Shown here: one piece after another, positions 1-64,000 of the stretch | How the letters are laid out: each line of letters begins with the position of its first letter | Numbering within the stretch: the first letter of the stretch is position 1 | Source: Candidatus Zixiibacteriota bacterium | GTDB lineage: Bacteria; Zixibacteria; MSB-5A5; GN15; FEB-12 | Reading direction: 5' to 3' | Assembly (NCBI GenBank): GCA_017999435.1 | Contig: JAGNLV010000003.1 | Location: 248,001-312,000 of the forward strand | Length of the DNA stretch: 64,000 nucleotides | Made by a program: the position numbers and the translations under genes | The notes under the pieces: model-generated | What the model was told of the DNA's origin: nothing | Databases searched by the model: none | What the model saw: the letters and a program-made list of their open reading frames with translations, nothing else

Positions 1-821
1 CGGGCCGGGATGACCGGCTCCTCGGCCCGGTCTTTGCGGCGCCAGAGCACCCCCGCGCGCACGAACGCGCCCGCCTCGGTCGCGTCCCCCGTCGTGAAAT
101 ACACCCGCGCCGCCCGCGTGGCGATCCGCTCGCCGGACGTCACCGGATCGTCGAGATTCGTCACCAGCACGTCGTCGGGACCCTGGTTCTCGGTGATCCG
201 GTACTTCGTCCGCTTGTACTCCTCCATCGTCCCGTGCCGGTCGAGGTGGTCCGCGGTGATATTGAGAATCGCGGCCACGGCCGGGCGGAAATCGGCGATC
301 GTCTCGAGCTGGAAGTTCGACACCTCCACGACCGCCACCCCGTCGGGCGGCACGCTCGAGGCCGCTTCGGCGAAGGGCCGGCCGATGTTGCCGCAAATGC
401 AGGTCGGGCGGCCCGCCGCCGCGAACATCTCCCCCGCCAGCGTCGTCGTGGTCGTCTTGCCGTTGGATCCGGTGATCGCGACGATACGCCCGCGGCAGAA
501 CCACGAGGCGAATTCGATCTCCGAGAAGAGCGGAATCCCCCGCTCGCGGATCCGCCGGGCGATCTCCGCGGAGAGCGGGATGCCGGGGGAGATCACGGCG
601 TAGTCGCTCTGCAGGATCCGGTCGCTGTGGCCGTCGGTCTCGAACGGCACGCCCGACTTCTCAAGCTGGGCGCAGGCGGGCGCGAGCGCCTCGCGCCGGC
701 CGCTGTCGGTGACGAAGGGGATGCCGCCCATTTCTTTGGCCAGCAGCGCCGCCGCCAGCCCGGACCGGGCCATCCCGATCACCCCGACCTTGCGTCCGCG
801 TATCCTTTCTTCCCGCGTCAT
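1..821 (-). CDS. murD: UDP-N-acetylmuramoyl-L-alanine:D-glutamate ligase (partial, C-terminus missing)
   Basis: Cytoplasmic Mur ligase adding D-glutamate to UDP-MurNAc-L-Ala in peptidoglycan precursor synthesis. About 273 residues are visible; the C-terminal part lies beyond the left edge. The N-terminus has the nucleotide-sugar fold (VGVIGMARSGLAAA), then the ATP loop ITGSNGKTTTT, then NITADHLDRHGTMEEY, the usual MurD order. The ATG at 821-819 lies 4 nt after the mraY stop, so it is the last visible gene of the mraZ operon. The identification is secure from motifs plus dcw position. Confidence 0.93.
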   Translation of the reverse strand, partial: MTREERIRGRKVGVIGMARSGLAAALLAKEMGGIPFVTDSGRREALAPACAQLEKSGVPFETDGHSDRILQSDYAVISPGIPLSAEIARRIRERGIPLFSEIEFASWFCRGRIVAITGSNGKTTTTTLAGEMFAAAGRPTCICGNIGRPFAEAASSVPPDGVAVVEVSNFQLETIADFRPAVAAILNITADHLDRHGTMEEYKRTKYRITENQGPDDVLVTNLDDPVTSGERIATRAARVYFTTGDATEAGAFVRAGVLWRRKDRAEEPVIPA

Positions 822-825
822 TGTC

Positions 826-1914
826 CTACCGCACTTTCAGGGTCGCCAGCGTGGCCAGCGTGCAGAGCGCCCCGATAATCCAGAACCGCACCACCACCTT
901 CTCCTCCGGCCAACCGAGCAGCTCGAAATGGTGGTGGATCGGCGCCATCTTGAACACCCGCTTGCCTCCCCGGTAGCGGTATGAGAGCACCTGGATGATC
1001 ACCGACAGCACTTCGACGACGAACACGCCGCCGACAATCACCAGGAGCAGTTCTTTCTTGAGCATGATGGCGATCGCGCCGAGCGCGCCGCCGAGAGCGA
1101 GCGACCCGGTGTCCCCCATGAAGACCTCGGCCGGGTGCGAGTTGAACCACAGGAACCCGAGGGCCGACCCGATCGCCGCCCCGCAGAACACGGTCAGCTC
1201 GCCGGCGCCCGGAAGGTACTCGATCTGGAGGTAGCTCGAGAAATCGAGCCGCCCGGTGAGATAGGCGATCCCGCCGAAAGCGAGGAAGGCCAGTCCGGAC
1301 AGCCCGATCGCCAGCCCGTCCGCCCCGTCGGTCAGGTTCACCGCGTTCGAGGCGCCGGTGAGCACGAGGATCATCCACGGGATGTACAGGACGCCGAGGT
1401 CGAGCATGTAGTTTTTGAAGAACGGGATCCCGGTCATCCCGTCGTAGAGACCGTTCGGGGCCACCCACAGCAGGAGGCCTCCGAACACGAGCCCGAGCCC
1501 CACCTGCCCCATGAACTTCTTGCGCGCCACCATTCCGTTGCGCTGGTGCTTGAGGGCCTTGCTGTAGTCGTCGAGGTAGCCCAGCAGTCCCAGCCACGCC
1601 GTCACCAGCAGCGCCATCAGCACGTAGAAATTCGTCAGATCCGACCAGAGCAGGGTGGGGATAATGATCCCCGACACAATGATGAGCCCGCCCATGGTCG
1701 GCGTTCCGGCTTTCTTCTGGTGCGACGCCGGCCCTTCCGCCCGGATCCTCTCCTTCACCTGGTGCTTGCGCAGGAGCCCGATGAAGAACGGCCCGAGGAT
1801 GAGGCAGATGAAGATCGCCGTCGCCATCGCCCCGGCCGTCCGAAACGTGATATACCGGAACAGGTTGAGCCCCGACACCTGGTGCGCCAGTGGATAGAGC
1901 AGGTGGTAGAGCAT
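826..1914 (-). CDS. mraY: phospho-N-acetylmuramoyl-pentapeptide transferase
   Basis: Integral membrane enzyme that transfers phospho-MurNAc-pentapeptide to undecaprenyl phosphate, forming lipid I. It is 362 residues, normal for the family, with about ten hydrophobic segments. Family motifs are present: the Asp pair in GYLDDYSK, NLTDGADGLAIG and the C-terminal APIHHHFE. The ATG shares its A with the murF TAA stop (TAATG), so translation is probably coupled. murD follows after 4 nt. Confidence 0.97.
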   Translation of the reverse strand: MLYHLLYPLAHQVSGLNLFRYITFRTAGAMATAIFICLILGPFFIGLLRKHQVKERIRAEGPASHQKKAGTPTMGGLIIVSGIIIPTLLWSDLTNFYVLMALLVTAWLGLLGYLDDYSKALKHQRNGMVARKKFMGQVGLGLVFGGLLLWVAPNGLYDGMTGIPFFKNYMLDLGVLYIPWMILVLTGASNAVNLTDGADGLAIGLSGLAFLAFGGIAYLTGRLDFSSYLQIEYLPGAGELTVFCGAAIGSALGFLWFNSHPAEVFMGDTGSLALGGALGAIAIMLKKELLLVIVGGVFVVEVLSVIIQVLSYRYRGGKRVFKMAPIHHHFELLGWPEEKVVVRFWIIGALCTLATLATLKVR

Positions 1915-3311
1915 TACAGAACCTCCTCACCCGGTTCGCCCAGGCCGTTGAGAACCGCTTCCAGGCCGATCCCCCGCGAGGCCTTCAGGTACACCAGGTC
2001 GTTTTTCTGCACGATGGCGGCGATCTCTTTCGCGCACCCCGCCGCGTCGGCACAGTGCCGCAGGCGCCCCCGGTCGGCCCCGGACGCGACCGCTCCCTCG
2101 AGCGTCTCGCGCGAGCGCGGCCCGACCAGCACCGCCAGGTCGAACGGGTAGCGCGCCAGCACGGCGCCGCTCTCCCGATGGTAGCGGGGCGATTCGGGGC
2201 CGAGCTCCAGCATGTCGCCGAGCACGACCACGCGCCGCCCGGCGGTCGGGAGGGCGAAGAACCCCGCCAGGCCCGCCCTGACGTTTTCGGGGTTGGCGTT
2301 GTAGCAATCCACGAGCACCCGCACGCCCCCGCGCGCGACCAACTGCCCCCGCATCGGCGCCGACGCCAATTCTATCTGCGCCGTCTCCACGCCGTCAAAC
2401 CGGTAGCCTAGCGACCGGAACAGGGCGTAGGCGCAGGTCAGGTTGTACACCTGGTGCTTCCCGACCAGCGGCATCCGGAACGTCCGCCCCTCGAGCACGA
2501 CCGTCATCATCCCCGCGTCGTCGATCCCCCAGGCGTCCGGCCGGAAATCCGCGGCGCGGTCGAGGGCGAAGGTCACGTAATCGGACCGCACCTTCTTCGC
2601 CTCGGCCGCGAGCACGGGGTCGTCGGCGTTGATCACCGCCGGCGCGCCCGGCCGCGCCCCCCGTACGAGCTCCAGCTTGGCCTGCGCCACCGCCTCAACC
2701 GTTCCGAGGAACTCCAGGTGGGTCGCGCTCACGTTCGTGATCGCCACCGCATCGGGCTGCACGATCTCCGCCAGGCGGGGCATTTCGACGTCGGTCGAAA
2801 TCCCCATCTCCATTACCGCCGCCCGGCAGTCCGCGGGAATCCGGAAAATAGCCAACGGCACGCCGTAGAGGTTGTTGAGGTTGCCCGGCGACCGGTAGGC
2901 GCGCGGCTCCACCGCGGCGAGAAGCCGGTAGGTGAGTTCCTTGGTTGTGGTTTTCCCATTCGACCCGGTGATCCCGACGAAGCGCGCCGCGACCGTGTGC
3001 CGGTAGTGGCGGGCCAGGGCAATCATCGCCTCGTGCGTGTGCGGGACCGTAATCACCGGGGTGTCGCCCGCAAGCCGCGCCAGCTCGGGGTGGTCGAACT
3101 CGGCCAGAATACCGGCCGCGCCGCGCTCGAGCGCCTGCGCGACGAACTCATGACCATCGTGCTTCTCCCCCCGGATGGCCACATACAGCTCGCCGGCCGC
3201 GAGCGTCCGGGTGTCGATGGAGACGCCCCGGAAGGAGGCGGTGCGGTCCGCGGCCCGGTGGACGCGTCCGCCAGTGATGGCGGCCAGTTGATCGAAACGC
3301 AACTTTATCAC
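1914..3311 (-). CDS. murF: UDP-N-acetylmuramoyl-tripeptide:D-alanyl-D-alanine ligase
   Basis: Cytoplasmic ligase that attaches D-Ala-D-Ala to UDP-MurNAc-tripeptide. The P-loop ITGSNGKTTTKEL, the MurF-type N-terminal domain (VSIDTRTLAAGELYVAIRGEKHDGH) and the central NVSATHLEFLGT are visible. The open frame continues further upstream, but that part overlaps murE. I chose GTG at 3311-3309 because it forms a GTGA overlap with the murE stop and puts the conserved LRFDQLAAITGG at the N-terminus. This gives 465 residues, normal for MurF. Confidence 0.95.
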   Translation of the reverse strand: MIKLRFDQLAAITGGRVHRAADRTASFRGVSIDTRTLAAGELYVAIRGEKHDGHEFVAQALERGAAGILAEFDHPELARLAGDTPVITVPHTHEAMIALARHYRHTVAARFVGITGSNGKTTTKELTYRLLAAVEPRAYRSPGNLNNLYGVPLAIFRIPADCRAAVMEMGISTDVEMPRLAEIVQPDAVAITNVSATHLEFLGTVEAVAQAKLELVRGARPGAPAVINADDPVLAAEAKKVRSDYVTFALDRAADFRPDAWGIDDAGMMTVVLEGRTFRMPLVGKHQVYNLTCAYALFRSLGYRFDGVETAQIELASAPMRGQLVARGGVRVLVDCYNANPENVRAGLAGFFALPTAGRRVVVLGDMLELGPESPRYHRESGAVLARYPFDLAVLVGPRSRETLEGAVASGADRGRLRHCADAAGCAKEIAAIVQKNDLVYLKASRGIGLEAVLNGLGEPGEEVL

Positions 3312-4804
3312 TTCCGTGCCGTTGAATTTGCCCCGGCCGATGCCTTCTTGTATCCCATTGCCGCCAGCGCCGCCCGCGCTTCCTCCACGTCGTCGAAGGG
3401 GCGGCGCTCGCCGTTGACTTCCTGGTACCGCTCCGCGCCCTTGCCGGCCAGGAGCACGACATCCCCCGACGCGGCCGCGCGCAGGGCGAGTGCGATCGCT
3501 TTCCGGCGGTCCGGTTCGATCGCATACCGGTCCCCCCGCAGGCCGGGCCGGATGTCTTCGATTATCGCCAGCGGCGATTCGGTCCGCGGGTTGTCGCTCG
3601 TGACCACCGCGTAGTCGGCCATGGTGGTCGCCGCCGTTCCCATAAGCGGCCGCTTCCCGCGGTCGCGGTCGCCGCCGCACCCGAACACCAGCAGCACCCG
3701 TCCGGCCGTCATCTCCCGTGCCGACTGGCAGAGCCGCTCGAGCGCATCCGGCGTGTGGGCGAAATCGACATATACGCCGAAGGGCTGCCCGGCATCCACC
3801 GCGTTGAACCGCCCCGGCACCGGGGTCGCGCTCTCCAGCCCGGCCACCACCGTGTCCAGGTCGATTCCGGCCGCGAGCCCGCCGGCCGCCGCCGCCACCG
3901 CGTTCATCAGGTTGAACCGTCCCGGCAGCGGGAACGTCACCGTCCGCATCCCCGCCGGCGTAGCCAGGTCGAACACCGTCCGCATCGGCTCGATCTCGTA
4001 GCGGCTCGCGTAGACGTCCGCGTGCGTGTCCTGGAGCGAGTAGCTCATATGCTCCGACCGCGCATCGCCGAAAAAGGCGCGGAACTCCGGCACATCGAGG
4101 TTGAGCACGGCGCAGGCGTGGGGGCCGGCGAGCTTGCCCAGCAGCCGCTTCTTGGCCGCCAGGTACTCCGCCATCGATTTGTGGAAATCGAGGTGGTCAC
4201 GCGTGATGTTGGTGAACACGCCCACCCGGAAGAGAATGTGCTCGACCCGCTTGAGCGCGAGGGCGTGCGAAGACACCTCCATGACCGCCGCCGCGCACCC
4301 GTTCTTCCGCATGAGAAACAGCAGCCGCTGCAGGTCCAGCGCCTCCGGGGTCGTGCGTTCGGCCGGGAACTGCTCCCCGCCCACGTCGTAGAGCGTCGAA
4401 CTCACCAGTCCCGCCTTCCGCCCGGCCGCCTCGAGCATGCACCGGAGCAGGTAGCAGGTGGTCGTCTTCCCGTTGGTGCCGGTTACGGCGATGGCGAAGA
4501 GCTGTTTGCCGGGAAAGCCGTAAAACTTCGCCGCCGCGTCGGCCATGGCCTGGCGGATATCGGGCACGCGGACGTGCACCGGGACCGCCGGATGGGATTC
4601 GCGCTCGCCCATGACCGCCACCGCCCCCCGCGAAAGAACGTCGGCGACAAAGTCGTACCCGTCGCGCGTGAACCCGGTCACCGCAAAGAACAGGGTGCCG
4701 GGCCGCACGAGCCGCGAGTCGTACTCGAGATGCTCGATCGCAACCTCGGGATCGCCGGTGATCACCGCCCCGGCGCACCCGTGCACCAGCTCACGCAGAG
4801 TAAT
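3308..4804 (-). CDS. murE: UDP-N-acetylmuramoyl-tripeptide synthetase (mDAP type)
   Basis: Adds the third peptide residue to UDP-MurNAc-L-Ala-D-Glu. The P-loop VTGTNGKTTTCYLL and the motif DNPR (in VVTSDNPRTESP) are visible; DNPR is the signature of enzymes that use meso-diaminopimelate. Start choice is unusual. No ATG is available in a sensible place. The first GTG (4786) would lose the conserved T-L-R-E-L-V-H-G start and has no Shine-Dalgarno sequence near it. An ATT at 4804-4802 sits 5 nt after a perfect AGGAGG (4815-4810), which itself overlaps the ftsI stop. I use ATT, giving 498 residues; CTG at 4798 and GTG at 4786 are alternatives. Confidence 0.93.
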   Translation of the reverse strand: MTLRELVHGCAGAVITGDPEVAIEHLEYDSRLVRPGTLFFAVTGFTRDGYDFVADVLSRGAVAVMGERESHPAVPVHVRVPDIRQAMADAAAKFYGFPGKQLFAIAVTGTNGKTTTCYLLRCMLEAAGRKAGLVSSTLYDVGGEQFPAERTTPEALDLQRLLFLMRKNGCAAAVMEVSSHALALKRVEHILFRVGVFTNITRDHLDFHKSMAEYLAAKKRLLGKLAGPHACAVLNLDVPEFRAFFGDARSEHMSYSLQDTHADVYASRYEIEPMRTVFDLATPAGMRTVTFPLPGRFNLMNAVAAAAGGLAAGIDLDTVVAGLESATPVPGRFNAVDAGQPFGVYVDFAHTPDALERLCQSAREMTAGRVLLVFGCGGDRDRGKRPLMGTAATTMADYAVVTSDNPRTESPLAIIEDIRPGLRGDRYAIEPDRRKAIALALRAAASGDVVLLAGKGAERYQEVNGERRPFDDVEEARAALAAMGYKKASAGANSTARK

Positions 4805-4813
4805 GGCTGCCTC

Positions 4814-6892
4814 CTATGTCGGCCGACATTCCAGCTGACATACGTCTTCCGACCCGGCCGCCTGGCCGGGACCGATCGATTGTGAGATAACTTTGCCGCG
4901 CCCTGTAATTCTGCACTTTATACCGGCGAAGTCCAGAAACGCCGATGCTTCCCTGATCGACAGCCCGGTCAAATCCGCCATTACGAACCCGGTCTCGACC
5001 GGCGATTCCACTACCACGATCAGGTCATCCTCGGCGAACATGAGCCGGTCGGCCGGCGGATACTGCCACACGATCATCCCCTCCGTCCGGTTGGCCCGGA
5101 TCGTCAACCCGCGCTCTTCCGCGTCCTCGGCCGCATCCGCCAGGCTCCGGCCGACCAGGTTGGGGGCCTCGACCGTGCCTTCGCGGCTGCTCGACCGCTC
5201 GGCCAAAAGCTGGTTGCCGGAGTCGAACAGGTCGGGGTTGAGGATCATGTACTGCTCGGCCGTCCGCCGGAATATCGGCCCCGCGGTGTAGCCGCCGTAG
5301 TGGATCGGGTTCGGCTCGATGAGCATGACGATCCCGGCGATGGCCGGCTTCTCGTACGGGAAGAAGCCCGCGAAGCTGGCCGTGTATTCGTCTTTGTAGC
5401 GGTGGGTGACAGAGTCGGGAATCTGGGCGGTACCCGTCTTGCCGGCGATGGCGACAGCTTTCGAATTCACCTTCGTCGCTGTCCCCCGCTCTACAACGCC
5501 GCGCAGGACCGCTTTCAGGGTATCGGCCCAGACTCCCTCCATCACCTTCTGCATTACTTCCCGTCCGAACCGGCGGGTCACTTTCTGGTGTTCGTCGACG
5601 CAGCACATGAGCAGGTGGGGGCGGAGGAGTTCGCCGCCGTTGGCGATGGCGGCGAAGGCATTGGCCATTTGCAGGCAGTTCACCGCCACCGCGTGCCCCA
5701 TGGCCAGCGAGGCCACGGCCCGGTCCGCCCAGCGCCGGGGCTTGGAAACACGCCCGCTCTCTTCCGCCCCGAGCCCGATGCCGTATTTCTGTCCGAACCC
5801 GAACTTCCGCGCCGCCTCGTAGAGATTCTCGCCGCCCAGGCGGATTCCGTATTTGGCCACTCCGATGTTGCTCGAGAGCTCCATGATCTCGCGGAACGTG
5901 AGGTTGCCGTGTTTTTTGTCGTCCTTGAGCGTCCCGCCCCGTTCCATTTTCCACGCCCCCATTTCGCAGTACGTGTACTCGCGGAAGTCCACCTCCCCCG
6001 CCTCCAGCAGGGCCGCCGCCGTGATCGCTTTGAACGACGAACCCGGTTCGAACTGGTCGCTGATCGCCCGCAGCTTGACCGGCTTCTCCGGGTGCTCTTC
6101 TTTCGGATCGTAGTGGGCCATGGCCAGAATCTCACCGGTGCGGCAGTCGATGAACGCCCCCATCCCCGCCTTCGCCCCGTACTCCTCGACCCCCTTGCGG
6201 AGCTGCCGTTCGAAGATTTCCTGGAGGTTGAAATCGATAGTGAGGACGAGCGCTTGCCCCGGTTTGGGTTTCACGGCCGCCTGCTCTTTGACGCGGAAGA
6301 CGTTGCGCAGACCGTCCCGCCGGATATCCGCCTCCCCGTCCTCCCCCTTCATGAGGCTGTCCCACGCCAGCTCCAGCCCGGACTGCCCCTGGTTGTCGAT
6401 ATTCGTGAAACCCAGAATCTGCTTGCCGACCAGTCCGTAGGGATACACCCGCTGCGTCTCATCGCGCAGGTACAGCCCGGGCGGCGCCGTTTTTTCGATG
6501 TGCCGGGCGAACTCGTCGCCGAGCAGGCGCTTGATCCAGCTGAACTTGTTCACCTCGAGGTTGTACTCTCTGCGCGCTGTTCCCCGCTTCAGGCCGAACA
6601 TTTTCTCGACATAGCGGGCGGCGTTCTCCAGCTCCGTTTGCGACCCGGGGTAGGCATAGAGCGACGGGCATTTGACGTTGTTCACGACCAGGCGCCCGTA
6701 CCGGTCGTAAATGAGGCCCCGCTCGGCCGGTATTTTCACCCGTCCCTCCGACTGGATGCGCACGATGTCGGCGTACTTCTGGTGGAGGACCACCTGGAGG
6801 TGGACCAGGCGCGCCGCGACCGCCAGGAAATACAGGCAGACGAGCGAGAAGAGGATGCCGAGTCGGATTCGTTCGGTGCGCGTCCGATGCAT
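4814..6892 (-). CDS. ftsI: Class B penicillin-binding protein with two PASTA domains (FtsI/SpoVD type)
   Basis: Septal transpeptidase that crosslinks peptidoglycan, anchored in the inner membrane. There is one N-terminal membrane segment (about residues 11-33), then a PBP dimerisation region, then the transpeptidase domain with all three motifs: S285-S-F-K288, S340-S-N342 and K485-T-G487. Two PASTA repeats follow (about 574-630 and 633-692). PASTA tails are usual in Gram-positive PBP2x/SpoVD and occur in some Gram-negative phyla, but not in proteobacterial FtsI. ATG at 6892 overlaps the ftsL stop (TGATG); the longer open frame upstream is ftsL in another frame. Length is 692 residues. Confidence 0.93.
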   Translation of the reverse strand: MHRTRTERIRLGILFSLVCLYFLAVAARLVHLQVVLHQKYADIVRIQSEGRVKIPAERGLIYDRYGRLVVNNVKCPSLYAYPGSQTELENAARYVEKMFGLKRGTARREYNLEVNKFSWIKRLLGDEFARHIEKTAPPGLYLRDETQRVYPYGLVGKQILGFTNIDNQGQSGLELAWDSLMKGEDGEADIRRDGLRNVFRVKEQAAVKPKPGQALVLTIDFNLQEIFERQLRKGVEEYGAKAGMGAFIDCRTGEILAMAHYDPKEEHPEKPVKLRAISDQFEPGSSFKAITAAALLEAGEVDFREYTYCEMGAWKMERGGTLKDDKKHGNLTFREIMELSSNIGVAKYGIRLGGENLYEAARKFGFGQKYGIGLGAEESGRVSKPRRWADRAVASLAMGHAVAVNCLQMANAFAAIANGGELLRPHLLMCCVDEHQKVTRRFGREVMQKVMEGVWADTLKAVLRGVVERGTATKVNSKAVAIAGKTGTAQIPDSVTHRYKDEYTASFAGFFPYEKPAIAGIVMLIEPNPIHYGGYTAGPIFRRTAEQYMILNPDLFDSGNQLLAERSSSREGTVEAPNLVGRSLADAAEDAEERGLTIRANRTEGMIVWQYPPADRLMFAEDDLIVVVESPVETGFVMADLTGLSIREASAFLDFAGIKCRITGRGKVISQSIGPGQAAGSEDVCQLECRPT

Positions 6893-7386
6893 CAGTCGTC
6901 CCCTCCGTTGGCCAGGGAGTCGATGACCGGGCTGATCAGTTCGCCGGCGTTCGCCTGCGCCTGGGTCACGCTCGGCAGGACGTTCGCCCAGCGCTCCGCC
7001 ATTTTCACCACCATGTGGAGGTCGTCTTTGACCGACGGCGCCTGAACGCCCTCCGGCACCAGCGTGATCAGCTCGGTCGCGGCCACCTGCGCCAGCCCGA
7101 GCGAATCGGCCGCGTAGGTCTCCACCCGCGATGACATCGAGAGCGCCGACAGGTCCGCGTGCACTTTCCGCGTGTCGTCGCCGAGCAGCCGGTTCTCCAT
7201 GCGGAGGACTGCGATCTCCTGGGCGAGGTGGATGACGTGCACGCGCTGCCAGATATGGACGCACGCGGCGAGCAGAAACACGCCGGCCACCGCGCCGATC
7301 GGGAAGTAGCGGTGGGAGCGGACACGCACGAGCAGCGAGGACCGGATCTCCACCGTCTCCTTGAATTTTCGCACGGTCTTTTTCAC
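6892..7386 (-). CDS. ftsL: FtsL-like division protein
   Basis: Small bitopic protein: a basic N-terminus of about 30 residues, one membrane segment (YFPIGAVAGVFLLAACVHIW), a short coiled-coil-like stretch (VIHLAQEIAVLRMENRLL), and then a periplasmic tail longer than usual (164 residues in total). Sequence similarity to FtsL cannot be shown by eye; the call rests on topology and on the diagnostic position between rsmH and ftsI. GTG at 7386-7384 is chosen because it makes a GTGA overlap with the rsmH stop. The long tail, ending near SPVIDSLANGGDD, is unusual and could carry an extra interaction. Confidence 0.75.
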   Translation of the reverse strand: MKKTVRKFKETVEIRSSLLVRVRSHRYFPIGAVAGVFLLAACVHIWQRVHVIHLAQEIAVLRMENRLLGDDTRKVHADLSALSMSSRVETYAADSLGLAQVAATELITLVPEGVQAPSVKDDLHMVVKMAERWANVLPSVTQAQANAGELISPVIDSLANGGDD

Positions 7387-8327
7387 GCGCCCACCCGTTC
7401 CGCGGCCCGCAGCTTGGCCGAGCGCGCCCGCGGGTTCGCCGCCGCCTCCGTCTCGTCCGGCACGACGGCGCGGCGCGTGAGAATCCTCAGCCGCGGAGCG
7501 CGCCCGCACGCGCACAGCGGCGCCTCCGGCGGACACACGCACCCTTTCGCCTCGGCCTGGAAGAACCTTTTGACCAGACGGTCCTCGAGCGAGTGGTAGG
7601 AGATCACGACCAGCCGCCCGCCCGCCCGCAGTCGCGGCAGCAGGCGCGGCATGGTCGCGGCCAACTGCTCCAGTTCGCCGTTGACGGCAATGCGGAATGC
7701 CTGAAACACCCGCGCGAGCGTTTTGTGGAGATCCCGGGCCGGGGCGATGCGCTCGACGAGGCCGGCCAGCTGCGATGTTGTCTGCACCATCCGCATCCGT
7801 CTCTCCCTGACTATGGCCTGCGCCACCCGCTTGGCCCGGCGCTCCTCGCCGTACCCGTGCAGCAGATCGACCAGCTCCTTTTCTCCCAGCGAATTCACCA
7901 GATCCGCAGCCGTAGGACCGCCCGACTCCGGATCAAAACGCATATCCAGCGGACCGTCATGGCGAAACGTGAAACCGCGCCGGGGATCGTCCAACTGCAG
8001 GCTCGAAAGACCGAGATCCATCAGCATGCCGTCGTAAGTCCGGTCGCCGAACGCGGCCGTCACCGTTTCGAATTCTCCGTAAGCCCCTCTGGCGATCGTC
8101 ACCGTCTGCGGCGCTCCCGCAAGCTGGGCGGCCGCGGCCGCCGCCGCCGCCGGGTCCCGGTCGATGCCGTACAGCCGGGCCGTTCCGTCCAGATAGTCAC
8201 TCAGTGCTTTCAGGTGGCCCCCGGCGCCAACCGTGAGATCCAGGTACGCGCCGTCCCGCCGCGCCGCCCAGAGCCGCACTGCCGCGTCCCGGAGCACCGG
8301 GACATGGATGGGCTCAGGTCCGGTCAT
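7383..8327 (-). CDS. rsmH: 16S rRNA (cytosine(1402)-N(4))-methyltransferase
   Basis: SAM-dependent methyltransferase that modifies C1402 in the ribosomal decoding centre (formerly MraW). The N-terminus has HVPVLRDAAV and the SAM-binding LDLTVGAGGH; family motifs GMLMDLGLSSLQLDDPRRGF and the C-terminal VISYHSLEDRLVKRFF are visible. It is 314 residues, the normal length. It overlaps mraZ by 14 nt upstream and ftsL by 4 nt downstream. Confidence 0.97.
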   Translation of the reverse strand: MTGPEPIHVPVLRDAAVRLWAARRDGAYLDLTVGAGGHLKALSDYLDGTARLYGIDRDPAAAAAAAAQLAGAPQTVTIARGAYGEFETVTAAFGDRTYDGMLMDLGLSSLQLDDPRRGFTFRHDGPLDMRFDPESGGPTAADLVNSLGEKELVDLLHGYGEERRAKRVAQAIVRERRMRMVQTTSQLAGLVERIAPARDLHKTLARVFQAFRIAVNGELEQLAATMPRLLPRLRAGGRLVVISYHSLEDRLVKRFFQAEAKGCVCPPEAPLCACGRAPRLRILTRRAVVPDETEAAANPRARSAKLRAAERVGA

Positions 8328-8790
8328 CGCCGCTCGGGCGAGGGAACAGCCGCTCCGCTACATCCTCGTAGGTGGCCTCGTACCCCCGGAGGTAATCCTC
8401 GTAGCGTTCCGGATTCCACACCTCAATCCATTTGTTGACACCGATCAGCAGCAGCTCCTTCTTGAGATCGGCCTCGGCGATTAAATGCGTCGGGACGAGA
8501 ATGCGGCCGCTGCGATCGGGAGTCACCCACGCCGCCATCGAGAAAAAGCGGCGGCCGAAGTAACGAAAATCTCTTTGGGTAAAACTCAGTGAGGAAAGAC
8601 GCTTCTCGATATCGTTCCATTCGGGTTCGGTGTACAGACTCAAACACCCCTCGAGCCCTTTCGTCAGAATCAGCGCGCCGTCCAACTGCGGCTTGCCGCC
8701 TGCACCCAGGATGCTCCGGAGTTTGGCCGGCAGCGCGAAGCGACCCTTCTCATCGAGAGTCGTGTTATACCGGCCGACGAACCCGTTCAC
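8314..8790 (-). CDS. mraZ: Transcriptional regulator MraZ
   Basis: DNA-binding repressor of its own dcw operon, with an AbrB-like double swapped-hairpin fold. Two MraZ motifs are visible: N-terminal YNTTLDEKGRFALPAKLR and central VTPDRSGRILVPTHLI. The GTG start at 8790 follows GGAGG (8804-8800) at 9 nt and begins directly with the family N-terminus (V-N-G-F-V-G-R-Y). The open frame extends a little upstream, but that part would run through the operator. Length is 158 residues, near the usual ~150. The expected binding sites are present just upstream (8801-8835). Confidence 0.96.
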   Translation of the reverse strand: MNGFVGRYNTTLDEKGRFALPAKLRSILGAGGKPQLDGALILTKGLEGCLSLYTEPEWNDIEKRLSSLSFTQRDFRYFGRRFFSMAAWVTPDRSGRILVPTHLIAEADLKKELLLIGVNKWIEVWNPERYEDYLRGYEATYEDVAERLFPRPSGDDRT

Positions 8791-8800
8791 AAGGCGTTTC

Positions 8801-8835
8801 CTCCACTTTTCTCCACTTCGACCCAAGAACGCCCA
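8801..8835 (-). promoter_or_regulatory. MraZ operator: four TGG(G/A)N boxes with 10-bp period
   Basis: Read on the minus strand: TGGGC (8835-8831), TGGGT (8825-8821), TGGAG (8815-8811) and TGGAG (8805-8801), each separated by exactly 5 nt. MraZ in other bacteria binds direct TGGGN repeats with 5-nt spacers upstream of mraZ. The array lies between the proposed -10 element and the start codon. The last box overlaps the Shine-Dalgarno sequence, so bound MraZ could block both transcription and translation. Confidence 0.88.
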
Positions 8836-8837
8836 CA

Positions 8838-8865
8838 AATATCACATTTTATTGCCTCAAGTCAA
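8838..8865 (-). promoter_or_regulatory. Putative sigma-70 promoter of the mraZ operon
   Basis: On the minus strand, TTGACT (8865-8860) is followed by a 16-nt spacer and GATATT (8843-8838), preceded by TG one base upstream (extended -10 like). The MraZ boxes start 3 nt downstream, as expected for a repressed promoter. Confidence 0.6.
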
Positions 8866-8951
8866 GACTTTTTGTGCCCCCCGCCGGAGAAAAAACATCG
8901 CGGTAAGTTCCATCACGGCAATTGATAACGCCGAATGAAAATTGATGATGA

Positions 8952-8977
8952 AGGAACCATAAGACCTGACGGTTCCT
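8952..8977 (-). terminator. Hairpin downstream of the envelope glycosyltransferase operon
   Basis: AGGAACC (8952-8958) pairs with GGTTCCT (8971-8977) across a 12-nt loop. Read on the minus strand it lies about 95 nt after the last gene of the lnt operon and is followed by a moderately T-rich stretch. The stem is short, so it is a candidate only. Confidence 0.4.
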
Positions 8978-8994
8978 GCCACCCTATTCACTTG

Positions 8995-9015
8995 TGTGGA
9001 TAACTATGTGGATAA
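8995..9015 (-). promoter_or_regulatory. Tandem perfect DnaA boxes
   Basis: Two perfect copies of TTATCCACA (read on the minus strand) at 9003-8995 and 9015-9007, same orientation, 3 nt apart. They lie in the intergenic stretch between the mraZ promoter and the end of the envelope operon, beside an AT-richer segment (about 8870-8960). They could be a DnaA-responsive control site or part of a replication origin; neither dnaA nor dnaN is in the window. Confidence 0.6.
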
Positions 9016-9071
9016 CTCTGCGCGCCCCCCCATTTAGCCCAGCATCGAACCTGACCGGTCGATCCGATCCC

Positions 9072-10325
9072 TTACCGGTAGCTCTGTGGTTTCTGACGGT
9101 CCAGCAGTGCTGCGAACTTCTCCGTCATTCGCCGCGAGGAGTAAGGTTCGGCATAGGCCGGTCGAAGAGTCACAGGTGTCTTCCCCTCCCCGTGCGCCTG
9201 CACCAGATCGGCCAGGTACTTCACCGCTGGCGAATCATCGCTGCCGAAAAAGCAGACCCCGCTGCCGGTGTGCGCCAGCAGGCGCGCCAGTTCCGAGTCT
9301 TCCGGCGCCCAAGCGAGAATCGGCCGCCCCGAAGCCAGCATCGTGTAGACGCGGCCGGTCGACAGCCCCCGCTCCTCCGCCGAGGCCACCCCGAGGTACA
9401 TAAGCGACGCCTCGGAGAGGATCGCGATCGTCTCCCGTCGGGGTTGCCAGCCGTAGCGATCGAAAATCTCCTGCACGCCGCAGGCATCGATCTGGCGCTC
9501 GAGCCACTGCCCGTCGACCTCTCCGACCTGCCGCACTCTCACGCGGGGAAACACCTCCGGCCGCTCCCTCCGGAGGCGGGCCAGCAGCCGCAGGAGCGGG
9601 GCCACCGGCGTGATCTCGTTGAGTGCGCCGAGGACGCCGATGACGAACGGGCTTCCGGCCGGCAGAGTCCACCCCGCCGCCAACGCTTCATCGTAGCAGT
9701 TGGAGATCACGGTCCCGGCCCCGACATACTCCCTCACCGTCTCGTTCACCGCCGTGACTTCGCTTGCTTCATCGCGAATTGCCGCCAGGAGCCGCTGCGC
9801 CCGCCGCCGGCGGCGCGGCCGGTTCGCGTACAACTGCTCCGGCCGGTGGATCGTCCAATAATCGCGGAAATCGGCGATCCATGGCCGCTTGAACTCCCGG
9901 CTGAGCGTGCGCGCAACCAGGTGTGCCGAGACCGGCGGCGAGGTCGAGATGATCGCGTCATAGTCCCGGTTCGCCAGCAGTGTCCGTCCCAGCGCCGTCG
10001 CCCGTCGGACCCACCCGATCTTGGGGTCGGGGAAATACCAGTCGGCCAGCGCCCGTCCCTTGCGGATCACCCGGTCGGCGACCGTTCGTATCCCCATCAG
10101 GCGCATGAGCCGCTGGGGATCGGACGATCCCGCCCGGTAAATGTGCCGGCCGGGCAGCCCGTCCAGCAATTCCGGTTCGAACGCCCGGTACGCCACCGGC
10201 TTGACCGAGAGCACGTGGCACTCCCAGCCGAACTCCGGCAGATGTTTGAACAGGGCCAGCGGCCGCGCCACGCCGGCGCCGCTCAGCGGCGGGAAATAGT
10301 AGCACACCAGCAGCGCCCGCCGCAT
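9072..10325 (-). CDS. Glycosyltransferase, GT4-like
   Basis: Probable cytoplasmic sugar transferase for a surface polysaccharide. The N-terminus has a Rossmann-type start with the donor-loop pattern P-P-L-S-G-A-G-V-A-R, as in GT4-like proteins. The C-terminal half has the nucleotide-sugar site pattern with LSTGRVYTMLASGRPILAW. Acceptor and donor cannot be predicted. ATG at 10325 forms a TGATG overlap with the previous gene; the open frame upstream of it is that gene in another frame. Length is 417 residues. It is the last gene of the lnt operon. Confidence 0.8.
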   Translation of the reverse strand: MRRALLVCYYFPPLSGAGVARPLALFKHLPEFGWECHVLSVKPVAYRAFEPELLDGLPGRHIYRAGSSDPQRLMRLMGIRTVADRVIRKGRALADWYFPDPKIGWVRRATALGRTLLANRDYDAIISTSPPVSAHLVARTLSREFKRPWIADFRDYWTIHRPEQLYANRPRRRRRAQRLLAAIRDEASEVTAVNETVREYVGAGTVISNCYDEALAAGWTLPAGSPFVIGVLGALNEITPVAPLLRLLARLRRERPEVFPRVRVRQVGEVDGQWLERQIDACGVQEIFDRYGWQPRRETIAILSEASLMYLGVASAEERGLSTGRVYTMLASGRPILAWAPEDSELARLLAHTGSGVCFFGSDDSPAVKYLADLVQAHGEGKTPVTLRPAYAEPYSSRRMTEKFAALLDRQKPQSYR

Positions 10326-11566
10326 CAGTGCCCCGCTTTCCCGCACAGAGCGCGCATCACCGCCAGCTGTGCCGCGATGTTGTCCTCGAATATCGCTTCC
10401 CGTTCCACCTGCTCCCGGTTGCGCCTCCGCAGGCCGTCGAGCGCGCACTCCGCGCCGCCGGCCTCCCCGGTCGCCAAGCGCGCGAGAATCGTCCGGAGGC
10501 TCTCCGCATCCCCCGGCCGAAAGGCAAACCCGCTTTCGGGCGTCAGCCACTCCCGCACGCCCGGGATATCGGCCGCGACCGGCGCCAGACCGAGCGCCAT
10601 CGCCTCGATCAGCGTCGCCGGCGAGGAATCGGATCGCGCCGCCGACACATACACATCATGGGCCGCCATGAGGGCGAGAAACCCGTCGCGGTTCCTCTTC
10701 TCGTAGCAGCAGACGGCGCCGCGAGGATCGGCTTCCGTTCCCGTGCCGTCCCGCGCCGCGCCCGCCTCCAGAGAAACGACGCGCAACCCCATCCCCTCCG
10801 CGCGCCGCCGAAACCGCTCGTACCTCGACCCGAACGCCGGAAACGTCACCGTCGCCTCCCCCCGAATGATCATTTCCCGCAGCGCTTCGAGGACAAACTC
10901 GTTATCGTAGACGGTTTCATGCATGCGGGGGACGATGATGCGGAGCGGCCGCCCTATCGACCCGACGCGCAGGCGCCGCTGCAGGTGCCGCCGCTCGATC
11001 CCCCACGGGTGAACCGTGACGTTGGTCACTCCGGCCAGCCGCCCCGCCTCTTCCGCAAGGTAGCGGGAGTCGGCGAAAATGTGGTCTGCGGCGCGCAGCC
11101 CCCGCACCACCTTGCGCAGGTGCAGCCGCGATCTGTGCGGCACGACCAGGACATCGGACCCCCAGACGTGGAGCGTCGCGGGGGGCCGCCGCCGCACCCG
11201 GCTGAGCAGGTAACCATACCCCGCGGCATAGTGCGCACTGATCGCCTCCGGCCGCCACCGCTCGATCAGCCGCTCGACCTCACGCGCCGCCCAGGCATAC
11301 GCGACCGTCCGAATGGGAAACCGCCGCCGCAGCCGGACCGAGGCGCCGCACCCCTCCTCCGGTTCTCCCGGCGCACCCGCGGCCTCCGGAGCAGCGGTCC
11401 GCTTCGGATCCTCTTCAGCGCCGCCCAGGGCGGGGTCAACGGGCGATCCTTCCAGCGACGCCACCAGCACCGCGCACCCCTGCCGGCGCAACTCGGCCGC
11501 GAATCGCTGCGTGTGAACCGACCGCGCATCGGCCAGCACGAGCACGCGCAGGTGCGCACCGGTCAC
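10325..11566 (-). CDS. Glycosyltransferase family 4 protein
   Basis: GT-B glycosyltransferase: N-terminal LRVLVLADARSVHTQRFA and, near the C-terminus, SDSSPATLIEAMALGLAPVAADIPGVREWL, the E-x7-E region typical of GT4 donor sites. An acidic/polar insertion (about residues 40-75) separates the first strands. I chose GTG at 11566 because it overlaps the upstream stop as GTGA; GTG at 11572 is two codons longer and equally possible. It overlaps genes on both sides, so it is co-translated with the other glycosyltransferase and the FemAB-like gene. Confidence 0.82.
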   Translation of the reverse strand: MTGAHLRVLVLADARSVHTQRFAAELRRQGCAVLVASLEGSPVDPALGGAEEDPKRTAAPEAAGAPGEPEEGCGASVRLRRRFPIRTVAYAWAAREVERLIERWRPEAISAHYAAGYGYLLSRVRRRPPATLHVWGSDVLVVPHRSRLHLRKVVRGLRAADHIFADSRYLAEEAGRLAGVTNVTVHPWGIERRHLQRRLRVGSIGRPLRIIVPRMHETVYDNEFVLEALREMIIRGEATVTFPAFGSRYERFRRRAEGMGLRVVSLEAGAARDGTGTEADPRGAVCCYEKRNRDGFLALMAAHDVYVSAARSDSSPATLIEAMALGLAPVAADIPGVREWLTPESGFAFRPGDAESLRTILARLATGEAGGAECALDGLRRRNREQVEREAIFEDNIAAQLAVMRALCGKAGH

Positions 11567-12486
11567 AGCCACCGCCCGATTCCGCGCCGCAGCGTGAGCG
11601 TCGGGTAGATGTGTTCCCGTCCGCCCCAGCGCCGCTTGAAGAACTCGGTTCCGCCCGCCCCCTCCGGCGTCGCGCCGAGATCGAGCGTCCGCGCGCCCCG
11701 GTCGCGCGCCTCGGCGCAGGCACGGGCGATCAGGTACGCATTAGCCTTCAGCGGCGAGAACTTCCGGTCGTAGTACATCTGCCACCCGATGAGCATGTCG
11801 CCCTCGACGAAGTAGATGTGCGACGCCACCGGCCGGTTGTTGAAGCTCGCATAGTACCACGCCACGCGTTCATCCTGCTGCGCGGCGTGCGCGAGGGCCT
11901 GCCAGAAATCCGCACCGTAGCGGGCCTCCCCGCCGCGTCGGTGCGCTTTTCCCCGCAGCAGCGTCAGGAATCCCTCCCCGTGGGTCGCCCAGACCATCCG
12001 TCCGACCGCCAGCCCCTCCCGCTCGGCCTTGCGGATTTCGCCCCGGAGTTTCCGGTCGGGCGGTTCCCAGGCGGGATCGCCGATGTCGACCAGCAGCGCC
12101 GTTTGCAGGGCCACTGCAAACGGCCCCGTACCGGAGGTGAAACAGCCGAAGAAGTCGAACAGGTAGGTTTTGACATACCCCGCCTCGGCGATCGCTTCCA
12201 GGAGCACTTCTCCGGTCTTGCGCGGGTCGGACCCCTCGGCCGCGAACACTCGCCCATACAGCCCGTTGGGCATGGCCATGAATCGTTTTATCGGGGCGGG
12301 CCCGAACTCGATGCCGGGGAGAACCCCGGCGATCCCCTCCCCCGCCTGGGCGGCCCACACGGCGCGCCGCCCCCCGCGGACCGCCCACAGCGAGGCGAAG
12401 GCCGCCGATGCCAGAAAGGAATCGCCGGTCAGTGCCCTGACCGGCTCCTCCGGCATGTCGTCATCATGATAGCAGATCGCTTTCAT
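11563..12486 (-). CDS. FemAB/GNAT-like acyltransferase
   Basis: A 307-residue protein with the FemAB/BioF2-type GNAT layout: a central VALQTALLVDIGD strand, then DRKLRGEIRKAEREGL, and a C-terminal half with VASHIYFVEGDMLIGWQMYYDR and LDLGATPEGAGGTEFFKRRWGG. Such proteins use acyl-CoA or aminoacyl-tRNA donors and often act on cell-envelope polymers (for example PEP-CTERM/XrtA-linked and polysaccharide loci). Here it sits between a propeller protein and two glycosyltransferases, suggesting acylation of a surface glycan; that is inference. ATG at 12486 overlaps the previous stop (ATGA). Confidence 0.72.
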   Translation of the reverse strand: MKAICYHDDDMPEEPVRALTGDSFLASAAFASLWAVRGGRRAVWAAQAGEGIAGVLPGIEFGPAPIKRFMAMPNGLYGRVFAAEGSDPRKTGEVLLEAIAEAGYVKTYLFDFFGCFTSGTGPFAVALQTALLVDIGDPAWEPPDRKLRGEIRKAEREGLAVGRMVWATHGEGFLTLLRGKAHRRGGEARYGADFWQALAHAAQQDERVAWYYASFNNRPVASHIYFVEGDMLIGWQMYYDRKFSPLKANAYLIARACAEARDRGARTLDLGATPEGAGGTEFFKRRWGGREHIYPTLTLRRGIGRWL

Positions 12487-14708
12487 TCCTTCCGCACCAA
12501 CAGAATCTTGCCCCGGTGCGAGGCTCCCGTCTCATCGGTGATGACATACACGTAGGCGCCCGAGGCCACCGCGCGGCCGCGGTCGTTGCGGCCGTCCCAG
12601 GGTTCATTGACCGGAAATTCCGCCACCCGTTCCCCCGCCGCCGTGTAGATGCTCACGGTCGCCGGGCGGTCGAGGTTGAACCGCAGCCGGTCGGCGGCGG
12701 AGCGAATCACGAACGGATTGGGGATCGGCACCACCGAATCCCCGACTGTCTCGACAAAGTTCTCGATCGGCGTCCGCAGGACCGACACCCCGCCTGCCGT
12801 CGCAATGTAGAGGTCGCCGCTGCGCCGGTCCAGCGCCAGATCCCGGATCTCGTCGGACACGAGGTCGCTGGTGGCGGCGGTGAAAATGTCGGGCGCCCCC
12901 CCGGTGGCGTCGAGCCGCACGAGTCCGCCGCGCGTTCCCACCCAGGCGTTCCCCCGCCCGTCGAAAACGATCGCGGCCACGTCGGTCCCCACCCCGACCG
13001 GCAGCACGACATCGACCAGCCGCTCGATGCCCGAGTCCCAGCGCGAGATTCCCAGGTTGGTCCCGATCCAGGCCTCCCCGTTCGGCGCGTAGGCCACCGT
13101 CCGTATCGCGTTGGAGATGAGCCGGGAGTTGTCGTCGGTGAAATGCCGCACGGTGATCGCCGTCCCCCGGTAGGGCGCGCTGCCCAGCCGGCAGAGGTAG
13201 ACCCCGCGGGCCATAGTCCCGACCGCCAGCTCGCCGTCGGCATACGCGAGCGCCGTGACATACTCGTTGGCCAGCCCTTCGGGCACGCCCAGCGCTCCCC
13301 AGGCCGCCTCGTCGTGCACGCGGTCGAGCGGCGCCCAGGCCACGACGTCCTTGTTGTAGGCCTGGAAGAGCGAGGCGAAAATATTGACGCCGTCGGTGGC
13401 CAGGCTCCGCACCACCGTGTATTCGAGCGGATCGCCCGCCACCACCCCGACCACGGTGGAGTTGCTGTCGGTGTACTGGGTGATGGAATCGCCGCGGATC
13501 CGGAACAGCCCGCCGCCCCACGATGCGGCCCAGATATCGCCCCGCCCGTCCGCCAGAAGATCCATGGTGCCGTCGCCACGGCGGTAGAAGATCCGGCGCA
13601 TCCACCGGTCGCCGTCGTACTGCGCGAAAATCTTGTCGCCGAACCCGGCGGTGATGCGTCCCTCCGGTCCGAACAGAATCGTCCGGACGTCGTTGCCCGG
13701 CGCCCCGGTGTGGGGGTACTCCCGGTACTGCCCGGCGGCGCCCACGAACAGCCCGCTGTCGCGCATACCCACCCAGCGCAGCCCCTCCCAGCCGATCCCG
13801 GTGGTCGGCGGCAGGCTGAGTCCGGCGCGGGGCAGATCGGCCGCGCCGCCGGCCGTCACCACTGCCAGCCCGCCGCTGTGGTAGATGAACAGCGAGTCCC
13901 CTTCGGCCACCAGGTCTGTGACCGCCCGGCCGGCGGTGAGTGCGACCGGGACAAAGGACGTATCCGCCCCGTCCCGATTGAGCCGGAACGCGCCGGCAGA
14001 GGTCGCCGCATAGATCTCCCCGCCGAACGCCTCCACCGTCGCGATCGAGTCCCGCCCCAGTTCCGGGTACCGGGCCGCCGCAAACGTCGTCCAGGTCCCG
14101 GGCGTCTTCAGCAGCACCGGACTGGCCGCGGGCGCCGCCGCCAGGCCGGCCGAGGTGGCCAGCCAGAGGGTGTCGTTCACGAGCGCGACATCGACCACGG
14201 CCGGCGAGGGCGTGAGAGTACCGAACATCGGGTAGCTGTCTTCGATCTGCCCGCCATCGTCGCTCTTGGAGAACAGCACCAGCCCCCCGTGCACGCCGAC
14301 CCACAGGCGGTCGCCGTCGTCGGCCAGCGCCTGCAGACGGATCGCCTGCCCGTCGCGGTCGACAAAGAGGAACTGCCGCGGCGCGGGCCGGTCAAACCGG
14401 ATGAGGTGCCCGAGACCCGCCAGCCACACTGTCCCCGCGTCATCGACCAGCACATCCTCGAGATCGTTAGTCCCGAGACCATCGGCGTGCAGGTAGGCCC
14501 GGCCCGGGGAACTCGAGTCGGCGATCAGCAGCAGCCCTCCGGGCGTGGCGGCGTAGAGCGTGTCACCCACAACCGCGAACGCCCGCACGGTCTTGAACGA
14601 CGTCAGCGTCGTCCAGGACTCCCCGGCCGCGGCCGCCCCGCCCGGCAGCGCCGCCGGGATCAGGACCGCGCCCGCGAGGAAAACCGCGAGAGTTTTTGCC
14701 GGCACCAT
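12483..14708 (-). CDS. Exported beta-propeller protein with FlgD-like C-terminal domain
   Basis: Signal peptide (about residues 1-27), then repeated WD/two-component-regulator-type propeller blades: motifs such as D-D-A-G-T-V-W-L-A, G-R-G-D-I-W-A-A-S-W-G-G-G-L-F-R and P-N-G-E-A-W-I-G-T-N-L-G-I-S-R recur about every 40-60 residues to about residue 650. The last ~75 residues form a FlgD Ig-like domain (TVSIYTAAGERVAEF ... GRNDRGRAVASGAYVYVI ... KILLVRKE), a type IX-like sorting tail. Function unknown; probably a surface or periplasmic scaffold or sensor. Its start overlaps the end of lnt by 49 nt. Confidence 0.8.
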   Translation of the reverse strand: MVPAKTLAVFLAGAVLIPAALPGGAAAAGESWTTLTSFKTVRAFAVVGDTLYAATPGGLLLIADSSSPGRAYLHADGLGTNDLEDVLVDDAGTVWLAGLGHLIRFDRPAPRQFLFVDRDGQAIRLQALADDGDRLWVGVHGGLVLFSKSDDGGQIEDSYPMFGTLTPSPAVVDVALVNDTLWLATSAGLAAAPAASPVLLKTPGTWTTFAAARYPELGRDSIATVEAFGGEIYAATSAGAFRLNRDGADTSFVPVALTAGRAVTDLVAEGDSLFIYHSGGLAVVTAGGAADLPRAGLSLPPTTGIGWEGLRWVGMRDSGLFVGAAGQYREYPHTGAPGNDVRTILFGPEGRITAGFGDKIFAQYDGDRWMRRIFYRRGDGTMDLLADGRGDIWAASWGGGLFRIRGDSITQYTDSNSTVVGVVAGDPLEYTVVRSLATDGVNIFASLFQAYNKDVVAWAPLDRVHDEAAWGALGVPEGLANEYVTALAYADGELAVGTMARGVYLCRLGSAPYRGTAITVRHFTDDNSRLISNAIRTVAYAPNGEAWIGTNLGISRWDSGIERLVDVVLPVGVGTDVAAIVFDGRGNAWVGTRGGLVRLDATGGAPDIFTAATSDLVSDEIRDLALDRRSGDLYIATAGGVSVLRTPIENFVETVGDSVVPIPNPFVIRSAADRLRFNLDRPATVSIYTAAGERVAEFPVNEPWDGRNDRGRAVASGAYVYVITDETGASHRGKILLVRKE

Positions 14709-16258
14709 AGTGCGATGAATATACAGATGATCCCCGCCGTAAGCAAGAATGACCCCCGCCCCGCGACATCGCCGATTCTCGTGAACACCGAGTAATTGTA
14801 CAGGAGGCCGACTTTCCCCGCCAGCACCTGCACGGCGTAGAGATCGAGGCCCTCCCGGATCCGCCCGTAGTCGTCCACGATATACGTCAGCCCGCTGTTG
14901 GCCGCGCGCGCTCCCCAGGAGCGGTTCTCCACCGCGCGGGTGATAAACACCCGCGAGTGCATGTGCACTCCCACCGAGCGCTCGAACCAGGTGTCATTCG
15001 TGATTTCGACCAGGAAATTCGCCCCCCGGCGCACCATGGCGCGCACGTACTCGGGAAAGGCGACCTCGAAACAGATCAGCGCCGCGTACTGGATGTCGCC
15101 CACCGCGAAGAGCCTGAGCGAATCGCCCGGGTAGAAATCGGACCACCACTGCACTCCTCCCTCGTCGATGAACGTGAGGTACTTGCGCAGGAAATCCTTC
15201 TCCAGAAACCGCAGGTGGTCCTGGTAGGGTACGTGTTCGGAGAACGGCACGAGTTTGACTTTGTCGTACTGCGCAGTGAGGACGCCCTGGCCGTCAAACT
15301 GCACGGCCGAGTTGTAGTGCCGCATTTTTCCCCCCACCATGCGCGCCGCGAGCGTTCCCACCAGATGGGGGGTCCCCGACTCTGCGGCGATCCGCCCCAC
15401 GGCCGCCTGGCACTCCGGGGCGTGCGTGATATAGCAGGGCGCCGCGGTCTCGGGCCAGACAAACAGCTTGACCGCGCTGTCGGCGACGCTCGCCGTCAGC
15501 CGCTCGTAGAGGGCGAAGTTCTCATCCACGGAGTCCGGCGACCACTTGACATCGAGCGGCACCGACCCCTGCAGGAGCGCCACCCCGAACGTCCCCGGCT
15601 TCGGATGGGGCGGCAGCACGACCCACCCGTAGGCCGTGACCAGACCCACGGTCGCCGCCGCGCCGAAGAGCGCCCCGACCCGGCGCTCGTAGGAGAGCGA
15701 CGGCCGGAACACCTGCGCGAGGAGCACATTCACGGCCACGATCAAGAGCGACAGCCCGTGCACCCCGATCACCGACACGATCTGCAGAACCCAGAGATAG
15801 TGCGCCTGCGTGTACCCGAGGTCCGACCAGGGAAAGGCGAACTCCGACAGCGTCCGGAAATATTCCATCCCCACCCAAACCAGCGGCAGCGCGACATACC
15901 CGGCCGCCGCTTTCCAGCGGTGCAGCCGAACAAACAGGCACAGCACGACGGCGTAGTAGAGGGCGACGATGGCCACTGCCGTGATCATCCCCGGCGGCGT
16001 CACCAGCGCCACCCAGTACAGCGAGAAGAGATTGAACAGGAACCCGAACAGGTAGGCCGAGCGGAAGGCCGCTTTTCCTCCCAGTCGGGCGAAAATCATG
16101 ATCGGCCGCACCAGCGCCACCCAGGCGAGAAACCCCCACGGCCCGGGGTAGAACGCCAGCGAGAGGACAAACGCCCACACCGTCAGTTCCAGCCGCCGCC
16201 GGCGAACGTTGACGTCGTCGGGCAGGATCACCCGCCATATGCGCGTGGCCAGTGCCAT
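14660..16258 (-). CDS. lnt: Apolipoprotein N-acyltransferase
   Basis: Inner-membrane enzyme adding the third acyl chain to lipoproteins. Six to seven membrane segments span about residues 25-215, followed by the carbon-nitrogen hydrolase domain with the catalytic triad Glu270 (VWPET), Lys335 (YDKVKLVPFSEHVPY) and Cys396 (LICFEVAFPEY), close to E. coli E267/K335/C387. A final membrane segment follows near the C-terminus. ATG at 16258 gives 532 residues and starts the protein right before the first hydrophobic part. It is the first gene of the five-gene envelope operon. Confidence 0.94.
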   Translation of the reverse strand: MALATRIWRVILPDDVNVRRRRLELTVWAFVLSLAFYPGPWGFLAWVALVRPIMIFARLGGKAAFRSAYLFGFLFNLFSLYWVALVTPPGMITAVAIVALYYAVVLCLFVRLHRWKAAAGYVALPLVWVGMEYFRTLSEFAFPWSDLGYTQAHYLWVLQIVSVIGVHGLSLLIVAVNVLLAQVFRPSLSYERRVGALFGAAATVGLVTAYGWVVLPPHPKPGTFGVALLQGSVPLDVKWSPDSVDENFALYERLTASVADSAVKLFVWPETAAPCYITHAPECQAAVGRIAAESGTPHLVGTLAARMVGGKMRHYNSAVQFDGQGVLTAQYDKVKLVPFSEHVPYQDHLRFLEKDFLRKYLTFIDEGGVQWWSDFYPGDSLRLFAVGDIQYAALICFEVAFPEYVRAMVRRGANFLVEITNDTWFERSVGVHMHSRVFITRAVENRSWGARAANSGLTYIVDDYGRIREGLDLYAVQVLAGKVGLLYNYSVFTRIGDVAGRGSFLLTAGIICIFIALWCRQKLSRFSSRARS

Positions 16259-16430
16259 TGCCGATCTCCGGTTTGTTCGGACCGCCCGTTCACCGGTCGG
16301 GTCGCGGTGACCGGCGGCTTCCCTCCGCCGGCGGGCCGAAGTACGGGAGAAAGTACCCTGCCGGTCCTCCCGGCACAAGCCTTTAAGAGGAGTCGGCCGG
16401 TGCGAGCGCGCCCGATCGGACCGCGAAAGA

Positions 16431-16459
16431 CCCCCGGCCGGCGATCGCCCGGCCGGGGG
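16431..16459 (-). terminator. Strong GC hairpin after the C10 peptidase gene
   Basis: A 10-bp perfect stem, CCCCCGGCCG (16431-16440) with CGGCCGGGGG (16450-16459), closes a 9-nt loop that is itself nearly palindromic. It lies about 30 nt past the peptidase stop. The T-run after it (minus strand) is weak (TCTTTC). Confidence 0.55.
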
Positions 16460-16490
16460 CTGCGGTATCCTGCGGCGTGAAACGAAACGG

Positions 16491-19199
16491 CTACTTCAGC
16501 AGGAGCATCTTCCTGGTCAATTGGGCCTCCCCGACTTCCAGGCGGTAGAAGTAGACACCTGAGGCGGCGCGCTCGCCGGACCAGGAGACCGAGTGCTGTC
16601 CCGCCTCCTGCCACTGGTCGATCAGGTGCGCCACGACCTGGCCGAGCATGTTGAAGACGGTGATCTTCACATGCCCCGGTTCCGGCAATTGGTACCCGAT
16701 CACGGTCGCCGGGTTAAACGGGTTCGGGCTGTTCCACGCCCCCAGCTCGGTCACCGCCACCGGGCCGGACTCCGCGGGCGTGTCTTTCGGTTTGTACCGG
16801 AGGATCAGGCAGTCGCCGCCGGCCAGCGGCGTTCCGTCCTTCAGGAGACCGGTGATCTGGAGCATGACGCTGCCGCCGTCCACCAGCTCGCCGGGCGCAA
16901 AAGTCGCCACGAGCGCGGCGTGGTCGAACTTGAGCGTCAGATCCTTCCGTCCGTCCCCCTTCGCCCGCGTGCATTCGCAGTTCTGGTTGGGGTCGTCGCC
17001 CACCGGCGTCGACACATCCTCATACGTCCAGCGCAGCGGCGCCACCCCCCTTGCCCGCAGCGATGACGGATCAACGTCGAGAACATCGAAATCCGACGTG
17101 CCGAGGATCGCTGCCGGCACCACCGATTTCACCGCGATCGGGTTGGGGCATGAGGTCGGGTGGAGATCGAACGGCACCAGCCGGAACGTGAACGCGCAGG
17201 TGTCGGTGTTCGCGCACCCGTCATCCGCGATGCAGGTGACCGTGTGCTCGCCGATCGGGAAAGTCGTGCCAGATGGCGGGTCGCACGTCACGGTCGGCGC
17301 CGGGCTGCAGTTATCCGTAGCGCTCGCATCCCAGAACACCTCCGCTTCCGTCGGCGACGTGAAAACAAACCCCAGCGTGTCGTAACAATCCACTACCGGC
17401 GAGGTCGTGTCGATGATCGTAATCGTCTGGCTGCACCCGGCCGCGTTGCCCGAGAAATCCTCGGCCTTGTATCCGAGCACCAGCCGGTACTCCTGCGGGC
17501 AGCCCCCGGGCACGGAATCGCGCGACGCCAGGGTGATGGCCGGATCCGAATCGCAATTGTCGGTCGCTGTCGGCCACCCGAAGTCGCCGATATCGTCGCA
17601 CTCGAACGTCCGGTCGGAGGGGCAGGTGATAATCGGCGGCGTCACATCCACCACCGTCACCGTCGCCTCACAGGTCGCCACGCCGCCCTGGGGGTCAGTG
17701 ACCCGGAGCGTGACCAGGGTTGCCCCCAGCGGGTACGGAGCGGCCGGAATCTGTTCGAGCGTGACCGCGTACCCCTCGGGGTCGTAGGAGCCGTTGTCGA
17801 TCGACGCCGCCGCCGCCTGGCAATTGTCGTCGGCGTCGACCGTGACGTCCGCGCACTGCGCCACCGGCGGCAGGTTGTCGGGCTGGATGCCCCTGATCAT
17901 GTACTCCTCATCCCACGGGCAGATCTCGCCCGCGATCCAGTAGCAGTAGAAATTGTCGACCGCGTACCAGGTATTGGCGCCCCCGCCCCAGCCGTAGTTC
18001 ATGTGCACCTGGTCGGAGGGCGTATCGCGGTAGCCGTCACAGACAATCGAATGGCTGTTGATCCGGTACTGCACGGGGCGGCCCGCATCCACCTCCGCGG
18101 CCAGCAGCTGGAACCACTCGTCCGCAGTGTGATCGGTTCGGTTCTCCTTGTCGATGGTGGCCGCACTGTAGCGAAAGTACATGGGGAAGGCGGTCAGGAC
18201 AGTGTCGGTGCTGGTGCCGGACCCGCAGACGCCGAAATCCATCCCCGCCGCGACCGCCGCCTCATAGCAGAGCTCGGCGGCGGCGTCTCTCTGGGCCTGG
18301 CTCTCCCCCCCCGTGTAGCTGTCGCGCATGTTCCCCCAGTCGTACGCATCGGAGAAATTGGCCGACAGCGTCTGGGCCGGCGTGCTGCCCGCCGGCTGCC
18401 CGCACGTCTGATCGCCATCCCAGGTATAGCTGTACGAACCCGTGCCCGAGGGCGGCCAGTTCCAGAAGTACATGATCTGGGCCGCAGCCGTCGCCACGCA
18501 ACCGACGACGGCGGTGTCCGACGACGGGGGCGAGGGGTCCTCACCCGGGTCGGCGCAGTCCAGGCAGGCGGCATCCCCGACCGGGCACATGCTGTTGTAC
18601 GGTCCGGTCTGGTGCCAGGTCGAGGCCAGCAGCGGACCGACCGTCACCTGCCGCCCGGCCCGCCCCGAGTACAGTTCGGCGGTCAGACTCGCCTCGCTCT
18701 GCAGAAACATCTCCCACTCCCGTCCGTGACTGCGGTCCAAGAAGACGTCGCCGGTGGCCGGCTGGGCCGCATCGGCGCTCCCGTACACTTTGATATACTC
18801 CGCGATGCGCTGGTACAGCACCTCGCGCAGCAGTCCCCCCATCCCCTGCCGATTCTTCACGTTGAGTACGTCGGTCTCGGAGTACGCCTTGATCGGCGGC
18901 AGCTCTTTCAGAACAGGGACCACGATATACCCGGATGGAGCGACGCGGAAATGGTAGCCTACCACCATACCCTGGAATGTGATTTCTTCGCTCCCCAGTA
19001 GTTGCGGCGCTTTTTCGCCCGCCCAGTTGCCCTGCTGGTACACCATGTAGGTGAGCCAGTTCTGGCTGACCCGGGCCGCTTCCTCCGGTGTCGCCACCGT
19101 GGCCGGCACCGAGGACGCCAGCAGTGCGGCGCCGATGGCCGCCGCCAGCAGCAACCCGGCCGCGCGGATGGTCGCATACGACCTGGATTCCGACATCAT
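16491..19199 (-). CDS. Secreted C10 (streptopain-like) cysteine peptidase with HYR domains and sorting tail
   Basis: Signal peptide (to about residue 36), a SpeB-type propeptide region (about 38-190), then a peptidase C10 domain with catalytic Cys234 (VVGCVATAAAQIMYFW) and His383 (NSHSIVCDGY), plus the conserved NYGWGG. HYR/Ig-like modules follow (PPVAQCADVTVDADDNC ...; PPIITCPSDRTFEC ...), then a segment with a dockerin-free domain, and a C-terminal sorting tail (NSPNPFNPAT ... VKITVFNMLGQVV ... ASGVYFYRLEVG ... KMLLLK). The ATG at 19199 (ATGATG) follows GGGAGG at a short distance; 902 residues. Extracellular protein digestion is the likely role. Confidence 0.87.
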   Translation of the reverse strand: MMSESRSYATIRAAGLLLAAAIGAALLASSVPATVATPEEAARVSQNWLTYMVYQQGNWAGEKAPQLLGSEEITFQGMVVGYHFRVAPSGYIVVPVLKELPPIKAYSETDVLNVKNRQGMGGLLREVLYQRIAEYIKVYGSADAAQPATGDVFLDRSHGREWEMFLQSEASLTAELYSGRAGRQVTVGPLLASTWHQTGPYNSMCPVGDAACLDCADPGEDPSPPSSDTAVVGCVATAAAQIMYFWNWPPSGTGSYSYTWDGDQTCGQPAGSTPAQTLSANFSDAYDWGNMRDSYTGGESQAQRDAAAELCYEAAVAAGMDFGVCGSGTSTDTVLTAFPMYFRYSAATIDKENRTDHTADEWFQLLAAEVDAGRPVQYRINSHSIVCDGYRDTPSDQVHMNYGWGGGANTWYAVDNFYCYWIAGEICPWDEEYMIRGIQPDNLPPVAQCADVTVDADDNCQAAAASIDNGSYDPEGYAVTLEQIPAAPYPLGATLVTLRVTDPQGGVATCEATVTVVDVTPPIITCPSDRTFECDDIGDFGWPTATDNCDSDPAITLASRDSVPGGCPQEYRLVLGYKAEDFSGNAAGCSQTITIIDTTSPVVDCYDTLGFVFTSPTEAEVFWDASATDNCSPAPTVTCDPPSGTTFPIGEHTVTCIADDGCANTDTCAFTFRLVPFDLHPTSCPNPIAVKSVVPAAILGTSDFDVLDVDPSSLRARGVAPLRWTYEDVSTPVGDDPNQNCECTRAKGDGRKDLTLKFDHAALVATFAPGELVDGGSVMLQITGLLKDGTPLAGGDCLILRYKPKDTPAESGPVAVTELGAWNSPNPFNPATVIGYQLPEPGHVKITVFNMLGQVVAHLIDQWQEAGQHSVSWSGERAASGVYFYRLEVGEAQLTRKMLLLK

Positions 19200-19785
19200 A
19201 GCACCTCCCTTTGTCCCCCGACGGCTTTGCCTCGGGAAACCATATCGATTGACGGTCAGTTGGGTCAAACAGTTCAGGTATGTAAGTGCTTGGTCCTTCG
19301 CCGGTTGGGGACCGGCATCGGCCGCTTCTCCGACGAGTGCAGCGATGCGGAATTGCCCGGCGGCGCCTCAAATCCGCCGCGCGCCGCATCGCGCAGGCCG
19401 CCGTTCGATGATAATCACCCTGCGTGTTCACTGTTGCTCGCCCGCGGTCACCCACACCCGGCGCACACTTCGGAGCGACATGCCGCCCAAGCGGGCGGAC
19501 CGCCCGATCGGCCAAAGAGCACCTGCTGCCGGTAATGGGGACCCTCACAGCCCTGACTCCCGGCGCAGCCGAACGGTAATGCCGTCTCGCCCGGCACGGC
19601 CGCGCCGATCAACTCTGCGTTCGTATGGTCCTAATCTGCGGCGAGCGGGGACTGCCTGTCAAGGACATTTGCGATGGCGGGGCGCTCCGGCAGGTGTTCC
19701 GGTCGGGAGGGAGGCGGGACCGTCCGGGGTCGCAGCCCGCCGATTCTCTCCTTCTCCGCTGCTTCGCCGGGCGCCCGGACCCGGC
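19200..19785 (-). other. Intergenic region upstream of the C10 peptidase gene
   Basis: No convincing gene. On the minus strand a weak promoter-like pair, TTGACC (19268-19263) and TATGGT (19244-19239) with an 18-nt spacer, lies about 40 nt before the peptidase start. The rest is GC-rich with chance open frames on the plus strand only. Confidence 0.35.
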
Positions 19786-21015
19786 TCAGGCTCCTTCGAG
19801 GTGTCCTTTGCCGAGGAAATTGACCACCTGCGGCATGATTTCCCGCCCGAGCATGAAACCCAGTCCCCCTTGGGCGCAGGCCCGTTCGCCGAAGGCCGCG
19901 ACGCCGTCGACCCGGACGTTGTTTCCGCGAAACATGATCGGCACCGGGTCCGCCGCGTGGGCCTTCATCTCGCACGGCGTGGTGTGGTCGGCCGTCGCCA
20001 CCAGCAGCACGTCCTCCGGCAGGCCCTCCGCGAGGATCTTCGCCGCCGCGTCGATCTTCTCGACAAAATCTTTCTTCCCCGGCGCGTTGCCGTCCTCGCC
20101 GAGCGAATCGGCCGCCTTCACGTGCACGAACACGAAATCATACTCGGCGAGCTTGGCCAGGACCGCGCGAAACTTGGCCGCGATATCCGTGTCCGGCAGC
20201 CCGGTCGCCCCCGGCACCTCGACGACATCCATCCCGACAAACGACCCGACACCCTTGTACAGCCCGCCGCCGGCGATCGCGCAGGCTTTAAGACCGTAAC
20301 GTTCGGAGAAACTCGGGGCGTGGATGTGCTGCCCCGCGCCGCGCACGAGGAGGATGTTGGCCGGGAGCTTCCCCTCCTTCGCGCGCTGCCGGTTGAGGTC
20401 CAGTCCGCCGAGCGCCTCGTACGATTTACGGAGGAACCTGTTGAGCACCTCGGCCGTCCGCCGGGCCTCCGGGCTGGCGTCGGTTGCGGTCACCGTGCGC
20501 ACCGGCTCGCCCGGCCCGTGCGGGTCGGCGTCGATAATCTTATCCGACAGCCCCTCGCCCCGCATGATCACTCCGGCCCGGTGGCCTGTTCCCGGATGCA
20601 CCAGGAACTTCACGCCGTCGATCTCAATCCCGTCGATCGCCGCGCACAGCGGCGCCACGTGGTTGATCCGTCCGGCGCGGCGATCCACGATATTCCAGTC
20701 CTTGTCGACCGTCGCAAAATTCCCCCGCAGCGCCACGTCTCCCCCCTGGAGTTTCATGCCCAGCCCGCACACCTCGATCGGCCCCCGCCCGGCATAGTAC
20801 TTCTCGATCGGGTAACCGAAAATCTCCAGGTGCGCCACGTCCGATCCCGGCACCCGCCCGCGCCCGAGCGTGTGGACCATCCCGCACACCGACTCTTTCG
20901 CCAGCCGGTCCAGGTGCGGCGTCCGGGCCGCCTCCAGAGGGCTCTTGTATCCGAACTCCTTAATGGGACGATCCGCCAGACCGTCGCACACGAGCAGCAC
21001 CACTCTCTTGACCAT
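19786..21015 (-). CDS. apgM: 2,3-bisphosphoglycerate-independent phosphoglycerate mutase, archaeal type
   Basis: Interconverts 3- and 2-phosphoglycerate in glycolysis and gluconeogenesis. Alkaline phosphatase-superfamily signatures: N-terminal metal ligand LLVCDGLADRP, the nucleophile region GRVPGSDVAHLEIFGY, and the C-terminal metal site ATADHTTPCEMKAH. Length is 409 residues, typical of the ApgM family rather than GpmI (~510). It lies 146 nt after purM on the same strand. Confidence 0.93.
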   Translation of the reverse strand: MVKRVVLLVCDGLADRPIKEFGYKSPLEAARTPHLDRLAKESVCGMVHTLGRGRVPGSDVAHLEIFGYPIEKYYAGRGPIEVCGLGMKLQGGDVALRGNFATVDKDWNIVDRRAGRINHVAPLCAAIDGIEIDGVKFLVHPGTGHRAGVIMRGEGLSDKIIDADPHGPGEPVRTVTATDASPEARRTAEVLNRFLRKSYEALGGLDLNRQRAKEGKLPANILLVRGAGQHIHAPSFSERYGLKACAIAGGGLYKGVGSFVGMDVVEVPGATGLPDTDIAAKFRAVLAKLAEYDFVFVHVKAADSLGEDGNAPGKKDFVEKIDAAAKILAEGLPEDVLLVATADHTTPCEMKAHAADPVPIMFRGNNVRVDGVAAFGERACAQGGLGFMLGREIMPQVVNFLGKGHLEGA

Positions 21016-21161
21016 CTTCCTGATATCTCCGTCTCACGTCGCTGTCTCAGAACTGATCCTGTGTTTCCGTCATGGCTCAGCCGCCCGGAAGCGATCCTTT
21101 CCCGCGCCCTGCCCCCGGCCCTGCGATGCGGTCGCTCGGCGCGGAGCCGCAGGGAGCTTAA

Positions 21162-22214
21162 TCAGTCAGTGAGCCTCACCTTCCCCTCCCCCTTTCGGAT
21201 CTCCCCGATCCGGTAGGCTTTCTCTCCCAACCGCTCGATCGTGCGTACGACTTGGTCCGCCTGCTCCGCCTCCACCACGACGACGAACCCGATCCCCATA
21301 TTGAAGGCCGAGTACATGTCCTCCCGGTCGAGGTCGCCTGCTCTGCCCAGCCAGTCGAACACCGGCGGCACCGGCCAGGAACCTTTCCGCACCCAGGCAT
21401 CGCAGTCTTTCGGCAGGACGCGGTTGAGATTCCCCGGCAGGCCGCCCCCGGTGATGTGGGCCATGCCGTGAATAGGGAACTGGGGCAGCAGCGGGTGCAC
21501 GACCGGCGCGTACGATTTGTGCACGGCCAGGAGCGCTTCCGCCACGGTGGTCCCCAGCTCCTCGATCCGGTCGCCCGGGCGGCGCCCGGCGATCTCAAAC
21601 GCCGCCTTGCGGGCGAGGCTGAACCCGTTGGTGTGCAGGCCGCTCGAGGGGAGCCCGAGACAAACCATCCCCGGCCGAATGGAGGCGCCGTTGATGATCC
21701 TCGCCTCCTCGACGGCGCCGACGATGAACCCGGCGAGGTCGTACTCCCCCGGCGCGTAGAAATCCGGCAGCTCCGCCGTTTCCCCGCCGATCAGCGCCGC
21801 CCCGGCGTTGCGGCAGCCCCGCGCCAGGCCGGCCACGATATCGGCAACCACGTGCGGCTCGAGACGCGCCACGGCGATGTAGTCGAGAAAGAACAGCGCC
21901 CGCGCCCCATGGACGAGGATATCGTTGACGCAGTGATTGACCAGATCCTCGCCGACCGTGTCATGTTTCCCGGTCATGAACGCGAGTTTCAGCTTGGTCC
22001 CCACGCCGTCGGCCGACGCGACCAGCACCGGCGCGGTCATTCCCTGGAAGTCGGGGCGGAAGAATCCCCCGAATGCGCCGATTTCGCTCAGCACCTGTGC
22101 GTTGAACGTCCCGCGCGCCAGCGCCTTGATCCGCGCCACCGCTTCGTCCCCGGCCGCAATGTCCACGCCCGCGTCCGCGTAGGTCAGTTTTTTCTTGGGT
22201 GTCTTCGCTGTCAT
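21162..22214 (-). CDS. purM: Phosphoribosylformylglycinamidine cyclo-ligase
   Basis: AIR synthetase, fifth step of purine synthesis, cytoplasmic. Visible motifs are N-terminal LTYADAGVDI, the ATP-grasp-like loop ASADGVGTKLK, GGETAELPDFY and ITGGGLPGNLNRVLP. ATG at 22214 gives 350 residues, normal for PurM; the few codons upstream in frame add nothing conserved. It is divergent from the methyltransferase gene 44 nt away. No purine riboswitch is apparent in the short spacer. Confidence 0.96.
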   Translation of the reverse strand: MTAKTPKKKLTYADAGVDIAAGDEAVARIKALARGTFNAQVLSEIGAFGGFFRPDFQGMTAPVLVASADGVGTKLKLAFMTGKHDTVGEDLVNHCVNDILVHGARALFFLDYIAVARLEPHVVADIVAGLARGCRNAGAALIGGETAELPDFYAPGEYDLAGFIVGAVEEARIINGASIRPGMVCLGLPSSGLHTNGFSLARKAAFEIAGRRPGDRIEELGTTVAEALLAVHKSYAPVVHPLLPQFPIHGMAHITGGGLPGNLNRVLPKDCDAWVRKGSWPVPPVFDWLGRAGDLDREDMYSAFNMGIGFVVVVEAEQADQVVRTIERLGEKAYRIGEIRKGEGKVRLTD

Positions 22215-22258
22215 GGCGCTATATACGGAAGGGGTATGCAAATGTCAACGTCCGCCGG

Positions 22259-23071
22259 ATGTCCCGGATGGACCTCCTTGGAGACCCGACCGTGGCCGAT
22301 CATCCTTACTCTCTCCCGCATCTCTACGATGTCGCTTTCAGTTTTCGCGACTATGCCCGCGCAGTCGATTTTCTGCTGGCGGCGGCCCGCCGCGCGAGCG
22401 GGCGCGATCCCGCTTCCGTTGTCGAACTCGGCTGCGGTCCCGGCCAGTACTGCCGCGAATTCGCCCGTCGCGGCCTCCCGGCCTTCGGCGTCGACCGCGC
22501 GCCGGAGATGGCTGCCTACGCCGCCCGCCTGGCGGCCGGGGAGAACCTCCCGTGCGCCATCCTCGAGGCCGACATACGCCGCTTCACCCTCCCCCATCCC
22601 GTTGACCTGGCCTGCTGCATGATGGCCACCTTCCACCTGCTCCTGACCGACGACGACGTGGCCGCCCACCTGGACGCGGTGGCCGACAACCTCAACCCGG
22701 GCGGCATCTACATAATCGAGTTGAGCCACCCGCGCGACTTTCTCACTCGGCAGCGAAGCACCCGCAACCTCTGGACCGTCGACCGCGACGGCCTCTCCGT
22801 CACCGTCGATTGGGGAAGCGATGCGGTCACGGATCCGCTTTCCGAAATCACGACCGGCACCGTTTCGTACGCCGTCTCCGGGCCCTCCGGCGCGGCGCGT
22901 CATGAATCCCGCGAGCAGTGGCGGGAGATTTCGGCCGGTCTCATTCGTGCGCTCATAAGGCTCTCCGGCCGGTTCGCCATTGTCGCCTGGTATGGCGATC
23001 TCGACACCGGTGTCCCATTCGACGCCGGCGACCGCGCCTGGCGAATGATCCTCGTCCTGCGCCTGTGTTGA
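22259..23071 (+). CDS. Class I SAM-dependent methyltransferase
   Basis: A 270-residue methyltransferase. Motif I VVELGCGPGQYCREFARRG, motif II-like CAILEADIRRF and the post-motif NLNPGGIYIIELSHP are visible. The closest general type is small-molecule methyltransferases of the UbiE/Tam kind; the substrate is unknown. ATG at 22259 is used, with ATG at 22268 close behind; neither has a clear Shine-Dalgarno sequence. It stands alone between purM (divergent) and the TonB-like gene. Confidence 0.8.
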   Translation: MSRMDLLGDPTVADHPYSLPHLYDVAFSFRDYARAVDFLLAAARRASGRDPASVVELGCGPGQYCREFARRGLPAFGVDRAPEMAAYAARLAAGENLPCAILEADIRRFTLPHPVDLACCMMATFHLLLTDDDVAAHLDAVADNLNPGGIYIIELSHPRDFLTRQRSTRNLWTVDRDGLSVTVDWGSDAVTDPLSEITTGTVSYAVSGPSGAARHESREQWREISAGLIRALIRLSGRFAIVAWYGDLDTGVPFDAGDRAWRMILVLRLC

Positions 23072-23395
23072 CGCCCGCCTTCGTGCCTGCCTATCGGAGG
23101 AGGGCCGGACCGGCACACTGCTTTCCTGCGCGAACCCGCCGTAGATACTGAGACCGCGAGGCGGTCCGCGCGTGAGCCGCGAGTGATCGAGGCCAACGCC
23201 ATTCCCGGCCGGTTATGCGCGAAAAGGCCGCCGCCGTCCTCTCCGCACTCCCCGTGCGGTTGTCGCTGCCGCCCCCTGACTCCTCCGCCGCGGCGTCTGC
23301 CTTAAGGAGCTCGGCCAAATTCGCGGGCGCGAGATTGACTGTTGCGGGCCGTCGCAACCGCTGACTATACTATTCCAAGCTCACGGGGGTGCCTT
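23072..23395 (+). other. Intergenic region with candidate promoter for the TonB-like gene
   Basis: No gene seen. Near its end an inverted repeat GTTGCG-6 nt-CGCAAC (23341-23358) overlaps a possible -35 (TTGCGG, 23342-23347), followed at 18 nt by a good -10 TATACT (23366-23371). The repeat could be an operator. Confidence 0.4.
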
Positions 23396-24253
23396 ATGCG
23401 GACAAGCTCTGAAAGCACATATCGCATACCGAGCGCGATTCGAGGGATTACCGATCACCGCGGACGACAGCATCAGATTCAACTCCTCGCGGCTGCCTCG
23501 GTTCATGCGGCGGCGGCCGCCATCCTGCTCCTGCTGGCCATAGCGCCGTCGCCGACCACGGCCGAGGATCCGGTGGCTGCCGGCCAAGGGAGTGCCGCCC
23601 GGTTTCCCCCTCTCCAATCCGCTTGCGCACAATCAGGTGCTGCGGGTGATGCCGATTGGTACCGGGGGTATGTCGGCAAGGTTCGCGTGGCACCGGACAG
23701 CTCAGGCCCGCGACCTCAACATGCAGACGTCCCCAGGGTCGGCCAGTATGGACCTGAATTTGTTGCCGGCTCCCCCAACTCTGGGGCGGATACGGGTGAG
23801 GTTGTGTACGGCCTGGGCTTGGGCGACCAAGATGCGTATCCTGGAATGCGGCCGCTCTCGGACTGGATCGCGCACGCTTCGCCGTACCGGCTCGATTCAC
23901 TGTTCCTGCCGCGACAGCCCCTCAAACCGCATGTCGTCCTCCCCCCGGTGGTGATCCCGGCCGGCAAGCTCGACTTCTTCTTCGACACCGCCTGCGTGGA
24001 GGGGAACCTGGTCCTTCGGCATGACGGCCGGGTCGAGCTGACAGACATTACGGAATCCCATCCCCTCCAGGAGTTTGCCGACTATGTGCGGGCGGCCGTT
24101 GCCATGGCAATGTGCTACCCGATGAGAGATGCCGATGGAGTGCCTGTCACCGTAACGATGCGCTATCGGTGCATCATTACTCACGACGGGTCGCCTCAGG
24201 TGCTGACTGACGACACATCGATTGTGGCGACCCAGCGCAGCCTTGACGAGTGA
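23396..24253 (+). CDS. TonB-like energy-transducer protein
   Basis: A 285-residue protein with a cytoplasmic N-terminus of about 35 residues and one membrane segment (LLAAASVHAAAAAILLLLAIA). A long low-complexity periplasmic linker rich in Gly, Pro and Ser follows. The C-terminal ~80 residues resemble a TonB C-terminal domain: HDGRVELTDITESHPLQEFADYVRAA ... YPMRDADGVPVTVTMRYRC. TonB couples the proton gradient to outer-membrane receptors; two such receptors lie at 34.5-38.8 kb. ExbB and ExbD are not nearby. The linker has no typical Pro-Glu/Pro-Lys repeats, so confidence is moderate. Confidence 0.62.
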   Translation: MRTSSESTYRIPSAIRGITDHRGRQHQIQLLAAASVHAAAAAILLLLAIAPSPTTAEDPVAAGQGSAARFPPLQSACAQSGAAGDADWYRGYVGKVRVAPDSSGPRPQHADVPRVGQYGPEFVAGSPNSGADTGEVVYGLGLGDQDAYPGMRPLSDWIAHASPYRLDSLFLPRQPLKPHVVLPPVVIPAGKLDFFFDTACVEGNLVLRHDGRVELTDITESHPLQEFADYVRAAVAMAMCYPMRDADGVPVTVTMRYRCIITHDGSPQVLTDDTSIVATQRSLDE

Positions 24254-24305
24254 TGGGCCAGCAGGCTGCCGGGCGCCGGGCGCGTTGCCCGTGTCTTGCG
24301 GGAAC

Positions 24306-24977
24306 CTAACTTCCCGAGGCCGCCCGTTCCGGCGGCGCGGAGCCGTCGGTCCGTACTTCCCGTATGCCCGGTTTCCGCCCGTTGCGGTTGTTGTGCTCGC
24401 CGATCTCCGTGTGGACGCTCCGCCCGTGATCGAGCACTGTCGCCGGCAGCTCCTCATCCACTTTCTGCCGCCCGCGCCGGACAATCCTGGCCGGGACTCC
24501 GGCGACCGTGGTATTCGCTGGCACATCGTGCATCACGATAAAGCTGTTCGCCCCGATGCGGACATTTTCACCGACCGTGATCGGGCCGAGCAGAATCGCC
24601 CCGGTCCCGACAAAGACGTTGTCTCCGAGCGTCGGATGGCGCTTGCCCTGGTGTTTGCCCGTTCCGCCCAGTGTTACATTATGAAACAGGACGCAGTTCC
24701 GCCCGATCTCGGTCGTCTCGCCGATCACCACGCCCATTCCGTGGTCGACAAAGAACCCCGGCCCGATGGTCGCCCCCGGATGGATCTCCAGCCCGGTGAG
24801 AAAGCGGACGATCTGCGACAGCAGGCGGGGGAGAAAGGGGATTCCCGCCTTGTACAGGAGGTGGATAAACCGATGGGCGGTAGTGGCGTGGAACCCCGGA
24901 TAGAGCAGAAACTCGATGTTCCGGCAGGCCGGGTCATTGCGAAAACACGCCCGAATGTCCTCGATGGTTGCCAGCAT
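24306..24977 (-). CDS. cysE: Serine O-acetyltransferase (EpsC/CysE type)
   Basis: Makes O-acetylserine from serine and acetyl-CoA. Left-handed beta-helix hexapeptides are clear: FLTGLEIHPGATIGPGFFVDHG, NVTLGGTGKHQGKRHPTLGDNV and TVGENVRIGANSFI. The catalytic His of VDHGMGVVIGET is present. At 223 residues it is a short EpsC-like form lacking the long CysE N-terminal domain. The C-terminus ends in S-G-S, not the terminal Ile usually inserted into CysK, so the classic synthase complex may not form. It follows cysK by 72 nt on the same strand. Confidence 0.92.
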   Translation of the reverse strand: MLATIEDIRACFRNDPACRNIEFLLYPGFHATTAHRFIHLLYKAGIPFLPRLLSQIVRFLTGLEIHPGATIGPGFFVDHGMGVVIGETTEIGRNCVLFHNVTLGGTGKHQGKRHPTLGDNVFVGTGAILLGPITVGENVRIGANSFIVMHDVPANTTVAGVPARIVRRGRQKVDEELPATVLDHGRSVHTEIGEHNNRNGRKPGIREVRTDGSAPPERAASGS

Positions 24978-25049
24978 AGTCGTTCCCGACTTCCGATCTT
25001 GGGTTGGGTTGACGGATCTGGTGCATTACTCTCATTGTCGGCCGCGGGC

Positions 25050-25970
25050 CTACGGCTCCTTATCAAAAAGCGGGGTCGAGAGGTACCGTTCGCCGGTGTC
25101 GCAGATGATGCTGACCACGTTCTTCCCCGGTCCGAGCCGCTCAGCCACCCGCAGCGCCGCCCACAGGATAGCGCCCGAGGAGATCCCGACCAGTACCCCT
25201 TCTTGGCGCGCCAGTTCGCGGGCCATGGCAAAAGCATCGTCGTTGGTCACCTGAATGACTTCATCCACGACCGCGGGGTCGTAGTTCTCCGGCACAAACC
25301 CCGCCCCGATCCCCTGGATCTTGTGCGGCCCCGGCTGACCGCCCGACAGCACCGGAGAATCGGTCGGTTCGACGGCGATGATGCGGCAGCCGTATTCGGC
25401 TTTCAACACCGCCCCCGCGCCGGTGATAGTTCCGCCGGTGCCTACTCCCGACACGAAGGCATCGAGGCGCAGCTCCCCCAGGTCGTTGATGATTTCCGGT
25501 CCGGTGGTCCGGCGGTGCACCTCCGGGTTGGCCGGGTTGGCGAACTGCATCGGAATCCAGCAATTCCCGCGTTCGGCAATCTCCCGGGCTTTGGCGATGG
25601 CCGCTTTCATGCCTTCCGCTCCCGGCGTCAGGACAATCTCGGCCCCGAACTGCCGGCACAACGCCCGCCGTTCGATACTCATGGTGTCGGGCATGGTCAA
25701 CACGCACCGGTACCCTTTCGCCGCCGCCACCATAGCCAGCGCGATTCCGGTATTCCCCGAGGTCGGTTCGACAATCGTCATCCCGGGTTTCAGCACTCCC
25801 GCTCGCTCGGCCGCTTCGATCATCGACCGTCCGATGCGGTCTTTGACCGAGTGCGCGGGATTGAAGTTCTCCATTTTGAGAAACACGGTGGCGGAACGGG
25901 CATCGGTCAGGCGGTTGACGCGCACCAGCGGGGTGTACCCGATAGCCTCAACAATGTCGTTAAATCTCAT
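25050..25970 (-). CDS. cysK: Cysteine synthase A (O-acetylserine sulfhydrylase)
   Basis: PLP enzyme that makes cysteine from O-acetylserine and sulfide. PLP lysine Lys43 lies in [11 protein letters not shown]; the phosphate/substrate loop TSGNTG is at about residues 70-75; [10 protein letters not shown] and the C-terminal [11 protein letters not shown] are present. Length is 306 residues, normal. It is first in a cysK-cysE operon, so both steps from serine to cysteine are encoded together. Confidence 0.96.
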
Positions 25971-26384
25971 TCGACTGACTCCTATAAGTTGTTATCGTCC
26001 ATCTACCTGAGTTCATTGAGGGGCCTTGCCCCGGACGGACCGTTCGGCCCGGCGCGGGACACGCGAGTGCCCGGCCGCCGCCGCGGCGCACATCAGGGCA
26101 TCCCCAGAAATGTCATGTGCTTCATGAAGACCCTCAGATACTATAACAAATTACGCCGCCCAACGCACCCGGAAATTTCCGCCGGTCACGCCCAAAAAAA
26201 ATCGGCTGAGGGCTTGACGGAAGTCAAAAGCCGCCCTTGACATCACCCGGTTTTTGTGTATGCTTCGCTTCGAAATCAGGCCGAAGGCGCCCAACACGCC
26301 GGAGCCGGGAGCGTGGGACGCCATGACCTGTGAAGCGAAAGCATGTGAACGACATACATCCGAGATGACCCTAAGGAGGTTACG
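25971..26384. other. Divergent intergenic region between cysK and the ferredoxin gene
   Basis: Holds the ferredoxin promoter (26237-26264) and, before it, an inverted repeat TTGAC-GGAA-GTCAA (26214-26227) that could be an operator or part of a stem-loop. A run of eight A residues lies at about 26194-26201. No gene is seen; the open frames here are shadows. The cysK promoter is not clear. Confidence 0.45.
26237..26264 (+). promoter_or_regulatory. Strong sigma-70-type promoter for the ferredoxin gene
   Basis: TTGACA (26237-26242), 16-nt spacer, TATGCT (26259-26264): a consensus -35 with a good -10. Transcription would start about 26271, leaving a leader of ~115 nt before the ferredoxin ATG. 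Confidence 0.65.
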
Positions 26385-26576
26385 ATGAAGGTACGCGTGG
26401 ACCACGAACTGTGCAGCGGCGACGGCATCTGCGAGGAGCTCTGCCCGGCCGTGTTCAAGATGAATGAGAACGATCAGGCCGATGTGATCGTTGACGAAGT
26501 TCCTCCGGAAGAAGCGGATGCCGTTCGGGAAGCCGCCGAGAGCTGCCCTGAGGAATGCATCCACATTGAAGAGTGA
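26385..26576 (+). CDS. Single-cluster ferredoxin with Asp-ligand motif
   Basis: A 63-residue electron carrier. The cluster motif is C10-S-G-D13-G-I-C16-E-E-L-C20-P with C54-P near the C-terminus; C58 is extra. The C-x-x-D-x-x-C pattern matches Pyrococcus furiosus-type ferredoxins, where Asp replaces one Cys ligand of a [4Fe-4S] cluster and a [3Fe-4S] form is easily made; C20 would then be free or disulfide-bonded. Very acidic C-terminal half. A strong AGGAGG lies 7 nt before the ATG, and the promoter is near consensus, so expression is probably high. No redox partner is adjacent. Confidence 0.93.
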   Translation: MKVRVDHELCSGDGICEELCPAVFKMNENDQADVIVDEVPPEEADAVREAAESCPEECIHIEE

Positions 26577-26709
26577 GCGCTGACTTCCCGCCCGGCGGGA
26601 ACGACAGATATGCCTGGAGCGCGGCCGCGTGCGACCGCGCTCTTTTCTTCTTCCCCTTCGACCGGGATCAAGGAGCTCCGACCCGGCCGCAGCGCAGCGC
26701 ACTGCCCGT

Positions 26710-27735
26710 ATGAACATCCTCATCATCGGCGGCACCCGCTTCATGGGACCCGTCGTCGCCGCCCAACTCCTGGCGGACGGGCACCGTGTGACCGTGTTTC
26801 ATCGCGGCGAGACCGAACAGGATGTGCCCGCGGGCGTTCACCATATTCACGGCGACCGCGGCCGTCTCGCCGACTACCGCCGCCAGTGGGAGCGGCTGCG
26901 GCCGGATGTCGTGCTCGACATGATGGCCCTGACCGGACCGCAGGCCGGGGAACTCGTGGCCGCGATGTCCGGCCTCGCGGGGCGGCTGGTGGCGGCGAGC
27001 AGTTGCGATGTGTACAGGAATTTCGGCCTGATCCTGCGCCGGGAAACCGGCCGCGCGACTTCCGGCCGCCTCACCGAGGACTCCCCGCTGCGGGACCATG
27101 AGTATCCCTACCGGCAGGACGCCCAGGGACCGGCGGATCCCTTCTACGACTACGACAAGATCCATGTGGAGAGGGAGATTCAGCGCGGGCCGCTGCCCGC
27201 ATGCGCGATCCGCCTGCCCATGGTCTACGGGCCGAACGATCCCAAACACCGGCTCTACAGCTACGCCAGGCGCATGAGCGACCGGCGCCCCGCCCTCCTG
27301 CTGGATACGGTGCGCGCCGACTGGCGCGGAATCCGCGGCTACCGCGACAATTGCGCCCACGCCCTCTGTCTCGCCGTCGCGCGGGGAGCGGGTCGCCACC
27401 GGGTCTACAATGTTGGGGAGGCGGAGGCGCTGACCGAGGCGGCGTGGATCAGGGCGATCGGCGCGGCCCTCGGGTGGGAGGGGGATATTGTCACCGTGGC
27501 CGACCGCGATCTGCCGGACTATCTCCGGACCCCCCTCGACTGGAGGCCACAGCTCGACGTCGATTCCTCGCGCATTCGCAACGAACTGGGGTACGGAGAA
27601 ATCGTCGATCTCCAACCGGGGCTGGCCCGCACGCTCGAATGGGAGCTGGCCCATCCGCCGGACCACCCGGCCGACCGCTTCGACTACGCGCAGGAGGACG
27701 CCATCCTTCGGCGGAGCCGCCCCTCGCCCTCCTGA
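26710..27735 (+). CDS. NAD-dependent epimerase/dehydratase (extended SDR)
   Basis: 341 residues. N-terminal Rossmann motif ILIIGGTRFMGPVVAAQLL (G-G-x-x-F-x-G variant), NAD-contact GDRGRL, a substrate region with YDYDKIHVER (catalytic Y-x-x-x-K style) and RLPMVYGPNDP. A sugar-nucleotide substrate is likely but unspecified; the GGTRF type is seen in atypical SDRs including CSP41-like proteins. ATG at 26710 sits right at the Rossmann start; the in-frame part upstream is not conserved-looking. A glycosyltransferase gene follows after 56 nt, so both may serve glycan synthesis. Confidence 0.82.
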   Translation: MNILIIGGTRFMGPVVAAQLLADGHRVTVFHRGETEQDVPAGVHHIHGDRGRLADYRRQWERLRPDVVLDMMALTGPQAGELVAAMSGLAGRLVAASSCDVYRNFGLILRRETGRATSGRLTEDSPLRDHEYPYRQDAQGPADPFYDYDKIHVEREIQRGPLPACAIRLPMVYGPNDPKHRLYSYARRMSDRRPALLLDTVRADWRGIRGYRDNCAHALCLAVARGAGRHRVYNVGEAEALTEAAWIRAIGAALGWEGDIVTVADRDLPDYLRTPLDWRPQLDVDSSRIRNELGYGEIVDLQPGLARTLEWELAHPPDHPADRFDYAQEDAILRRSRPSPS

Positions 27736-27791
27736 GCGGGTCGGGCGACAAAGAGCTTGGCCGCGGCGGCGGCCCCCCGATATATTGGCGC

Positions 27792-28946
27792 ATGGCGGCC
27801 GACGAGACCTTCCCGATCGCTTCGTACTGCTCCTCGCAGGCCTGGGGCGGGCTCGAGATGAACGTCCTGCGCTTTCTCCACTGGATGCGAGGGCGGGGCT
27901 GGCCGGCGGTCCTCTTCGCCCGGCCGGGCAGTCCGCTGCTAACCTGGGCCGCGGCATGGGGCCTGCCCGCCCGGGCGCTCCAATCGCGCTCGAAAGCCTC
28001 CGACCTGCTGGGGGCCCGGACCCTGGCCCGCATGGCCGCCGCCGACAGCGCGCGCGTGCTCATCCTGCACCAGTCGCGCGATCTGCTGATGGCGGTCCTC
28101 ACCAAGATCCACACCGGCAACCGGCTGAAAGTCGTCTACCAACAGCACATGCACATCGCGGGAGACAAGCGCGACCTGCTCCACGCCTGGCAGTATCGCC
28201 GGCTCGATGCTTTCGTCGCGCCCGCTCCGTCGCTGGCCCGGCAAGTGGCGGAGCGCACCCCCATCCGCCCCGAACGCCTCCATGTCATCCCCCTGGGCCT
28301 CGAGGCCGACCGTTTTCTCCGGAAGCCCCCCCGCTCGCAGGCCCGCCGGCAGCTCGGGCTGCCGCTCGACGTTCCGCTGGCGGGGATCATCGGGCGGCTC
28401 GATCCGAAGAAGGGGCAGCACGTTGCGATCAAAGCGCTGCGGCGCGTACATGAAACCGGCCGCCCGCTGCACTTGCTGGTCGTCGGTGCACCGACACGCG
28501 GCGAACACGCCGACTACGAGGCGCACCTCCATCGCCTGGCCGATGACCTCGGCCTCGCGCCGTTCGTTCATTTCCGCTCCCACCTCGATGAGCCGGCGAC
28601 GGCCTACGCCGCCATGGATATCTTCATCCTCGCCTCGCAATCGGAAACCTACGGCATGGTGACGATTGAGGCGATGGCGTCGGAGCTGGCGGTGGCGGGC
28701 ACCGACGCGGGGGGGACGGTCGACCTGATTGCCCACGAGCGCAACGGCCTGCGCTTTCCGCCGGGGGACGAGTCCGCCTGCGCGGCCGCGGTCATTCGCT
28801 TTCTGGCCGACCCGCACTTTGCGGGGCGGATGGCCGCTCAGGCGCGGCGCGACGTCCTGGCGAATTTCACGCACGACCGGCAGTGCGCGCAGTGGGAGAC
28901 GCTCCTGCGCGGTCTCGCGGGCGCGGCCCCGGCCGGATCCAAATAG
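27792..28946 (+). CDS. Glycosyltransferase family 4 protein
   Basis: GT-B fold sugar transferase of 384 residues. An acceptor-side N-terminal domain (SSQAWGGLEMNVLRFLHWMR) is followed by the family linker HVIPLGLEADRF, GIIGRLDPKKGQHVAIKAL and the donor site SQSETYGMVTIEAMASEL with E-x7-E. ATG at 27792 is the first sensible start; upstream in this frame is a shadow of the epimerase gene. A perfect 13-bp hairpin follows the stop immediately. Confidence 0.88.
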   Translation: MAADETFPIASYCSSQAWGGLEMNVLRFLHWMRGRGWPAVLFARPGSPLLTWAAAWGLPARALQSRSKASDLLGARTLARMAAADSARVLILHQSRDLLMAVLTKIHTGNRLKVVYQQHMHIAGDKRDLLHAWQYRRLDAFVAPAPSLARQVAERTPIRPERLHVIPLGLEADRFLRKPPRSQARRQLGLPLDVPLAGIIGRLDPKKGQHVAIKALRRVHETGRPLHLLVVGAPTRGEHADYEAHLHRLADDLGLAPFVHFRSHLDEPATAYAAMDIFILASQSETYGMVTIEAMASELAVAGTDAGGTVDLIAHERNGLRFPPGDESACAAAVIRFLADPHFAGRMAAQARRDVLANFTHDRQCAQWETLLRGLAGAAPAGSK

Positions 28947-28977
28947 CAGGGGCAGGAGCGTACTGCTCCTGCCCCTG
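28947..28977. terminator. Hairpin between convergent genes
   Basis: A 13-bp perfect stem, CAGGGGCAGGAGC (28947-28959) and GCTCCTGCCCCTG (28965-28977), loop GTACT. It starts one base after the glycosyltransferase stop and lies between two convergent genes (the subtilisin ends at 29035). It can serve both strands, although neither side has a T-run. Confidence 0.7.
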
Positions 28978-29034
28978 GCCACGGGTGGCTTGTTCGCCCG
29001 CCCGCCGGCGGCCGGCGTGCGGCTTCTCCCGCTG

Positions 29035-32000
29035 CTATTTCAACAGCAGCATCTTCTTTGTCTCAACAAAGCCCTCGGCCGTCAGACGGTAGAAATACAT
29101 GCCCGAGGACACCCGCGAGGCATCCCAGGTCACCGTGTGTATTCCCGCGCCGAAGCTTGCATCGGCGAGCACCGCCACGCGCTGCCCGACCACGTTGAAC
29201 ACTTCGAGAGTCGCGTGTTGCGGGGTCGGCAGCGAGAAGCTGATCTCGGTCGCCGGGTTGAGCGGGTTCGGGTAGTTCTGGGCGAGGTCGAAGCCCGCCG
29301 GGGCGGTCCGGGCCAGCGGGCCAAGGTCCTCGCCGTACACCCAGCCGCTCTCGCAGGCCCGGGTCACGGCGTTGGCGGCGGCCTGGTAGGCGAGGCTCGC
29401 GTGCGCGACGTTGGTCACGGTGAAACACCACTCGCCGCTCGGCTTCTTGACACCGCTCGACCGCAGCGTCACCGTGCCGTCGCCCGCCGTCACGCCGCTC
29501 GTGCTGCCGGAGGTGGCGCCGTCGTACGCGGCGGAGACGGTCGCGCCGCCCACGGGCGATCCGTTCTGGTCGACGATCGTGACGACGCACCCCCCGAAGT
29601 AGTTCGCGCCGACCTTCGCGCGCGTCACGGCCATGCCGCCGACGTGCATCGCGGCATTCGGGTCCGTGACTGTAATGTAGTCGGTCTTGGTCTCAGCGTC
29701 CGACCCGTAGGCGTTCGACACCGTGAGCGTGACCGTGTACGTGCCCACGGCGCTGTACGCGTGGCTCGGGTTCTGCGCGGCCGAGGCGTCGCCGTCGCCG
29801 AAAGTCCAGCTCCACGCGGTCGGGCCGCCCGTCGACAGGTCGGAGAACTGCACCGTCAGCGGCGCGGCCCCCGAGGCGGGAATGCCCGCGAACTGCGCAT
29901 TCGGCGCGGTCGGACCGGCGGTGTACTCGATGTACATCTGGTCGATGGCGACCTGATCCAGCGACGTCTTTCCCCAGTTGCGGTCGGTATCGACGGCGCG
30001 GATGTACACGGTGCCGGTGATTCCGGCGGGCAGGGCCGCGGAATACGCCTGCTCGGCCGCACTGGCCACCGTCACCAGCGTCGTGTACGCCGCGTTGTCC
30101 GTCGAGTAGGCGAAAGCGATGTTGTCGTTGTCGCTGTTGGCCGGGCGAGACGCCTCCACGACGAACATCATGGCGGCGCCGCCGCTGCCGACGTCGATCG
30201 TCCACTTGTGCTCGAGGTAGCTGTAGGTCTTGACCGGGTGCCCGGTGTACAGCACCTCCGTGATTGTCTGGCTGACATTGTCGCTCGCCGCCAGGCGGGC
30301 GAATGTGCCGGTCACCGTCCCCGCCGCCGGCAGATCAGCCGATGGATACGCCCGCGTCGCCTGCGGCAGCTCGCTCACCGAGATGTATCCAAGCTTGGTT
30401 TCCGTGTCCGAGCCGTACGCGTTGGTCGCGGTCAGGGACACCGTGTAGGTTCCGGCGGCCGTATACGTGTGGCTCGGGTTCTGCGCGGTCGAGGCGCCGC
30501 CGTCGCCGAAATCCCAGCTCCAGGCGGTCGGCGCGTTGGCCGACAGGTCGGTGAACTGGACAGTGAGCGGGGCCGTGCCTGAGGTCGGGCTGCCCGTGAA
30601 CTCGGCCGCGGGCGGCAGCTGCGGCGGCTCGGTGACGGTGATGTAGCCCACTTTCGTCTCGGTATCCGATCCGCACGCCCCGCTCGCAGTCAGCGCCACC
30701 GTGTAGGTCCCGGCGGCCGCGTACGAGTGGCTTGGGTTCTGCGCGGTCGACGTGCCGCCGTCACCGAAGTCCCAACTGAAGGCCGTCGCATTCGTCGACT
30801 GACTGGTGAAAGTCACCGTGAGCGGCGCCTGGCCCGAGGTCGGGCTGCCGACGAATGCCGCCGAGGGCAGCGAATTGACGGTGATGTACGCCGCTTTAGC
30901 CGCCTGGGCGTTGCAGCCCTGGTTGCTGCTGGTGATGGTCAGCGTGACCGTGTAGGTCCCCGCCGCGTAGTAGGTGTGGCCGGGGTTCGAGGCGGTCGAC
31001 GTGCCGCCATCGCCGAACGTCCACGCCCAACCGTCAATCCCCGTGCCGGTCGACAGATCGGTGAAATTTACGGTGAGCGGGAGGCATCCGGAGACGGGCG
31101 TGCCGCTGAAATCGGCGGCCAGGTCGCAGCCGCCGCCGGCCGCATCGAGACACTTGCGGGCGTCGATGATCCCCGCTCCGAGGTCGCGCGATCCGCCGTA
31201 GGGGTTGGTGTTGGCAGGATCGGTGATGAGGGCGATCTTTTGCGCGGCGCTCAGCCCCGGATTGAACGACTCCAGCAGCGCGACCACGCCTGCCGCGTGC
31301 GGGCAGGCCATCGAGGTGCCGTCCATGGTCGCAATGTAGTCAACGCCGGGATCGGCCGGATCGGTAATCGTGCTGAGCACGCTCACCCCCGGCGCGGCGA
31401 TGTCCACCCACGAGCCGTAGTTGGTGAAACTGGCGTTGTTGCCGCTCTGATCGGTGGCCGCCACATCAAGGCAGTCGCCGCGGCCGCCGAGGTAGCTCGG
31501 CGTGCTCGAACTGGAGTTGCCGGCCGCCACGCAGATGACGACGTCCTGGGCGATGAGGAAATCGGCCGCCGCGCCCAGCCCGCCGCTGTTGGAGCTGCCG
31601 AAGGAGCAGTTGATGGCGGCGACATTCCAGCCGGCCAGCTTCAGGTTGGCCATGTAGTACATGGCCTCGGCGACATAATCCATGATCACGACGCCGGTCG
31701 GTCCGTAGATCCAGTAGTCGAGCACGTAACCGATCCGGCACGGCACCACTTTCACCCCGGTGCCGCCGCCGGCGAAGGTGCCTTCACCGTAGCCGCCGGC
31801 GACCCCCGCCACGGCGTAGCCGTTGTTGGTAATCGCCGCGATCGTCCCGGCCGTGTGCGTCCCGTGGCCGTTGCCGTCGGAGGGATCGTTGTCGGCGCCG
31901 CCGCAGTCGATATCGATGCAGGGGTAGGAATACCAGTCGGTGCGGTCGACGAAATCCCAGCCGATGAGATCATCGGTGTAGCCGTTGCCGTCGTCGTCGA

Positions 32001-32697
32001 TTCCGTTGCCGGGCACCTCGTAGGCGTTGACCCAGATGTTCCCGTTGGTGCTCGCGTCATTCGGTCCCGGCGGGTTGCTCCCCCCGAGATCGCCGTGATT
32101 GTACATGGTGCCGATATCGAGATCCCCGACGATCACGGCCGGGTCGCCCGTCTCGCTGTCCCAGGCGGTGTGGGCACGGATCCCGTAAGAGTCCCAATAA
32201 TGCCACTGGTCATAGGGGTATTCCGGCGGCGGGTTGTCGTAGTAAGGGTCGTTCGGGAGGGCGAAGAGGGTGTGGATGCCGATCGGTTCGACGTGGTCGA
32301 CATCCGGCAGGGCGCCGTAGGCGGCCATGGCCTCGTCGAGCGATCCGGTCCCGATCGTGACTTTGTAGTGCCGCGCGAGCCGGCCGGCGTCCCCCGCGGC
32401 CCGCGTCTGCCGGTCGGCGCCGGGGAATTGCGGCCGCAAGGCTTTCACCTGGAACCGCCCCTGCAGGTCCGCAAAACCGGGCAGGGCGGCGAGCGCCGTC
32501 GGCGCCCGCAGATCCTTGGCGTGGTCGACCGCCACCCCTTCTTTCAGGACCACGATGAATCGATCGGGCACATGACCCAGAAAACTCGGGAGCCCCTGCG
32601 TCACACTGGGGTTCTCCACGTGTCGCGGGGTTTCGGCAGAGATTCCTCCCGCGGCGGCCAGGGCGAGAAGCAGCCCGGCCGTTGCCAGCGTTCTCAT
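29035..32697 (-). CDS. Secreted subtilisin-family (S8) serine peptidase with PKD domains and sorting tail
   Basis: Signal peptide (1-21), inhibitor-like propeptide (about 45-145), and an S8 catalytic domain (about 165-500) with Asp194 (in GDLDIG), His278 (GNGHGTHTAG), oxyanion Asn394 (AAGN) and Ser462 (GTSMACPHAAG). The Asp motif reads D-I-G instead of the usual D-T/S-G. Calcium-binding-like loops such as NGIDDDGNGYTDD precede the His. Then three PKD domains (SWDFGDGGTSTAQNPSH-type), an interposed beta-sandwich region, a fourth PKD, an Ig-like module, and a type IX-like tail (NYPNPLNPATEISFSLP ... SGMYFYRLTAEG ... KKMLLLK). Length is 1220 residues; AGGAGG precedes the ATG by 5 nt. Confidence 0.92.
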   Translation of the reverse strand: MRTLATAGLLLALAAAGGISAETPRHVENPSVTQGLPSFLGHVPDRFIVVLKEGVAVDHAKDLRAPTALAALPGFADLQGRFQVKALRPQFPGADRQTRAAGDAGRLARHYKVTIGTGSLDEAMAAYGALPDVDHVEPIGIHTLFALPNDPYYDNPPPEYPYDQWHYWDSYGIRAHTAWDSETGDPAVIVGDLDIGTMYNHGDLGGSNPPGPNDASTNGNIWVNAYEVPGNGIDDDGNGYTDDLIGWDFVDRTDWYSYPCIDIDCGGADNDPSDGNGHGTHTAGTIAAITNNGYAVAGVAGGYGEGTFAGGGTGVKVVPCRIGYVLDYWIYGPTGVVIMDYVAEAMYYMANLKLAGWNVAAINCSFGSSNSGGLGAAADFLIAQDVVICVAAGNSSSSTPSYLGGRGDCLDVAATDQSGNNASFTNYGSWVDIAAPGVSVLSTITDPADPGVDYIATMDGTSMACPHAAGVVALLESFNPGLSAAQKIALITDPANTNPYGGSRDLGAGIIDARKCLDAAGGGCDLAADFSGTPVSGCLPLTVNFTDLSTGTGIDGWAWTFGDGGTSTASNPGHTYYAAGTYTVTLTITSSNQGCNAQAAKAAYITVNSLPSAAFVGSPTSGQAPLTVTFTSQSTNATAFSWDFGDGGTSTAQNPSHSYAAAGTYTVALTASGACGSDTETKVGYITVTEPPQLPPAAEFTGSPTSGTAPLTVQFTDLSANAPTAWSWDFGDGGASTAQNPSHTYTAAGTYTVSLTATNAYGSDTETKLGYISVSELPQATRAYPSADLPAAGTVTGTFARLAASDNVSQTITEVLYTGHPVKTYSYLEHKWTIDVGSGGAAMMFVVEASRPANSDNDNIAFAYSTDNAAYTTLVTVASAAEQAYSAALPAGITGTVYIRAVDTDRNWGKTSLDQVAIDQMYIEYTAGPTAPNAQFAGIPASGAAPLTVQFSDLSTGGPTAWSWTFGDGDASAAQNPSHAYSAVGTYTVTLTVSNAYGSDAETKTDYITVTDPNAAMHVGGMAVTRAKVGANYFGGCVVTIVDQNGSPVGGATVSAAYDGATSGSTSGVTAGDGTVTLRSSGVKKPSGEWCFTVTNVAHASLAYQAAANAVTRACESGWVYGEDLGPLARTAPAGFDLAQNYPNPLNPATEISFSLPTPQHATLEVFNVVGQRVAVLADASFGAGIHTVTWDASRVSSGMYFYRLTAEGFVETKKMLLLK

Positions 32698-32918
32698 TGT
32701 TCCTCCTGTGAGTCTTCCTGTTCTTGTCCGAATGGTGAGTTCCGTGATTCACGGTCAAAGGCTCATGACGGCAAGATTGTCTGGGTCGCATCACCTCCTC
32801 GGACGCCGGACCGGCGGATTCGTCGGGCGCTGCATCCTGCTCTTCGTATTAAATCGATGCGATACGGCCTGCTGAACGGGCTTCGTTCTCAATATACGCC
32901 GCGCGGAGGTTCCGACAA

Positions 32919-34442
32919 GTGAAAAGAGGGCGGGCGCCGGGCGGCGAAGAAACTGTTGTCCCGGCGGGCGCCATCGGCGATATTCGCCCCATGAACGTGA
33001 AGGCTCTCGACGACGCAGGTGATCGCGGCCGCTCCCGGGCCGACTGGCGCTGGGCCGTGCTGCTCCTTTTGCCCTTCGCGCCGGCGCTCCTGATCGCGGC
33101 GCACTACCGCGCGCTGGTCGCCGCCGCCTACTTCACCGCCCTCGCCGCGCTCGTGATGCTCGCTTTCCCCCGCCTCTTGTTCACCCTGTTTCTCATCTCC
33201 ATCGGGCTGTTCCTCCCCTACTACGTCACCGACACGATGGCGATCAGCCCGGCCGACCTGCTCCTGGCGCTGCTGGCGGTGATCGCTCTGCTGGACTTCC
33301 TCCTGCGCGATTCGACGGCTATCCGCCTGAGCCGGATCGACGGGCCGTTTTTGGCGCTCATCGGTGGGACCGTGATCTCCGCTTTCTTCGCCCACAACCA
33401 GGCTTATTCGATCATCCCTGTTGTTCGTATTGTGGTGGTCTACGCAGCCTACCGTCTGACTTTCAAGTTCGGCAGCGAGTTGGGGGTTCGTTGCGTGCTA
33501 AGGCGGTACGTTCTGTTCGTGGCGGCGCTCTCGCTCATCAACGCGGTGCTGTTTGTTCTCGCCGGCGGGCGCGAGCGCGTCTTCGGGCCGGCCTGGCTGG
33601 GTTACGAGCCGCTGTCGATGACGGCGCTGCCGATGGCGGTGACGTTCGCGGTGTGGGCCGAAAGGCACGCCGAGCGGCTCCGGTACATCTTCGCCGCACT
33701 CCTCATCGGCTTCGGTATGCTGGCGGCGGGATCGCGCGGGCCGATGCTCGCGGTGTTGCTGGTGGTGCCGCTCCTGATGTTTTTCGGGTGGCGCAAGGCC
33801 CGCCGCGAGCAGACCATCACAACCCGGCGCGTGCTGCGCGGGATGCTCCTCCCCCTGGTCGCCATTCTCGCCCTCGTCATCGTGCTCCAGGAACTCCTGT
33901 TCACGGGTTTGATCGATCGGATCCGGACTCTGGTCGAGTCGATCGGCGACCCGCAGGAGACCGTACTGCTCCGCGTGGTGCTGGCAAAAGCGGCAATCGG
34001 CGCGTTCCTCAGCGATCCCCTCACCGGCATCGGCATCGGCAATTTCCGGGTTGTCGATGAGGTCGTGCCGCAGATTCGCCTCGAACCGGTGTGGTTCTAT
34101 ATCCGCGGCATGTCGGCGCACAACGTCCTGCTGCACTACTTGGCGGAAACAGGCCTGCTGGGCGCCGTGCCGCTGGTTCTTCTGGCGCTCACCGGCGTGC
34201 GCACCGCGTACCGCTGTTTTCGGCGGCCGCTTGCCCACCGCCACCAGCAGGTATCGGCGGCGCTGTTTGCCGGCATGCTGGTCTTCGCGATCACGCTCCT
34301 GTATATGCGGGCGTGGACCTGGGGGCAGGAGGGCTATGTGATGGGTCTGCTTTTCGGACTCACCGCCGCCTGGGCCTGGGAGACGGAAGCTGGCCCTCCG
34401 GATACGAAAGGACCGCGCGGTTACCCGCCAGCGGAGACTTGA
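32919..34442 (+). CDS. O-antigen ligase/polymerase-like membrane protein
   Basis: Polytopic inner-membrane protein with ten or more hydrophobic segments and a Wzy_C-type pattern: AAGSRGPMLAVLLVVPLLMFF, then a periplasmic loop with LSDPLTGIGIGNFRV and MSAHNVLLHYLAETGLLGAV, as in WaaL/Wzy and teichuronopeptide-type proteins. Likely ligates or polymerises surface glycans at the periplasmic face. GTG at 32919 is used because GGAGG lies 9 nt upstream; the ATG at 32991 has no such site. The 221 nt between it and the divergent subtilisin holds their promoters. Confidence 0.82.
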   Translation: MKRGRAPGGEETVVPAGAIGDIRPMNVKALDDAGDRGRSRADWRWAVLLLLPFAPALLIAAHYRALVAAAYFTALAALVMLAFPRLLFTLFLISIGLFLPYYVTDTMAISPADLLLALLAVIALLDFLLRDSTAIRLSRIDGPFLALIGGTVISAFFAHNQAYSIIPVVRIVVVYAAYRLTFKFGSELGVRCVLRRYVLFVAALSLINAVLFVLAGGRERVFGPAWLGYEPLSMTALPMAVTFAVWAERHAERLRYIFAALLIGFGMLAAGSRGPMLAVLLVVPLLMFFGWRKARREQTITTRRVLRGMLLPLVAILALVIVLQELLFTGLIDRIRTLVESIGDPQETVLLRVVLAKAAIGAFLSDPLTGIGIGNFRVVDEVVPQIRLEPVWFYIRGMSAHNVLLHYLAETGLLGAVPLVLLALTGVRTAYRCFRRPLAHRHQQVSAALFAGMLVFAITLLYMRAWTWGQEGYVMGLLFGLTAAWAWETEAGPPDTKGPRGYPPAET

Positions 34443-34467
34443 TTGGCCTGGGGCGAGCCCCACCCCC

Positions 34468-36669
34468 TCACTCCCAGGTCAGGCTCACGGCCAGGTTCCG
34501 CCCCGGTTCGTTGACGCCCGAACCGTGGATCCGGTACGCCGCATCGAACACGTTGTCCAGAGCCGCGCTCACCGTCACCGCGCGCCCCACCTTCACGCCC
34601 GCCCGCACCTGCACCACCGCGTACCCGGGCGTCCCTCCCGGCGGAATGCGCTGCGTGTCCTGGCGGTCGGCTGCGGACAGGTTGTCCTGGCGGCCCGCCA
34701 CGGTCAGTTCCCCCCCGGCCCACATGCGCCGATCGGCCGAGCGCCAGACCGCCTCGCACGTGAATTCCGGCGGCATCAGCCGGTCGAGCGGCTCCCGCGC
34801 TTCCTCTCCCGAGGAGGTCGGGTAGCTGTCCGCCCGTCCGTCGATCCAGGCGCCGCCCGCGGCCACCGTAAGCCCCGCACCGAGGTACACCGCCGCGCGC
34901 GCCTCCAGTCCGGTCACATAGCCGGTCGCGGCATTGCGTTTGGTCACCACGTAGTTGTCCTCGAGCATCTCGCCGGTGGGGACGCGGATGATGAGGTCGC
35001 GGATGGCCGTGTAGAAAACCGCGACCTCCCCCGACCACCGCCCCCGGCGCGTTTTCACGCCGGCTTCATAGCAGAGAAAGGTTTCGGGCTCAAGGTCGGG
35101 GGCGGGGATTTCGAGTTCATTGGTGCGGGCGATATCGAAGCGGGTGAGGTCCGAGAGGTTCGGCGCCCGGTAGGCGTGCGACACCCCTCCATAAATCCGC
35201 CACTCTTCGGCCGGCCGCCACATGATGCGGCCGGTTGCGGCCGCGTGCCGCCAGTCGCGTTCCAGCGAGTACACTCGGTCGGCCTGAAGCGGGTCCTGGA
35301 TGCGCCCGGCGTCGACCCCCACGTACGAGAATCGCCCCCCGGCCAGCAGGCTGAACCGCCCGAGGGTCCATTCGGCCTGGGCGAAGAAATCCCAGGTGTC
35401 GTAGGTGGAGCGGTCGGCCACCGGCCCCTGGGCCGACTCCTGCACGAGCGCCCCCGCCGCATCGTAGTCCGAGGCCCACGAGGAAACCCTGTCCCGGTAG
35501 AGGTCGATCCCGACCGTGGCGCGGGCCTGCAGGAGCGCCAGCTCCGTCTCGACCGACAAGCCGACCGTACGCACCGTGCACCCCTGCCGCCGCGCGGTGC
35601 GGTCCTTCTTCACCCGGTCCTGTTCCTCGTTCTGGCGGTGCCACGACAGGGTGCCCGAGAGCCGCTGGACCCGGCCCGACAGGTCGAACACCGTGTACCG
35701 CGCATATCCCAGGTCGCGCTCCTGGTCCAGCACGCACCGGCGGTCGCTGCCGACGGTCGTGCCTTCCCAGCTGATCCCGTAGATCGTCTTGTGCGCCCGC
35801 CAGACATCCTCCTGCGTTGTCCGCTGGTATGCGCCCGCCAGCTGGCTGTTTCGGCGCGGCGAATATTCGGCGCGCACGTCCACATTCCACTCATCGTAGC
35901 CGGTTTTCGGCTGCGCGCCGACCCCGCCTCCGGCGCGGAGGTCGCCGAAGAGTTTCCCCGTGAGGCCGACCGCAAGGCCGAGGTGTTCGGCCGGCGCCGC
36001 GGCGAGACTGATCCGGCCCGTGTGCGAATCCTCGGCGCTCGCGTAGCGGTACTGCCAGCCGGGACGCGCCGTGCGGTTCGCCAGGAGCGCCGAGGGATGC
36101 GGCGGGATCACATTCACGACCCCCCCGACCGCATCGGTGCCGTAGAGCACCGATCCCGGGCCCATGACCACCTCGACCGCCTCGACCGAATGGAGGTCAA
36201 CCGTGCTCCAGTACTGGTTGGGACCGGAACGAAAGACCGAGTTGTTCAACCGGATGCCGTCGACGAGCAGGAGCGTGTGAAACCCGGTAAGCCCCCGCAA
36301 GTACGGAGAGGCCTGGCCGTACGCCGTTTTCTGCACCATGGCGCCGGGAACCTCGGCCAGCGCATCCGGAAGCGTCCGCGCCAGCCGCTCGCTCCGCGCC
36401 GAGGCTCCGCTGAGCGAGGAGGCGGCGGCCGGAAGATCGAGCTTGCGGTGGGCGCTGCGGGTGGCCGTCACGAGAACTGTCCCCAGTTCGACTTCCGGCC
36501 CGGCGGCGGCCGAATCCCCGGCCGGCCGGCTCGCGGCGACGGTGTCCGATGAGGCGATTGTGGTGCTCTCGGCGCCGCGCACCGTTCCGGCGGCGGCCAG
36601 CACGGCCGCTGCCGCAATGATCGTGCCGATACTCACTGCTCTGTTCACCTTGCCTCTGCCCTTCATCAC
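34468..36669 (-). CDS. TonB-dependent outer-membrane receptor
   Basis: Signal peptide (about 1-32), then a plug domain starting ELGTVLVTATRSAHRKLDLP, with LPDALAEVPGAMVQ, YLRGLTGFHTLLLVDGIRLNNSVFRSG and VEVVMGPGSVLYGTDAVGGVVNVI, the classic plug order. A beta-barrel of alternating aromatic-rich strands follows, with a terminal strand ending NLAVSLTWE. Length is 733 residues. The substrate is unknown; vitamin B12 and siderophore receptors share this shape. It starts 15 nt after the end of the second receptor gene, so the two are co-transcribed. Confidence 0.9.
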   Translation of the reverse strand: MMKGRGKVNRAVSIGTIIAAAAVLAAAGTVRGAESTTIASSDTVAASRPAGDSAAAGPEVELGTVLVTATRSAHRKLDLPAAASSLSGASARSERLARTLPDALAEVPGAMVQKTAYGQASPYLRGLTGFHTLLLVDGIRLNNSVFRSGPNQYWSTVDLHSVEAVEVVMGPGSVLYGTDAVGGVVNVIPPHPSALLANRTARPGWQYRYASAEDSHTGRISLAAAPAEHLGLAVGLTGKLFGDLRAGGGVGAQPKTGYDEWNVDVRAEYSPRRNSQLAGAYQRTTQEDVWRAHKTIYGISWEGTTVGSDRRCVLDQERDLGYARYTVFDLSGRVQRLSGTLSWHRQNEEQDRVKKDRTARRQGCTVRTVGLSVETELALLQARATVGIDLYRDRVSSWASDYDAAGALVQESAQGPVADRSTYDTWDFFAQAEWTLGRFSLLAGGRFSYVGVDAGRIQDPLQADRVYSLERDWRHAAATGRIMWRPAEEWRIYGGVSHAYRAPNLSDLTRFDIARTNELEIPAPDLEPETFLCYEAGVKTRRGRWSGEVAVFYTAIRDLIIRVPTGEMLEDNYVVTKRNAATGYVTGLEARAAVYLGAGLTVAAGGAWIDGRADSYPTSSGEEAREPLDRLMPPEFTCEAVWRSADRRMWAGGELTVAGRQDNLSAADRQDTQRIPPGGTPGYAVVQVRAGVKVGRAVTVSAALDNVFDAAYRIHGSGVNEPGRNLAVSLTWE

Positions 36670-36684
36670 TTGCAGGCGCGCCGG

Positions 36685-38784
36685 TTAGAGTTCAACCCGC
36701 AGCGAGACAGTTGCCTGCCGGGGCGCCGCCGGATAGTACCGGTACGGCTGCTGTCCGACCTGGGCGAGCAACGGATCGAAGTACCCGTCGTATTCGTATC
36801 GCTCGTCAAAAAGGTTATCGATTCGCACATCCAGCCGGAACGCCCGCCAGCCATACCCGCACATCACCGCGACCTCCGCATGGTCGGAGAGCCGCCGGGT
36901 GTTGGCGGCATCCAGCCACTGGTCAATCCGCCCGGATATCAGAACGCCCGCCGCCAGACCCGGCGCCACGGCATAGACTGCTTCCGCCCGATACGACCAC
37001 TCCGGCACTCCGGCCAGCCGGTGGTCGGCGTGCTCGCCGGACCGGATCACGGCGCGGGTGTAGATGCCCGAAAACTCAACCGTCAGGTCCGGCCGCACCG
37101 GCCCGCCGCCGGCGATTTCCACACCTGTGTGATGCGACCGTCCGACATTGATATAACACATGGCCCCTTGGTCGAAATCGATCTCCTCCCGCAGCCGATA
37201 GTGGTAGATGCTCACCGTACCGTAGCCGCCGCGGCGGTTGCGGAATTTCGTCCCGATCTCCCACGCGGTCCCGGTCATCGGCTCAAGGTTGCTGTTCGAT
37301 AGCAGGATGAAGGAGTTAGTGGGCGGGCCGGCGTTGAATGGAGCGGATCCATACAAGTGATTCAGGGTCGGGGACTTAAAGGCCCCCGAGACCATTCCGT
37401 AACACTGCACGCCCCGTCCGGCCGCGACACTGACTGCGACGCTCGGCGACAACCGGAACCATGATTGAGATTGGGTCGTGGAGAGGGCAGTCAGGTTGGT
37501 GGCCTCATACTCAAACTCGGTAGCGGCGTGGTCGGCGCGAAGCCCGCCGGTTACTGCCAGCCGCGGCATAAGTTCGAGCCGGGTCCGGGCGAAAGCGGCC
37601 ACCGCCGCGCGCCAGCCGGAGCCCCCCACGATCACGTTTTTCGATTGCCGTTCCCGGTACTCCGAGTCCAACCGCCCGCAATCCAGTGACACCCCAAGGC
37701 TTGTGCGCCAGGGTCGGCCGGCCGCCGTCGCCTGCATTTCCACGGCCCCCTCTCCGCCTGCCGATATGACCCTGGGGCGGTAATCCATCGCCTGCGTCGT
37801 CGTCACGATCTTGTCGGCGTCGGTCACCCGGAGCCAGGAGCTGCCATGCCACTGGCCACGCCGCCCAAGCGTTCCCGTCCCCGAGAAACCGGCGGTAAAG
37901 CAGCGGCTCTCGGCGTCATCCTCAAGAGGGTTGCCGTACGCATCGCGCGCCGCTCCCGCCCGATCGGTCGCCAGTTGCGCCTCCGTCACCGCCCCCGGCT
38001 GCTGCTCTTCGGTATGCGAAAACGAGAGCATGCCGCACAGGCGCGCAGCGCGGGCCGCCGTCGACATCACCCGCACCAGGCCTGTTTCCTGCACAAACCG
38101 GCTGTGGGCCCGCCATCCGTGGCTCCGACGAACGCCGCCTGAGGCCAGCACATCGCACGGACCGGCCGGCCTCTGGATAGTGACAACCGCACCGAGCGCA
38201 TCATCGGCCGATCCGGTCAACGCCAGGCCGATCCGGTGGTGTCCCCGCTCCGCGGTCGAGAATCCGAGCAACCCCCCCATCGCGAAGTCGCCGTACTGGG
38301 CCGAGACCGGGCCGCGCGTTGCCTCGACCCGCCCGATCGCCTCCAAGCCAAGGTCGGTCAGCGGCGCGAGACCGGTCGAGATGTCGTTCAGCGGGATGCC
38401 GTCGAGGCTGACCAGCAGGTACTGGGCCAGCCCCCCGCCGTAGAAGCCGCGCACATCGACCACCGCCTGTCCCCACGGGTTGCCGGAGGGATATGCGCGG
38501 AGACCGGGGAGTGAGGCGGCCAGGTCGGCCGGGGTGCGGTAGCGAAGCGCGCGGTCCGGCCCGAGCGCCCGGACCGTCACCGCCGCCGGGACCTCCCAGA
38601 CGGCGAGCGGGATCCGGTCGGCCTCGACCACGATGTCCGACAGCGAGACCACGGCTGTATCCGGCTGGCCCTGAGCCGGCACCGCGGCGGTGTCGCGAGC
38701 GGCCTGGGGAGCGCCCACAGCCCCAGGTCCGATCAAAGCCGCTCCCGCTGTCACGATGCAGAGTGTGGCCGCACGAAAGTACAT
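36685..38784 (-). CDS. TonB-dependent outer-membrane receptor
   Basis: Signal peptide (about 1-22), plug domain (LSDIVVEADRIPLAVWEVPAAVTV, LPGLRAYPSGNPWGQAVVDVRGF, LVSLDGIPLNDIST, VEATRGPVSAQYGDFAMGG) and a 22-strand-type barrel ending RQATVSLRVEL. Length is 699 residues. It is the first gene of the receptor pair; the minus-strand promoter at 38876-38903 lies ~90 nt upstream. The barrel sequences of the two receptors differ clearly, so they are not a recent duplication. ATG at 38784 is chosen because the signal peptide begins there. Confidence 0.9.
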   Translation of the reverse strand: MYFRAATLCIVTAGAALIGPGAVGAPQAARDTAAVPAQGQPDTAVVSLSDIVVEADRIPLAVWEVPAAVTVRALGPDRALRYRTPADLAASLPGLRAYPSGNPWGQAVVDVRGFYGGGLAQYLLVSLDGIPLNDISTGLAPLTDLGLEAIGRVEATRGPVSAQYGDFAMGGLLGFSTAERGHHRIGLALTGSADDALGAVVTIQRPAGPCDVLASGGVRRSHGWRAHSRFVQETGLVRVMSTAARAARLCGMLSFSHTEEQQPGAVTEAQLATDRAGAARDAYGNPLEDDAESRCFTAGFSGTGTLGRRGQWHGSSWLRVTDADKIVTTTQAMDYRPRVISAGGEGAVEMQATAAGRPWRTSLGVSLDCGRLDSEYRERQSKNVIVGGSGWRAAVAAFARTRLELMPRLAVTGGLRADHAATEFEYEATNLTALSTTQSQSWFRLSPSVAVSVAAGRGVQCYGMVSGAFKSPTLNHLYGSAPFNAGPPTNSFILLSNSNLEPMTGTAWEIGTKFRNRRGGYGTVSIYHYRLREEIDFDQGAMCYINVGRSHHTGVEIAGGGPVRPDLTVEFSGIYTRAVIRSGEHADHRLAGVPEWSYRAEAVYAVAPGLAAGVLISGRIDQWLDAANTRRLSDHAEVAVMCGYGWRAFRLDVRIDNLFDERYEYDGYFDPLLAQVGQQPYRYYPAAPRQATVSLRVEL

Positions 38785-38875
38785 ACAGGGTGTTTTCGGC
38801 ACTCCGAAGTCGTCGATGTGAGCCGGGCCTGGGGAAACCGCCTGCGTCTTGCCGGGCGCCCCGCCGCCTGCCCAC

Positions 38876-38903
38876 AAGATACCATCGTTTCGCGCGAAGT
38901 CAA
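38876..38903 (-). promoter_or_regulatory. Putative sigma-70 promoter of the receptor operon
   Basis: On the minus strand TTGACT (38903-38898), 16-nt spacer, TATCTT (38881-38876). The predicted start is ~85 nt before the first receptor ATG. Confidence 0.55.
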
Positions 38904-38937
38904 GGCGCGGATCGTAGTATAATTGAACGATTTATCC

Positions 38938-38966
38938 TTGACAGCGCAGCGTTCCGTGCGTAGCTT
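38938..38966 (+). promoter_or_regulatory. Putative sigma-70 promoter of the YdjY-toroid operon
   Basis: TTGACA (38938-38943), 17-nt spacer, TAGCTT (38961-38966). A start near 38973 gives a leader of ~75 nt. It is divergent from, and within 60 nt of, the receptor promoter. Confidence 0.5.
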
Positions 38967-39049
38967 GGGCCAAGACAAAGAGCAGGGCGAGGACCCTTTC
39001 TTCGAGCGACTCTGACCCAGTGCCGGGCCGCCGATCCGAACAGAATGTT

Positions 39050-39751
39050 ATGACACACTCCCTGTTCCCCGCGCTCGTGAGCTTGCTGGCGGCTGTGGCT
39101 GCCGCGGGCGTGCGGTCGGAAACCGATGTACCCTCCCCCCCCGCGGACACCCTCGTCCGGTACGTGAGTGACCATGAGATTCGCGTCGGGAATGTCCTGA
39201 TGGACATCTCGGCGCTGACGGTTTCGGCGCCCGGCTGGGTGAACCAGAAAACCGGTCTCGTCGAGTACCTGGCGGTCACATCCGAAGGGAAGCGTCATGA
39301 GTCGGTGCTGGTTCTCGATGTCCAGCCGCTCCATCTCCAGACCGCTCTGCTCCTGTTCGGTCTCGATTTCGGCCAGAACCTCGCCTTCCAGGGGGACTCC
39401 GTCCCCCCGCGCGGGGACAGCGTCGACATTTCGGTCGCCTGGCTAGGCCCGGAGGGGGATTCGGTGGTGGTGCCAGCCTCCGAGCTGCTCTTTGACTATC
39501 ACGACTCGGTGGTGGCGCCTACCACTCCGTGGGTGTTCACCGGCTCCATGATTCACCTGGATCGGCTCCAGGCCGACCTTGAGGGATCGATCATCGCGAC
39601 CTATTCCGATCCCGTCGCCATCCTCAACAACCCGGCCTCGGCCCGGTCGGACGATACCTTCTACGGCGTGAACGAAGCGCTCGTCCCGCCCCCCGGCACA
39701 CCGGTGGTCCTGATTATCACAGTGCCGTTGCGCACGGGAGAAGACAAATGA
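39050..39751 (+). CDS. Exported YdjY-domain protein
   Basis: A 233-residue protein with a signal peptide (about 1-22) and a YdjY-type domain: VSAPGWVNQKTGLVEYLAVTSEGKRHESVLVLDVQP and LQTALLLFGLDFGQNLAFQ. The domain has no established biochemical role; it is found in exported proteins of Planctomycetes, Zixibacteria and E. coli YdjY. The last codons overlap the next gene as ATGA, so the two proteins are made together. The C-terminal part (TGSMIHLDRLQADLEGSIIATYSDPVAIL) is also typical of the family. Confidence 0.75.
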   Translation: MTHSLFPALVSLLAAVAAAGVRSETDVPSPPADTLVRYVSDHEIRVGNVLMDISALTVSAPGWVNQKTGLVEYLAVTSEGKRHESVLVLDVQPLHLQTALLLFGLDFGQNLAFQGDSVPPRGDSVDISVAWLGPEGDSVVVPASELLFDYHDSVVAPTTPWVFTGSMIHLDRLQADLEGSIIATYSDPVAILNNPASARSDDTFYGVNEALVPPPGTPVVLIITVPLRTGEDK

Positions 39752-40926
39752 AGACGTTCGCGGCCGTCGCGATCCTGGCGGCGTTTCCTCTCCTGATCGC
39801 CCCGCCCCTGCCTGCCCAGCCGGCGCACCCGTTCGACCTCTCGCTGCGGCATGAGGTCGAGCGAAGCGTTGCGGCCGGCCTGCAGTACCTGGCGGGCACG
39901 CAGAAAGACAACGGCTCGTGGAGCTACTACGTGGGGATCACCGGGCTGGCGACGACCGCTTTCCTCCAGGCGCCGTCGGCCGTGAAGGAGCAGTACTGGG
40001 CCAACATTGACCGCGGCCTGGCGTTTGTGCTCGCCAATGTCCGGCCCAACGGCGGCCTCTACCCCGATATCGAACCGCAACTGCACGCCTACAACACGGC
40101 CATCTGCCTCATGGCCCTCGTGGCCGCCGACAACCCGGCCTACAAAGACATCATCATCAATGCGCGCGATTACCTCCTCAGCCTTCAGGCCGACGAAGAC
40201 GAGGGGATCAGTCCGGACAGCTCGACCTACGGCGGTATCGGCTACAATCGCGACGAGCGCTCCGACCTGTCCAACATGCAGTTCGCCCTCGAGGCGCTGC
40301 GGGCATCCGAGGACTTCAAACCGACCGCCGAGTACGCCGGCAAGGTGGAATACCGGGGGGACGCGGTGCAGGAGACGGCTGAAGTCTCCAACAAGGAGCT
40401 TTTCTGGGAGAAGGCCATCCTGTTCCTCCAGCGTTCGCAGAACTACCGCAAGTACAACGACTACGAGTGGTCGAGCGACGACGGCGGCTTCATCTACTAC
40501 CCGGGATCGTCGAAAGCCGGCGGCACGACGTCGTACGGCGGCATGACCTATGCCGGCATGAAGAGTTTCATCCACGCCGGGCTGCGCCGGGAGGATGAGC
40601 GGGTGCAGAAAGCGTATGCCTGGATTCGCGCCAACTACACGGTCGAGGAAAATCCCGAGCTCGGCCGCCAGGGTCTCTTCTACTTCTACAGCGTGATGGC
40701 CAAGGCGCTCTCGCTCTTTGGCGACAGCCTGCTCGTCGACAGCGGCGGCGTCGCCCACGACTGGCGGGGCGATCTCGCCGACAAACTGATTTCGATACAG
40801 CAGTCCGACGGTTCCTGGGTCAACGAGAACGGGCGCTGGTGGGAAAACAACCCCGACCTGGTGACGGCGTACTGCGTGATGGCTCTGGAGAAACTGCTGC
40901 AACCGCTGGCGCCGAAGATGGAATAG
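39748..40926 (+). CDS. Secreted alpha/alpha-toroid protein (terpene cyclase/prenyltransferase-like repeats)
   Basis: Signal peptide (about 1-23), then five QW-like helical repeats, for example YLAGTQKDNGSWSYYVGITG, LISIQQSDGSWVNENGRWW and the intervening TSYGGMTYAGMKSF. These fit the alpha/alpha-toroid fold of squalene-hopene cyclases, prenyltransferase beta subunits and TED domains. No D-x-D-D or D-C-T-A-E catalytic motif is visible and the protein is exported, so cyclase activity is unlikely. Length is 392 residues. It is translationally coupled to the YdjY protein and followed by a much larger toroid/dockerin protein. Confidence 0.8.
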   Translation: MKTFAAVAILAAFPLLIAPPLPAQPAHPFDLSLRHEVERSVAAGLQYLAGTQKDNGSWSYYVGITGLATTAFLQAPSAVKEQYWANIDRGLAFVLANVRPNGGLYPDIEPQLHAYNTAICLMALVAADNPAYKDIIINARDYLLSLQADEDEGISPDSSTYGGIGYNRDERSDLSNMQFALEALRASEDFKPTAEYAGKVEYRGDAVQETAEVSNKELFWEKAILFLQRSQNYRKYNDYEWSSDDGGFIYYPGSSKAGGTTSYGGMTYAGMKSFIHAGLRREDERVQKAYAWIRANYTVEENPELGRQGLFYFYSVMAKALSLFGDSLLVDSGGVAHDWRGDLADKLISIQQSDGSWVNENGRWWENNPDLVTAYCVMALEKLLQPLAPKME

Positions 40927-41273
40927 AATGACAACGCGGTGGCGCCGGCACCGCCGCAAGAGACCGGCAGTCGCCGGTCCCGGCGGGCGCGGCGAAGGGA
41001 GGTGACTGATCGGGGGAGCGAGGTAATCGGAGTGCGCATCCGCGCGGCCCGGGCCGGGAACGCAACCGCCGGCTGGACAGGCGACCGCCTGCGGCCGCCC
41101 GACGCCTCGCCACGGATGCGCCGCAGGATCCTCAGGCATGAGAACGCCGGCGCTCTCTTCGGCCGGCTCCGGCTGTCGCCCCTGCGGCTGCGACCGACGG
41201 CCGGCTCAAGAAGTCCGGCTCGTGAATACGGATGAATTTGGACAGATGCTCGTTTCGAGCAAGGTGGATTCAC
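40927..41273 (+). other. Intergenic region, nothing recognised
   Basis: GC-rich spacer between the toroid gene and the dockerin-bearing gene. It contains a chance open frame but no promoter-like pair or hairpin I would defend. A GGTGG (41262-41266) precedes the next ATG. Confidence 0.4.
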
Positions 41274-44200
41274 ATGAACGATGTAGCGGTCTTTTCGATG
41301 CGGCTGGCGCGTCTCCTCGCGGCGCTCGCCGTCGTCGCGATTCTCACCGGCGGCGCCGCGGCAGCCTCCGGCAGCGCGAACCCGACGGGGCAGCCGAAAC
41401 CGGCGGGCAGTCAGGACGTGCTCCCGCCCGCGTTCAGCGAAGGTTTCACTCTTCCCGCCCCCGAGGCGGTGGCCTTGGAGCCCGAGATTGTTCCGTCGCT
41501 GGGCGACCCCAAGGTGGCTCCCAGCGTCAATGTCATGCCCGGCAAATTCGTGGGCCGCGGCGAACCGTACACCTGGGTCGGGCGCATCCTGACCATCTGG
41601 GGCAACGTCAAGAACGGCGCGCCCCCCCTGACCTTCGAGTGGCAGTTTGGCGACGGCAGCGCCCCGGTCACAGGATCGGTGAGCAACGCCAAATATATCG
41701 CCACGACCCACACCTATGCGTCCTCCGGCATTAAGCGCGCCGTCCTGACCGTCACCGATGCCGACGGATTCTCCGACCGGGATACCGTCATCATCGACGT
41801 CATCGGCACGCCGACGCTCAAGGACAGCATCAACGCCTCGGTGGAGGACGGACTGCGGTACCTCTACAATTCGCAGAACACCGGGGGTCTCTGGATCGGG
41901 TACTCGAGTTACTATGTCAGCGCGACCGCGCAGGCGGTTCTCTGTTTTGAAAATCAGGGCTACCTTCCGAGCGACGATCCGAACGAGAACATCTACGTCG
42001 AGTGCATCCAGCAGGGGCTCGATTACCTCACCGCCAACCTGCGACCGGTCGCGATCGGCCTGCAGACGTACTGCGATCCGGAAGCCGTTGCTCCCGGCAA
42101 CACCGACGCCAACGGTCTCGGCATCTACCCCGTCTCGGGATCCCCGTATGAGGCCGGGCCGATCATGATGGCGCTAGCCGGTTCGGGCGACGCGATGAAG
42201 ACGCATCCCGCCGGCACCGGCGTCGCCAACGTCATCGGCCGCTCCTACTACGAGATCCTCGTCGACATGGTCGACTGGTGCGCCTGGGCCCAGAACGAGT
42301 CCGGCCGCGGCGGCTGGCGCTATTCGGCCAACTACAGCTCCTCGGACAACTCCGTCTCCCAGTGGCCGACGATCGGCCTGGAGGCGGCCGAGAAGCAGTG
42401 GGGCATTTCGCCGCCGCCCTGCGTGAAATCGGAACTGCGGCTCTGGATCAACGCCAGCCAGCTCGCCAACGGACGCTTCACCTACTACCCGAGCACGTAC
42501 GCCACCAGCTACGTGCCGATGACCGGAGCCGGCCTGTGTGAAATGTCCTTTGTCGGCATTCCCACCGACAGCGGCCGGGTCAAGCGGGCCATGCAGCAGC
42601 TCTTCCTCGGCTGGTCCGACTACTACGGCAAGGGGTTCCCGTACGCCATGTACGGCATCAAGAAGGGCTGCGACATCGCCCGCCCCGAACCGATCGAGGA
42701 TCTCGACACCACCGCCGGCTACTTCGACTGGTATTCCGACTACGCCCGCTACCTGCTGGCTCCCGGCCGCCAGAATGCGACCACCGGCCAATTCCTCATC
42801 CATCACGGCTACCTGGGCGACGCCCGCATCCATGACCACACTTGGTGCATCCTTGTGCTCGAGCCGGTCACCTGCGTCCCCGACGCCATCATCAACTCCG
42901 CCGATACGGTCGGCGTCTCCCAGCCGTTTGTGCTCGACGGATCCGCCTCCAACCACCCCTGCGGAGAGATCCTCCAGTGGCGGTGGGATTTCGATGTCAG
43001 CGACGGCATCGATTTCGATAATCCCGACGCCATCGGCCAGGTCGTCACCCATCCGGGAGTCCCTCTCCCGCCGGGGGATCCGCTGGGCGACGTGACCGTG
43101 GCTCTCCGCGTCTACGACGACAACGACCCGGTGCAGACCGGCGACGACCAGAAGACGATCGTCATTTCGCGCGGGTGCAAGGCGCCGGTCGCGGTGCTCG
43201 GCGGACCCTACGCCGGCCACCCCGGCGACGTCATCACCTTCGACGCCTGCGCGTCGTACGATCCCGATGCCGAGGATCCGGATTCCGAGTGCCCCGACTC
43301 GATCGTCTCGTTCGCATGGGACTTCAACGGCGACGGCATCTACAACGACTACGCCGACTCCGCTTCCTGCACCCCCGCCCACTCGTGGCCGGCGCCGACC
43401 GAGGATTACATCTGCGTCGAGGTGAGAGATTCTTACGGCAAGGCCGACTCCCTGTGTGTGCCCGTCAAAATCTCGCCCATCGATCTGGATCTGCAACCCG
43501 AGAACATCTCCTTCAACCCGGCGACGGGAACGGAGGGGGATCTCATCACCATCCGAGCGGACATCTTCTTCAACTCCGAGTTCGACACGACCATCCATAA
43601 TGTGCTGATCCGTTTCTACGATGGGGACCCGAACGTTCTCGTCCAGCAGATCGGCCCCGATCAAATCCTGGCGAGCATCGATTCCGGTCAGACCGTCGTG
43701 CTCGAGGTCAACTGGACGGTTCCCGACCTGCTCCCCCACGACATCTACATCGTCGTCGACCCGTTGGGCACCATCCCGGAATGGGACGAGAGCAACAACC
43801 GGGCGTACCGGACCTGGGTCCCGGGCCAGTGCGAGGAGGACCGCCTGGTGGTCATCCCCTGGGTGCAGTACGAGTTCTACGCCCGCCACATCGGGCCGCT
43901 GACGCTCGATTCCCTGTGCCTGTGGGCGGACGATTCCTGCACCTGGCTCCAGACGCCGATCACGGTTAATCCGCTCCAGTCTTATGCCTGGATCGGCAAT
44001 TTCGCAGACCCTTACGGGCCGGACGATGTCGACACGGCGACGCTCATGATCAACGATGCGGTCCCGCTCCACGGGTTCGCCGCCGACCTGGTCGGCTCCC
44101 CCGAGTCGTTCCCGTTCCTTGACCAGATTTTCCCCGGCCAGTTGGTGCTGCGCATGCGCTACAGTATTCCCGCCCTCGTGCAGTACTACATCGACTCGCT

Positions 44201-44504
44201 GGCCGCTCTCCCTGAACCGGAACTCATGTGGGACGAAGCGGTCTATCCGCTGGCTGTGAAGGGGCAGTACCTCGACGGCACCGCGTTCAACCTGTGCACC
44301 GACCTGATCATCATCGGCCACCGCTCGGGCGACGTCAACGGCGATGACAGCCGGACGGTCACCGATATCACGTTCCTGATCGGCTACCTGTTCCGGGGCG
44401 GCCCGGCGCCGGATCCGGTGTATCTCGGCGACGTCAACCACGACGGTCAGACCACTGTGGCTGATATCACACGCCTTGTCGGGATCATCTTCCGGGGCGA
44501 GTAG
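41274..44504 (+). CDS. Exported PKD / alpha-toroid / CARDB-like protein with C-terminal dockerin repeats
   Basis: A 1076-residue exported protein. Order seen: signal peptide (about 1-32), a PKD domain (FEWQFGDGS ... ATTHTYASSGIKRAVLTVTDADG), a toroid domain (from DSINASVEDGLRYLYNSQN to about 525, with paired helices and SYVPMTGAGLCEMSF), a second Ig/PKD block (RWDFDVSDGID), a third with FAWDFNGDGIYNDYADS, and a CARDB-like module (DLQPENISFNPATGTEGD, PEWDESNNRAYRTW). A two-repeat dockerin follows: GDVNGDDSRTVTDITFLIGY and GDVNHDGQTTVADITRLVGI. Two calcium-loop repeats next to the YdjY-toroid pair suggest cell-surface assembly; the partner cohesin is not in the window. Confidence 0.82.
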   Translation: MNDVAVFSMRLARLLAALAVVAILTGGAAAASGSANPTGQPKPAGSQDVLPPAFSEGFTLPAPEAVALEPEIVPSLGDPKVAPSVNVMPGKFVGRGEPYTWVGRILTIWGNVKNGAPPLTFEWQFGDGSAPVTGSVSNAKYIATTHTYASSGIKRAVLTVTDADGFSDRDTVIIDVIGTPTLKDSINASVEDGLRYLYNSQNTGGLWIGYSSYYVSATAQAVLCFENQGYLPSDDPNENIYVECIQQGLDYLTANLRPVAIGLQTYCDPEAVAPGNTDANGLGIYPVSGSPYEAGPIMMALAGSGDAMKTHPAGTGVANVIGRSYYEILVDMVDWCAWAQNESGRGGWRYSANYSSSDNSVSQWPTIGLEAAEKQWGISPPPCVKSELRLWINASQLANGRFTYYPSTYATSYVPMTGAGLCEMSFVGIPTDSGRVKRAMQQLFLGWSDYYGKGFPYAMYGIKKGCDIARPEPIEDLDTTAGYFDWYSDYARYLLAPGRQNATTGQFLIHHGYLGDARIHDHTWCILVLEPVTCVPDAIINSADTVGVSQPFVLDGSASNHPCGEILQWRWDFDVSDGIDFDNPDAIGQVVTHPGVPLPPGDPLGDVTVALRVYDDNDPVQTGDDQKTIVISRGCKAPVAVLGGPYAGHPGDVITFDACASYDPDAEDPDSECPDSIVSFAWDFNGDGIYNDYADSASCTPAHSWPAPTEDYICVEVRDSYGKADSLCVPVKISPIDLDLQPENISFNPATGTEGDLITIRADIFFNSEFDTTIHNVLIRFYDGDPNVLVQQIGPDQILASIDSGQTVVLEVNWTVPDLLPHDIYIVVDPLGTIPEWDESNNRAYRTWVPGQCEEDRLVVIPWVQYEFYARHIGPLTLDSLCLWADDSCTWLQTPITVNPLQSYAWIGNFADPYGPDDVDTATLMINDAVPLHGFAADLVGSPESFPFLDQIFPGQLVLRMRYSIPALVQYYIDSLAALPEPELMWDEAVYPLAVKGQYLDGTAFNLCTDLIIIGHRSGDVNGDDSRTVTDITFLIGYLFRGGPAPDPVYLGDVNHDGQTTVADITRLVGIIFRGE

Positions 44505-44553
44505 CCGTCCCGACCGCGGGCGCGGCACGGCCGCGCGCCAATCGGCTCACACT

Positions 44554-44583
44554 AACCGGCTGGAGCTTCGGCTCCGGCCGGTT
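44554..44583 (+). terminator. Rho-independent terminator after the dockerin gene
   Basis: AACCGGC-T-GGAGC, loop TTCG, GCTCC-G-GCCGGTT: a 12-bp stem with one bulge pair and a UUCG tetraloop, followed by TCGTTTG. It lies 49 nt after the stop. Confidence 0.8.
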
Positions 44584-45001
44584 TCGTTTGTGGCCGCAGG
44601 CGACGGCCGAGGGCTCCGCCGATTATCCCGCCGATCCCCCCGCTGATCCTCCCGCCGATCGCCTCTCTTATGGGCCGGGACCATGCCCCGCTTCCGCACG
44701 CCGCACGCCGCCGCGCAAACCACGAGATCCGTAGGGGAGAGGAGAGAGGGGAGGAGAAGATCATGCCGAAGGGGGGACTCTACAGGCAGCGTTTCTGTAA
44801 TGCTATGCCGTTAAGCGGGTTGCGCCGTAAGCCATTATCCGGGATGGGTTTAGGCGTTTTTATGCTTTTGTATCGAGTTCTGTCGGACGCGGAGGTTTTG
44901 ACCCTCACGTGGGCACAAAATGGACACAAGCACCTCAGTCGCGCGGCCCGGCCGACGGTCTAAGGATGCCGACATCGCGCACGCATCGTGTCCCACCGCA
45001 T
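44584..45001. other. Intergenic region at the composition boundary
   Basis: GC drops from about 44.76 kb. A small open frame (44670-44963, plus strand) has no recognisable features and I do not call it. Sequence around 44850-44945 (including cacaaaatggacacaag) is AT-richer and unlike either flank. I see no tRNA, integrase or inverted repeat. Confidence 0.4.
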
Positions 45002-45940
45002 TCATCGCCGCTGGTTCTTCCTTTCGAGCTTGAAATGAACCTTGTACGTGTAGAAGTCAATGTTCGGAGCGACGGCCAGTGCCCGACGGAGCTTTATGTC
45101 GTCTTCGAAGGCGATGATAACCCCGCGTACGTTCTGGTTTGATTCCGCCAGCTCCTCCTTCACGTATCCCATGTACCGCTGCACCTGCCCGACCACCACG
45201 TCGCTCGCCCTGCCCTTCTTGAGTTCAATGACGACAATTTCCTTTCCATCCTTGCTGACCGCCAGAATGTCAATCGGTCCGGTGTCGGTCTGGTACTGCT
45301 GCCCTGCCAACTCCCCGTCCTCCTCGAATACGTCGTAGTGCTTACCGAGCTCCGTATGATGCCAGTTCTGTACAAGGAAGTCTTCCAGGTGTTTCTCCAA
45401 CGCGAAAGCGCTCGGATCTTCAACGGTCGCGTCAGTACTGACAATGGTCAGTGGTTGGCCCCCGGCGATGAGCCGCTCGATCTCGGCGGCATGCCGGGAG
45501 ACGTTGATGACCGGAGGGCCCGACGAAAGCGATTTTCGGAGCGGCTCACTCATCTCGTCACGGGTCAAGGGCCGGTCGAACCAGCGCACCACGCGGCGGT
45601 GCGGCAGTTCTTCTCCCTTCTTGTACTCATATCCGCCCGTCACCTCACCGACGAAGTAATTCCCCTTGCCGTCGGGGCAGAGTACGACATCCCCTACCTG
45701 AACGCCCTTGGCCACGGTCCACAGCATGCCGCAAGCCAGGCCGGCCGATACCTTGGGCTTGCCAGGGTTTTGCTTCATCCAGACAGGGATGAACTCTCTG
45801 TTGAAATCCCGCCAGTTGTCGGGCAAATGATGTGTCAGGTCTCGGTCGGTGATGAATCCGGCCGCGATGCAGTTGCTCCTGTACGCCTCTTCAGCAAAAC
45901 AGTTCTTACTGCCAAGCAGAATGCGGAAATAGCTTTTCAT
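45002..45940 (-). CDS. Restriction-endonuclease-like protein: PUA/EVE-like N-terminus, NucS-type PD-(D/E)XK C-terminus
   Basis: 312 residues. The N-terminal ~160 residues have an aromatic-rich barrel-like pattern (WTVAKGVQVGDVVLCPDG, YFVGEVTGGYEY) as in EVE/PUA base-reading domains. The C-terminal nuclease core is clear: helix LEKHLEDFLVQNW, then Asp224 in GPIDILAVSKDGKEIVVIELKKG with Glu239-x-Lys241, then QVQRYMGYVKEEL, the NucS/Mrr-like arrangement. It probably cuts DNA with modified bases or mismatches; the target is inference. The gene is solitary and at the edge of a lower-GC block, as defence genes often are. Confidence 0.75.
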   Translation of the reverse strand: MKSYFRILLGSKNCFAEEAYRSNCIAAGFITDRDLTHHLPDNWRDFNREFIPVWMKQNPGKPKVSAGLACGMLWTVAKGVQVGDVVLCPDGKGNYFVGEVTGGYEYKKGEELPHRRVVRWFDRPLTRDEMSEPLRKSLSSGPPVINVSRHAAEIERLIAGGQPLTIVSTDATVEDPSAFALEKHLEDFLVQNWHHTELGKHYDVFEEDGELAGQQYQTDTGPIDILAVSKDGKEIVVIELKKGRASDVVVGQVQRYMGYVKEELAESNQNVRGVIIAFEDDIKLRRALAVAPNIDFYTYKVHFKLERKNQRR

Positions 45941-46323
45941 GATGCGGATTTGAGCCTCATTCCATTTATGTGCTCTTGCGCGATACCCAGAACTCTCGCT
46001 GTTGTGCTACCGCTCGATTATGACCACGCCACAAATTAACGAGCACTGTACAATGAGGCAACCGCTTTCTCAGACTCCGCGCTCTGACGCTGGCCGCTCC
46101 TTAGCTCGATTCGGCCCCGCCACGGGGAGGAGAAACGTGGGTGGTAGTCGCACACTACGGATTCCTTATGCTCTCGCGTAGAATGAAACGCACGAACCGC
46201 CCTTCGCAGCTGATCGACGACACGGGTCCCATCCATCTCGGCTGCCAGCCGCCCGTCGCGTTTGACAAAGACAAGGCCCGTGACCGAAGCCACGAGCCTA
46301 CATATCCGCATCTCACCGCCAAC
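45941..46323. other. Intergenic region holding a decayed copy of a dockerin-gene 3' flank
   Basis: No gene. The part from about 46135 to 46323 resembles 49245-49441 base by base with many changes, including a damaged terminator-like stem at 46274-46299 (AGGCCCGTGAC versus GCCACGAGCCT, two mismatches). The rest holds the upstream region of the nuclease gene. Confidence 0.5.
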
Positions 46324-46330
46324 TCACGGG
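46135..46330. repeat. Diverged direct repeat, copy A
   Basis: Shares ordered blocks with copy B at 49245-49450: gtggtagtcgca versus ggggtagttcgca, tgaaacgcac versus cgaaacgcac, gacaaaga-aaggcccgtgacc, and the dockerin stop context caactcacgggca. Confidence 0.6.
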
Positions 46331-46911
46331 CACGCTACCGGAGCCGGGCCACCGCGGAACACGTAGGCGATGAGGAAAGTGATATCCGCAACAGCCAACT
46401 TTCCATCCGCCGTCACATCCGCCTCGGCAAGGCAGTCCGGTGCAGGCCCGCCGCGAAAGACATGGTTGATGAGGAACGTGATATCCACGACCGTGACCTT
46501 GTCCTCTTCATCGAAATCAACATTCCCTCTGATACCGTTGCAGCACTTGGTCCACTCAGCGATTTAGGCGGAGACCAGGCTGCCTGCGACGGTGAAGCGG
46601 CCGCCTGCGATCAGGGTGCGGTCGAACACGGTCAGGGCATTGACCCAGTCATTCATTCCCGAGCCAAGCGGCGACCAGGTGGAACCGTCCGAAGCGGCAA
46701 TGTAATTGGCACTGGTCCCGCCTGCCGCGGTGAAATAGCCGCCTGCGATCAAAGCGCCGTTGAACACGGTCAGGGCGTTGACGGCATCATTCATTCCCGG
46801 CCCGAGCGCAGGGAATCCGTCCCCCGCGGCCAGCACCCACGCTTTCGGTCCCCGTCGCGGTCGGACACGACTGCCACGCCCGTGCTGCTGGTCGGCAGTA
46901 CTCGAGGTCAC
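46324..46911 (-). pseudogene. Broken repeat/dockerin gene
   Basis: The minus strand codes for at least two copies of a ~38-residue repeat (GMNDAVNALTVFNGALIAGGYF ...; GMNDWVNALTVFDRTLIAGG ...), then an in-frame TAA (46566-46564), then 79 more codons in the same frame: IAEWTKCCNGIRGNVDFDEED ... VTVVDITFLINHVFRGGPAP ... VADITFLIAYVFRGGPAPVACP and a final TGA. The repeat reads S-A-N-Y-I-A where intact, and S-A-stop-I-A here, so the stop cuts a repeat in the middle. No start or signal peptide is visible; the 5' end is lost near the S74 gene. Dockerin and repeats thus belonged to one exported protein. Confidence 0.75.
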
Positions 46912-46964
46912 ATCTTGGCCGCCTACACAAAGAAGGCCAGATCCTCGCTGCCCTGTGCGACTAC

Positions 46965-49040
46965 CTATTGGTCAACCTTCATGAGCTGCTCGACCTTGTG
47001 CTGGAGTTCGTCAAGGCGCTGACGAATTGCGGAGTTGTCCGCGTTCAACGACGAGTTCTCCTTTGCCAACTGCTTGACCGCTTCCACCAAGACGGCGGTG
47101 AGCCGACCATAGTCGACGGCGCGGTAATTCTGGTCGCCCCAGGTCGTAACCAACTCCGGAAGTACTTTCTCAACCTCCTGTGCGATGACGCCGATTTCCC
47201 GATGACCGGAGGACCGTCCGAGGGAGTCGTATCGCTCATTCCAATCGAAAGAAACGCCGTTTATCTGCTCGATCTTCTCAAGGGCGTCGACAATTGGCGC
47301 CACATTCGCCTTGAGACGGTCGTCCGACGAAGTGGGGAAGCTGGTCGCGTGGCATGAGCCCGCAACATCGAGCTTGTAGCCGGGTGTGGAGGTACCGACA
47401 CCGACGTTGAGATTGGGTAAGAGAGCGATATCACCGACGTCGGTGGCCAGATAGCCGTCGGTGCCATTGTGGTACATCTCTATCCGACTGCCCCAGCCCG
47501 ACGGATTTCTCCCGTAGACCGCAAGGTGCGCGTCATACGATCTGTTACCCGTGAATCCGGAGTAGAAGCCGAAGTACTGATCCTCAGTGTCGTCTCCTTC
47601 CAACGTCCCAAGCTGATTATTGCTGAAAAAGATGCCGCAGCGGCCGGGATCATTGTGACTGTCGGTGTGAAGTGTCAATCCTCCGATGTGTTCTGAGAAG
47701 CGGGTGATCTTGACGTTACCAGTGAAGAATCCGGCCGAATCACCGAAGCCGCAGACCGCCTTGCCGTAATAAGCCAGTGCGCCGGAGCAGTCTGCCCAAT
47801 GACCTGAGCCGGTATCAGTCTGGGCAAGAACTCCAGTACGGTTCGACGCGATAGTGACTATTGCGCCTCCGGAATCATTTAGCGCCAATAACCCCTCGTC
47901 GTACTTTCCTATCGCTTCAGCAAGAATCGCGCGTGTATCCTCGCCAAGCGTCGCGTAGTTGCCGCTACTGCTATGCTCTCCCATAATCCCATAGGTGGAG
48001 CCTTTCCCATAGACTCCGCGCCGCCCGAGCCCGTACACTCCTAGACCGAACGCACTTGAAGCGTATACCCCTGTGCTGTCTGTACTGGAAGCGCGAATGC
48101 CGACCCCGGAAGTACACTCGCCGAATATACCAACTTCGTTTGCCTGCTGGGCTGAACCTGCAACGCCAAAATACTCACCTCCCAGCGTTCCACTGCAACC
48201 GGAACTGGTGTCCTTTCCGAACACGCCGTCATTCAGGCCTCCCAGATAACCGTAGTTGTGCGAGGTCGGATGTTCACCGAACACTCCCTTGCTCCCCGTC
48301 CCGTAGATACCATACTTAGACGCACTGGAGCCTTGCACGCCATAGCCCGAACCGCAATAACCAAAGACTCCAGCTGAACTGCCGCTCACTGCACTGCCGG
48401 AAATCCCGTGCCCCGATCCACTGGTTGCACTGTAGAGTGCAGGAGTTGGGTTGGCGGCGTTGTCGAGGTTGAAGTATGCGGTGCCGCCCGTTGCATCGGT
48501 CATGGTGACATCGAGTTTGTTGTTCGCTCCATTCGTACCTATCGAGACCTTGTCGGTGAGCGTCGTCAGCCGGACCGTAGGTCCGCCGTCGGTCCACCCG
48601 CCGCCACCGCCGGCGACTCCGAAGGCCATGGCTGCCGTATCGGCGAATAGCGCCTTAAAGGCGAAGGGGACGGTGTTCAGTTTCACGCGGGGGATGATTT
48701 CCGGGTCCGCGCCTACTTTGATGCCAAGGTACCGCGTGGTGTCGCCGGTGAAGAGTGTGCTCGGCAGGGCCGTGGAATCCCCGAGAGTATAGGCAAACAA
48801 CCCCCCGATTACGGTGACGTGTCGGTAGCCGTTGTCCCAGAGAACCACCCCCTCGGTTGGAGCGTTGTAGATGACGAAGCGAATCAGATAACTGCCGTCG
48901 GGAACATTGGCGCCGGCCGATGTGGTTAGCCGTCCCTGGTAAGTGAACGTGGTTGGAACGGCGGCGAGCGCCAGCGCTGCGGCGCACGCCACAATGAGCA
49001 TGGCCGAAATGAGTTTGGATATGAGATGAAGTCGCTTCAT
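46965..49040 (-). CDS. Exported S74 (intramolecular chaperone) tail-fibre-like protein
   Basis: Signal peptide (about 1-26), then an N-terminal domain typical of bacterial tail-fibre-domain proteins (TFTYQGRLTTSAGANVPDGSY). Many glycine-rich repeats of about 15-20 residues follow (GVFGYCGSGYGVQGSS, GVFGEHPTSHNYGYLGG), probably a beta-helix. The C-terminal S74 chaperone has SSDDRLKANVAPIVDALEKIEQING, GVIAQEVEKVLPELV, and the ending RAVDYGRLTAVLVEAVKQLAKEN with a coiled coil. S74 domains trimerise and then cut themselves off. Length is 691 residues; AGGAGA precedes ATG 49040. Non-phage versions of this kind occur in FCB bacteria. Confidence 0.85.
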   Translation of the reverse strand: MKRLHLISKLISAMLIVACAAALALAAVPTTFTYQGRLTTSAGANVPDGSYLIRFVIYNAPTEGVVLWDNGYRHVTVIGGLFAYTLGDSTALPSTLFTGDTTRYLGIKVGADPEIIPRVKLNTVPFAFKALFADTAAMAFGVAGGGGGWTDGGPTVRLTTLTDKVSIGTNGANNKLDVTMTDATGGTAYFNLDNAANPTPALYSATSGSGHGISGSAVSGSSAGVFGYCGSGYGVQGSSASKYGIYGTGSKGVFGEHPTSHNYGYLGGLNDGVFGKDTSSGCSGTLGGEYFGVAGSAQQANEVGIFGECTSGVGIRASSTDSTGVYASSAFGLGVYGLGRRGVYGKGSTYGIMGEHSSSGNYATLGEDTRAILAEAIGKYDEGLLALNDSGGAIVTIASNRTGVLAQTDTGSGHWADCSGALAYYGKAVCGFGDSAGFFTGNVKITRFSEHIGGLTLHTDSHNDPGRCGIFFSNNQLGTLEGDDTEDQYFGFYSGFTGNRSYDAHLAVYGRNPSGWGSRIEMYHNGTDGYLATDVGDIALLPNLNVGVGTSTPGYKLDVAGSCHATSFPTSSDDRLKANVAPIVDALEKIEQINGVSFDWNERYDSLGRSSGHREIGVIAQEVEKVLPELVTTWGDQNYRAVDYGRLTAVLVEAVKQLAKENSSLNADNSAIRQRLDELQHKVEQLMKVDQ

Positions 49041-49140
49041 GGCGGATTCTCCTTGGCTGTTGATGATCATATCTTCCCTGCGAGTAATGGAACGTTCCGA
49101 CAGGAACCGAACTGTTCGCTGTCGATGATTCGATATGAAT

Positions 49141-49168
49141 AAGATAGCCCCATTTGCATATTTGTCAA
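49141..49168 (-). promoter_or_regulatory. Putative sigma-70 promoter of the S74 gene
   Basis: On the minus strand TTGACA (49168-49163), 16-nt spacer, TATCTT (49146-49141). The leader would be ~95 nt. Confidence 0.6.
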
Positions 49169-49244
49169 CGCTGTATTGAACGGGGTTTGGCTGCTCCGAG
49201 CCGGCAGTGCAGACGGGATGCTCACGCGTGACCGCCGCTGGGGG

Positions 49245-49450
49245 GGAGCGGCGTGGGGGGTAGTTCGCAGGCTATGGATTCGTTGCTGTCGGGCGCTTGA
49301 CGAAACGCACAACCCCCAACTCACTTCTAATGCACGGCACCGGTCCCGAGCAGCTTTCACCTCGGTTAGCGGCCGCGTTCGACAAAGAGAAGGCCCGTGA
49401 CCGAAGTCACGGGCCTACATATATGCATCTCATAGGTCAACTCACGGGCA
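49245..49450. repeat. Diverged direct repeat, copy B
   Basis: Counterpart of copy A (46135-46330). It includes an intact terminator stem and the 3' end of a dockerin reading frame, so the two repeats represent duplicated gene ends lying on either side of the S74 gene, ~3.1 kb apart. Confidence 0.6.
49391..49416 (-). terminator. Rho-independent terminator after the dockerin ORF
   Basis: 11-bp perfect stem AGGCCCGTGAC (49391-49401) / GTCACGGGCCT (49406-49416); on the minus strand the loop is TTCG and TCTCTTTGTC follows. It lies 25 nt past the stop at 49442. Confidence 0.85.
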
Positions 49451-49984
49451 GGCTACCGGCGGCGGCCCGCCTCTGAAAACGTAGGCAATCAGAAACGTGA
49501 CGTCAGCGACGTTCACGTACGTTGGGTCATCACCTGTGACGTCAGCATGAAGGCTGCAATTCGGAGGTGGGCCGCCCCGCCACACGTATGCGATAAGGAA
49601 TGTGATGTCAGCCACCTTAACAAGACCGTCGCCAGTTACGTCGCCTCTCAGCTCGCAGCAATACGGCTCAGCAATGATAAATGGCGACAGGGTAGCCGTC
49701 CGACCGCAGAGTGTGTTTTGGTCGGTGTCGGGAGAACCGTCGACTGTTACATCTCCCCAGGACGAGTCATGGTAATGGAATAAACGGAGGCTGTCTTCCG
49801 GACCCGTAAGCCAGGACTCATCGTAAGTGAAGCAGAGTGTAACATTGCCGACCCAAGAGGCCCCGCTGAAAACGTCGTAGAACTTACCGAGGGAGTCTGG
49901 GACAATCGAGTACCCGTCCGGTGGGACAGTATCGGGCGTAATCACATCTCTCCGAACCTCTACTACCCCCGGTCCGGTGACCAC
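49442..49984 (-). CDS. C-terminal part of a dockerin protein (5'-truncated)
   Basis: 180 residues from a GTG. It begins inside a beta-rich domain (VVTGPGVVEVRRDVITPDTVPPDGYSIV) and ends in two dockerin repeats (GDVTGDGLVKVADITFLIAYVWRGGPPP ... VNVADVTFLIAYVFRGGPPPVACP). No signal peptide and no natural domain start, so I take it as the 3' end of a broken gene. The reading frame stays open back to a TGA near 50027. Related upstream sequence lies in a different frame at 49990-50211. It may still be translated as a fragment, but export would fail. Confidence 0.6.
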   Translation of the reverse strand: MVTGPGVVEVRRDVITPDTVPPDGYSIVPDSLGKFYDVFSGASWVGNVTLCFTYDESWLTGPEDSLRLFHYHDSSWGDVTVDGSPDTDQNTLCGRTATLSPFIIAEPYCCELRGDVTGDGLVKVADITFLIAYVWRGGPPPNCSLHADVTGDDPTYVNVADVTFLIAYVFRGGPPPVACP

Positions 49985-49989
49985 ATTAA

Positions 49990-50211
49990 GCTGCCTGGAG
50001 ATGCCGCCTGCTCGAGCAGCCGGTTTTCATGCGACCAGCGCTGGCCGGTTTTGCCCAAACCATGACAGCCGTCGTCCACTTTGTACTCGCAATCGGAGAA
50101 GACGCATGGGCGGAGTGATATCGCCGGCATGTCCGTCTCGCTGCCATCAATCTCACGCCGCCAGGTCCATTCACCGTAGACAAAGGAGGGCCGGTGGGGC
50201 CTTGGCTGTCT
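49990..50211 (-). pseudogene. Frame-shifted remnant related to the adjacent cysteine-rich protein
   Basis: Read in the third minus frame, this stretch codes for FVYGEWTWRREIDGSETDMP, then LRPCVFSDCEYKVDDGCHGL, then a run that fades near 50000. The pattern G-x-W-T ... E-x-D-M ... C-V-F-S-D-C-x-x-K matches the C-terminal region of the gene at 51059-52198 (KGSWTQFEGEVTRRENDM; ECVFSDCSTK). It has no start codon and joins the following dockerin ORF only through a frameshift, so it is likely the lost middle of that gene. Alignment is by eye. Confidence 0.4.
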
Positions 50212-50226
50212 GCAGTACGCGAGTTA

Positions 50227-51003
50227 CTACTGCCCAGGTAAGACGGTCACCGAGTACAGTGGTTTCCCTGTACGAGCATCCACCAGCGTCCGTACGATAC
50301 ACCTATCCTCAGGCAGTGGCGGACCCGACTCACCTGCGAACGCCGGTGGCTTGGGTAGCGGTACCCCCCGCCCAATTACGTCCCATACCAACTGCACTTG
50401 GCCAATACTGTCCCTATCCCTGATCGCCACATAGTACGCAATGATCTGCTTGGCTTTCAGGGGACTCGACCCCACGGCGAAGTTGAGGGCCTGCAAGAAC
50501 TTGCATTTAGGGAGGTCGTCAGGCAAGCCCAGCCACAGATCTTCAGCCTGTTCGGCGGCGCGACGAGCGGACAGGGGGGGAAGAGTCGCCTCGGACGCTG
50601 AGGCAACAGAGAAGATCGAAACCAATTTGCCCGTGGTGGAGTCAATGAAAGCGACGAAGTCCTTCGGGTTATACCTCCGAACCCAGTCGTCACTCCAATC
50701 GGGCAAATCCAAGAACACTGGCGGGAGGTTGATGCGCCACACCCGCCGCTCCTTGAGGGAATCGCTGAGAAACAGTCCCGTGGAATCCGAAAAAGCCGTC
50801 AGCGACGCGTAGTCTCCGGCGGCCTTAGCCGGAATCGCGTTGAGCTCCGGAAAACCAGTATAGGCATAGAGCACCTGAAGAGCTTCGGCGGCCGACTCGA
50901 CGGCGGGGTCACCCTCGCGCTGCCCCGGTCTATCCTGGGCCGCCGCCGAAGCGAGCAGCGTGACAGCCACGAGTAATCCTGCGAATGTGGAGGGGCAACT
51001 CAT
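50227..51003 (-). CDS. Exported protein of unknown function
   Basis: 258 residues with a signal peptide (about 1-23, AGLLVAVTLLASAAAQ). The mature part has two halves with similar phrases: DFVAFIDSTTGKLVSIFSVA and DRCIVRTLVDARTGKPLYSVTV, resembling PepSY-type peptide-binding repeats, but I cannot assign it firmly. It also has a repeated Y-Y-V-A-I-R-D-type strand pattern. GGAGG sits 5 nt before ATG 51003. It lies 55 nt after the end of the cysteine-rich gene and is probably in the same transcript. Confidence 0.6.
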   Translation of the reverse strand: MSCPSTFAGLLVAVTLLASAAAQDRPGQREGDPAVESAAEALQVLYAYTGFPELNAIPAKAAGDYASLTAFSDSTGLFLSDSLKERRVWRINLPPVFLDLPDWSDDWVRRYNPKDFVAFIDSTTGKLVSIFSVASASEATLPPLSARRAAEQAEDLWLGLPDDLPKCKFLQALNFAVGSSPLKAKQIIAYYVAIRDRDSIGQVQLVWDVIGRGVPLPKPPAFAGESGPPLPEDRCIVRTLVDARTGKPLYSVTVLPGQ

Positions 51004-51058
51004 GTATCCTCCGGTCATTTGAAGTTTGGGTGAAAGGTTACGTAAGCAACCCTGTTGT

Positions 51059-52198
51059 TTACCTCGGGTTAACGTCCCAGACTTTGATCGAGCTTTCGCC
51101 AACAGTGTCGGCTTGCCACTCAGCCCAATCAGTCGAATATAACCGTGCGTTCAGTCGAAACGTGACGATCTGGTATGTTCCCCCAGCTCGCTTGGTAGAG
51201 CAATCAGAGAAGACACATTCGTCACCATACGCCCCCACCATGTCGTTCTCGCGACGGGTTACCTCACCTTCGAACTGAGTCCAGGAGCCCTTTACCTGCT
51301 GCCAGATTGCCATCGACCGCGATGTCTTCCACGGTACCCCGTTAATGTACACCGTCCATTGACCCGTGGAGGGTTGGAGCTCCACCTGAAACTCGTGAGG
51401 TTGACCCGCTGAAGGCGGGTGTTCATAATCCGTGATCGAGTAGAAGCAAGATGGATCCGGAGACGAACATTCGCATACCTCGAACATACGTGCGTTGATC
51501 TGATCCGTAAATCCGGAAGGTCTCCATTTCAAGAACCCTGTTTGAGCCCAAATATGGCCGTTGTATCCGATGGAGGTGTCGTAGACCACCGTCACTGTTG
51601 CGAGGCTGGAGGTGGTAAGTGTCTCGGCGGGCGAGCCGCAGAGCTTGTTCGGATAGCGCACCAGTATGTCGGCCCGAGCGCCGACCACATCCGCTCCATA
51701 ATGATTCTCCTTCTGAATTCCCGCGTGTCCGTACTGCTCGGTACAGCAGTCGATGCAGTCACCCGCTGCCAAGTCCGGTACCTGTATCGGCCCCGCTTCT
51801 GCAGCTACAATGACGTCGGAGAGAAATTCGATTTCATCCGGTGTAGCCGTCGCCAACACCCTCGCAAAGTACAGCCCCGGTGGAATCTCGTCAAGATAAG
51901 TAATCACCAGAGAGAGCTCCCTCAAGCAGAAGTCCCCGTCCGTGACGTGTATGGGCTTCCCCTGTAGGACAAGTCTCCCTGCGGAAAAAAGTCCTACCCT
52001 ATAATACCCGCCGCCGGCGGGAGAGTTGCCGCTGATTTTGTAGGAGTAACCCTCAGCACAGCACTGGGGATCCTCGAAGATCACGCTGTCGACCCCGAAC
52101 TCGTCCGTATCGGGAGGCGTGCATTCGATCCAGTTACAGCAGGAGAGGGCGGATCCAAGCAGGCTTAAGGCTATTGCCAGGGGAAGCAAGTTCTTCAT
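51059..52198 (-). CDS. Exported cysteine-rich protein, possible lipoprotein
   Basis: 379 residues. The signal peptide ends at SALSCCNWIEC, which could be a weak lipobox (Cys +1 near residue 20). Several paired cysteines (ECTPP, QCCAEGY, CIDCCTEQYG, CECSSPDPSC, ECVFSDC) suggest disulfides. Blocks such as GQWTVYINGVPWKTS and the C-terminal domain (TYQIVTFRLNARLYSTDW) look like a beta-sandwich of the carbohydrate-binding or LamG kind, unproven. ATG 52198 overlaps the stop of the NHL gene (ATGA). A decayed relative of its C-terminal domain lies at 49990-50211. Confidence 0.65.
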   Translation of the reverse strand: MKNLLPLAIALSLLGSALSCCNWIECTPPDTDEFGVDSVIFEDPQCCAEGYSYKISGNSPAGGGYYRVGLFSAGRLVLQGKPIHVTDGDFCLRELSLVITYLDEIPPGLYFARVLATATPDEIEFLSDVIVAAEAGPIQVPDLAAGDCIDCCTEQYGHAGIQKENHYGADVVGARADILVRYPNKLCGSPAETLTTSSLATVTVVYDTSIGYNGHIWAQTGFLKWRPSGFTDQINARMFEVCECSSPDPSCFYSITDYEHPPSAGQPHEFQVELQPSTGQWTVYINGVPWKTSRSMAIWQQVKGSWTQFEGEVTRRENDMVGAYGDECVFSDCSTKRAGGTYQIVTFRLNARLYSTDWAEWQADTVGESSIKVWDVNPR

Positions 52199-55100
52199 TT
52201 CACCACCACTACCTTTCTCGTCGCGGTGTGTTCGCCGGCGACTAGCTTGGCCAGGAATACCCCGCTGGCCAGCGGTCGACCAAAATTGTCCCGGCCGTCC
52301 CAATCCACCACGTGGCTCCCCGCCGCCAACTCCCCATCGACAAGGGTTGCCACTTCCTGCCCCAAGATGTTGTAGATTCTCAAGGTGACCGGCGCTGCCG
52401 TTGGGAGGGAGAAACGGAACGACGTGCTCGGGTTGAACGGATTCGGATAGTTCTGCGCAAACTCAAACAGGCGGGCCGTCTGTACGCCGTCGGCACTCGC
52501 TTGCCGGTCATACCGCCCGACCGCCTTGAACAGCAGCAGGCTCCCTTCGGGCTGCGCAACCGCGGGATCGGAGCCTTGGAACACCAACTCCAGCCGTTCT
52601 CCGGGCCGGAGTCTTGCCTTCTCCTGATCGACAGCGGTGAGCATGGATCGAACATCCCCGAGTTCAGAGTGGATGGCATCTACTAATTCTACCCCCACCG
52701 ACCGGCAATCGATCCGTTCGTAGGTCTGGTAGGGCAACCAGTCAAGGCTAATCTGCTGTGTCCAGGCCACCCGCACCAACAGCCGGCCATCCACCACATA
52801 GCCGGCCAAATCAGTCAGGTTCACCTCACCCCTGACTCGTGCGCAGAGCTGGCGGCACTCTACCCAGTTCCCCTGCCGGTCCCTTGCGTACACGGTAATG
52901 ACGTTCTCGCCCTCCGTTCCGTCAACTGCTGGTTTGTAGAGCATCTTTGAGGGCGGAGTAGGACCGAGTAGAAGCGGCTCTTCGGAAGAACCCATTTCAT
53001 ATTCCAATTCAAGCCGACCGGATCCGGTGGCCTCGAAGCGGTTGCCATCCTCCTCAGTCAGCAGGTGCAGCACATCTCGACCCCGCTCGTCCCAAGCGGA
53101 AACCGGAGCAATCGGCTCGCCGGTCAGCCGAACCGGCTGATCGAGACCATCGGGAAGCACCACCTCACCCTCACCAGGTGGTACCTGGCACAGTTCGAGG
53201 CTGAAGTGGTCAAACTCCGATACCTCCTGCTCCTCCTCAGTAATCAGAAACCGAAACCGACCGTCAGCATCGGGTTGCGCTGCATATATCGGATAGCTGT
53301 CCTCGACGTCACGGCCGGCCGAGCCCGGCTGCTCCGACTCCGGAAGCAGATTGTCTACGAATCCGTAGTCGGCTCCGTTCCAAGCGTAGAGCATGGGGCA
53401 TCCGTTGGAAGGAGGTGGGCAGGGCGGTGTGCAAGGTGTATAGCAGGGAGCAAGATATATCTTGCCATATCCGATTACTTCATCTATCCACTCATACTGA
53501 TCGTACCACTTTTCGGGGCTATAGGGATCAACTGACACCAGTGCTCGCAGAGTGATAAACGTACCGGAAGTATCCCCTTTAACATCACCCTTCCTGATCG
53601 GAAAATGAGTGATCTGTAACCATAAGCTGCACAGAGGCGTGATGCACTGGAAAGGGGGAGTGCCGTCATACCAGTAATCCACGGTCGCTGCATCAGTGTC
53701 GCTGTAGATCATGCCGAAGTCCGGTTGCGCCCACCAGAAGGTCAGTTGCGAATCATAGTAATTGTCATAGGCGTCGATATAGACCCTCCACCAGCGCGCT
53801 GGGTGAACGTGGAGACAATAGGGCTCGAATTCACCCGTCGGGTCAATCACGCCCTTGTCCTCAACGACAATGCGGGCTCCCGGATCGGGATAGCGCGTGA
53901 CATACAGTGAGTCCGTAAAGGTCGTGTCCGTTGTGCCGTATTTCGATTTGACCCGTATCGTAAAGCGATACCACGCCGAATCCGGGTCCTCCGGAGCAAG
54001 ATTGTACTGAAAGTAGTGGTGCCGCCATGGCAAATTTAGGGAGTCGTGCACCTCTTTTAGCAGTGTACTCCCGCAGTAGACTTTGCGCCAGGACTCCGAA
54101 GCCCCGCTCTGAGCCCATTTGCAGACCACGCGATCGGACTGGCCTGACGGCCAATAGGGCTCGTAAAACAGGGAGTCATAGAGGACATCGCAACCGAGTT
54201 TGAAGCGACGGACCCCAGTGTTGGTACTGTAGAATTCCGTGGCAAAGGCGTCACCGAGAATAATCGGTGCGTTGCGCGTGCCCTCCTGGTATGCCCACCC
54301 TTCGGCGATTTTGAACCGCTGCGGCCAGTATAACTGATTATTGGCGGTTCCGGTCGTGCCAAAGGTCGCAATGACCTCGTCCAATCCGGAAGTGAGAACG
54401 TAGACCGTGCTGTGGCGACTGTCAACCACATAGACTGTACCGTAGCCATCGACCGTTACCGAGGTCAGGTAGGCATCGGACGGAAACATGAACTGTGGTG
54501 TGTAGTAAGCTCGGCCATCGTTGGTGTTCATGAGCACAACCCGGTTGTTGCCGGCGCAGGTGATGTAGATCCACTCTATGGGGTAATGGGTGTAGCTGCT
54601 GCGGGCGAAGCAGAGGCTTGTGCCGTTCGATCCAGGGATTGCAAAGTACCGCTGGAAGTCGCCGTCATAGTTGTAGATAGCGACTCGGTTGTTCCCTTGA
54701 TCGAGAACGGCGACTTGATACAGGTCGTTAATAGGATCTGATCCCCATGGAATTCGAGCAGCCGCCACATCTGCCACATAATAACCGAACCCGGAGAGGG
54801 TCTCAAGATACGCTGGTTCACCAGTATCCCAGTCTACATCGTAGACCTGTACCCGCTTATTGTAACCGTCGGCGACGTACCAGTGCTGCCCTACGTAGGC
54901 TATTCCTGACAGCTGATTGAATTGATGAGTGCCGGTGCCATAACCCCCAAACGCTTGGAGCCAATGAAGTTCGTCCGGCCGGCCAGGGTTCTTGGAAGAG
55001 GCCACGATGCGGTTCCAATTGGGATCGGCGACAAAGAGAAACTCATGGTCCAGCCAGTTCCATGGATCATCATAGACCATGGCAAATACTGCAGACGGAC

Positions 55101-55764
55101 GGTTGAAGATTTGACAATCGAACTCTGCTTGGCTCACTGTCGCGGTCATTCGCGTATAGCTGCCATAGATCGGCTTCGGTAGGAGGAGTTTGTTAGACAC
55201 GAGAGAAGAACTGTTCGTGCCGTTGGCCTCGGTGTGGAACCGTCGGCTCCGATCGGCATCAGCACCCACAGCTGCCGCTGCCTCACAGGTAAGACGGCCA
55301 AATTGCTCGAGCAGCTTAGTCGGATAAACGATTACCGGGGCAATCGGGCCAGGTACGAAGTCGATCTGGAAGAACCGTTGACGGTTCATCAGGCCGGTCT
55401 GCGCGAGCGCCTGAACCCGTACGCCGACCGTGTCCCCGCGACCAGCAATTCCCTCCAGAGACAAGCCCAAGCGGGCAGGGGAGGTTCCACTGACCGCGGC
55501 CAGTCGCTCGTGGATTGCGGCGACCAATTCGTCGCAGCGCGATCTGTCTTCTTCACTGAGCAAGCAGTTGAATTGGGCGAGATTGAAATCCACGGGATTG
55601 GCGAGCGCCTGCTCAAGGACATGGAGAGCCAGATAGAAGGCGTCGGCGTCGGTCACATCTGCCCGCACCGGCTCCGTGTCGCCTGCGTACACTGTCACCG
55701 AAATCGAGAGAATCACGATGACAGCAGACAGCGTCGATGGAGTCAATAGTCTTCGTCGTTCCAT
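52195..55764 (-). CDS. Exported NHL-repeat protein with FlgD-like sorting tail
   Basis: 1189 residues: signal peptide (about 1-26), an N-terminal alpha/beta region (about 30-160), then NHL-type propeller blades (IAYVGQHWYVADGYNKRVQVYDVD; VAVLDQGNNRVAIYNYDGDF; VTVDGYGTVYVVDSRHSTVYVLTSG), a large beta-rich middle with Cys clusters (CYTPCTPPCPPPSNGCP), and a FlgD-like tail (NYPNPFNPSTSFRFSLP ... LRIYNILGQEVATLVDG ... LASGVFLAKLVAG ... RKVVVVK). AAGGAG precedes ATG 55764 by 8 nt. It is first in the run of minus-strand surface genes to about 50.2 kb. Confidence 0.82.
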   Translation of the reverse strand: MERRRLLTPSTLSAVIVILSISVTVYAGDTEPVRADVTDADAFYLALHVLEQALANPVDFNLAQFNCLLSEEDRSRCDELVAAIHERLAAVSGTSPARLGLSLEGIAGRGDTVGVRVQALAQTGLMNRQRFFQIDFVPGPIAPVIVYPTKLLEQFGRLTCEAAAAVGADADRSRRFHTEANGTNSSSLVSNKLLLPKPIYGSYTRMTATVSQAEFDCQIFNRPSAVFAMVYDDPWNWLDHEFLFVADPNWNRIVASSKNPGRPDELHWLQAFGGYGTGTHQFNQLSGIAYVGQHWYVADGYNKRVQVYDVDWDTGEPAYLETLSGFGYYVADVAAARIPWGSDPINDLYQVAVLDQGNNRVAIYNYDGDFQRYFAIPGSNGTSLCFARSSYTHYPIEWIYITCAGNNRVVLMNTNDGRAYYTPQFMFPSDAYLTSVTVDGYGTVYVVDSRHSTVYVLTSGLDEVIATFGTTGTANNQLYWPQRFKIAEGWAYQEGTRNAPIILGDAFATEFYSTNTGVRRFKLGCDVLYDSLFYEPYWPSGQSDRVVCKWAQSGASESWRKVYCGSTLLKEVHDSLNLPWRHHYFQYNLAPEDPDSAWYRFTIRVKSKYGTTDTTFTDSLYVTRYPDPGARIVVEDKGVIDPTGEFEPYCLHVHPARWWRVYIDAYDNYYDSQLTFWWAQPDFGMIYSDTDAATVDYWYDGTPPFQCITPLCSLWLQITHFPIRKGDVKGDTSGTFITLRALVSVDPYSPEKWYDQYEWIDEVIGYGKIYLAPCYTPCTPPCPPPSNGCPMLYAWNGADYGFVDNLLPESEQPGSAGRDVEDSYPIYAAQPDADGRFRFLITEEEQEVSEFDHFSLELCQVPPGEGEVVLPDGLDQPVRLTGEPIAPVSAWDERGRDVLHLLTEEDGNRFEATGSGRLELEYEMGSSEEPLLLGPTPPSKMLYKPAVDGTEGENVITVYARDRQGNWVECRQLCARVRGEVNLTDLAGYVVDGRLLVRVAWTQQISLDWLPYQTYERIDCRSVGVELVDAIHSELGDVRSMLTAVDQEKARLRPGERLELVFQGSDPAVAQPEGSLLLFKAVGRYDRQASADGVQTARLFEFAQNYPNPFNPSTSFRFSLPTAAPVTLRIYNILGQEVATLVDGELAAGSHVVDWDGRDNFGRPLASGVFLAKLVAGEHTATRKVVVVK

Positions 55765-56518
55765 GTGCGCAACTCCTTGCTTCCATTTGATCGCGGGCTT
55801 TGTCAACACCCGCCGCTTGTTTTCTTGACTCATTCGAGGCAGCGGTGAGTCGCAAACACTCTTCGCTGCTCTCTTTGGGAGAACTGTACATGGTCATCGA
55901 CTGCTGCCATCGTTTGAAGAACCAGTACAGAGGACAGAGGAATGATGGGACAAGCTTGATTCTACATCAGCTTGATGCAATTCCTGTTTCGCTGATCTCA
56001 AGGCACTGGCTTTCATTTCTAATCCTCTGACACGACTTCTTCGGTCATAAGCGTCCTGCTCGTGGCCCACACGTATCAATGGGAGCCCGACACACTCATT
56101 ATGCCTTTGTGCAAGACCGCACATCAAACAGTGTGCCAAATCGAGTGAAACTGACGAGCTGCTTTTTCAACCGCTTGACGCCAACGGTATTAGGAATCTG
56201 AAAGGATAATAAGGGACGGACGACTGAAGTCATCCAAAGGGCCGTAGTTCGCACCCAGCGCGAGTTCTTTCGCGTTCGGTCCGTTTTGGTTCACGCTCGG
56301 CTATTGCAAGTACGCGAACACCTCAATCTGGTACGCATTTCTGCTGTTTTGGTACGCAGGAGAATTATTAAAGCTGGCATTTGAGTGATTAGCATTGGCG
56401 TGGGAGGGTGGAAATGCTCGCAGACGTTCGCGGCAGCAAGCCGGGTTCGCATGCGAAGGAGAGCCGCCCCGAGTCCAATGCCGCGGTAATGAATGGCAAA
56501 ATGACGGACAGAGAAAGC
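55765..56518 (-). other. Intergenic region between the NHL gene and the sigma-54 regulator gene
   Basis: No gene; small open frames lack support. The regulator gene ends at 56519 and the NHL gene starts at 55764, both on the minus strand. A sigma-54-like element is at 56123-56138 (see that entry). No clear terminator follows the regulator. Confidence 0.45.
56123..56138 (-). promoter_or_regulatory. Candidate sigma-54 (-24/-12) promoter
   Basis: On the minus strand TGGCAC (56138-56133), ACTGT, TTGAT (56127-56123). The -24 element is perfect; the -12 is TTGA instead of TTGC. It lies ~360 nt before the NHL gene and ~380 nt after the end of an adjoining sigma-54 activator gene. Confidence 0.4.
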
Positions 56519-58648
56519 CTAATTCTTCGAGAGCCCGTGTTTCTGAATACGCTTGCGGATTGCTCCCTCGGACACCCCGAGCACCCGCGCCGCCTGTCGC
56601 CGATTCCAAGCCGTCGCGGTCAGTACCGTCCGCAACTGCTCCCCTTCGGGCTCACTCGCCAGTGCCAGATCGATCAGCCGCGACAAGTCCCGCTGCGCCT
56701 GTACCAGCAGATGCGCCAGTTCCGTCTGCAACTGCCGCACATTCCCGGGCCACTGTCTCAGCGACCACAACAGGCTCAACCGCTCTATTACCTCGGCATG
56801 TTCCTTCACATCAACTCCCCGCTCGACCAGGAAATGCTCGATCAACAGCGAGATATCCTCCGCCCGCTCGCGCAGCGGTGGCAGATGAATCGGTACCTGG
56901 TTCAGCCGATGAAACAGATCCTGCCGGAACTCCTTCCGTGCTATCAGCTCCTGAAGGTCGTGATTAGTGGCAGCAATGAGGCGACACGTGATATTCCGCA
57001 GCTTGTTCTGGCCCAACCGGCGCACCTGCCGAGTCTCGAACACCTCAAGCAGCTTGGCTTGGAACGCGGGGCTTGAGTCGGCAATCTCATTCAGGTAGAG
57101 CGTCCCATCGTTTGCTTCTTCGATCAGACCTTGCCGATTCTCAGCAGCGCCGGTGAACGCTCCCCTGGCATAGCCGAAGAGCTCCGACTCGATAATCTCG
57201 CCGGGAATCGCCGCGCTGTTGACCGAGACGAACCGACCCTGCCGGCCGGAATGGTAATGAATGTAGCGAGCGAGCAAATCCTTGCCGGTCCCCGTCTCGC
57301 CCGTGAGCAGAACCGTCAGCTCCGTGGCGGCGGCCTGCTTAGCAGCTTCTACCGACCTTCTCATCTTGTCGCTGCGACCGATGACCGCAGGCACCCCGCA
57401 GCCTCCTGAATCCTCGTCGGGAGCTGTCGGGAGTGGCCTACTCCTGAAGGCACCGTCCACTGCCGCCACAAAGTGATCGATCCCTTCAGATACAAAGTAC
57501 TCACGCGCCAGGTAGAGTAACGCCGCGCACTCGCGCCGAGTCCACAGCCCGGAGATCGCTGCCAGATAGCGGGTAACCGCCAGGTCATATCGGAACTCCA
57601 TCTGTTCGAACGCGTCAAGTGCCTGCTGGAATGATGTGCGAGCTTCCTTTCGCCGGCCCCAGTTGTGATGAATCTGCGCCAGGGCCCTGCGGCTTGCAGC
57701 AACTTCGGGACGCTCACCAATCTGCTCGGCAATCTGGAGGGCCTCGGTCGCGTAAACCTCGGCCTGTCCCCACTCTTTGCTGGCAATGTAGACATCGGCA
57801 AGGAGGCGTTTGTTCTGGGACACGAGCGAGGAACGGGCGGCCACCTTGAGGGCGATTTCGAGGCCAGCCAGAAGCGTCTGTTCGGCAGTGCGGAAGTCCC
57901 CGCCGAGAAACTCAATCAATCCGAGGTTTTCGTGGTAGACGGCGTTTTCGCGCGCGTACTGGTCGACATACGGCTTAGCCTGTATGATAATTCGTCGTGC
58001 CTCGTCGATTCTTCCCAGCAATGCCACTGGGATAGATGCAACGCAACAGTAGTAGATATAGGATTCTGCGTTGCCGGGGGTGGGTGTCACGGCGTACTTG
58101 GCGTATATGCGCTGGGCCTCGCGGAGGCACCCGTTCATCCTTCGGATCTTCCCGAGGTTGTGAGCCACAACGGCTACACGACGGACATCTCCCAATGTAT
58201 TTGCCATCTCCAGACACTGCACCAAGGTGTTTCCCGCTCCGACAAGATCTCCGGACTGCGACTGGCAGTAGGCTACCCTGTTCAAGGCGATTACGGCACT
58301 GAGTTCATCTTCACAACGCTTGAAGTGTACGTACGCTTCCATGAAAGTAGCTCGCGCAGCAAGGAATTCTCCGGTAGCCGCCTGATACCACCCCTTCACA
58401 TGTTTCGCACGGGCGAATAGACGGGTGTCCGGGTGGTAACGCAACAACACAATGGCTTTTTCGATTGCCTCCGGAGAATACACTCCCGCGTGCATCGCGG
58501 CTTCGGCACCCAGAAGGTAGTACAATCCCCGCTCGTTCTCGGGAACGGAGTCAGTGTCAATCTTATCCAGCTGGCCCTGAGCCTCCCGGATCTTACCGGC
58601 AGCAATCAACTCCTCAATTACATCCAGCTGGCGCAGATGGCTCTTCAT
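56519..58648 (-). CDS. Sigma-54-dependent transcriptional activator with TPR sensor region
   Basis: 709 residues. The N-terminal ~400 residues are tetratricopeptide-like helical pairs (ARATFMEAYVHFKRCED, QAEVYATEALQIAEQIGERP), probably sensing a ligand or protein. The AAA+ domain has Walker A GETGTGKD (450-457), GAFTGA (496-501) for sigma-54 contact, and LFHRLNQVPIHLPPLRERAED with the arginine fingers. Walker B reads GTLYLNEIADS: Asn520 in place of the usual Asp before Glu521. A Fis-type HTH ends the protein (NRRQAARVLGVSEGAIRKRIQKHG). It overlaps the small exported ORF by 35 nt and may control the neighbouring surface genes. Confidence 0.9.
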   Translation of the reverse strand: MKSHLRQLDVIEELIAAGKIREAQGQLDKIDTDSVPENERGLYYLLGAEAAMHAGVYSPEAIEKAIVLLRYHPDTRLFARAKHVKGWYQAATGEFLAARATFMEAYVHFKRCEDELSAVIALNRVAYCQSQSGDLVGAGNTLVQCLEMANTLGDVRRVAVVAHNLGKIRRMNGCLREAQRIYAKYAVTPTPGNAESYIYYCCVASIPVALLGRIDEARRIIIQAKPYVDQYARENAVYHENLGLIEFLGGDFRTAEQTLLAGLEIALKVAARSSLVSQNKRLLADVYIASKEWGQAEVYATEALQIAEQIGERPEVAASRRALAQIHHNWGRRKEARTSFQQALDAFEQMEFRYDLAVTRYLAAISGLWTRRECAALLYLAREYFVSEGIDHFVAAVDGAFRSRPLPTAPDEDSGGCGVPAVIGRSDKMRRSVEAAKQAAATELTVLLTGETGTGKDLLARYIHYHSGRQGRFVSVNSAAIPGEIIESELFGYARGAFTGAAENRQGLIEEANDGTLYLNEIADSSPAFQAKLLEVFETRQVRRLGQNKLRNITCRLIAATNHDLQELIARKEFRQDLFHRLNQVPIHLPPLRERAEDISLLIEHFLVERGVDVKEHAEVIERLSLLWSLRQWPGNVRQLQTELAHLLVQAQRDLSRLIDLALASEPEGEQLRTVLTATAWNRRQAARVLGVSEGAIRKRIQKHGLSKN

Positions 58649-58946
58649 CGGCCCCCTCCGTAACTACTGCCGGCCTTGGCTTTGAAGATTCGCGAAAAGT
58701 TGGGAAAAACGGGGAAATCAGCCACTTCCAGACGCACCGATCGAAATACGAGCAAATATGGCTCCCTTTGTGCGTCGTCTCGATGCCGCCCCAACCGCCA
58801 TCGTCCCCACTCGACCGACTTGGCGCCGCCTCCAGCGGAATCCATGGTGGCGGATTCTGCGGGTCCCATGCTCGGCTCTCGACCGCCGGCGACCCGATCG
58901 CCAGCCCCATCACTACTAACAATAGCCCTACGACCAGTCGCTTCAT
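58614..58946 (-). CDS. Small exported protein overlapping the regulator gene
   Basis: 110 residues: signal peptide (MKRLVVGLLLVVMGLAIGSPAV) and a hydrophilic mature part with several Trp (DPQNPPPWIPLEAAP, DDGGWGGIETTHKGSHICSYF, CVWKWLISPFF), no known domain. GAGGT lies 6 nt before the ATG. It overlaps the start of the sigma-54 activator by 35 nt and would be co-expressed with it. It may be an envelope signal for the TPR sensor; that is only inference. A real gene is more likely than not because of the leader and ribosome site. Confidence 0.55.
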   Translation of the reverse strand: MKRLVVGLLLVVMGLAIGSPAVESRAWDPQNPPPWIPLEAAPSRSSGDDGGWGGIETTHKGSHICSYFDRCVWKWLISPFFPTFRESSKPRPAVVTEGADEEPSAPAGCN

Positions 58947-59463
58947 AACTTACCTCACCTCAGCTGAAGGATCCGCCAACGCCAAAAGTTCTCCCAGAAT
59001 CAATATCTTAGTCGCCGTCCCGATGAGGCCTGTTTCAGCAAGAGACAATCCCTCGGTTCATACCTGCCAACACCAACTGTCGCCTCCGACCTGCTGGTCA
59101 TCCGCCAACGACATCTGTTCTGGCAAGCCGTCGACCCCGCCACTCACTCGGACGGTGCTCACCTCCACATAGAAATACCGGATAGATCACCGATGCCTAA
59201 ACCAGAACCGTCGACTGAGTCTGAAACTACTCATACGTAATCCGTTGACCGTCTCGCTGGTGTCATTCAAACCGATAGGTGGCCGAAGGATTTCTCCTGC
59301 GCCCGTCCAACCGTAGCTGATCGCTCGGCCAACTGCATCTGATTAATTAACCACAGATTGTCAGGATTTGTCAAGCCAAAAGTGCCGCCTGAACGCATAG
59401 TCAACGAGGAATAGTCCGATTTGTCACCTACGGACATCGGAAACCTTCAAACCGATGGTCTGC
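58947..59463 (-). other. Intergenic region upstream of the small exported ORF
   Basis: AT-richer stretch without a gene. A promoter-like pair on the minus strand, TTGACA (59374-59369) and TTAATT (59350-59345) with an 18-nt spacer, is ~400 nt before the ORF. No sigma-54 element was found here. Confidence 0.35.
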
Positions 59464-60198
59464 TCACACTACCACGTGCTCCAACCGCATCTTCCGTTTC
59501 TCCCAATCCGGCATCAACCGGGACAGCAGCCGCCAGAAGCCGCGGCTGTGGTTTTTGTATCGCAGGTGGCACAGCTCGTGCATGATGACGTAGTCAATGC
59601 AGTGCACCGGGGCCTTGGCCAACTCAAGGTTCAACGTAATTCGGTTGTTCTTGGTGCAACTGCCCCACCGACGCTTCATCGGCCGATACCGGATCGGCGG
59701 GCGGGGCAGGTTGGCCCGATTTGCAGTCAACACGCACTGGTCCAACCTCCGTTCCAGCGCCACCTTCGCATGCTGCGTGAACCAGCCGATTACCATCCGC
59801 CTCACTCTCTCCCGACTTGCTTTCTGTCCGGTCCGTACCTCTATGTACCCCCCGACCAGCTTGACCTCGTCTTCATGGCCCTCGATCACTCTCAACCGGT
59901 ACTGCCGACCCAAGTACAGATGGGTCTCCCCACTGACATACTGCCGCTCTGTCGGCAGTGGCTGAAACCGCTCGAAATCCACCAACTGTCGGACAATCCA
60001 CCGCGCCCGACGCAGCACCCGCTTCTTCACTTCCGCCGGCGCCTTGCCGATCGGGGCCTTCACCGACACCCTCAAGTTCGGATGCACACTGATCGCCAGA
60101 TCCTGGCGGTCACCATAGGTCAAATCGTACTCGATCCGCCGCAGCCCGTATTGGATCGCATGCCGCCCGCCAGAATACTTGATCTTACGCCTACTCAC
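59464..60198 (-). CDS. SprT/YgjP-family zinc metalloprotease
   Basis: 244 residues, DUF45/YgjP type. The zinc motif H-E-L-C-H (MHELCHLRYKNHSRGFW, third ligand downstream in the same helix-turn) and the upstream RWGSCTKNNRITLNLEL are typical. The family often sits beside type I restriction genes, as here: its GTG start overlaps the hsdR stop (GTGA). Role in the restriction system is not established; it may process or control the enzyme. Confidence 0.9.
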   Translation of the reverse strand: MSRRKIKYSGGRHAIQYGLRRIEYDLTYGDRQDLAISVHPNLRVSVKAPIGKAPAEVKKRVLRRARWIVRQLVDFERFQPLPTERQYVSGETHLYLGRQYRLRVIEGHEDEVKLVGGYIEVRTGQKASRERVRRMVIGWFTQHAKVALERRLDQCVLTANRANLPRPPIRYRPMKRRWGSCTKNNRITLNLELAKAPVHCIDYVIMHELCHLRYKNHSRGFWRLLSRLMPDWEKRKMRLEHVVV

Positions 60199-63100
60199 GG
60201 CCGCCTCACTTTGAACACATCAATGCAGTCATCCATGATCTTGTCGATATCCTCGAAACTGAGCTCAAATCCATGACGGTCTTTGATCTCGAATAGCACA
60301 TCTTCCATCTCGGTCCGCATCTGGTTCTGACGGTCACTGTTGGTGGTCCAGTTGGTGATACGTAGTTTCTCCAGAACCCGGTCCATCTTTAACGCCGCCT
60401 CAGCGCTTACCCGCGACGCGTTGGCTCCATCCGCGGTGTACCGCTCGACAATTCGCCGAATCACCCCGTACAACGCCTTTGCCACATCCTCCCTCTGCAA
60501 TTCATCCGGAATCTCGTCACCGGTTCTGTTCCGCACCGATTCCATGATACTCGCAGCCTGCTTGAGGTACTCGGCGGCCGAAATCCATTCCTTCCGGAAC
60601 GCCTCGATTGCTGCCTCCAGCATCTTCGAGAACTTCTCGTAGAACGCCGGGTCCTCCGCCCACCGCTCGTGAATCGTGCGCAGCGTTCGGTGCGCTATCG
60701 TATCGGCCTTGGCAGCCGGCTCGACCACCCTGTCGACCTCCTCTCGAAACTTGTCGGTGTTGAATATATCAACTGGCTTGACCACCTGCTCGACCTCGCC
60801 CGCTCCGACATAAGTGTTCACGAGCTTGGCAATCCGCTCCTGATACTCCCCAAAATCGACCGTTTCGGCAAACCGATGCGCCACCGCATACCGCAGGTTT
60901 TTGAAATACTTGAGATCGGTCCGGTACCGGTCGAGTTCTTTCTGATCGGTATCCCGCAGAAACTTCTCCGACGACATCGCGATCCCGAGCGTCCGTGCGA
61001 AATCCGAAAACCGGTCATAGAACTTCAACCGCCGTTCCTCGTCCTCAAGGTGCCGCTGCATCGCCTCGACATCCTGCTTGTTCTTCACTCCCTTGAACAC
61101 ATCCCACAGGTCCGAGTAAAGCTGCGGCAACTTGGCAGTCTCAGCCCCGACATCGGTCACCAGATCCTGCAGATCCGCGCGATCAAATTCATCGAGATCC
61201 CCATACAGATCGAGTGCAAAATCCAGTTCCTTCAGGATGCCCCGGTAGTCGATGATATACCCGAAATTCTTTCCTTCGTGCAGCCGATTCACCCGTGCGA
61301 TCGCCTGCAACAACGTATGCTCCTTGAGCGGACGGGTCAGGTACAGAATCGTATTCCGCGGGCAGTCGAACCCGGTCAGCAGTTTGGACACCACGATCAC
61401 AATATCGAACCCCTCCTCCGACCCAAACTCCTTGATCAACTCCCGGTTGTAGTCCTTCTCCGACCCGAACCGCTTCATCATCTTCCGCCAGAACTCCACC
61501 ACCTCCGACGTATTCCTCTCGTCGACATCGGTCTCCCCCTCGCGGTCATCCGGCCCGGATATTATCACCTCCGAGGTCACCATCCCGAACTCATCGAGAT
61601 ACCGCTTGTACAAGAGCGCCGTCGCCTTATCCGGCGCGACCAACTGCCCCTTGAGTCCGGTGCCCTTCCATGTAGTGCTGTAGTGCACGCTCACATCCCA
61701 GGCGATCCTCGCCACCCGCTGTTCCGCCTTGTTGAGCTGTTCCGTAGTCGAGAACTTCCTCTTGAGGTCGGCCTTCTGCTTGTCTGAAAGCCCCCTCGTC
61801 ATTTTGTCGAACCAACTGTCGATTTCCTCCTTCGAGACGTACAAGTCAACTTGCCGCCCCTCGTACAGGAGCGGCACCACCGCCTTATCTTTGACCGCGT
61901 CCGTCATAGTATAGATCGGCTGGATCAGCCCCCCGAACTTCTGGATCGTGTTCTTCTCCTTCCGCGCCACCGGCGTGCCGGTGAAACCGATATAGCAGGC
62001 CTTCGGCAACACCAGCCGCATTTTCGCGTGACGCACCCTGTACTGCGTCCGATGGCCCTCATCAACCAGCACGAAGATATTGTCGTCCTCCACCGGGACC
62101 TCGTCCCGTCCCACCCCGGCATCGAACTTGTCAATCACGGTGGCGATGATCTCTTCTCTCCCCTTGCGAAGAAGCTGAATCAAATGCGGCCCCGTCCGTG
62201 CCTGCACCACTTCTTTGCCGCAGTTGCGGAACGTCCCCCAGATCTGGTCGTCCAGATCGACTCGATCGGTCACCAGGACAATCCGCGGATTCAGGATCTC
62301 CGTATCCAGCGCCAGCGCCTTGGCCAGCATCACCATCGTCAGTGACTTCCCGCTCCCCTGGGTGTGCCACACCACGCCTCCCTTCCGATTCCCTTCCGGC
62401 AGCCGCTCGTGCGCCCGCTCCATGATCCGGTGGACCGTGAAATACTGCTGATACCGCGCAATCTTCTTTGTGCCGGCATCGAACAGCACAAACCGGTACG
62501 CCAGTTCCAGCAGCCTGTCCGGACGGCACAGGCAGTAGATCGCCTGATCCTGCGCCGACACCAGTCGTCCCCCCGCCTTGTCCTGCTCCTCGAAGTGCTG
62601 TCGCGTCACGTTGAACGGACGCATGAACAGCGCGTCATTTTCTTCCGGTGACAGGCTCTTGTTCACCAGCGTCGCCAGCTGCCGTTCCGCGTCCTTGCTG
62701 AAATCCTCCCGCCAAACCGCCCAAAATTGCGCCGGTGTGCCGGTTGTCCCGTACTTGGCGGCGTTCTGCGCTACGCCGAGGAGAAGTTGCGTGTAGACAA
62801 ACAGCCCGGGAATCTGGTCGTCCTTCTGATTGCGTATCTGTTGTGACACCGCCTGGTCGACCGGCAGGCCGTCTTTGGTTTGGATCGACGGAGACTTACA
62901 CTCGATTACCGCCAGTGGAATGCCATTGACGAACAGCACGATATCGGGGTACCGCTCCTGCTTTACCCCCGTCCGCTCGACCTCGTACTCCGCCGTGCAG
63001 TGGTAGACATTCCGCTCCGGCCGCTCCCAGTCGATATAGTGCAGACTGAAATGCTTGGTGTCGCCGTCGATTGACTGCGGCAGGCTCTTGCCTAAGGTCA

Positions 63101-63404
63101 AAAGTTCGTACAGCTTCTCATTGGTGCGAATCAAGCCGTCGTACAGGTAGTCCTTGAGCGCCTGCACCGCCGTCAGGATATTCCCTTCCGTAAACGGGTA
63201 GGTGCGCCCCTTGAACTCGATGCAGTTGAGTGTCCGGAGTTGGTCAACGAGGATCGGTTCGAGGATCACCTCCGACGTCCGCCCGTTGCGTAACTCAACC
63301 GCTTCTGCCGGCGGTATGTACTGGAATCCGAGGTTGATCAGCAGTTGGAGCGCCGGTACCTGGGAGGTCCGCATCTCGTCTATGCGCAGTTGGTCAGGAT
63401 TCAT
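60195..63404 (-). CDS. hsdR: Type I restriction enzyme R subunit
   Basis: 1069-residue motor and nuclease subunit. The N-terminal nuclease core is Asp154 (RYPDIVLFVNG), Glu168-x-Lys170 (AVIECKSP). Helicase motifs: Walker A WHTQGSGKSLTMVM, a DEAD-like box VDEGHRTQ, FTGTPVARKEKN, then ISGPDDREGETD and the second RecA-like lobe with VSKLLTGFDCPRN and ARVNRLHEGKNFG. The C-terminal helical region would bind HsdM. ATG at 63404 is used. No hsdM or hsdS is inside the window; they may lie beyond the right edge, since the gene to the right also looks restriction-related. Confidence 0.93.
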   Translation of the reverse strand: MNPDQLRIDEMRTSQVPALQLLINLGFQYIPPAEAVELRNGRTSEVILEPILVDQLRTLNCIEFKGRTYPFTEGNILTAVQALKDYLYDGLIRTNEKLYELLTLGKSLPQSIDGDTKHFSLHYIDWERPERNVYHCTAEYEVERTGVKQERYPDIVLFVNGIPLAVIECKSPSIQTKDGLPVDQAVSQQIRNQKDDQIPGLFVYTQLLLGVAQNAAKYGTTGTPAQFWAVWREDFSKDAERQLATLVNKSLSPEENDALFMRPFNVTRQHFEEQDKAGGRLVSAQDQAIYCLCRPDRLLELAYRFVLFDAGTKKIARYQQYFTVHRIMERAHERLPEGNRKGGVVWHTQGSGKSLTMVMLAKALALDTEILNPRIVLVTDRVDLDDQIWGTFRNCGKEVVQARTGPHLIQLLRKGREEIIATVIDKFDAGVGRDEVPVEDDNIFVLVDEGHRTQYRVRHAKMRLVLPKACYIGFTGTPVARKEKNTIQKFGGLIQPIYTMTDAVKDKAVVPLLYEGRQVDLYVSKEEIDSWFDKMTRGLSDKQKADLKRKFSTTEQLNKAEQRVARIAWDVSVHYSTTWKGTGLKGQLVAPDKATALLYKRYLDEFGMVTSEVIISGPDDREGETDVDERNTSEVVEFWRKMMKRFGSEKDYNRELIKEFGSEEGFDIVIVVSKLLTGFDCPRNTILYLTRPLKEHTLLQAIARVNRLHEGKNFGYIIDYRGILKELDFALDLYGDLDEFDRADLQDLVTDVGAETAKLPQLYSDLWDVFKGVKNKQDVEAMQRHLEDEERRLKFYDRFSDFARTLGIAMSSEKFLRDTDQKELDRYRTDLKYFKNLRYAVAHRFAETVDFGEYQERIAKLVNTYVGAGEVEQVVKPVDIFNTDKFREEVDRVVEPAAKADTIAHRTLRTIHERWAEDPAFYEKFSKMLEAAIEAFRKEWISAAEYLKQAASIMESVRNRTGDEIPDELQREDVAKALYGVIRRIVERYTADGANASRVSAEAALKMDRVLEKLRITNWTTNSDRQNQMRTEMEDVLFEIKDRHGFELSFEDIDKIMDDCIDVFKVRRP

Positions 63405-64000
63405 CCTTCTCCCTCCCCATCTTCTTCTTGTTCGGCTTAACGTAGAGATCGAAGAGGAACACATGCACCGCCACGAACCGCCCTGGATCATCTGCCAATT
63501 TGAATCGAAGCCGCCATTCGCCGGGCTGTTTTGTCCCCAAGTCAGAAACGAAATTCGGATGCTTCATGAGTAGTTCGGGCAGGTTCTTCTGTATCGTCGA
63601 GAACCCAGCGTAATGCTTATTGAACGCAATGAGTGCCGATCTGCAGTCCCGCCATGTATGGTATCCCAGCATCTGGTTGATAGCATCGCCCACCGTCTTC
63701 GGTCCGTACCAGACCTTACATTCACCCACAAACGCCTCCCGATTCTCAGCCGTGATCAATATATCGGTTTTCCCATTCCGGCGAAACGTCTCACCGGTGG
63801 CCTGCCCCTTGTAGACCGCATTGAGGCTCGCCAGCAGGAAGTCCCGAAGCTCCTCCTCATCAAGTTTGGAGGGGGCCGATGGCAGTGATTCGAGCGTTCG
63901 CCCCATATGGCGAAGGATTGACAGGATGTCCTCATAGGCCTCATCGGTGAGTCCGCGTTCCTCCTGGCCCTTGGGGCTGTTCGAGAGAGGCACGACGGGC
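63394..64000 (-). CDS. Nuclease-like protein of a restriction locus (partial, N-terminus missing)
   Basis: About 200 residues to the window edge; the frame stays open past 63993 (GTG), so the true start is likely outside. Seen: EEELRDFLLASLNAVYKGQ, then GETFRRNGKTDILI with a following ECK (GECKVWYG), a PD-(D/E)XK pattern D ... E-x-K, and MLGYHTWRDCRSALIAFNK. Similar proteins are found next to type I restriction genes and may be nuclease or DNA-end-processing parts. Its end overlaps the hsdR start by 11 nt. Confidence 0.7.
   Translation of the reverse strand, partial: PVVPLSNSPKGQEERGLTDEAYEDILSILRHMGRTLESLPSAPSKLDEEELRDFLLASLNAVYKGQATGETFRRNGKTDILITAENREAFVGECKVWYGPKTVGDAINQMLGYHTWRDCRSALIAFNKHYAGFSTIQKNLPELLMKHPNFVSDLGTKQPGEWRLRFKLADDPGRFVAVHVFLFDLYVKPNKKKMGREKDES

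Follow-up and report, generated by a model that had tools for sequence, protein, structure and literature searches.

The namesake of the YdjY family (NF040466) is a protein of E. coli whose gene lies between the DedA genes ydjX and ydjZ and not beside a toroid gene. The YdjY protein examined here is homologous to it by profile comparison (95% probability). The E. coli protein carries cysteines of the Fe-S type, in a C-x2-C-x3-C-P cluster that is absent from our protein (GSIIATYSDPVAI versus GCLVCLDSCPVGI in E. coli), and it is without E72, K81 and E84, which our protein has. Because the E. coli protein is distant and differs in both the cysteines and these three residues, its annotation is not transferable.

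The partner of our YdjY protein is a free alpha/alpha toroid, tor1, whose fold has been described in several settings. The toroids of squalene-hopene cyclase and of the single-domain class II cyclases (MstE, C. fuscus SHC) are homologous to tor1 and have similar QW-like repeats. Unlike these enzymes, tor1 is without the DxDD motif, is apparently exported and is paired with YdjY. The thioester toroids of complement C3d and alpha-2-macroglobulin belong to the same fold class, but tor1 is without their CGEQ motif. AprG, a toroid-fold transaldolase, is among the best PDB matches of tor1 at 11-14% identity, and it shows that the toroid fold is capable of non-terpene chemistry. In transcobalamin and intrinsic factor, an exported toroid and a small separate domain are arranged around the ligand (PMC1796856). 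The likeness between transcobalamin and a YdjY-toroid pair is one of analogy only. The window proteins have no match to Cobalamin_bind or DUF4430 (Pfam, E <= 1), and the YdjY model has no match in the PDB.

The families of the parts are known. Their conserved association appears to be undescribed, as does the putative site in YdjY that is treated below. In the open-licence literature, as far as its texts were accessible, no description of a YdjY-toroid pair was found. Where papers naming YdjY were read it was present only as a table entry, and the remaining ones have titles on other topics. A search of the open-licence literature also returned no mention of DUF6288, a domain that is fused to YdjY in one Planctomycetota protein.

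Gene layout of the locus

The window is the whole stretch of Zixibacterial (GN15) DNA that was analysed, 64,000 nucleotides long. The features of the locus are listed in Table 1. An original prediction, made from the sequence of the window, had proposed that ydjY and a toroid gene are coupled through an ATGA overlap. The overlap was confirmed, and on this evidence translational coupling of ydjY and tor1 is probable. The third gene, tor3, had been described as a PKD, toroid and CARDB-like protein with a dockerin, and all four parts were recovered. Pfam identified PKD_4 (70 bits), CARDB (22.8 bits, cut-off 22.7) and Dockerin_1 (cut-off 22.9, score in Table 1), and the toroid was identified by alignment. 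The toroid fold therefore occurs twice, as had been stated, once free in tor1 and once joined to a dockerin in tor3.

Tor3 is separated from tor1 by 347 bases and is not coupled. It probably starts at 41274 and not at the longest-ORF start, 41232. In the three genes the GC content is 0.81-0.87 at third codon positions versus 0.42-0.46 at second positions, which is the pattern expected of coding genes. Export signals were judged by eye from the sequence, and the proteins are called exported in that predictive sense. PADLOC produced no defence match for YdjY, tor1 or tor3.

Table 1. Positions of the YdjY-toroid locus, its notable residues and the adjoining receptor genes within the window
Feature	Position	Strand	Basis or remark
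YdjY protein, 233 aa	39050..39751	+	ATG at 39050, stop at 39751; N-terminal signal-like stretch, no lipobox cysteine
tor1, free alpha/alpha toroid, predicted to be exported, 392 aa	39748..40926	+	SQHop_cyclase_C, 36.9 bits
tor3, PKD - toroid - PKD - CARDB - dockerin protein, 1076 aa	41274..44504	+	Pfam matches; Zixibacteria and Planctomycetota have homologues near YdjY
ATGA stop/start overlap of YdjY and tor1	39748..39751	+	Sequence
Codons of YdjY E72, K81, H83, E84	39263..39301	+	Near-invariance in 81 YdjY sequences
Codon of YdjY S166	39545..39547	+	100% in 81 YdjY sequences
Codon of tor1 D173 (S-D-x-S-N motif)	40264..40266	+	Single acid near the place of the cyclase DxDD; equivalence by hand alignment
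Toroid domain of tor3, residues 177-547	41802..42914	+	Profile built on the tor3 proteins of five Zixibacterial loci
Dockerin type I domain of tor3, residues 1019-1068	44328..44477	+	PF00404, 28.0 bits
TonB-dependent receptor B, divergent from YdjY	36685..38877	-	TonB_dep_Rec_b-barrel and Plug
TonB-dependent receptor A	34468..36669	-	TIGR01785, 191 bits, below cut-off 316.85

Recurrence of the YdjY-toroid pair

YdjY was found in 6/61 relatives, and close homologues of tor1 were found in the same six. None of the 61 genomes had only YdjY or only the close toroid, and one further genome had a distant toroid alone. This co-occurrence gave p 1.8e-8 in a Fisher test that ignores kinship. The two genes are adjacent and in the same order in 5/6 of the YdjY-bearing relatives. 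In genome G056 the toroid and an intact YdjY are 7 kb apart, and what lies directly upstream of the toroid is a YdjY fragment that keeps the C-terminal motif.

For a wider search, the YdjY alignment served as the pattern with which the GTDB genome collection was scanned, and this identified the pair in Planctomycetota and Verrucomicrobiota as well. Whether the pairing recurs in other genomes was the point on which the original prediction had chosen to be judged. The pair recurs in three phyla, and the task that YdjY and the toroid were proposed to share gains support from this recurrence. Because the two genes stand side by side in three phyla so distant from one another, we conclude that their products very probably work together.

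Among 289 Verrucomicrobiota genomes, 30/32 toroids that matched the toroid alignment at E <= 1e-115 were within about 250 bases of YdjY, and the other two were second copies in genomes that already had a linked one (both counts were made by eye). The flanks of 14 unlinked, more distant Verrucomicrobiota toroids were read, and they contained neither a YdjY neighbour nor a conserved neighbour. In the 42 adjacent pairs examined YdjY comes first and on the same strand, an arrangement that the search required. An NTGA overlap was present in 14/42 pairs, including some from Planctomycetota, and a further Planctomycetota pair (L153) has an 11-base overlap.

The loci used for trees were the best-scoring of each phylum and not a random sample. 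In the YdjY tree the linked proteins of Zixibacteria and Verrucomicrobiota formed one clade (support 96/91), whose sole unlinked member was the G056 protein, and a separate second linked group was found in Planctomycetota. The linked/unlinked label changed three times on the tree versus 24.6 times by shuffling. Paired distances of YdjY and toroid were correlated with r 0.90, in a shuffle test that leaves shared ancestry in. This correlation may reflect co-evolution, with which it is consistent, but it is not proof, and shared descent alone may account for it.

YdjY was present in 222/294 sampled Planctomycetota genomes, 108/289 Verrucomicrobiota genomes and 9/133 genomes of the wider Zixibacteria phylum. 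The best-scoring Planctomycetota YdjY genes have no toroid neighbour, and in two loci (L137 and L146) a PQQ-like propeller is fused to YdjY. For these reasons YdjY does not need a toroid. A DUF6288-YdjY fusion was seen in one Planctomycetota protein, which occurs in two loci (L096 1-2112 and L156 1190-3352), and DUF6288 is weakly squalene-cyclase-like. As a sign of toroid partnership this fusion is only suggestive, because the toroid and the DUF6288 part matched weakly when their profiles were compared (9% probability). In a Verrucomicrobium (L036 9884-12120), a TIGR03790 protein takes the place of the toroid and has a 4-base overlap with YdjY.

The YdjY family is widespread in Planctomycetota and Verrucomicrobiota and has no known function. 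It now becomes a testable system, since its partner is conserved, the order of the two genes is coupled and the near-invariant residues are few.

Putative sites in YdjY and the toroids

The window YdjY matched NCBIfam NF040466 (ydjY_domain) with 125.8 bits against a cut-off of 50, the domain comprising residues 49-224, and no Pfam family was matched. The family is divergent, with a mean column identity of 27% in a 46-row alignment. In 81 YdjY sequences E72, K81, E84 and S166 were the only fully invariant residues (100%), followed by H83 at 99%. The original prediction had overlooked these five polar residues. Since so few polar residues stay invariant in so divergent a family, the set suggests an active or metal site.

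The AlphaFold model of YdjY has a pLDDT of 90.6, and values are about 97-98 over most of the domain. A fold search with this model produced nothing significant in the PDB (best E 0.51) and no match among viral models (BFVD), and a profile search for solved YdjY homologues gave chance matches only. The confident model therefore represents a domain without a known structural relative.

Tor1 exceeded the cut-off of Pfam SQHop_cyclase_C (26.1 bits). Its sequences QKDNGSW and QQSDGSW are two QW-like repeats of the cyclases that have been kept. The tor1 model is of middling confidence (pLDDT 67), and Foldseek matched it to complement toroids and to AprG as well as to class II cyclases. The toroid region of tor3 (about residues 177-547) matched tor1 over 78 aligned residues with 33% identity (E 5e-7), and it aligned with the full-length toroid domain of relatives.

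Sequence and fold homology to squalene-hopene cyclase would fit toroids that are exported terpene cyclases. We regard this explanation as extremely improbable. A motif scan of 56 toroid proteins identified no DxDD in tor1 or tor3, and the DEDD seen in toroids of Zixibacterial relatives belongs to a loop in which this motif shows no conservation. In a hand alignment the place of the cyclase DxDD is occupied in tor1 by E170-R171-S172-D173, which leaves tor1 without an acid at the catalytic position. D173 belongs to the motif S-D-x-S-N, and it is kept in all 39 linked tor1 sequences outside three loci of one type (L034, L035 and L039). The toroids of these three loci have lost the central motifs and are without an equivalent helix motif. 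A lipid-precursor substrate is also at odds with export. The claim that the toroids are without the cyclase acid motifs was thus borne out. It had been coupled to the view that binding or thioester-like roles are likelier than terpene chemistry, and of this view the doubt about terpene chemistry stands while the thioester part does not, as CGEQ was absent from every one of the 56 toroid proteins. These results suggest that the exported terpene-cyclase-like toroids of Zixibacteria, Verrucomicrobiota and Planctomycetota need not be cyclases despite their family name.

The toroid could be an enzyme of another kind, either a PL10-like polysaccharide lyase or a non-terpene enzyme like AprG, with YdjY as an accessory or second catalytic subunit. 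In 42 toroid sequences some 70 positions are at least 90% conserved, including the polar residues N302, K319, N359, R363, E366 and Y375, and such conservation would be in keeping with catalysis, as would the presence of AprG among the best Foldseek matches. The toroid profile also gave a borderline match to solved pectate lyase chains (E 0.015), and in a second toroid of Verrucomicrobiota Pec_lyase was matched below its threshold. Against this, the window toroids matched no lyase or glycosidase family in Pfam, and the middling tor1 model weakens the structural argument. We consider an enzymatic toroid possible but doubtful.

We tentatively prefer to read the pair as an exported complex of two parts. 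A ligand would be bound by the toroid and clamped or acted on by YdjY, and tor3 would be a surface-attached relative. YdjY and tor1 would be made from one message, exported, and act jointly outside the inner membrane. Tor1 would hold the ligand in its central cavity, and YdjY, by means of E72-K81-H83-E84 plus S166, would clamp it or act on it chemically. Tor3 would perform the same task in Zixibacteria and in some Planctomycetota, and its dockerin or type IX tail would be an interchangeable tag for sorting or attachment. We infer the single message, the physical contact, the binding of a ligand, any chemistry and any link to TonB-dependent uptake. It is also possible, with some doubt, that YdjY is a new exported enzyme or metal-site fold (Glu-Lys-His-Glu plus Ser) with the toroid as its dedicated partner. 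The pair would then be an undescribed extracytoplasmic enzyme system common to Zixibacteria, Verrucomicrobiota and Planctomycetota.

The second toroid and other neighbours

Homologues of tor3 with a matching toroid domain were found near the pair in four genomes (G036, G025, G019 and G056). In three Planctomycetota loci (L034, L035 and L039) a tor3 homologue lies directly upstream of YdjY, and its toroid domain matched with E 4e-67 to 5e-70. The second toroid had been predicted to belong to the system, and it is indeed a member of the neighbourhood in Zixibacteria and in these three loci. In two Verrucomicrobiota loci (L038 and L041) a different second toroid is located divergently upstream. 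In another locus (L029 11722-15795) a fusion of an astacin metallopeptidase, a toroid and a type IX tail is encoded directly downstream of the YdjY-toroid pair.

The original prediction had the toroids assembling on a cell-surface scaffold through the dockerin. Dockerin_1 is over its cut-off in tor3 and in the tor3 proteins of three relatives, as such a scaffold would need. The C-terminal tag varies, however. It is a dockerin only in the window and L012, a dockerin followed by a type IX tail in L009 and L011, and a type IX tail without a dockerin match in L010. The source genome encodes >50 dockerins, along with about 30 type IX tails that exceed the cut-off. A search of this genome (98% complete) for cohesins, which had been proposed as a check, identified none over cut-off. 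The three matches that it gave were weak, and the proteins concerned apparently have a dockerin or sorting tail of their own. Because dockerins are so many, no cohesin is over cut-off and the tag varies in relatives, we read the tor3 dockerin as a general tag and not as evidence of a scaffold, which on these sequence data is very unlikely.

The original prediction had overlooked two TonB-dependent receptor genes that lie next to YdjY in the window. The nearest family of receptor A is that of the heme/hemoglobin receptors, though its score remains below the cut-off (Table 1). Homologues of receptor A were found near the pair in L010/L027, L014 and L029, and homologues of receptor B in L010/L027, L012 and L029. 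Receptor A homologues with at least 44% identity were present in 2/5 other YdjY-bearing relatives versus 1/55 relatives without YdjY (p 0.016). The receptors beside some Zixibacterial copies are a weak hint of uptake. By analogy with transcobalamin, in which a toroid and a small beta domain sandwich B12 (PMC1796856), the module might work at the cell surface, capturing a compound in short supply (heme, corrinoid or siderophore-like) and handing it to the adjoining receptors. We think this unlikely. In L009 and L011 the 20 kb that were read contain no receptor homologue of this kind, and no TonB receptor homologue was found near the Verrucomicrobiota and Planctomycetota pairs. An Rfam search of the window returned no cobalamin riboswitch or other RNA match, and the lack of Cobalamin_bind and DUF4430 also argues against a transcobalamin-like role. 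Since the receptor link is partial and unseen in the other phyla, the two-part complex proposed above was not built upon uptake.

Other genes beside the Verrucomicrobiota and Planctomycetota pairs were considered as parts of the system and rejected. The SRP-type GTPase, DHQ synthase, hexapeptide acyltransferase and IF3, and likewise the sigma factor, M1 peptidase and PRA-CH, vary by clade and are background-like.

Four more genes on the minus strand of the window were recorded. One (45002-45940), next to the YdjY-toroid module, encodes the candidate anti-phage defence protein PDC-S02, which PADLOC matched with E 2.7e-147 and which has a nuclease domain of NucS_C-like type. Another, further on (60195-63491), encodes a type I restriction HsdR. 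Together they perhaps form a small defence region. The gene at 29035-32697 encodes a subtilase that carries four PKD domains plus a type IX sorting tail, and the product of the gene at 46965-49070 has peptidase S74 (chaperone of endosialidase) as its C-terminal domain.
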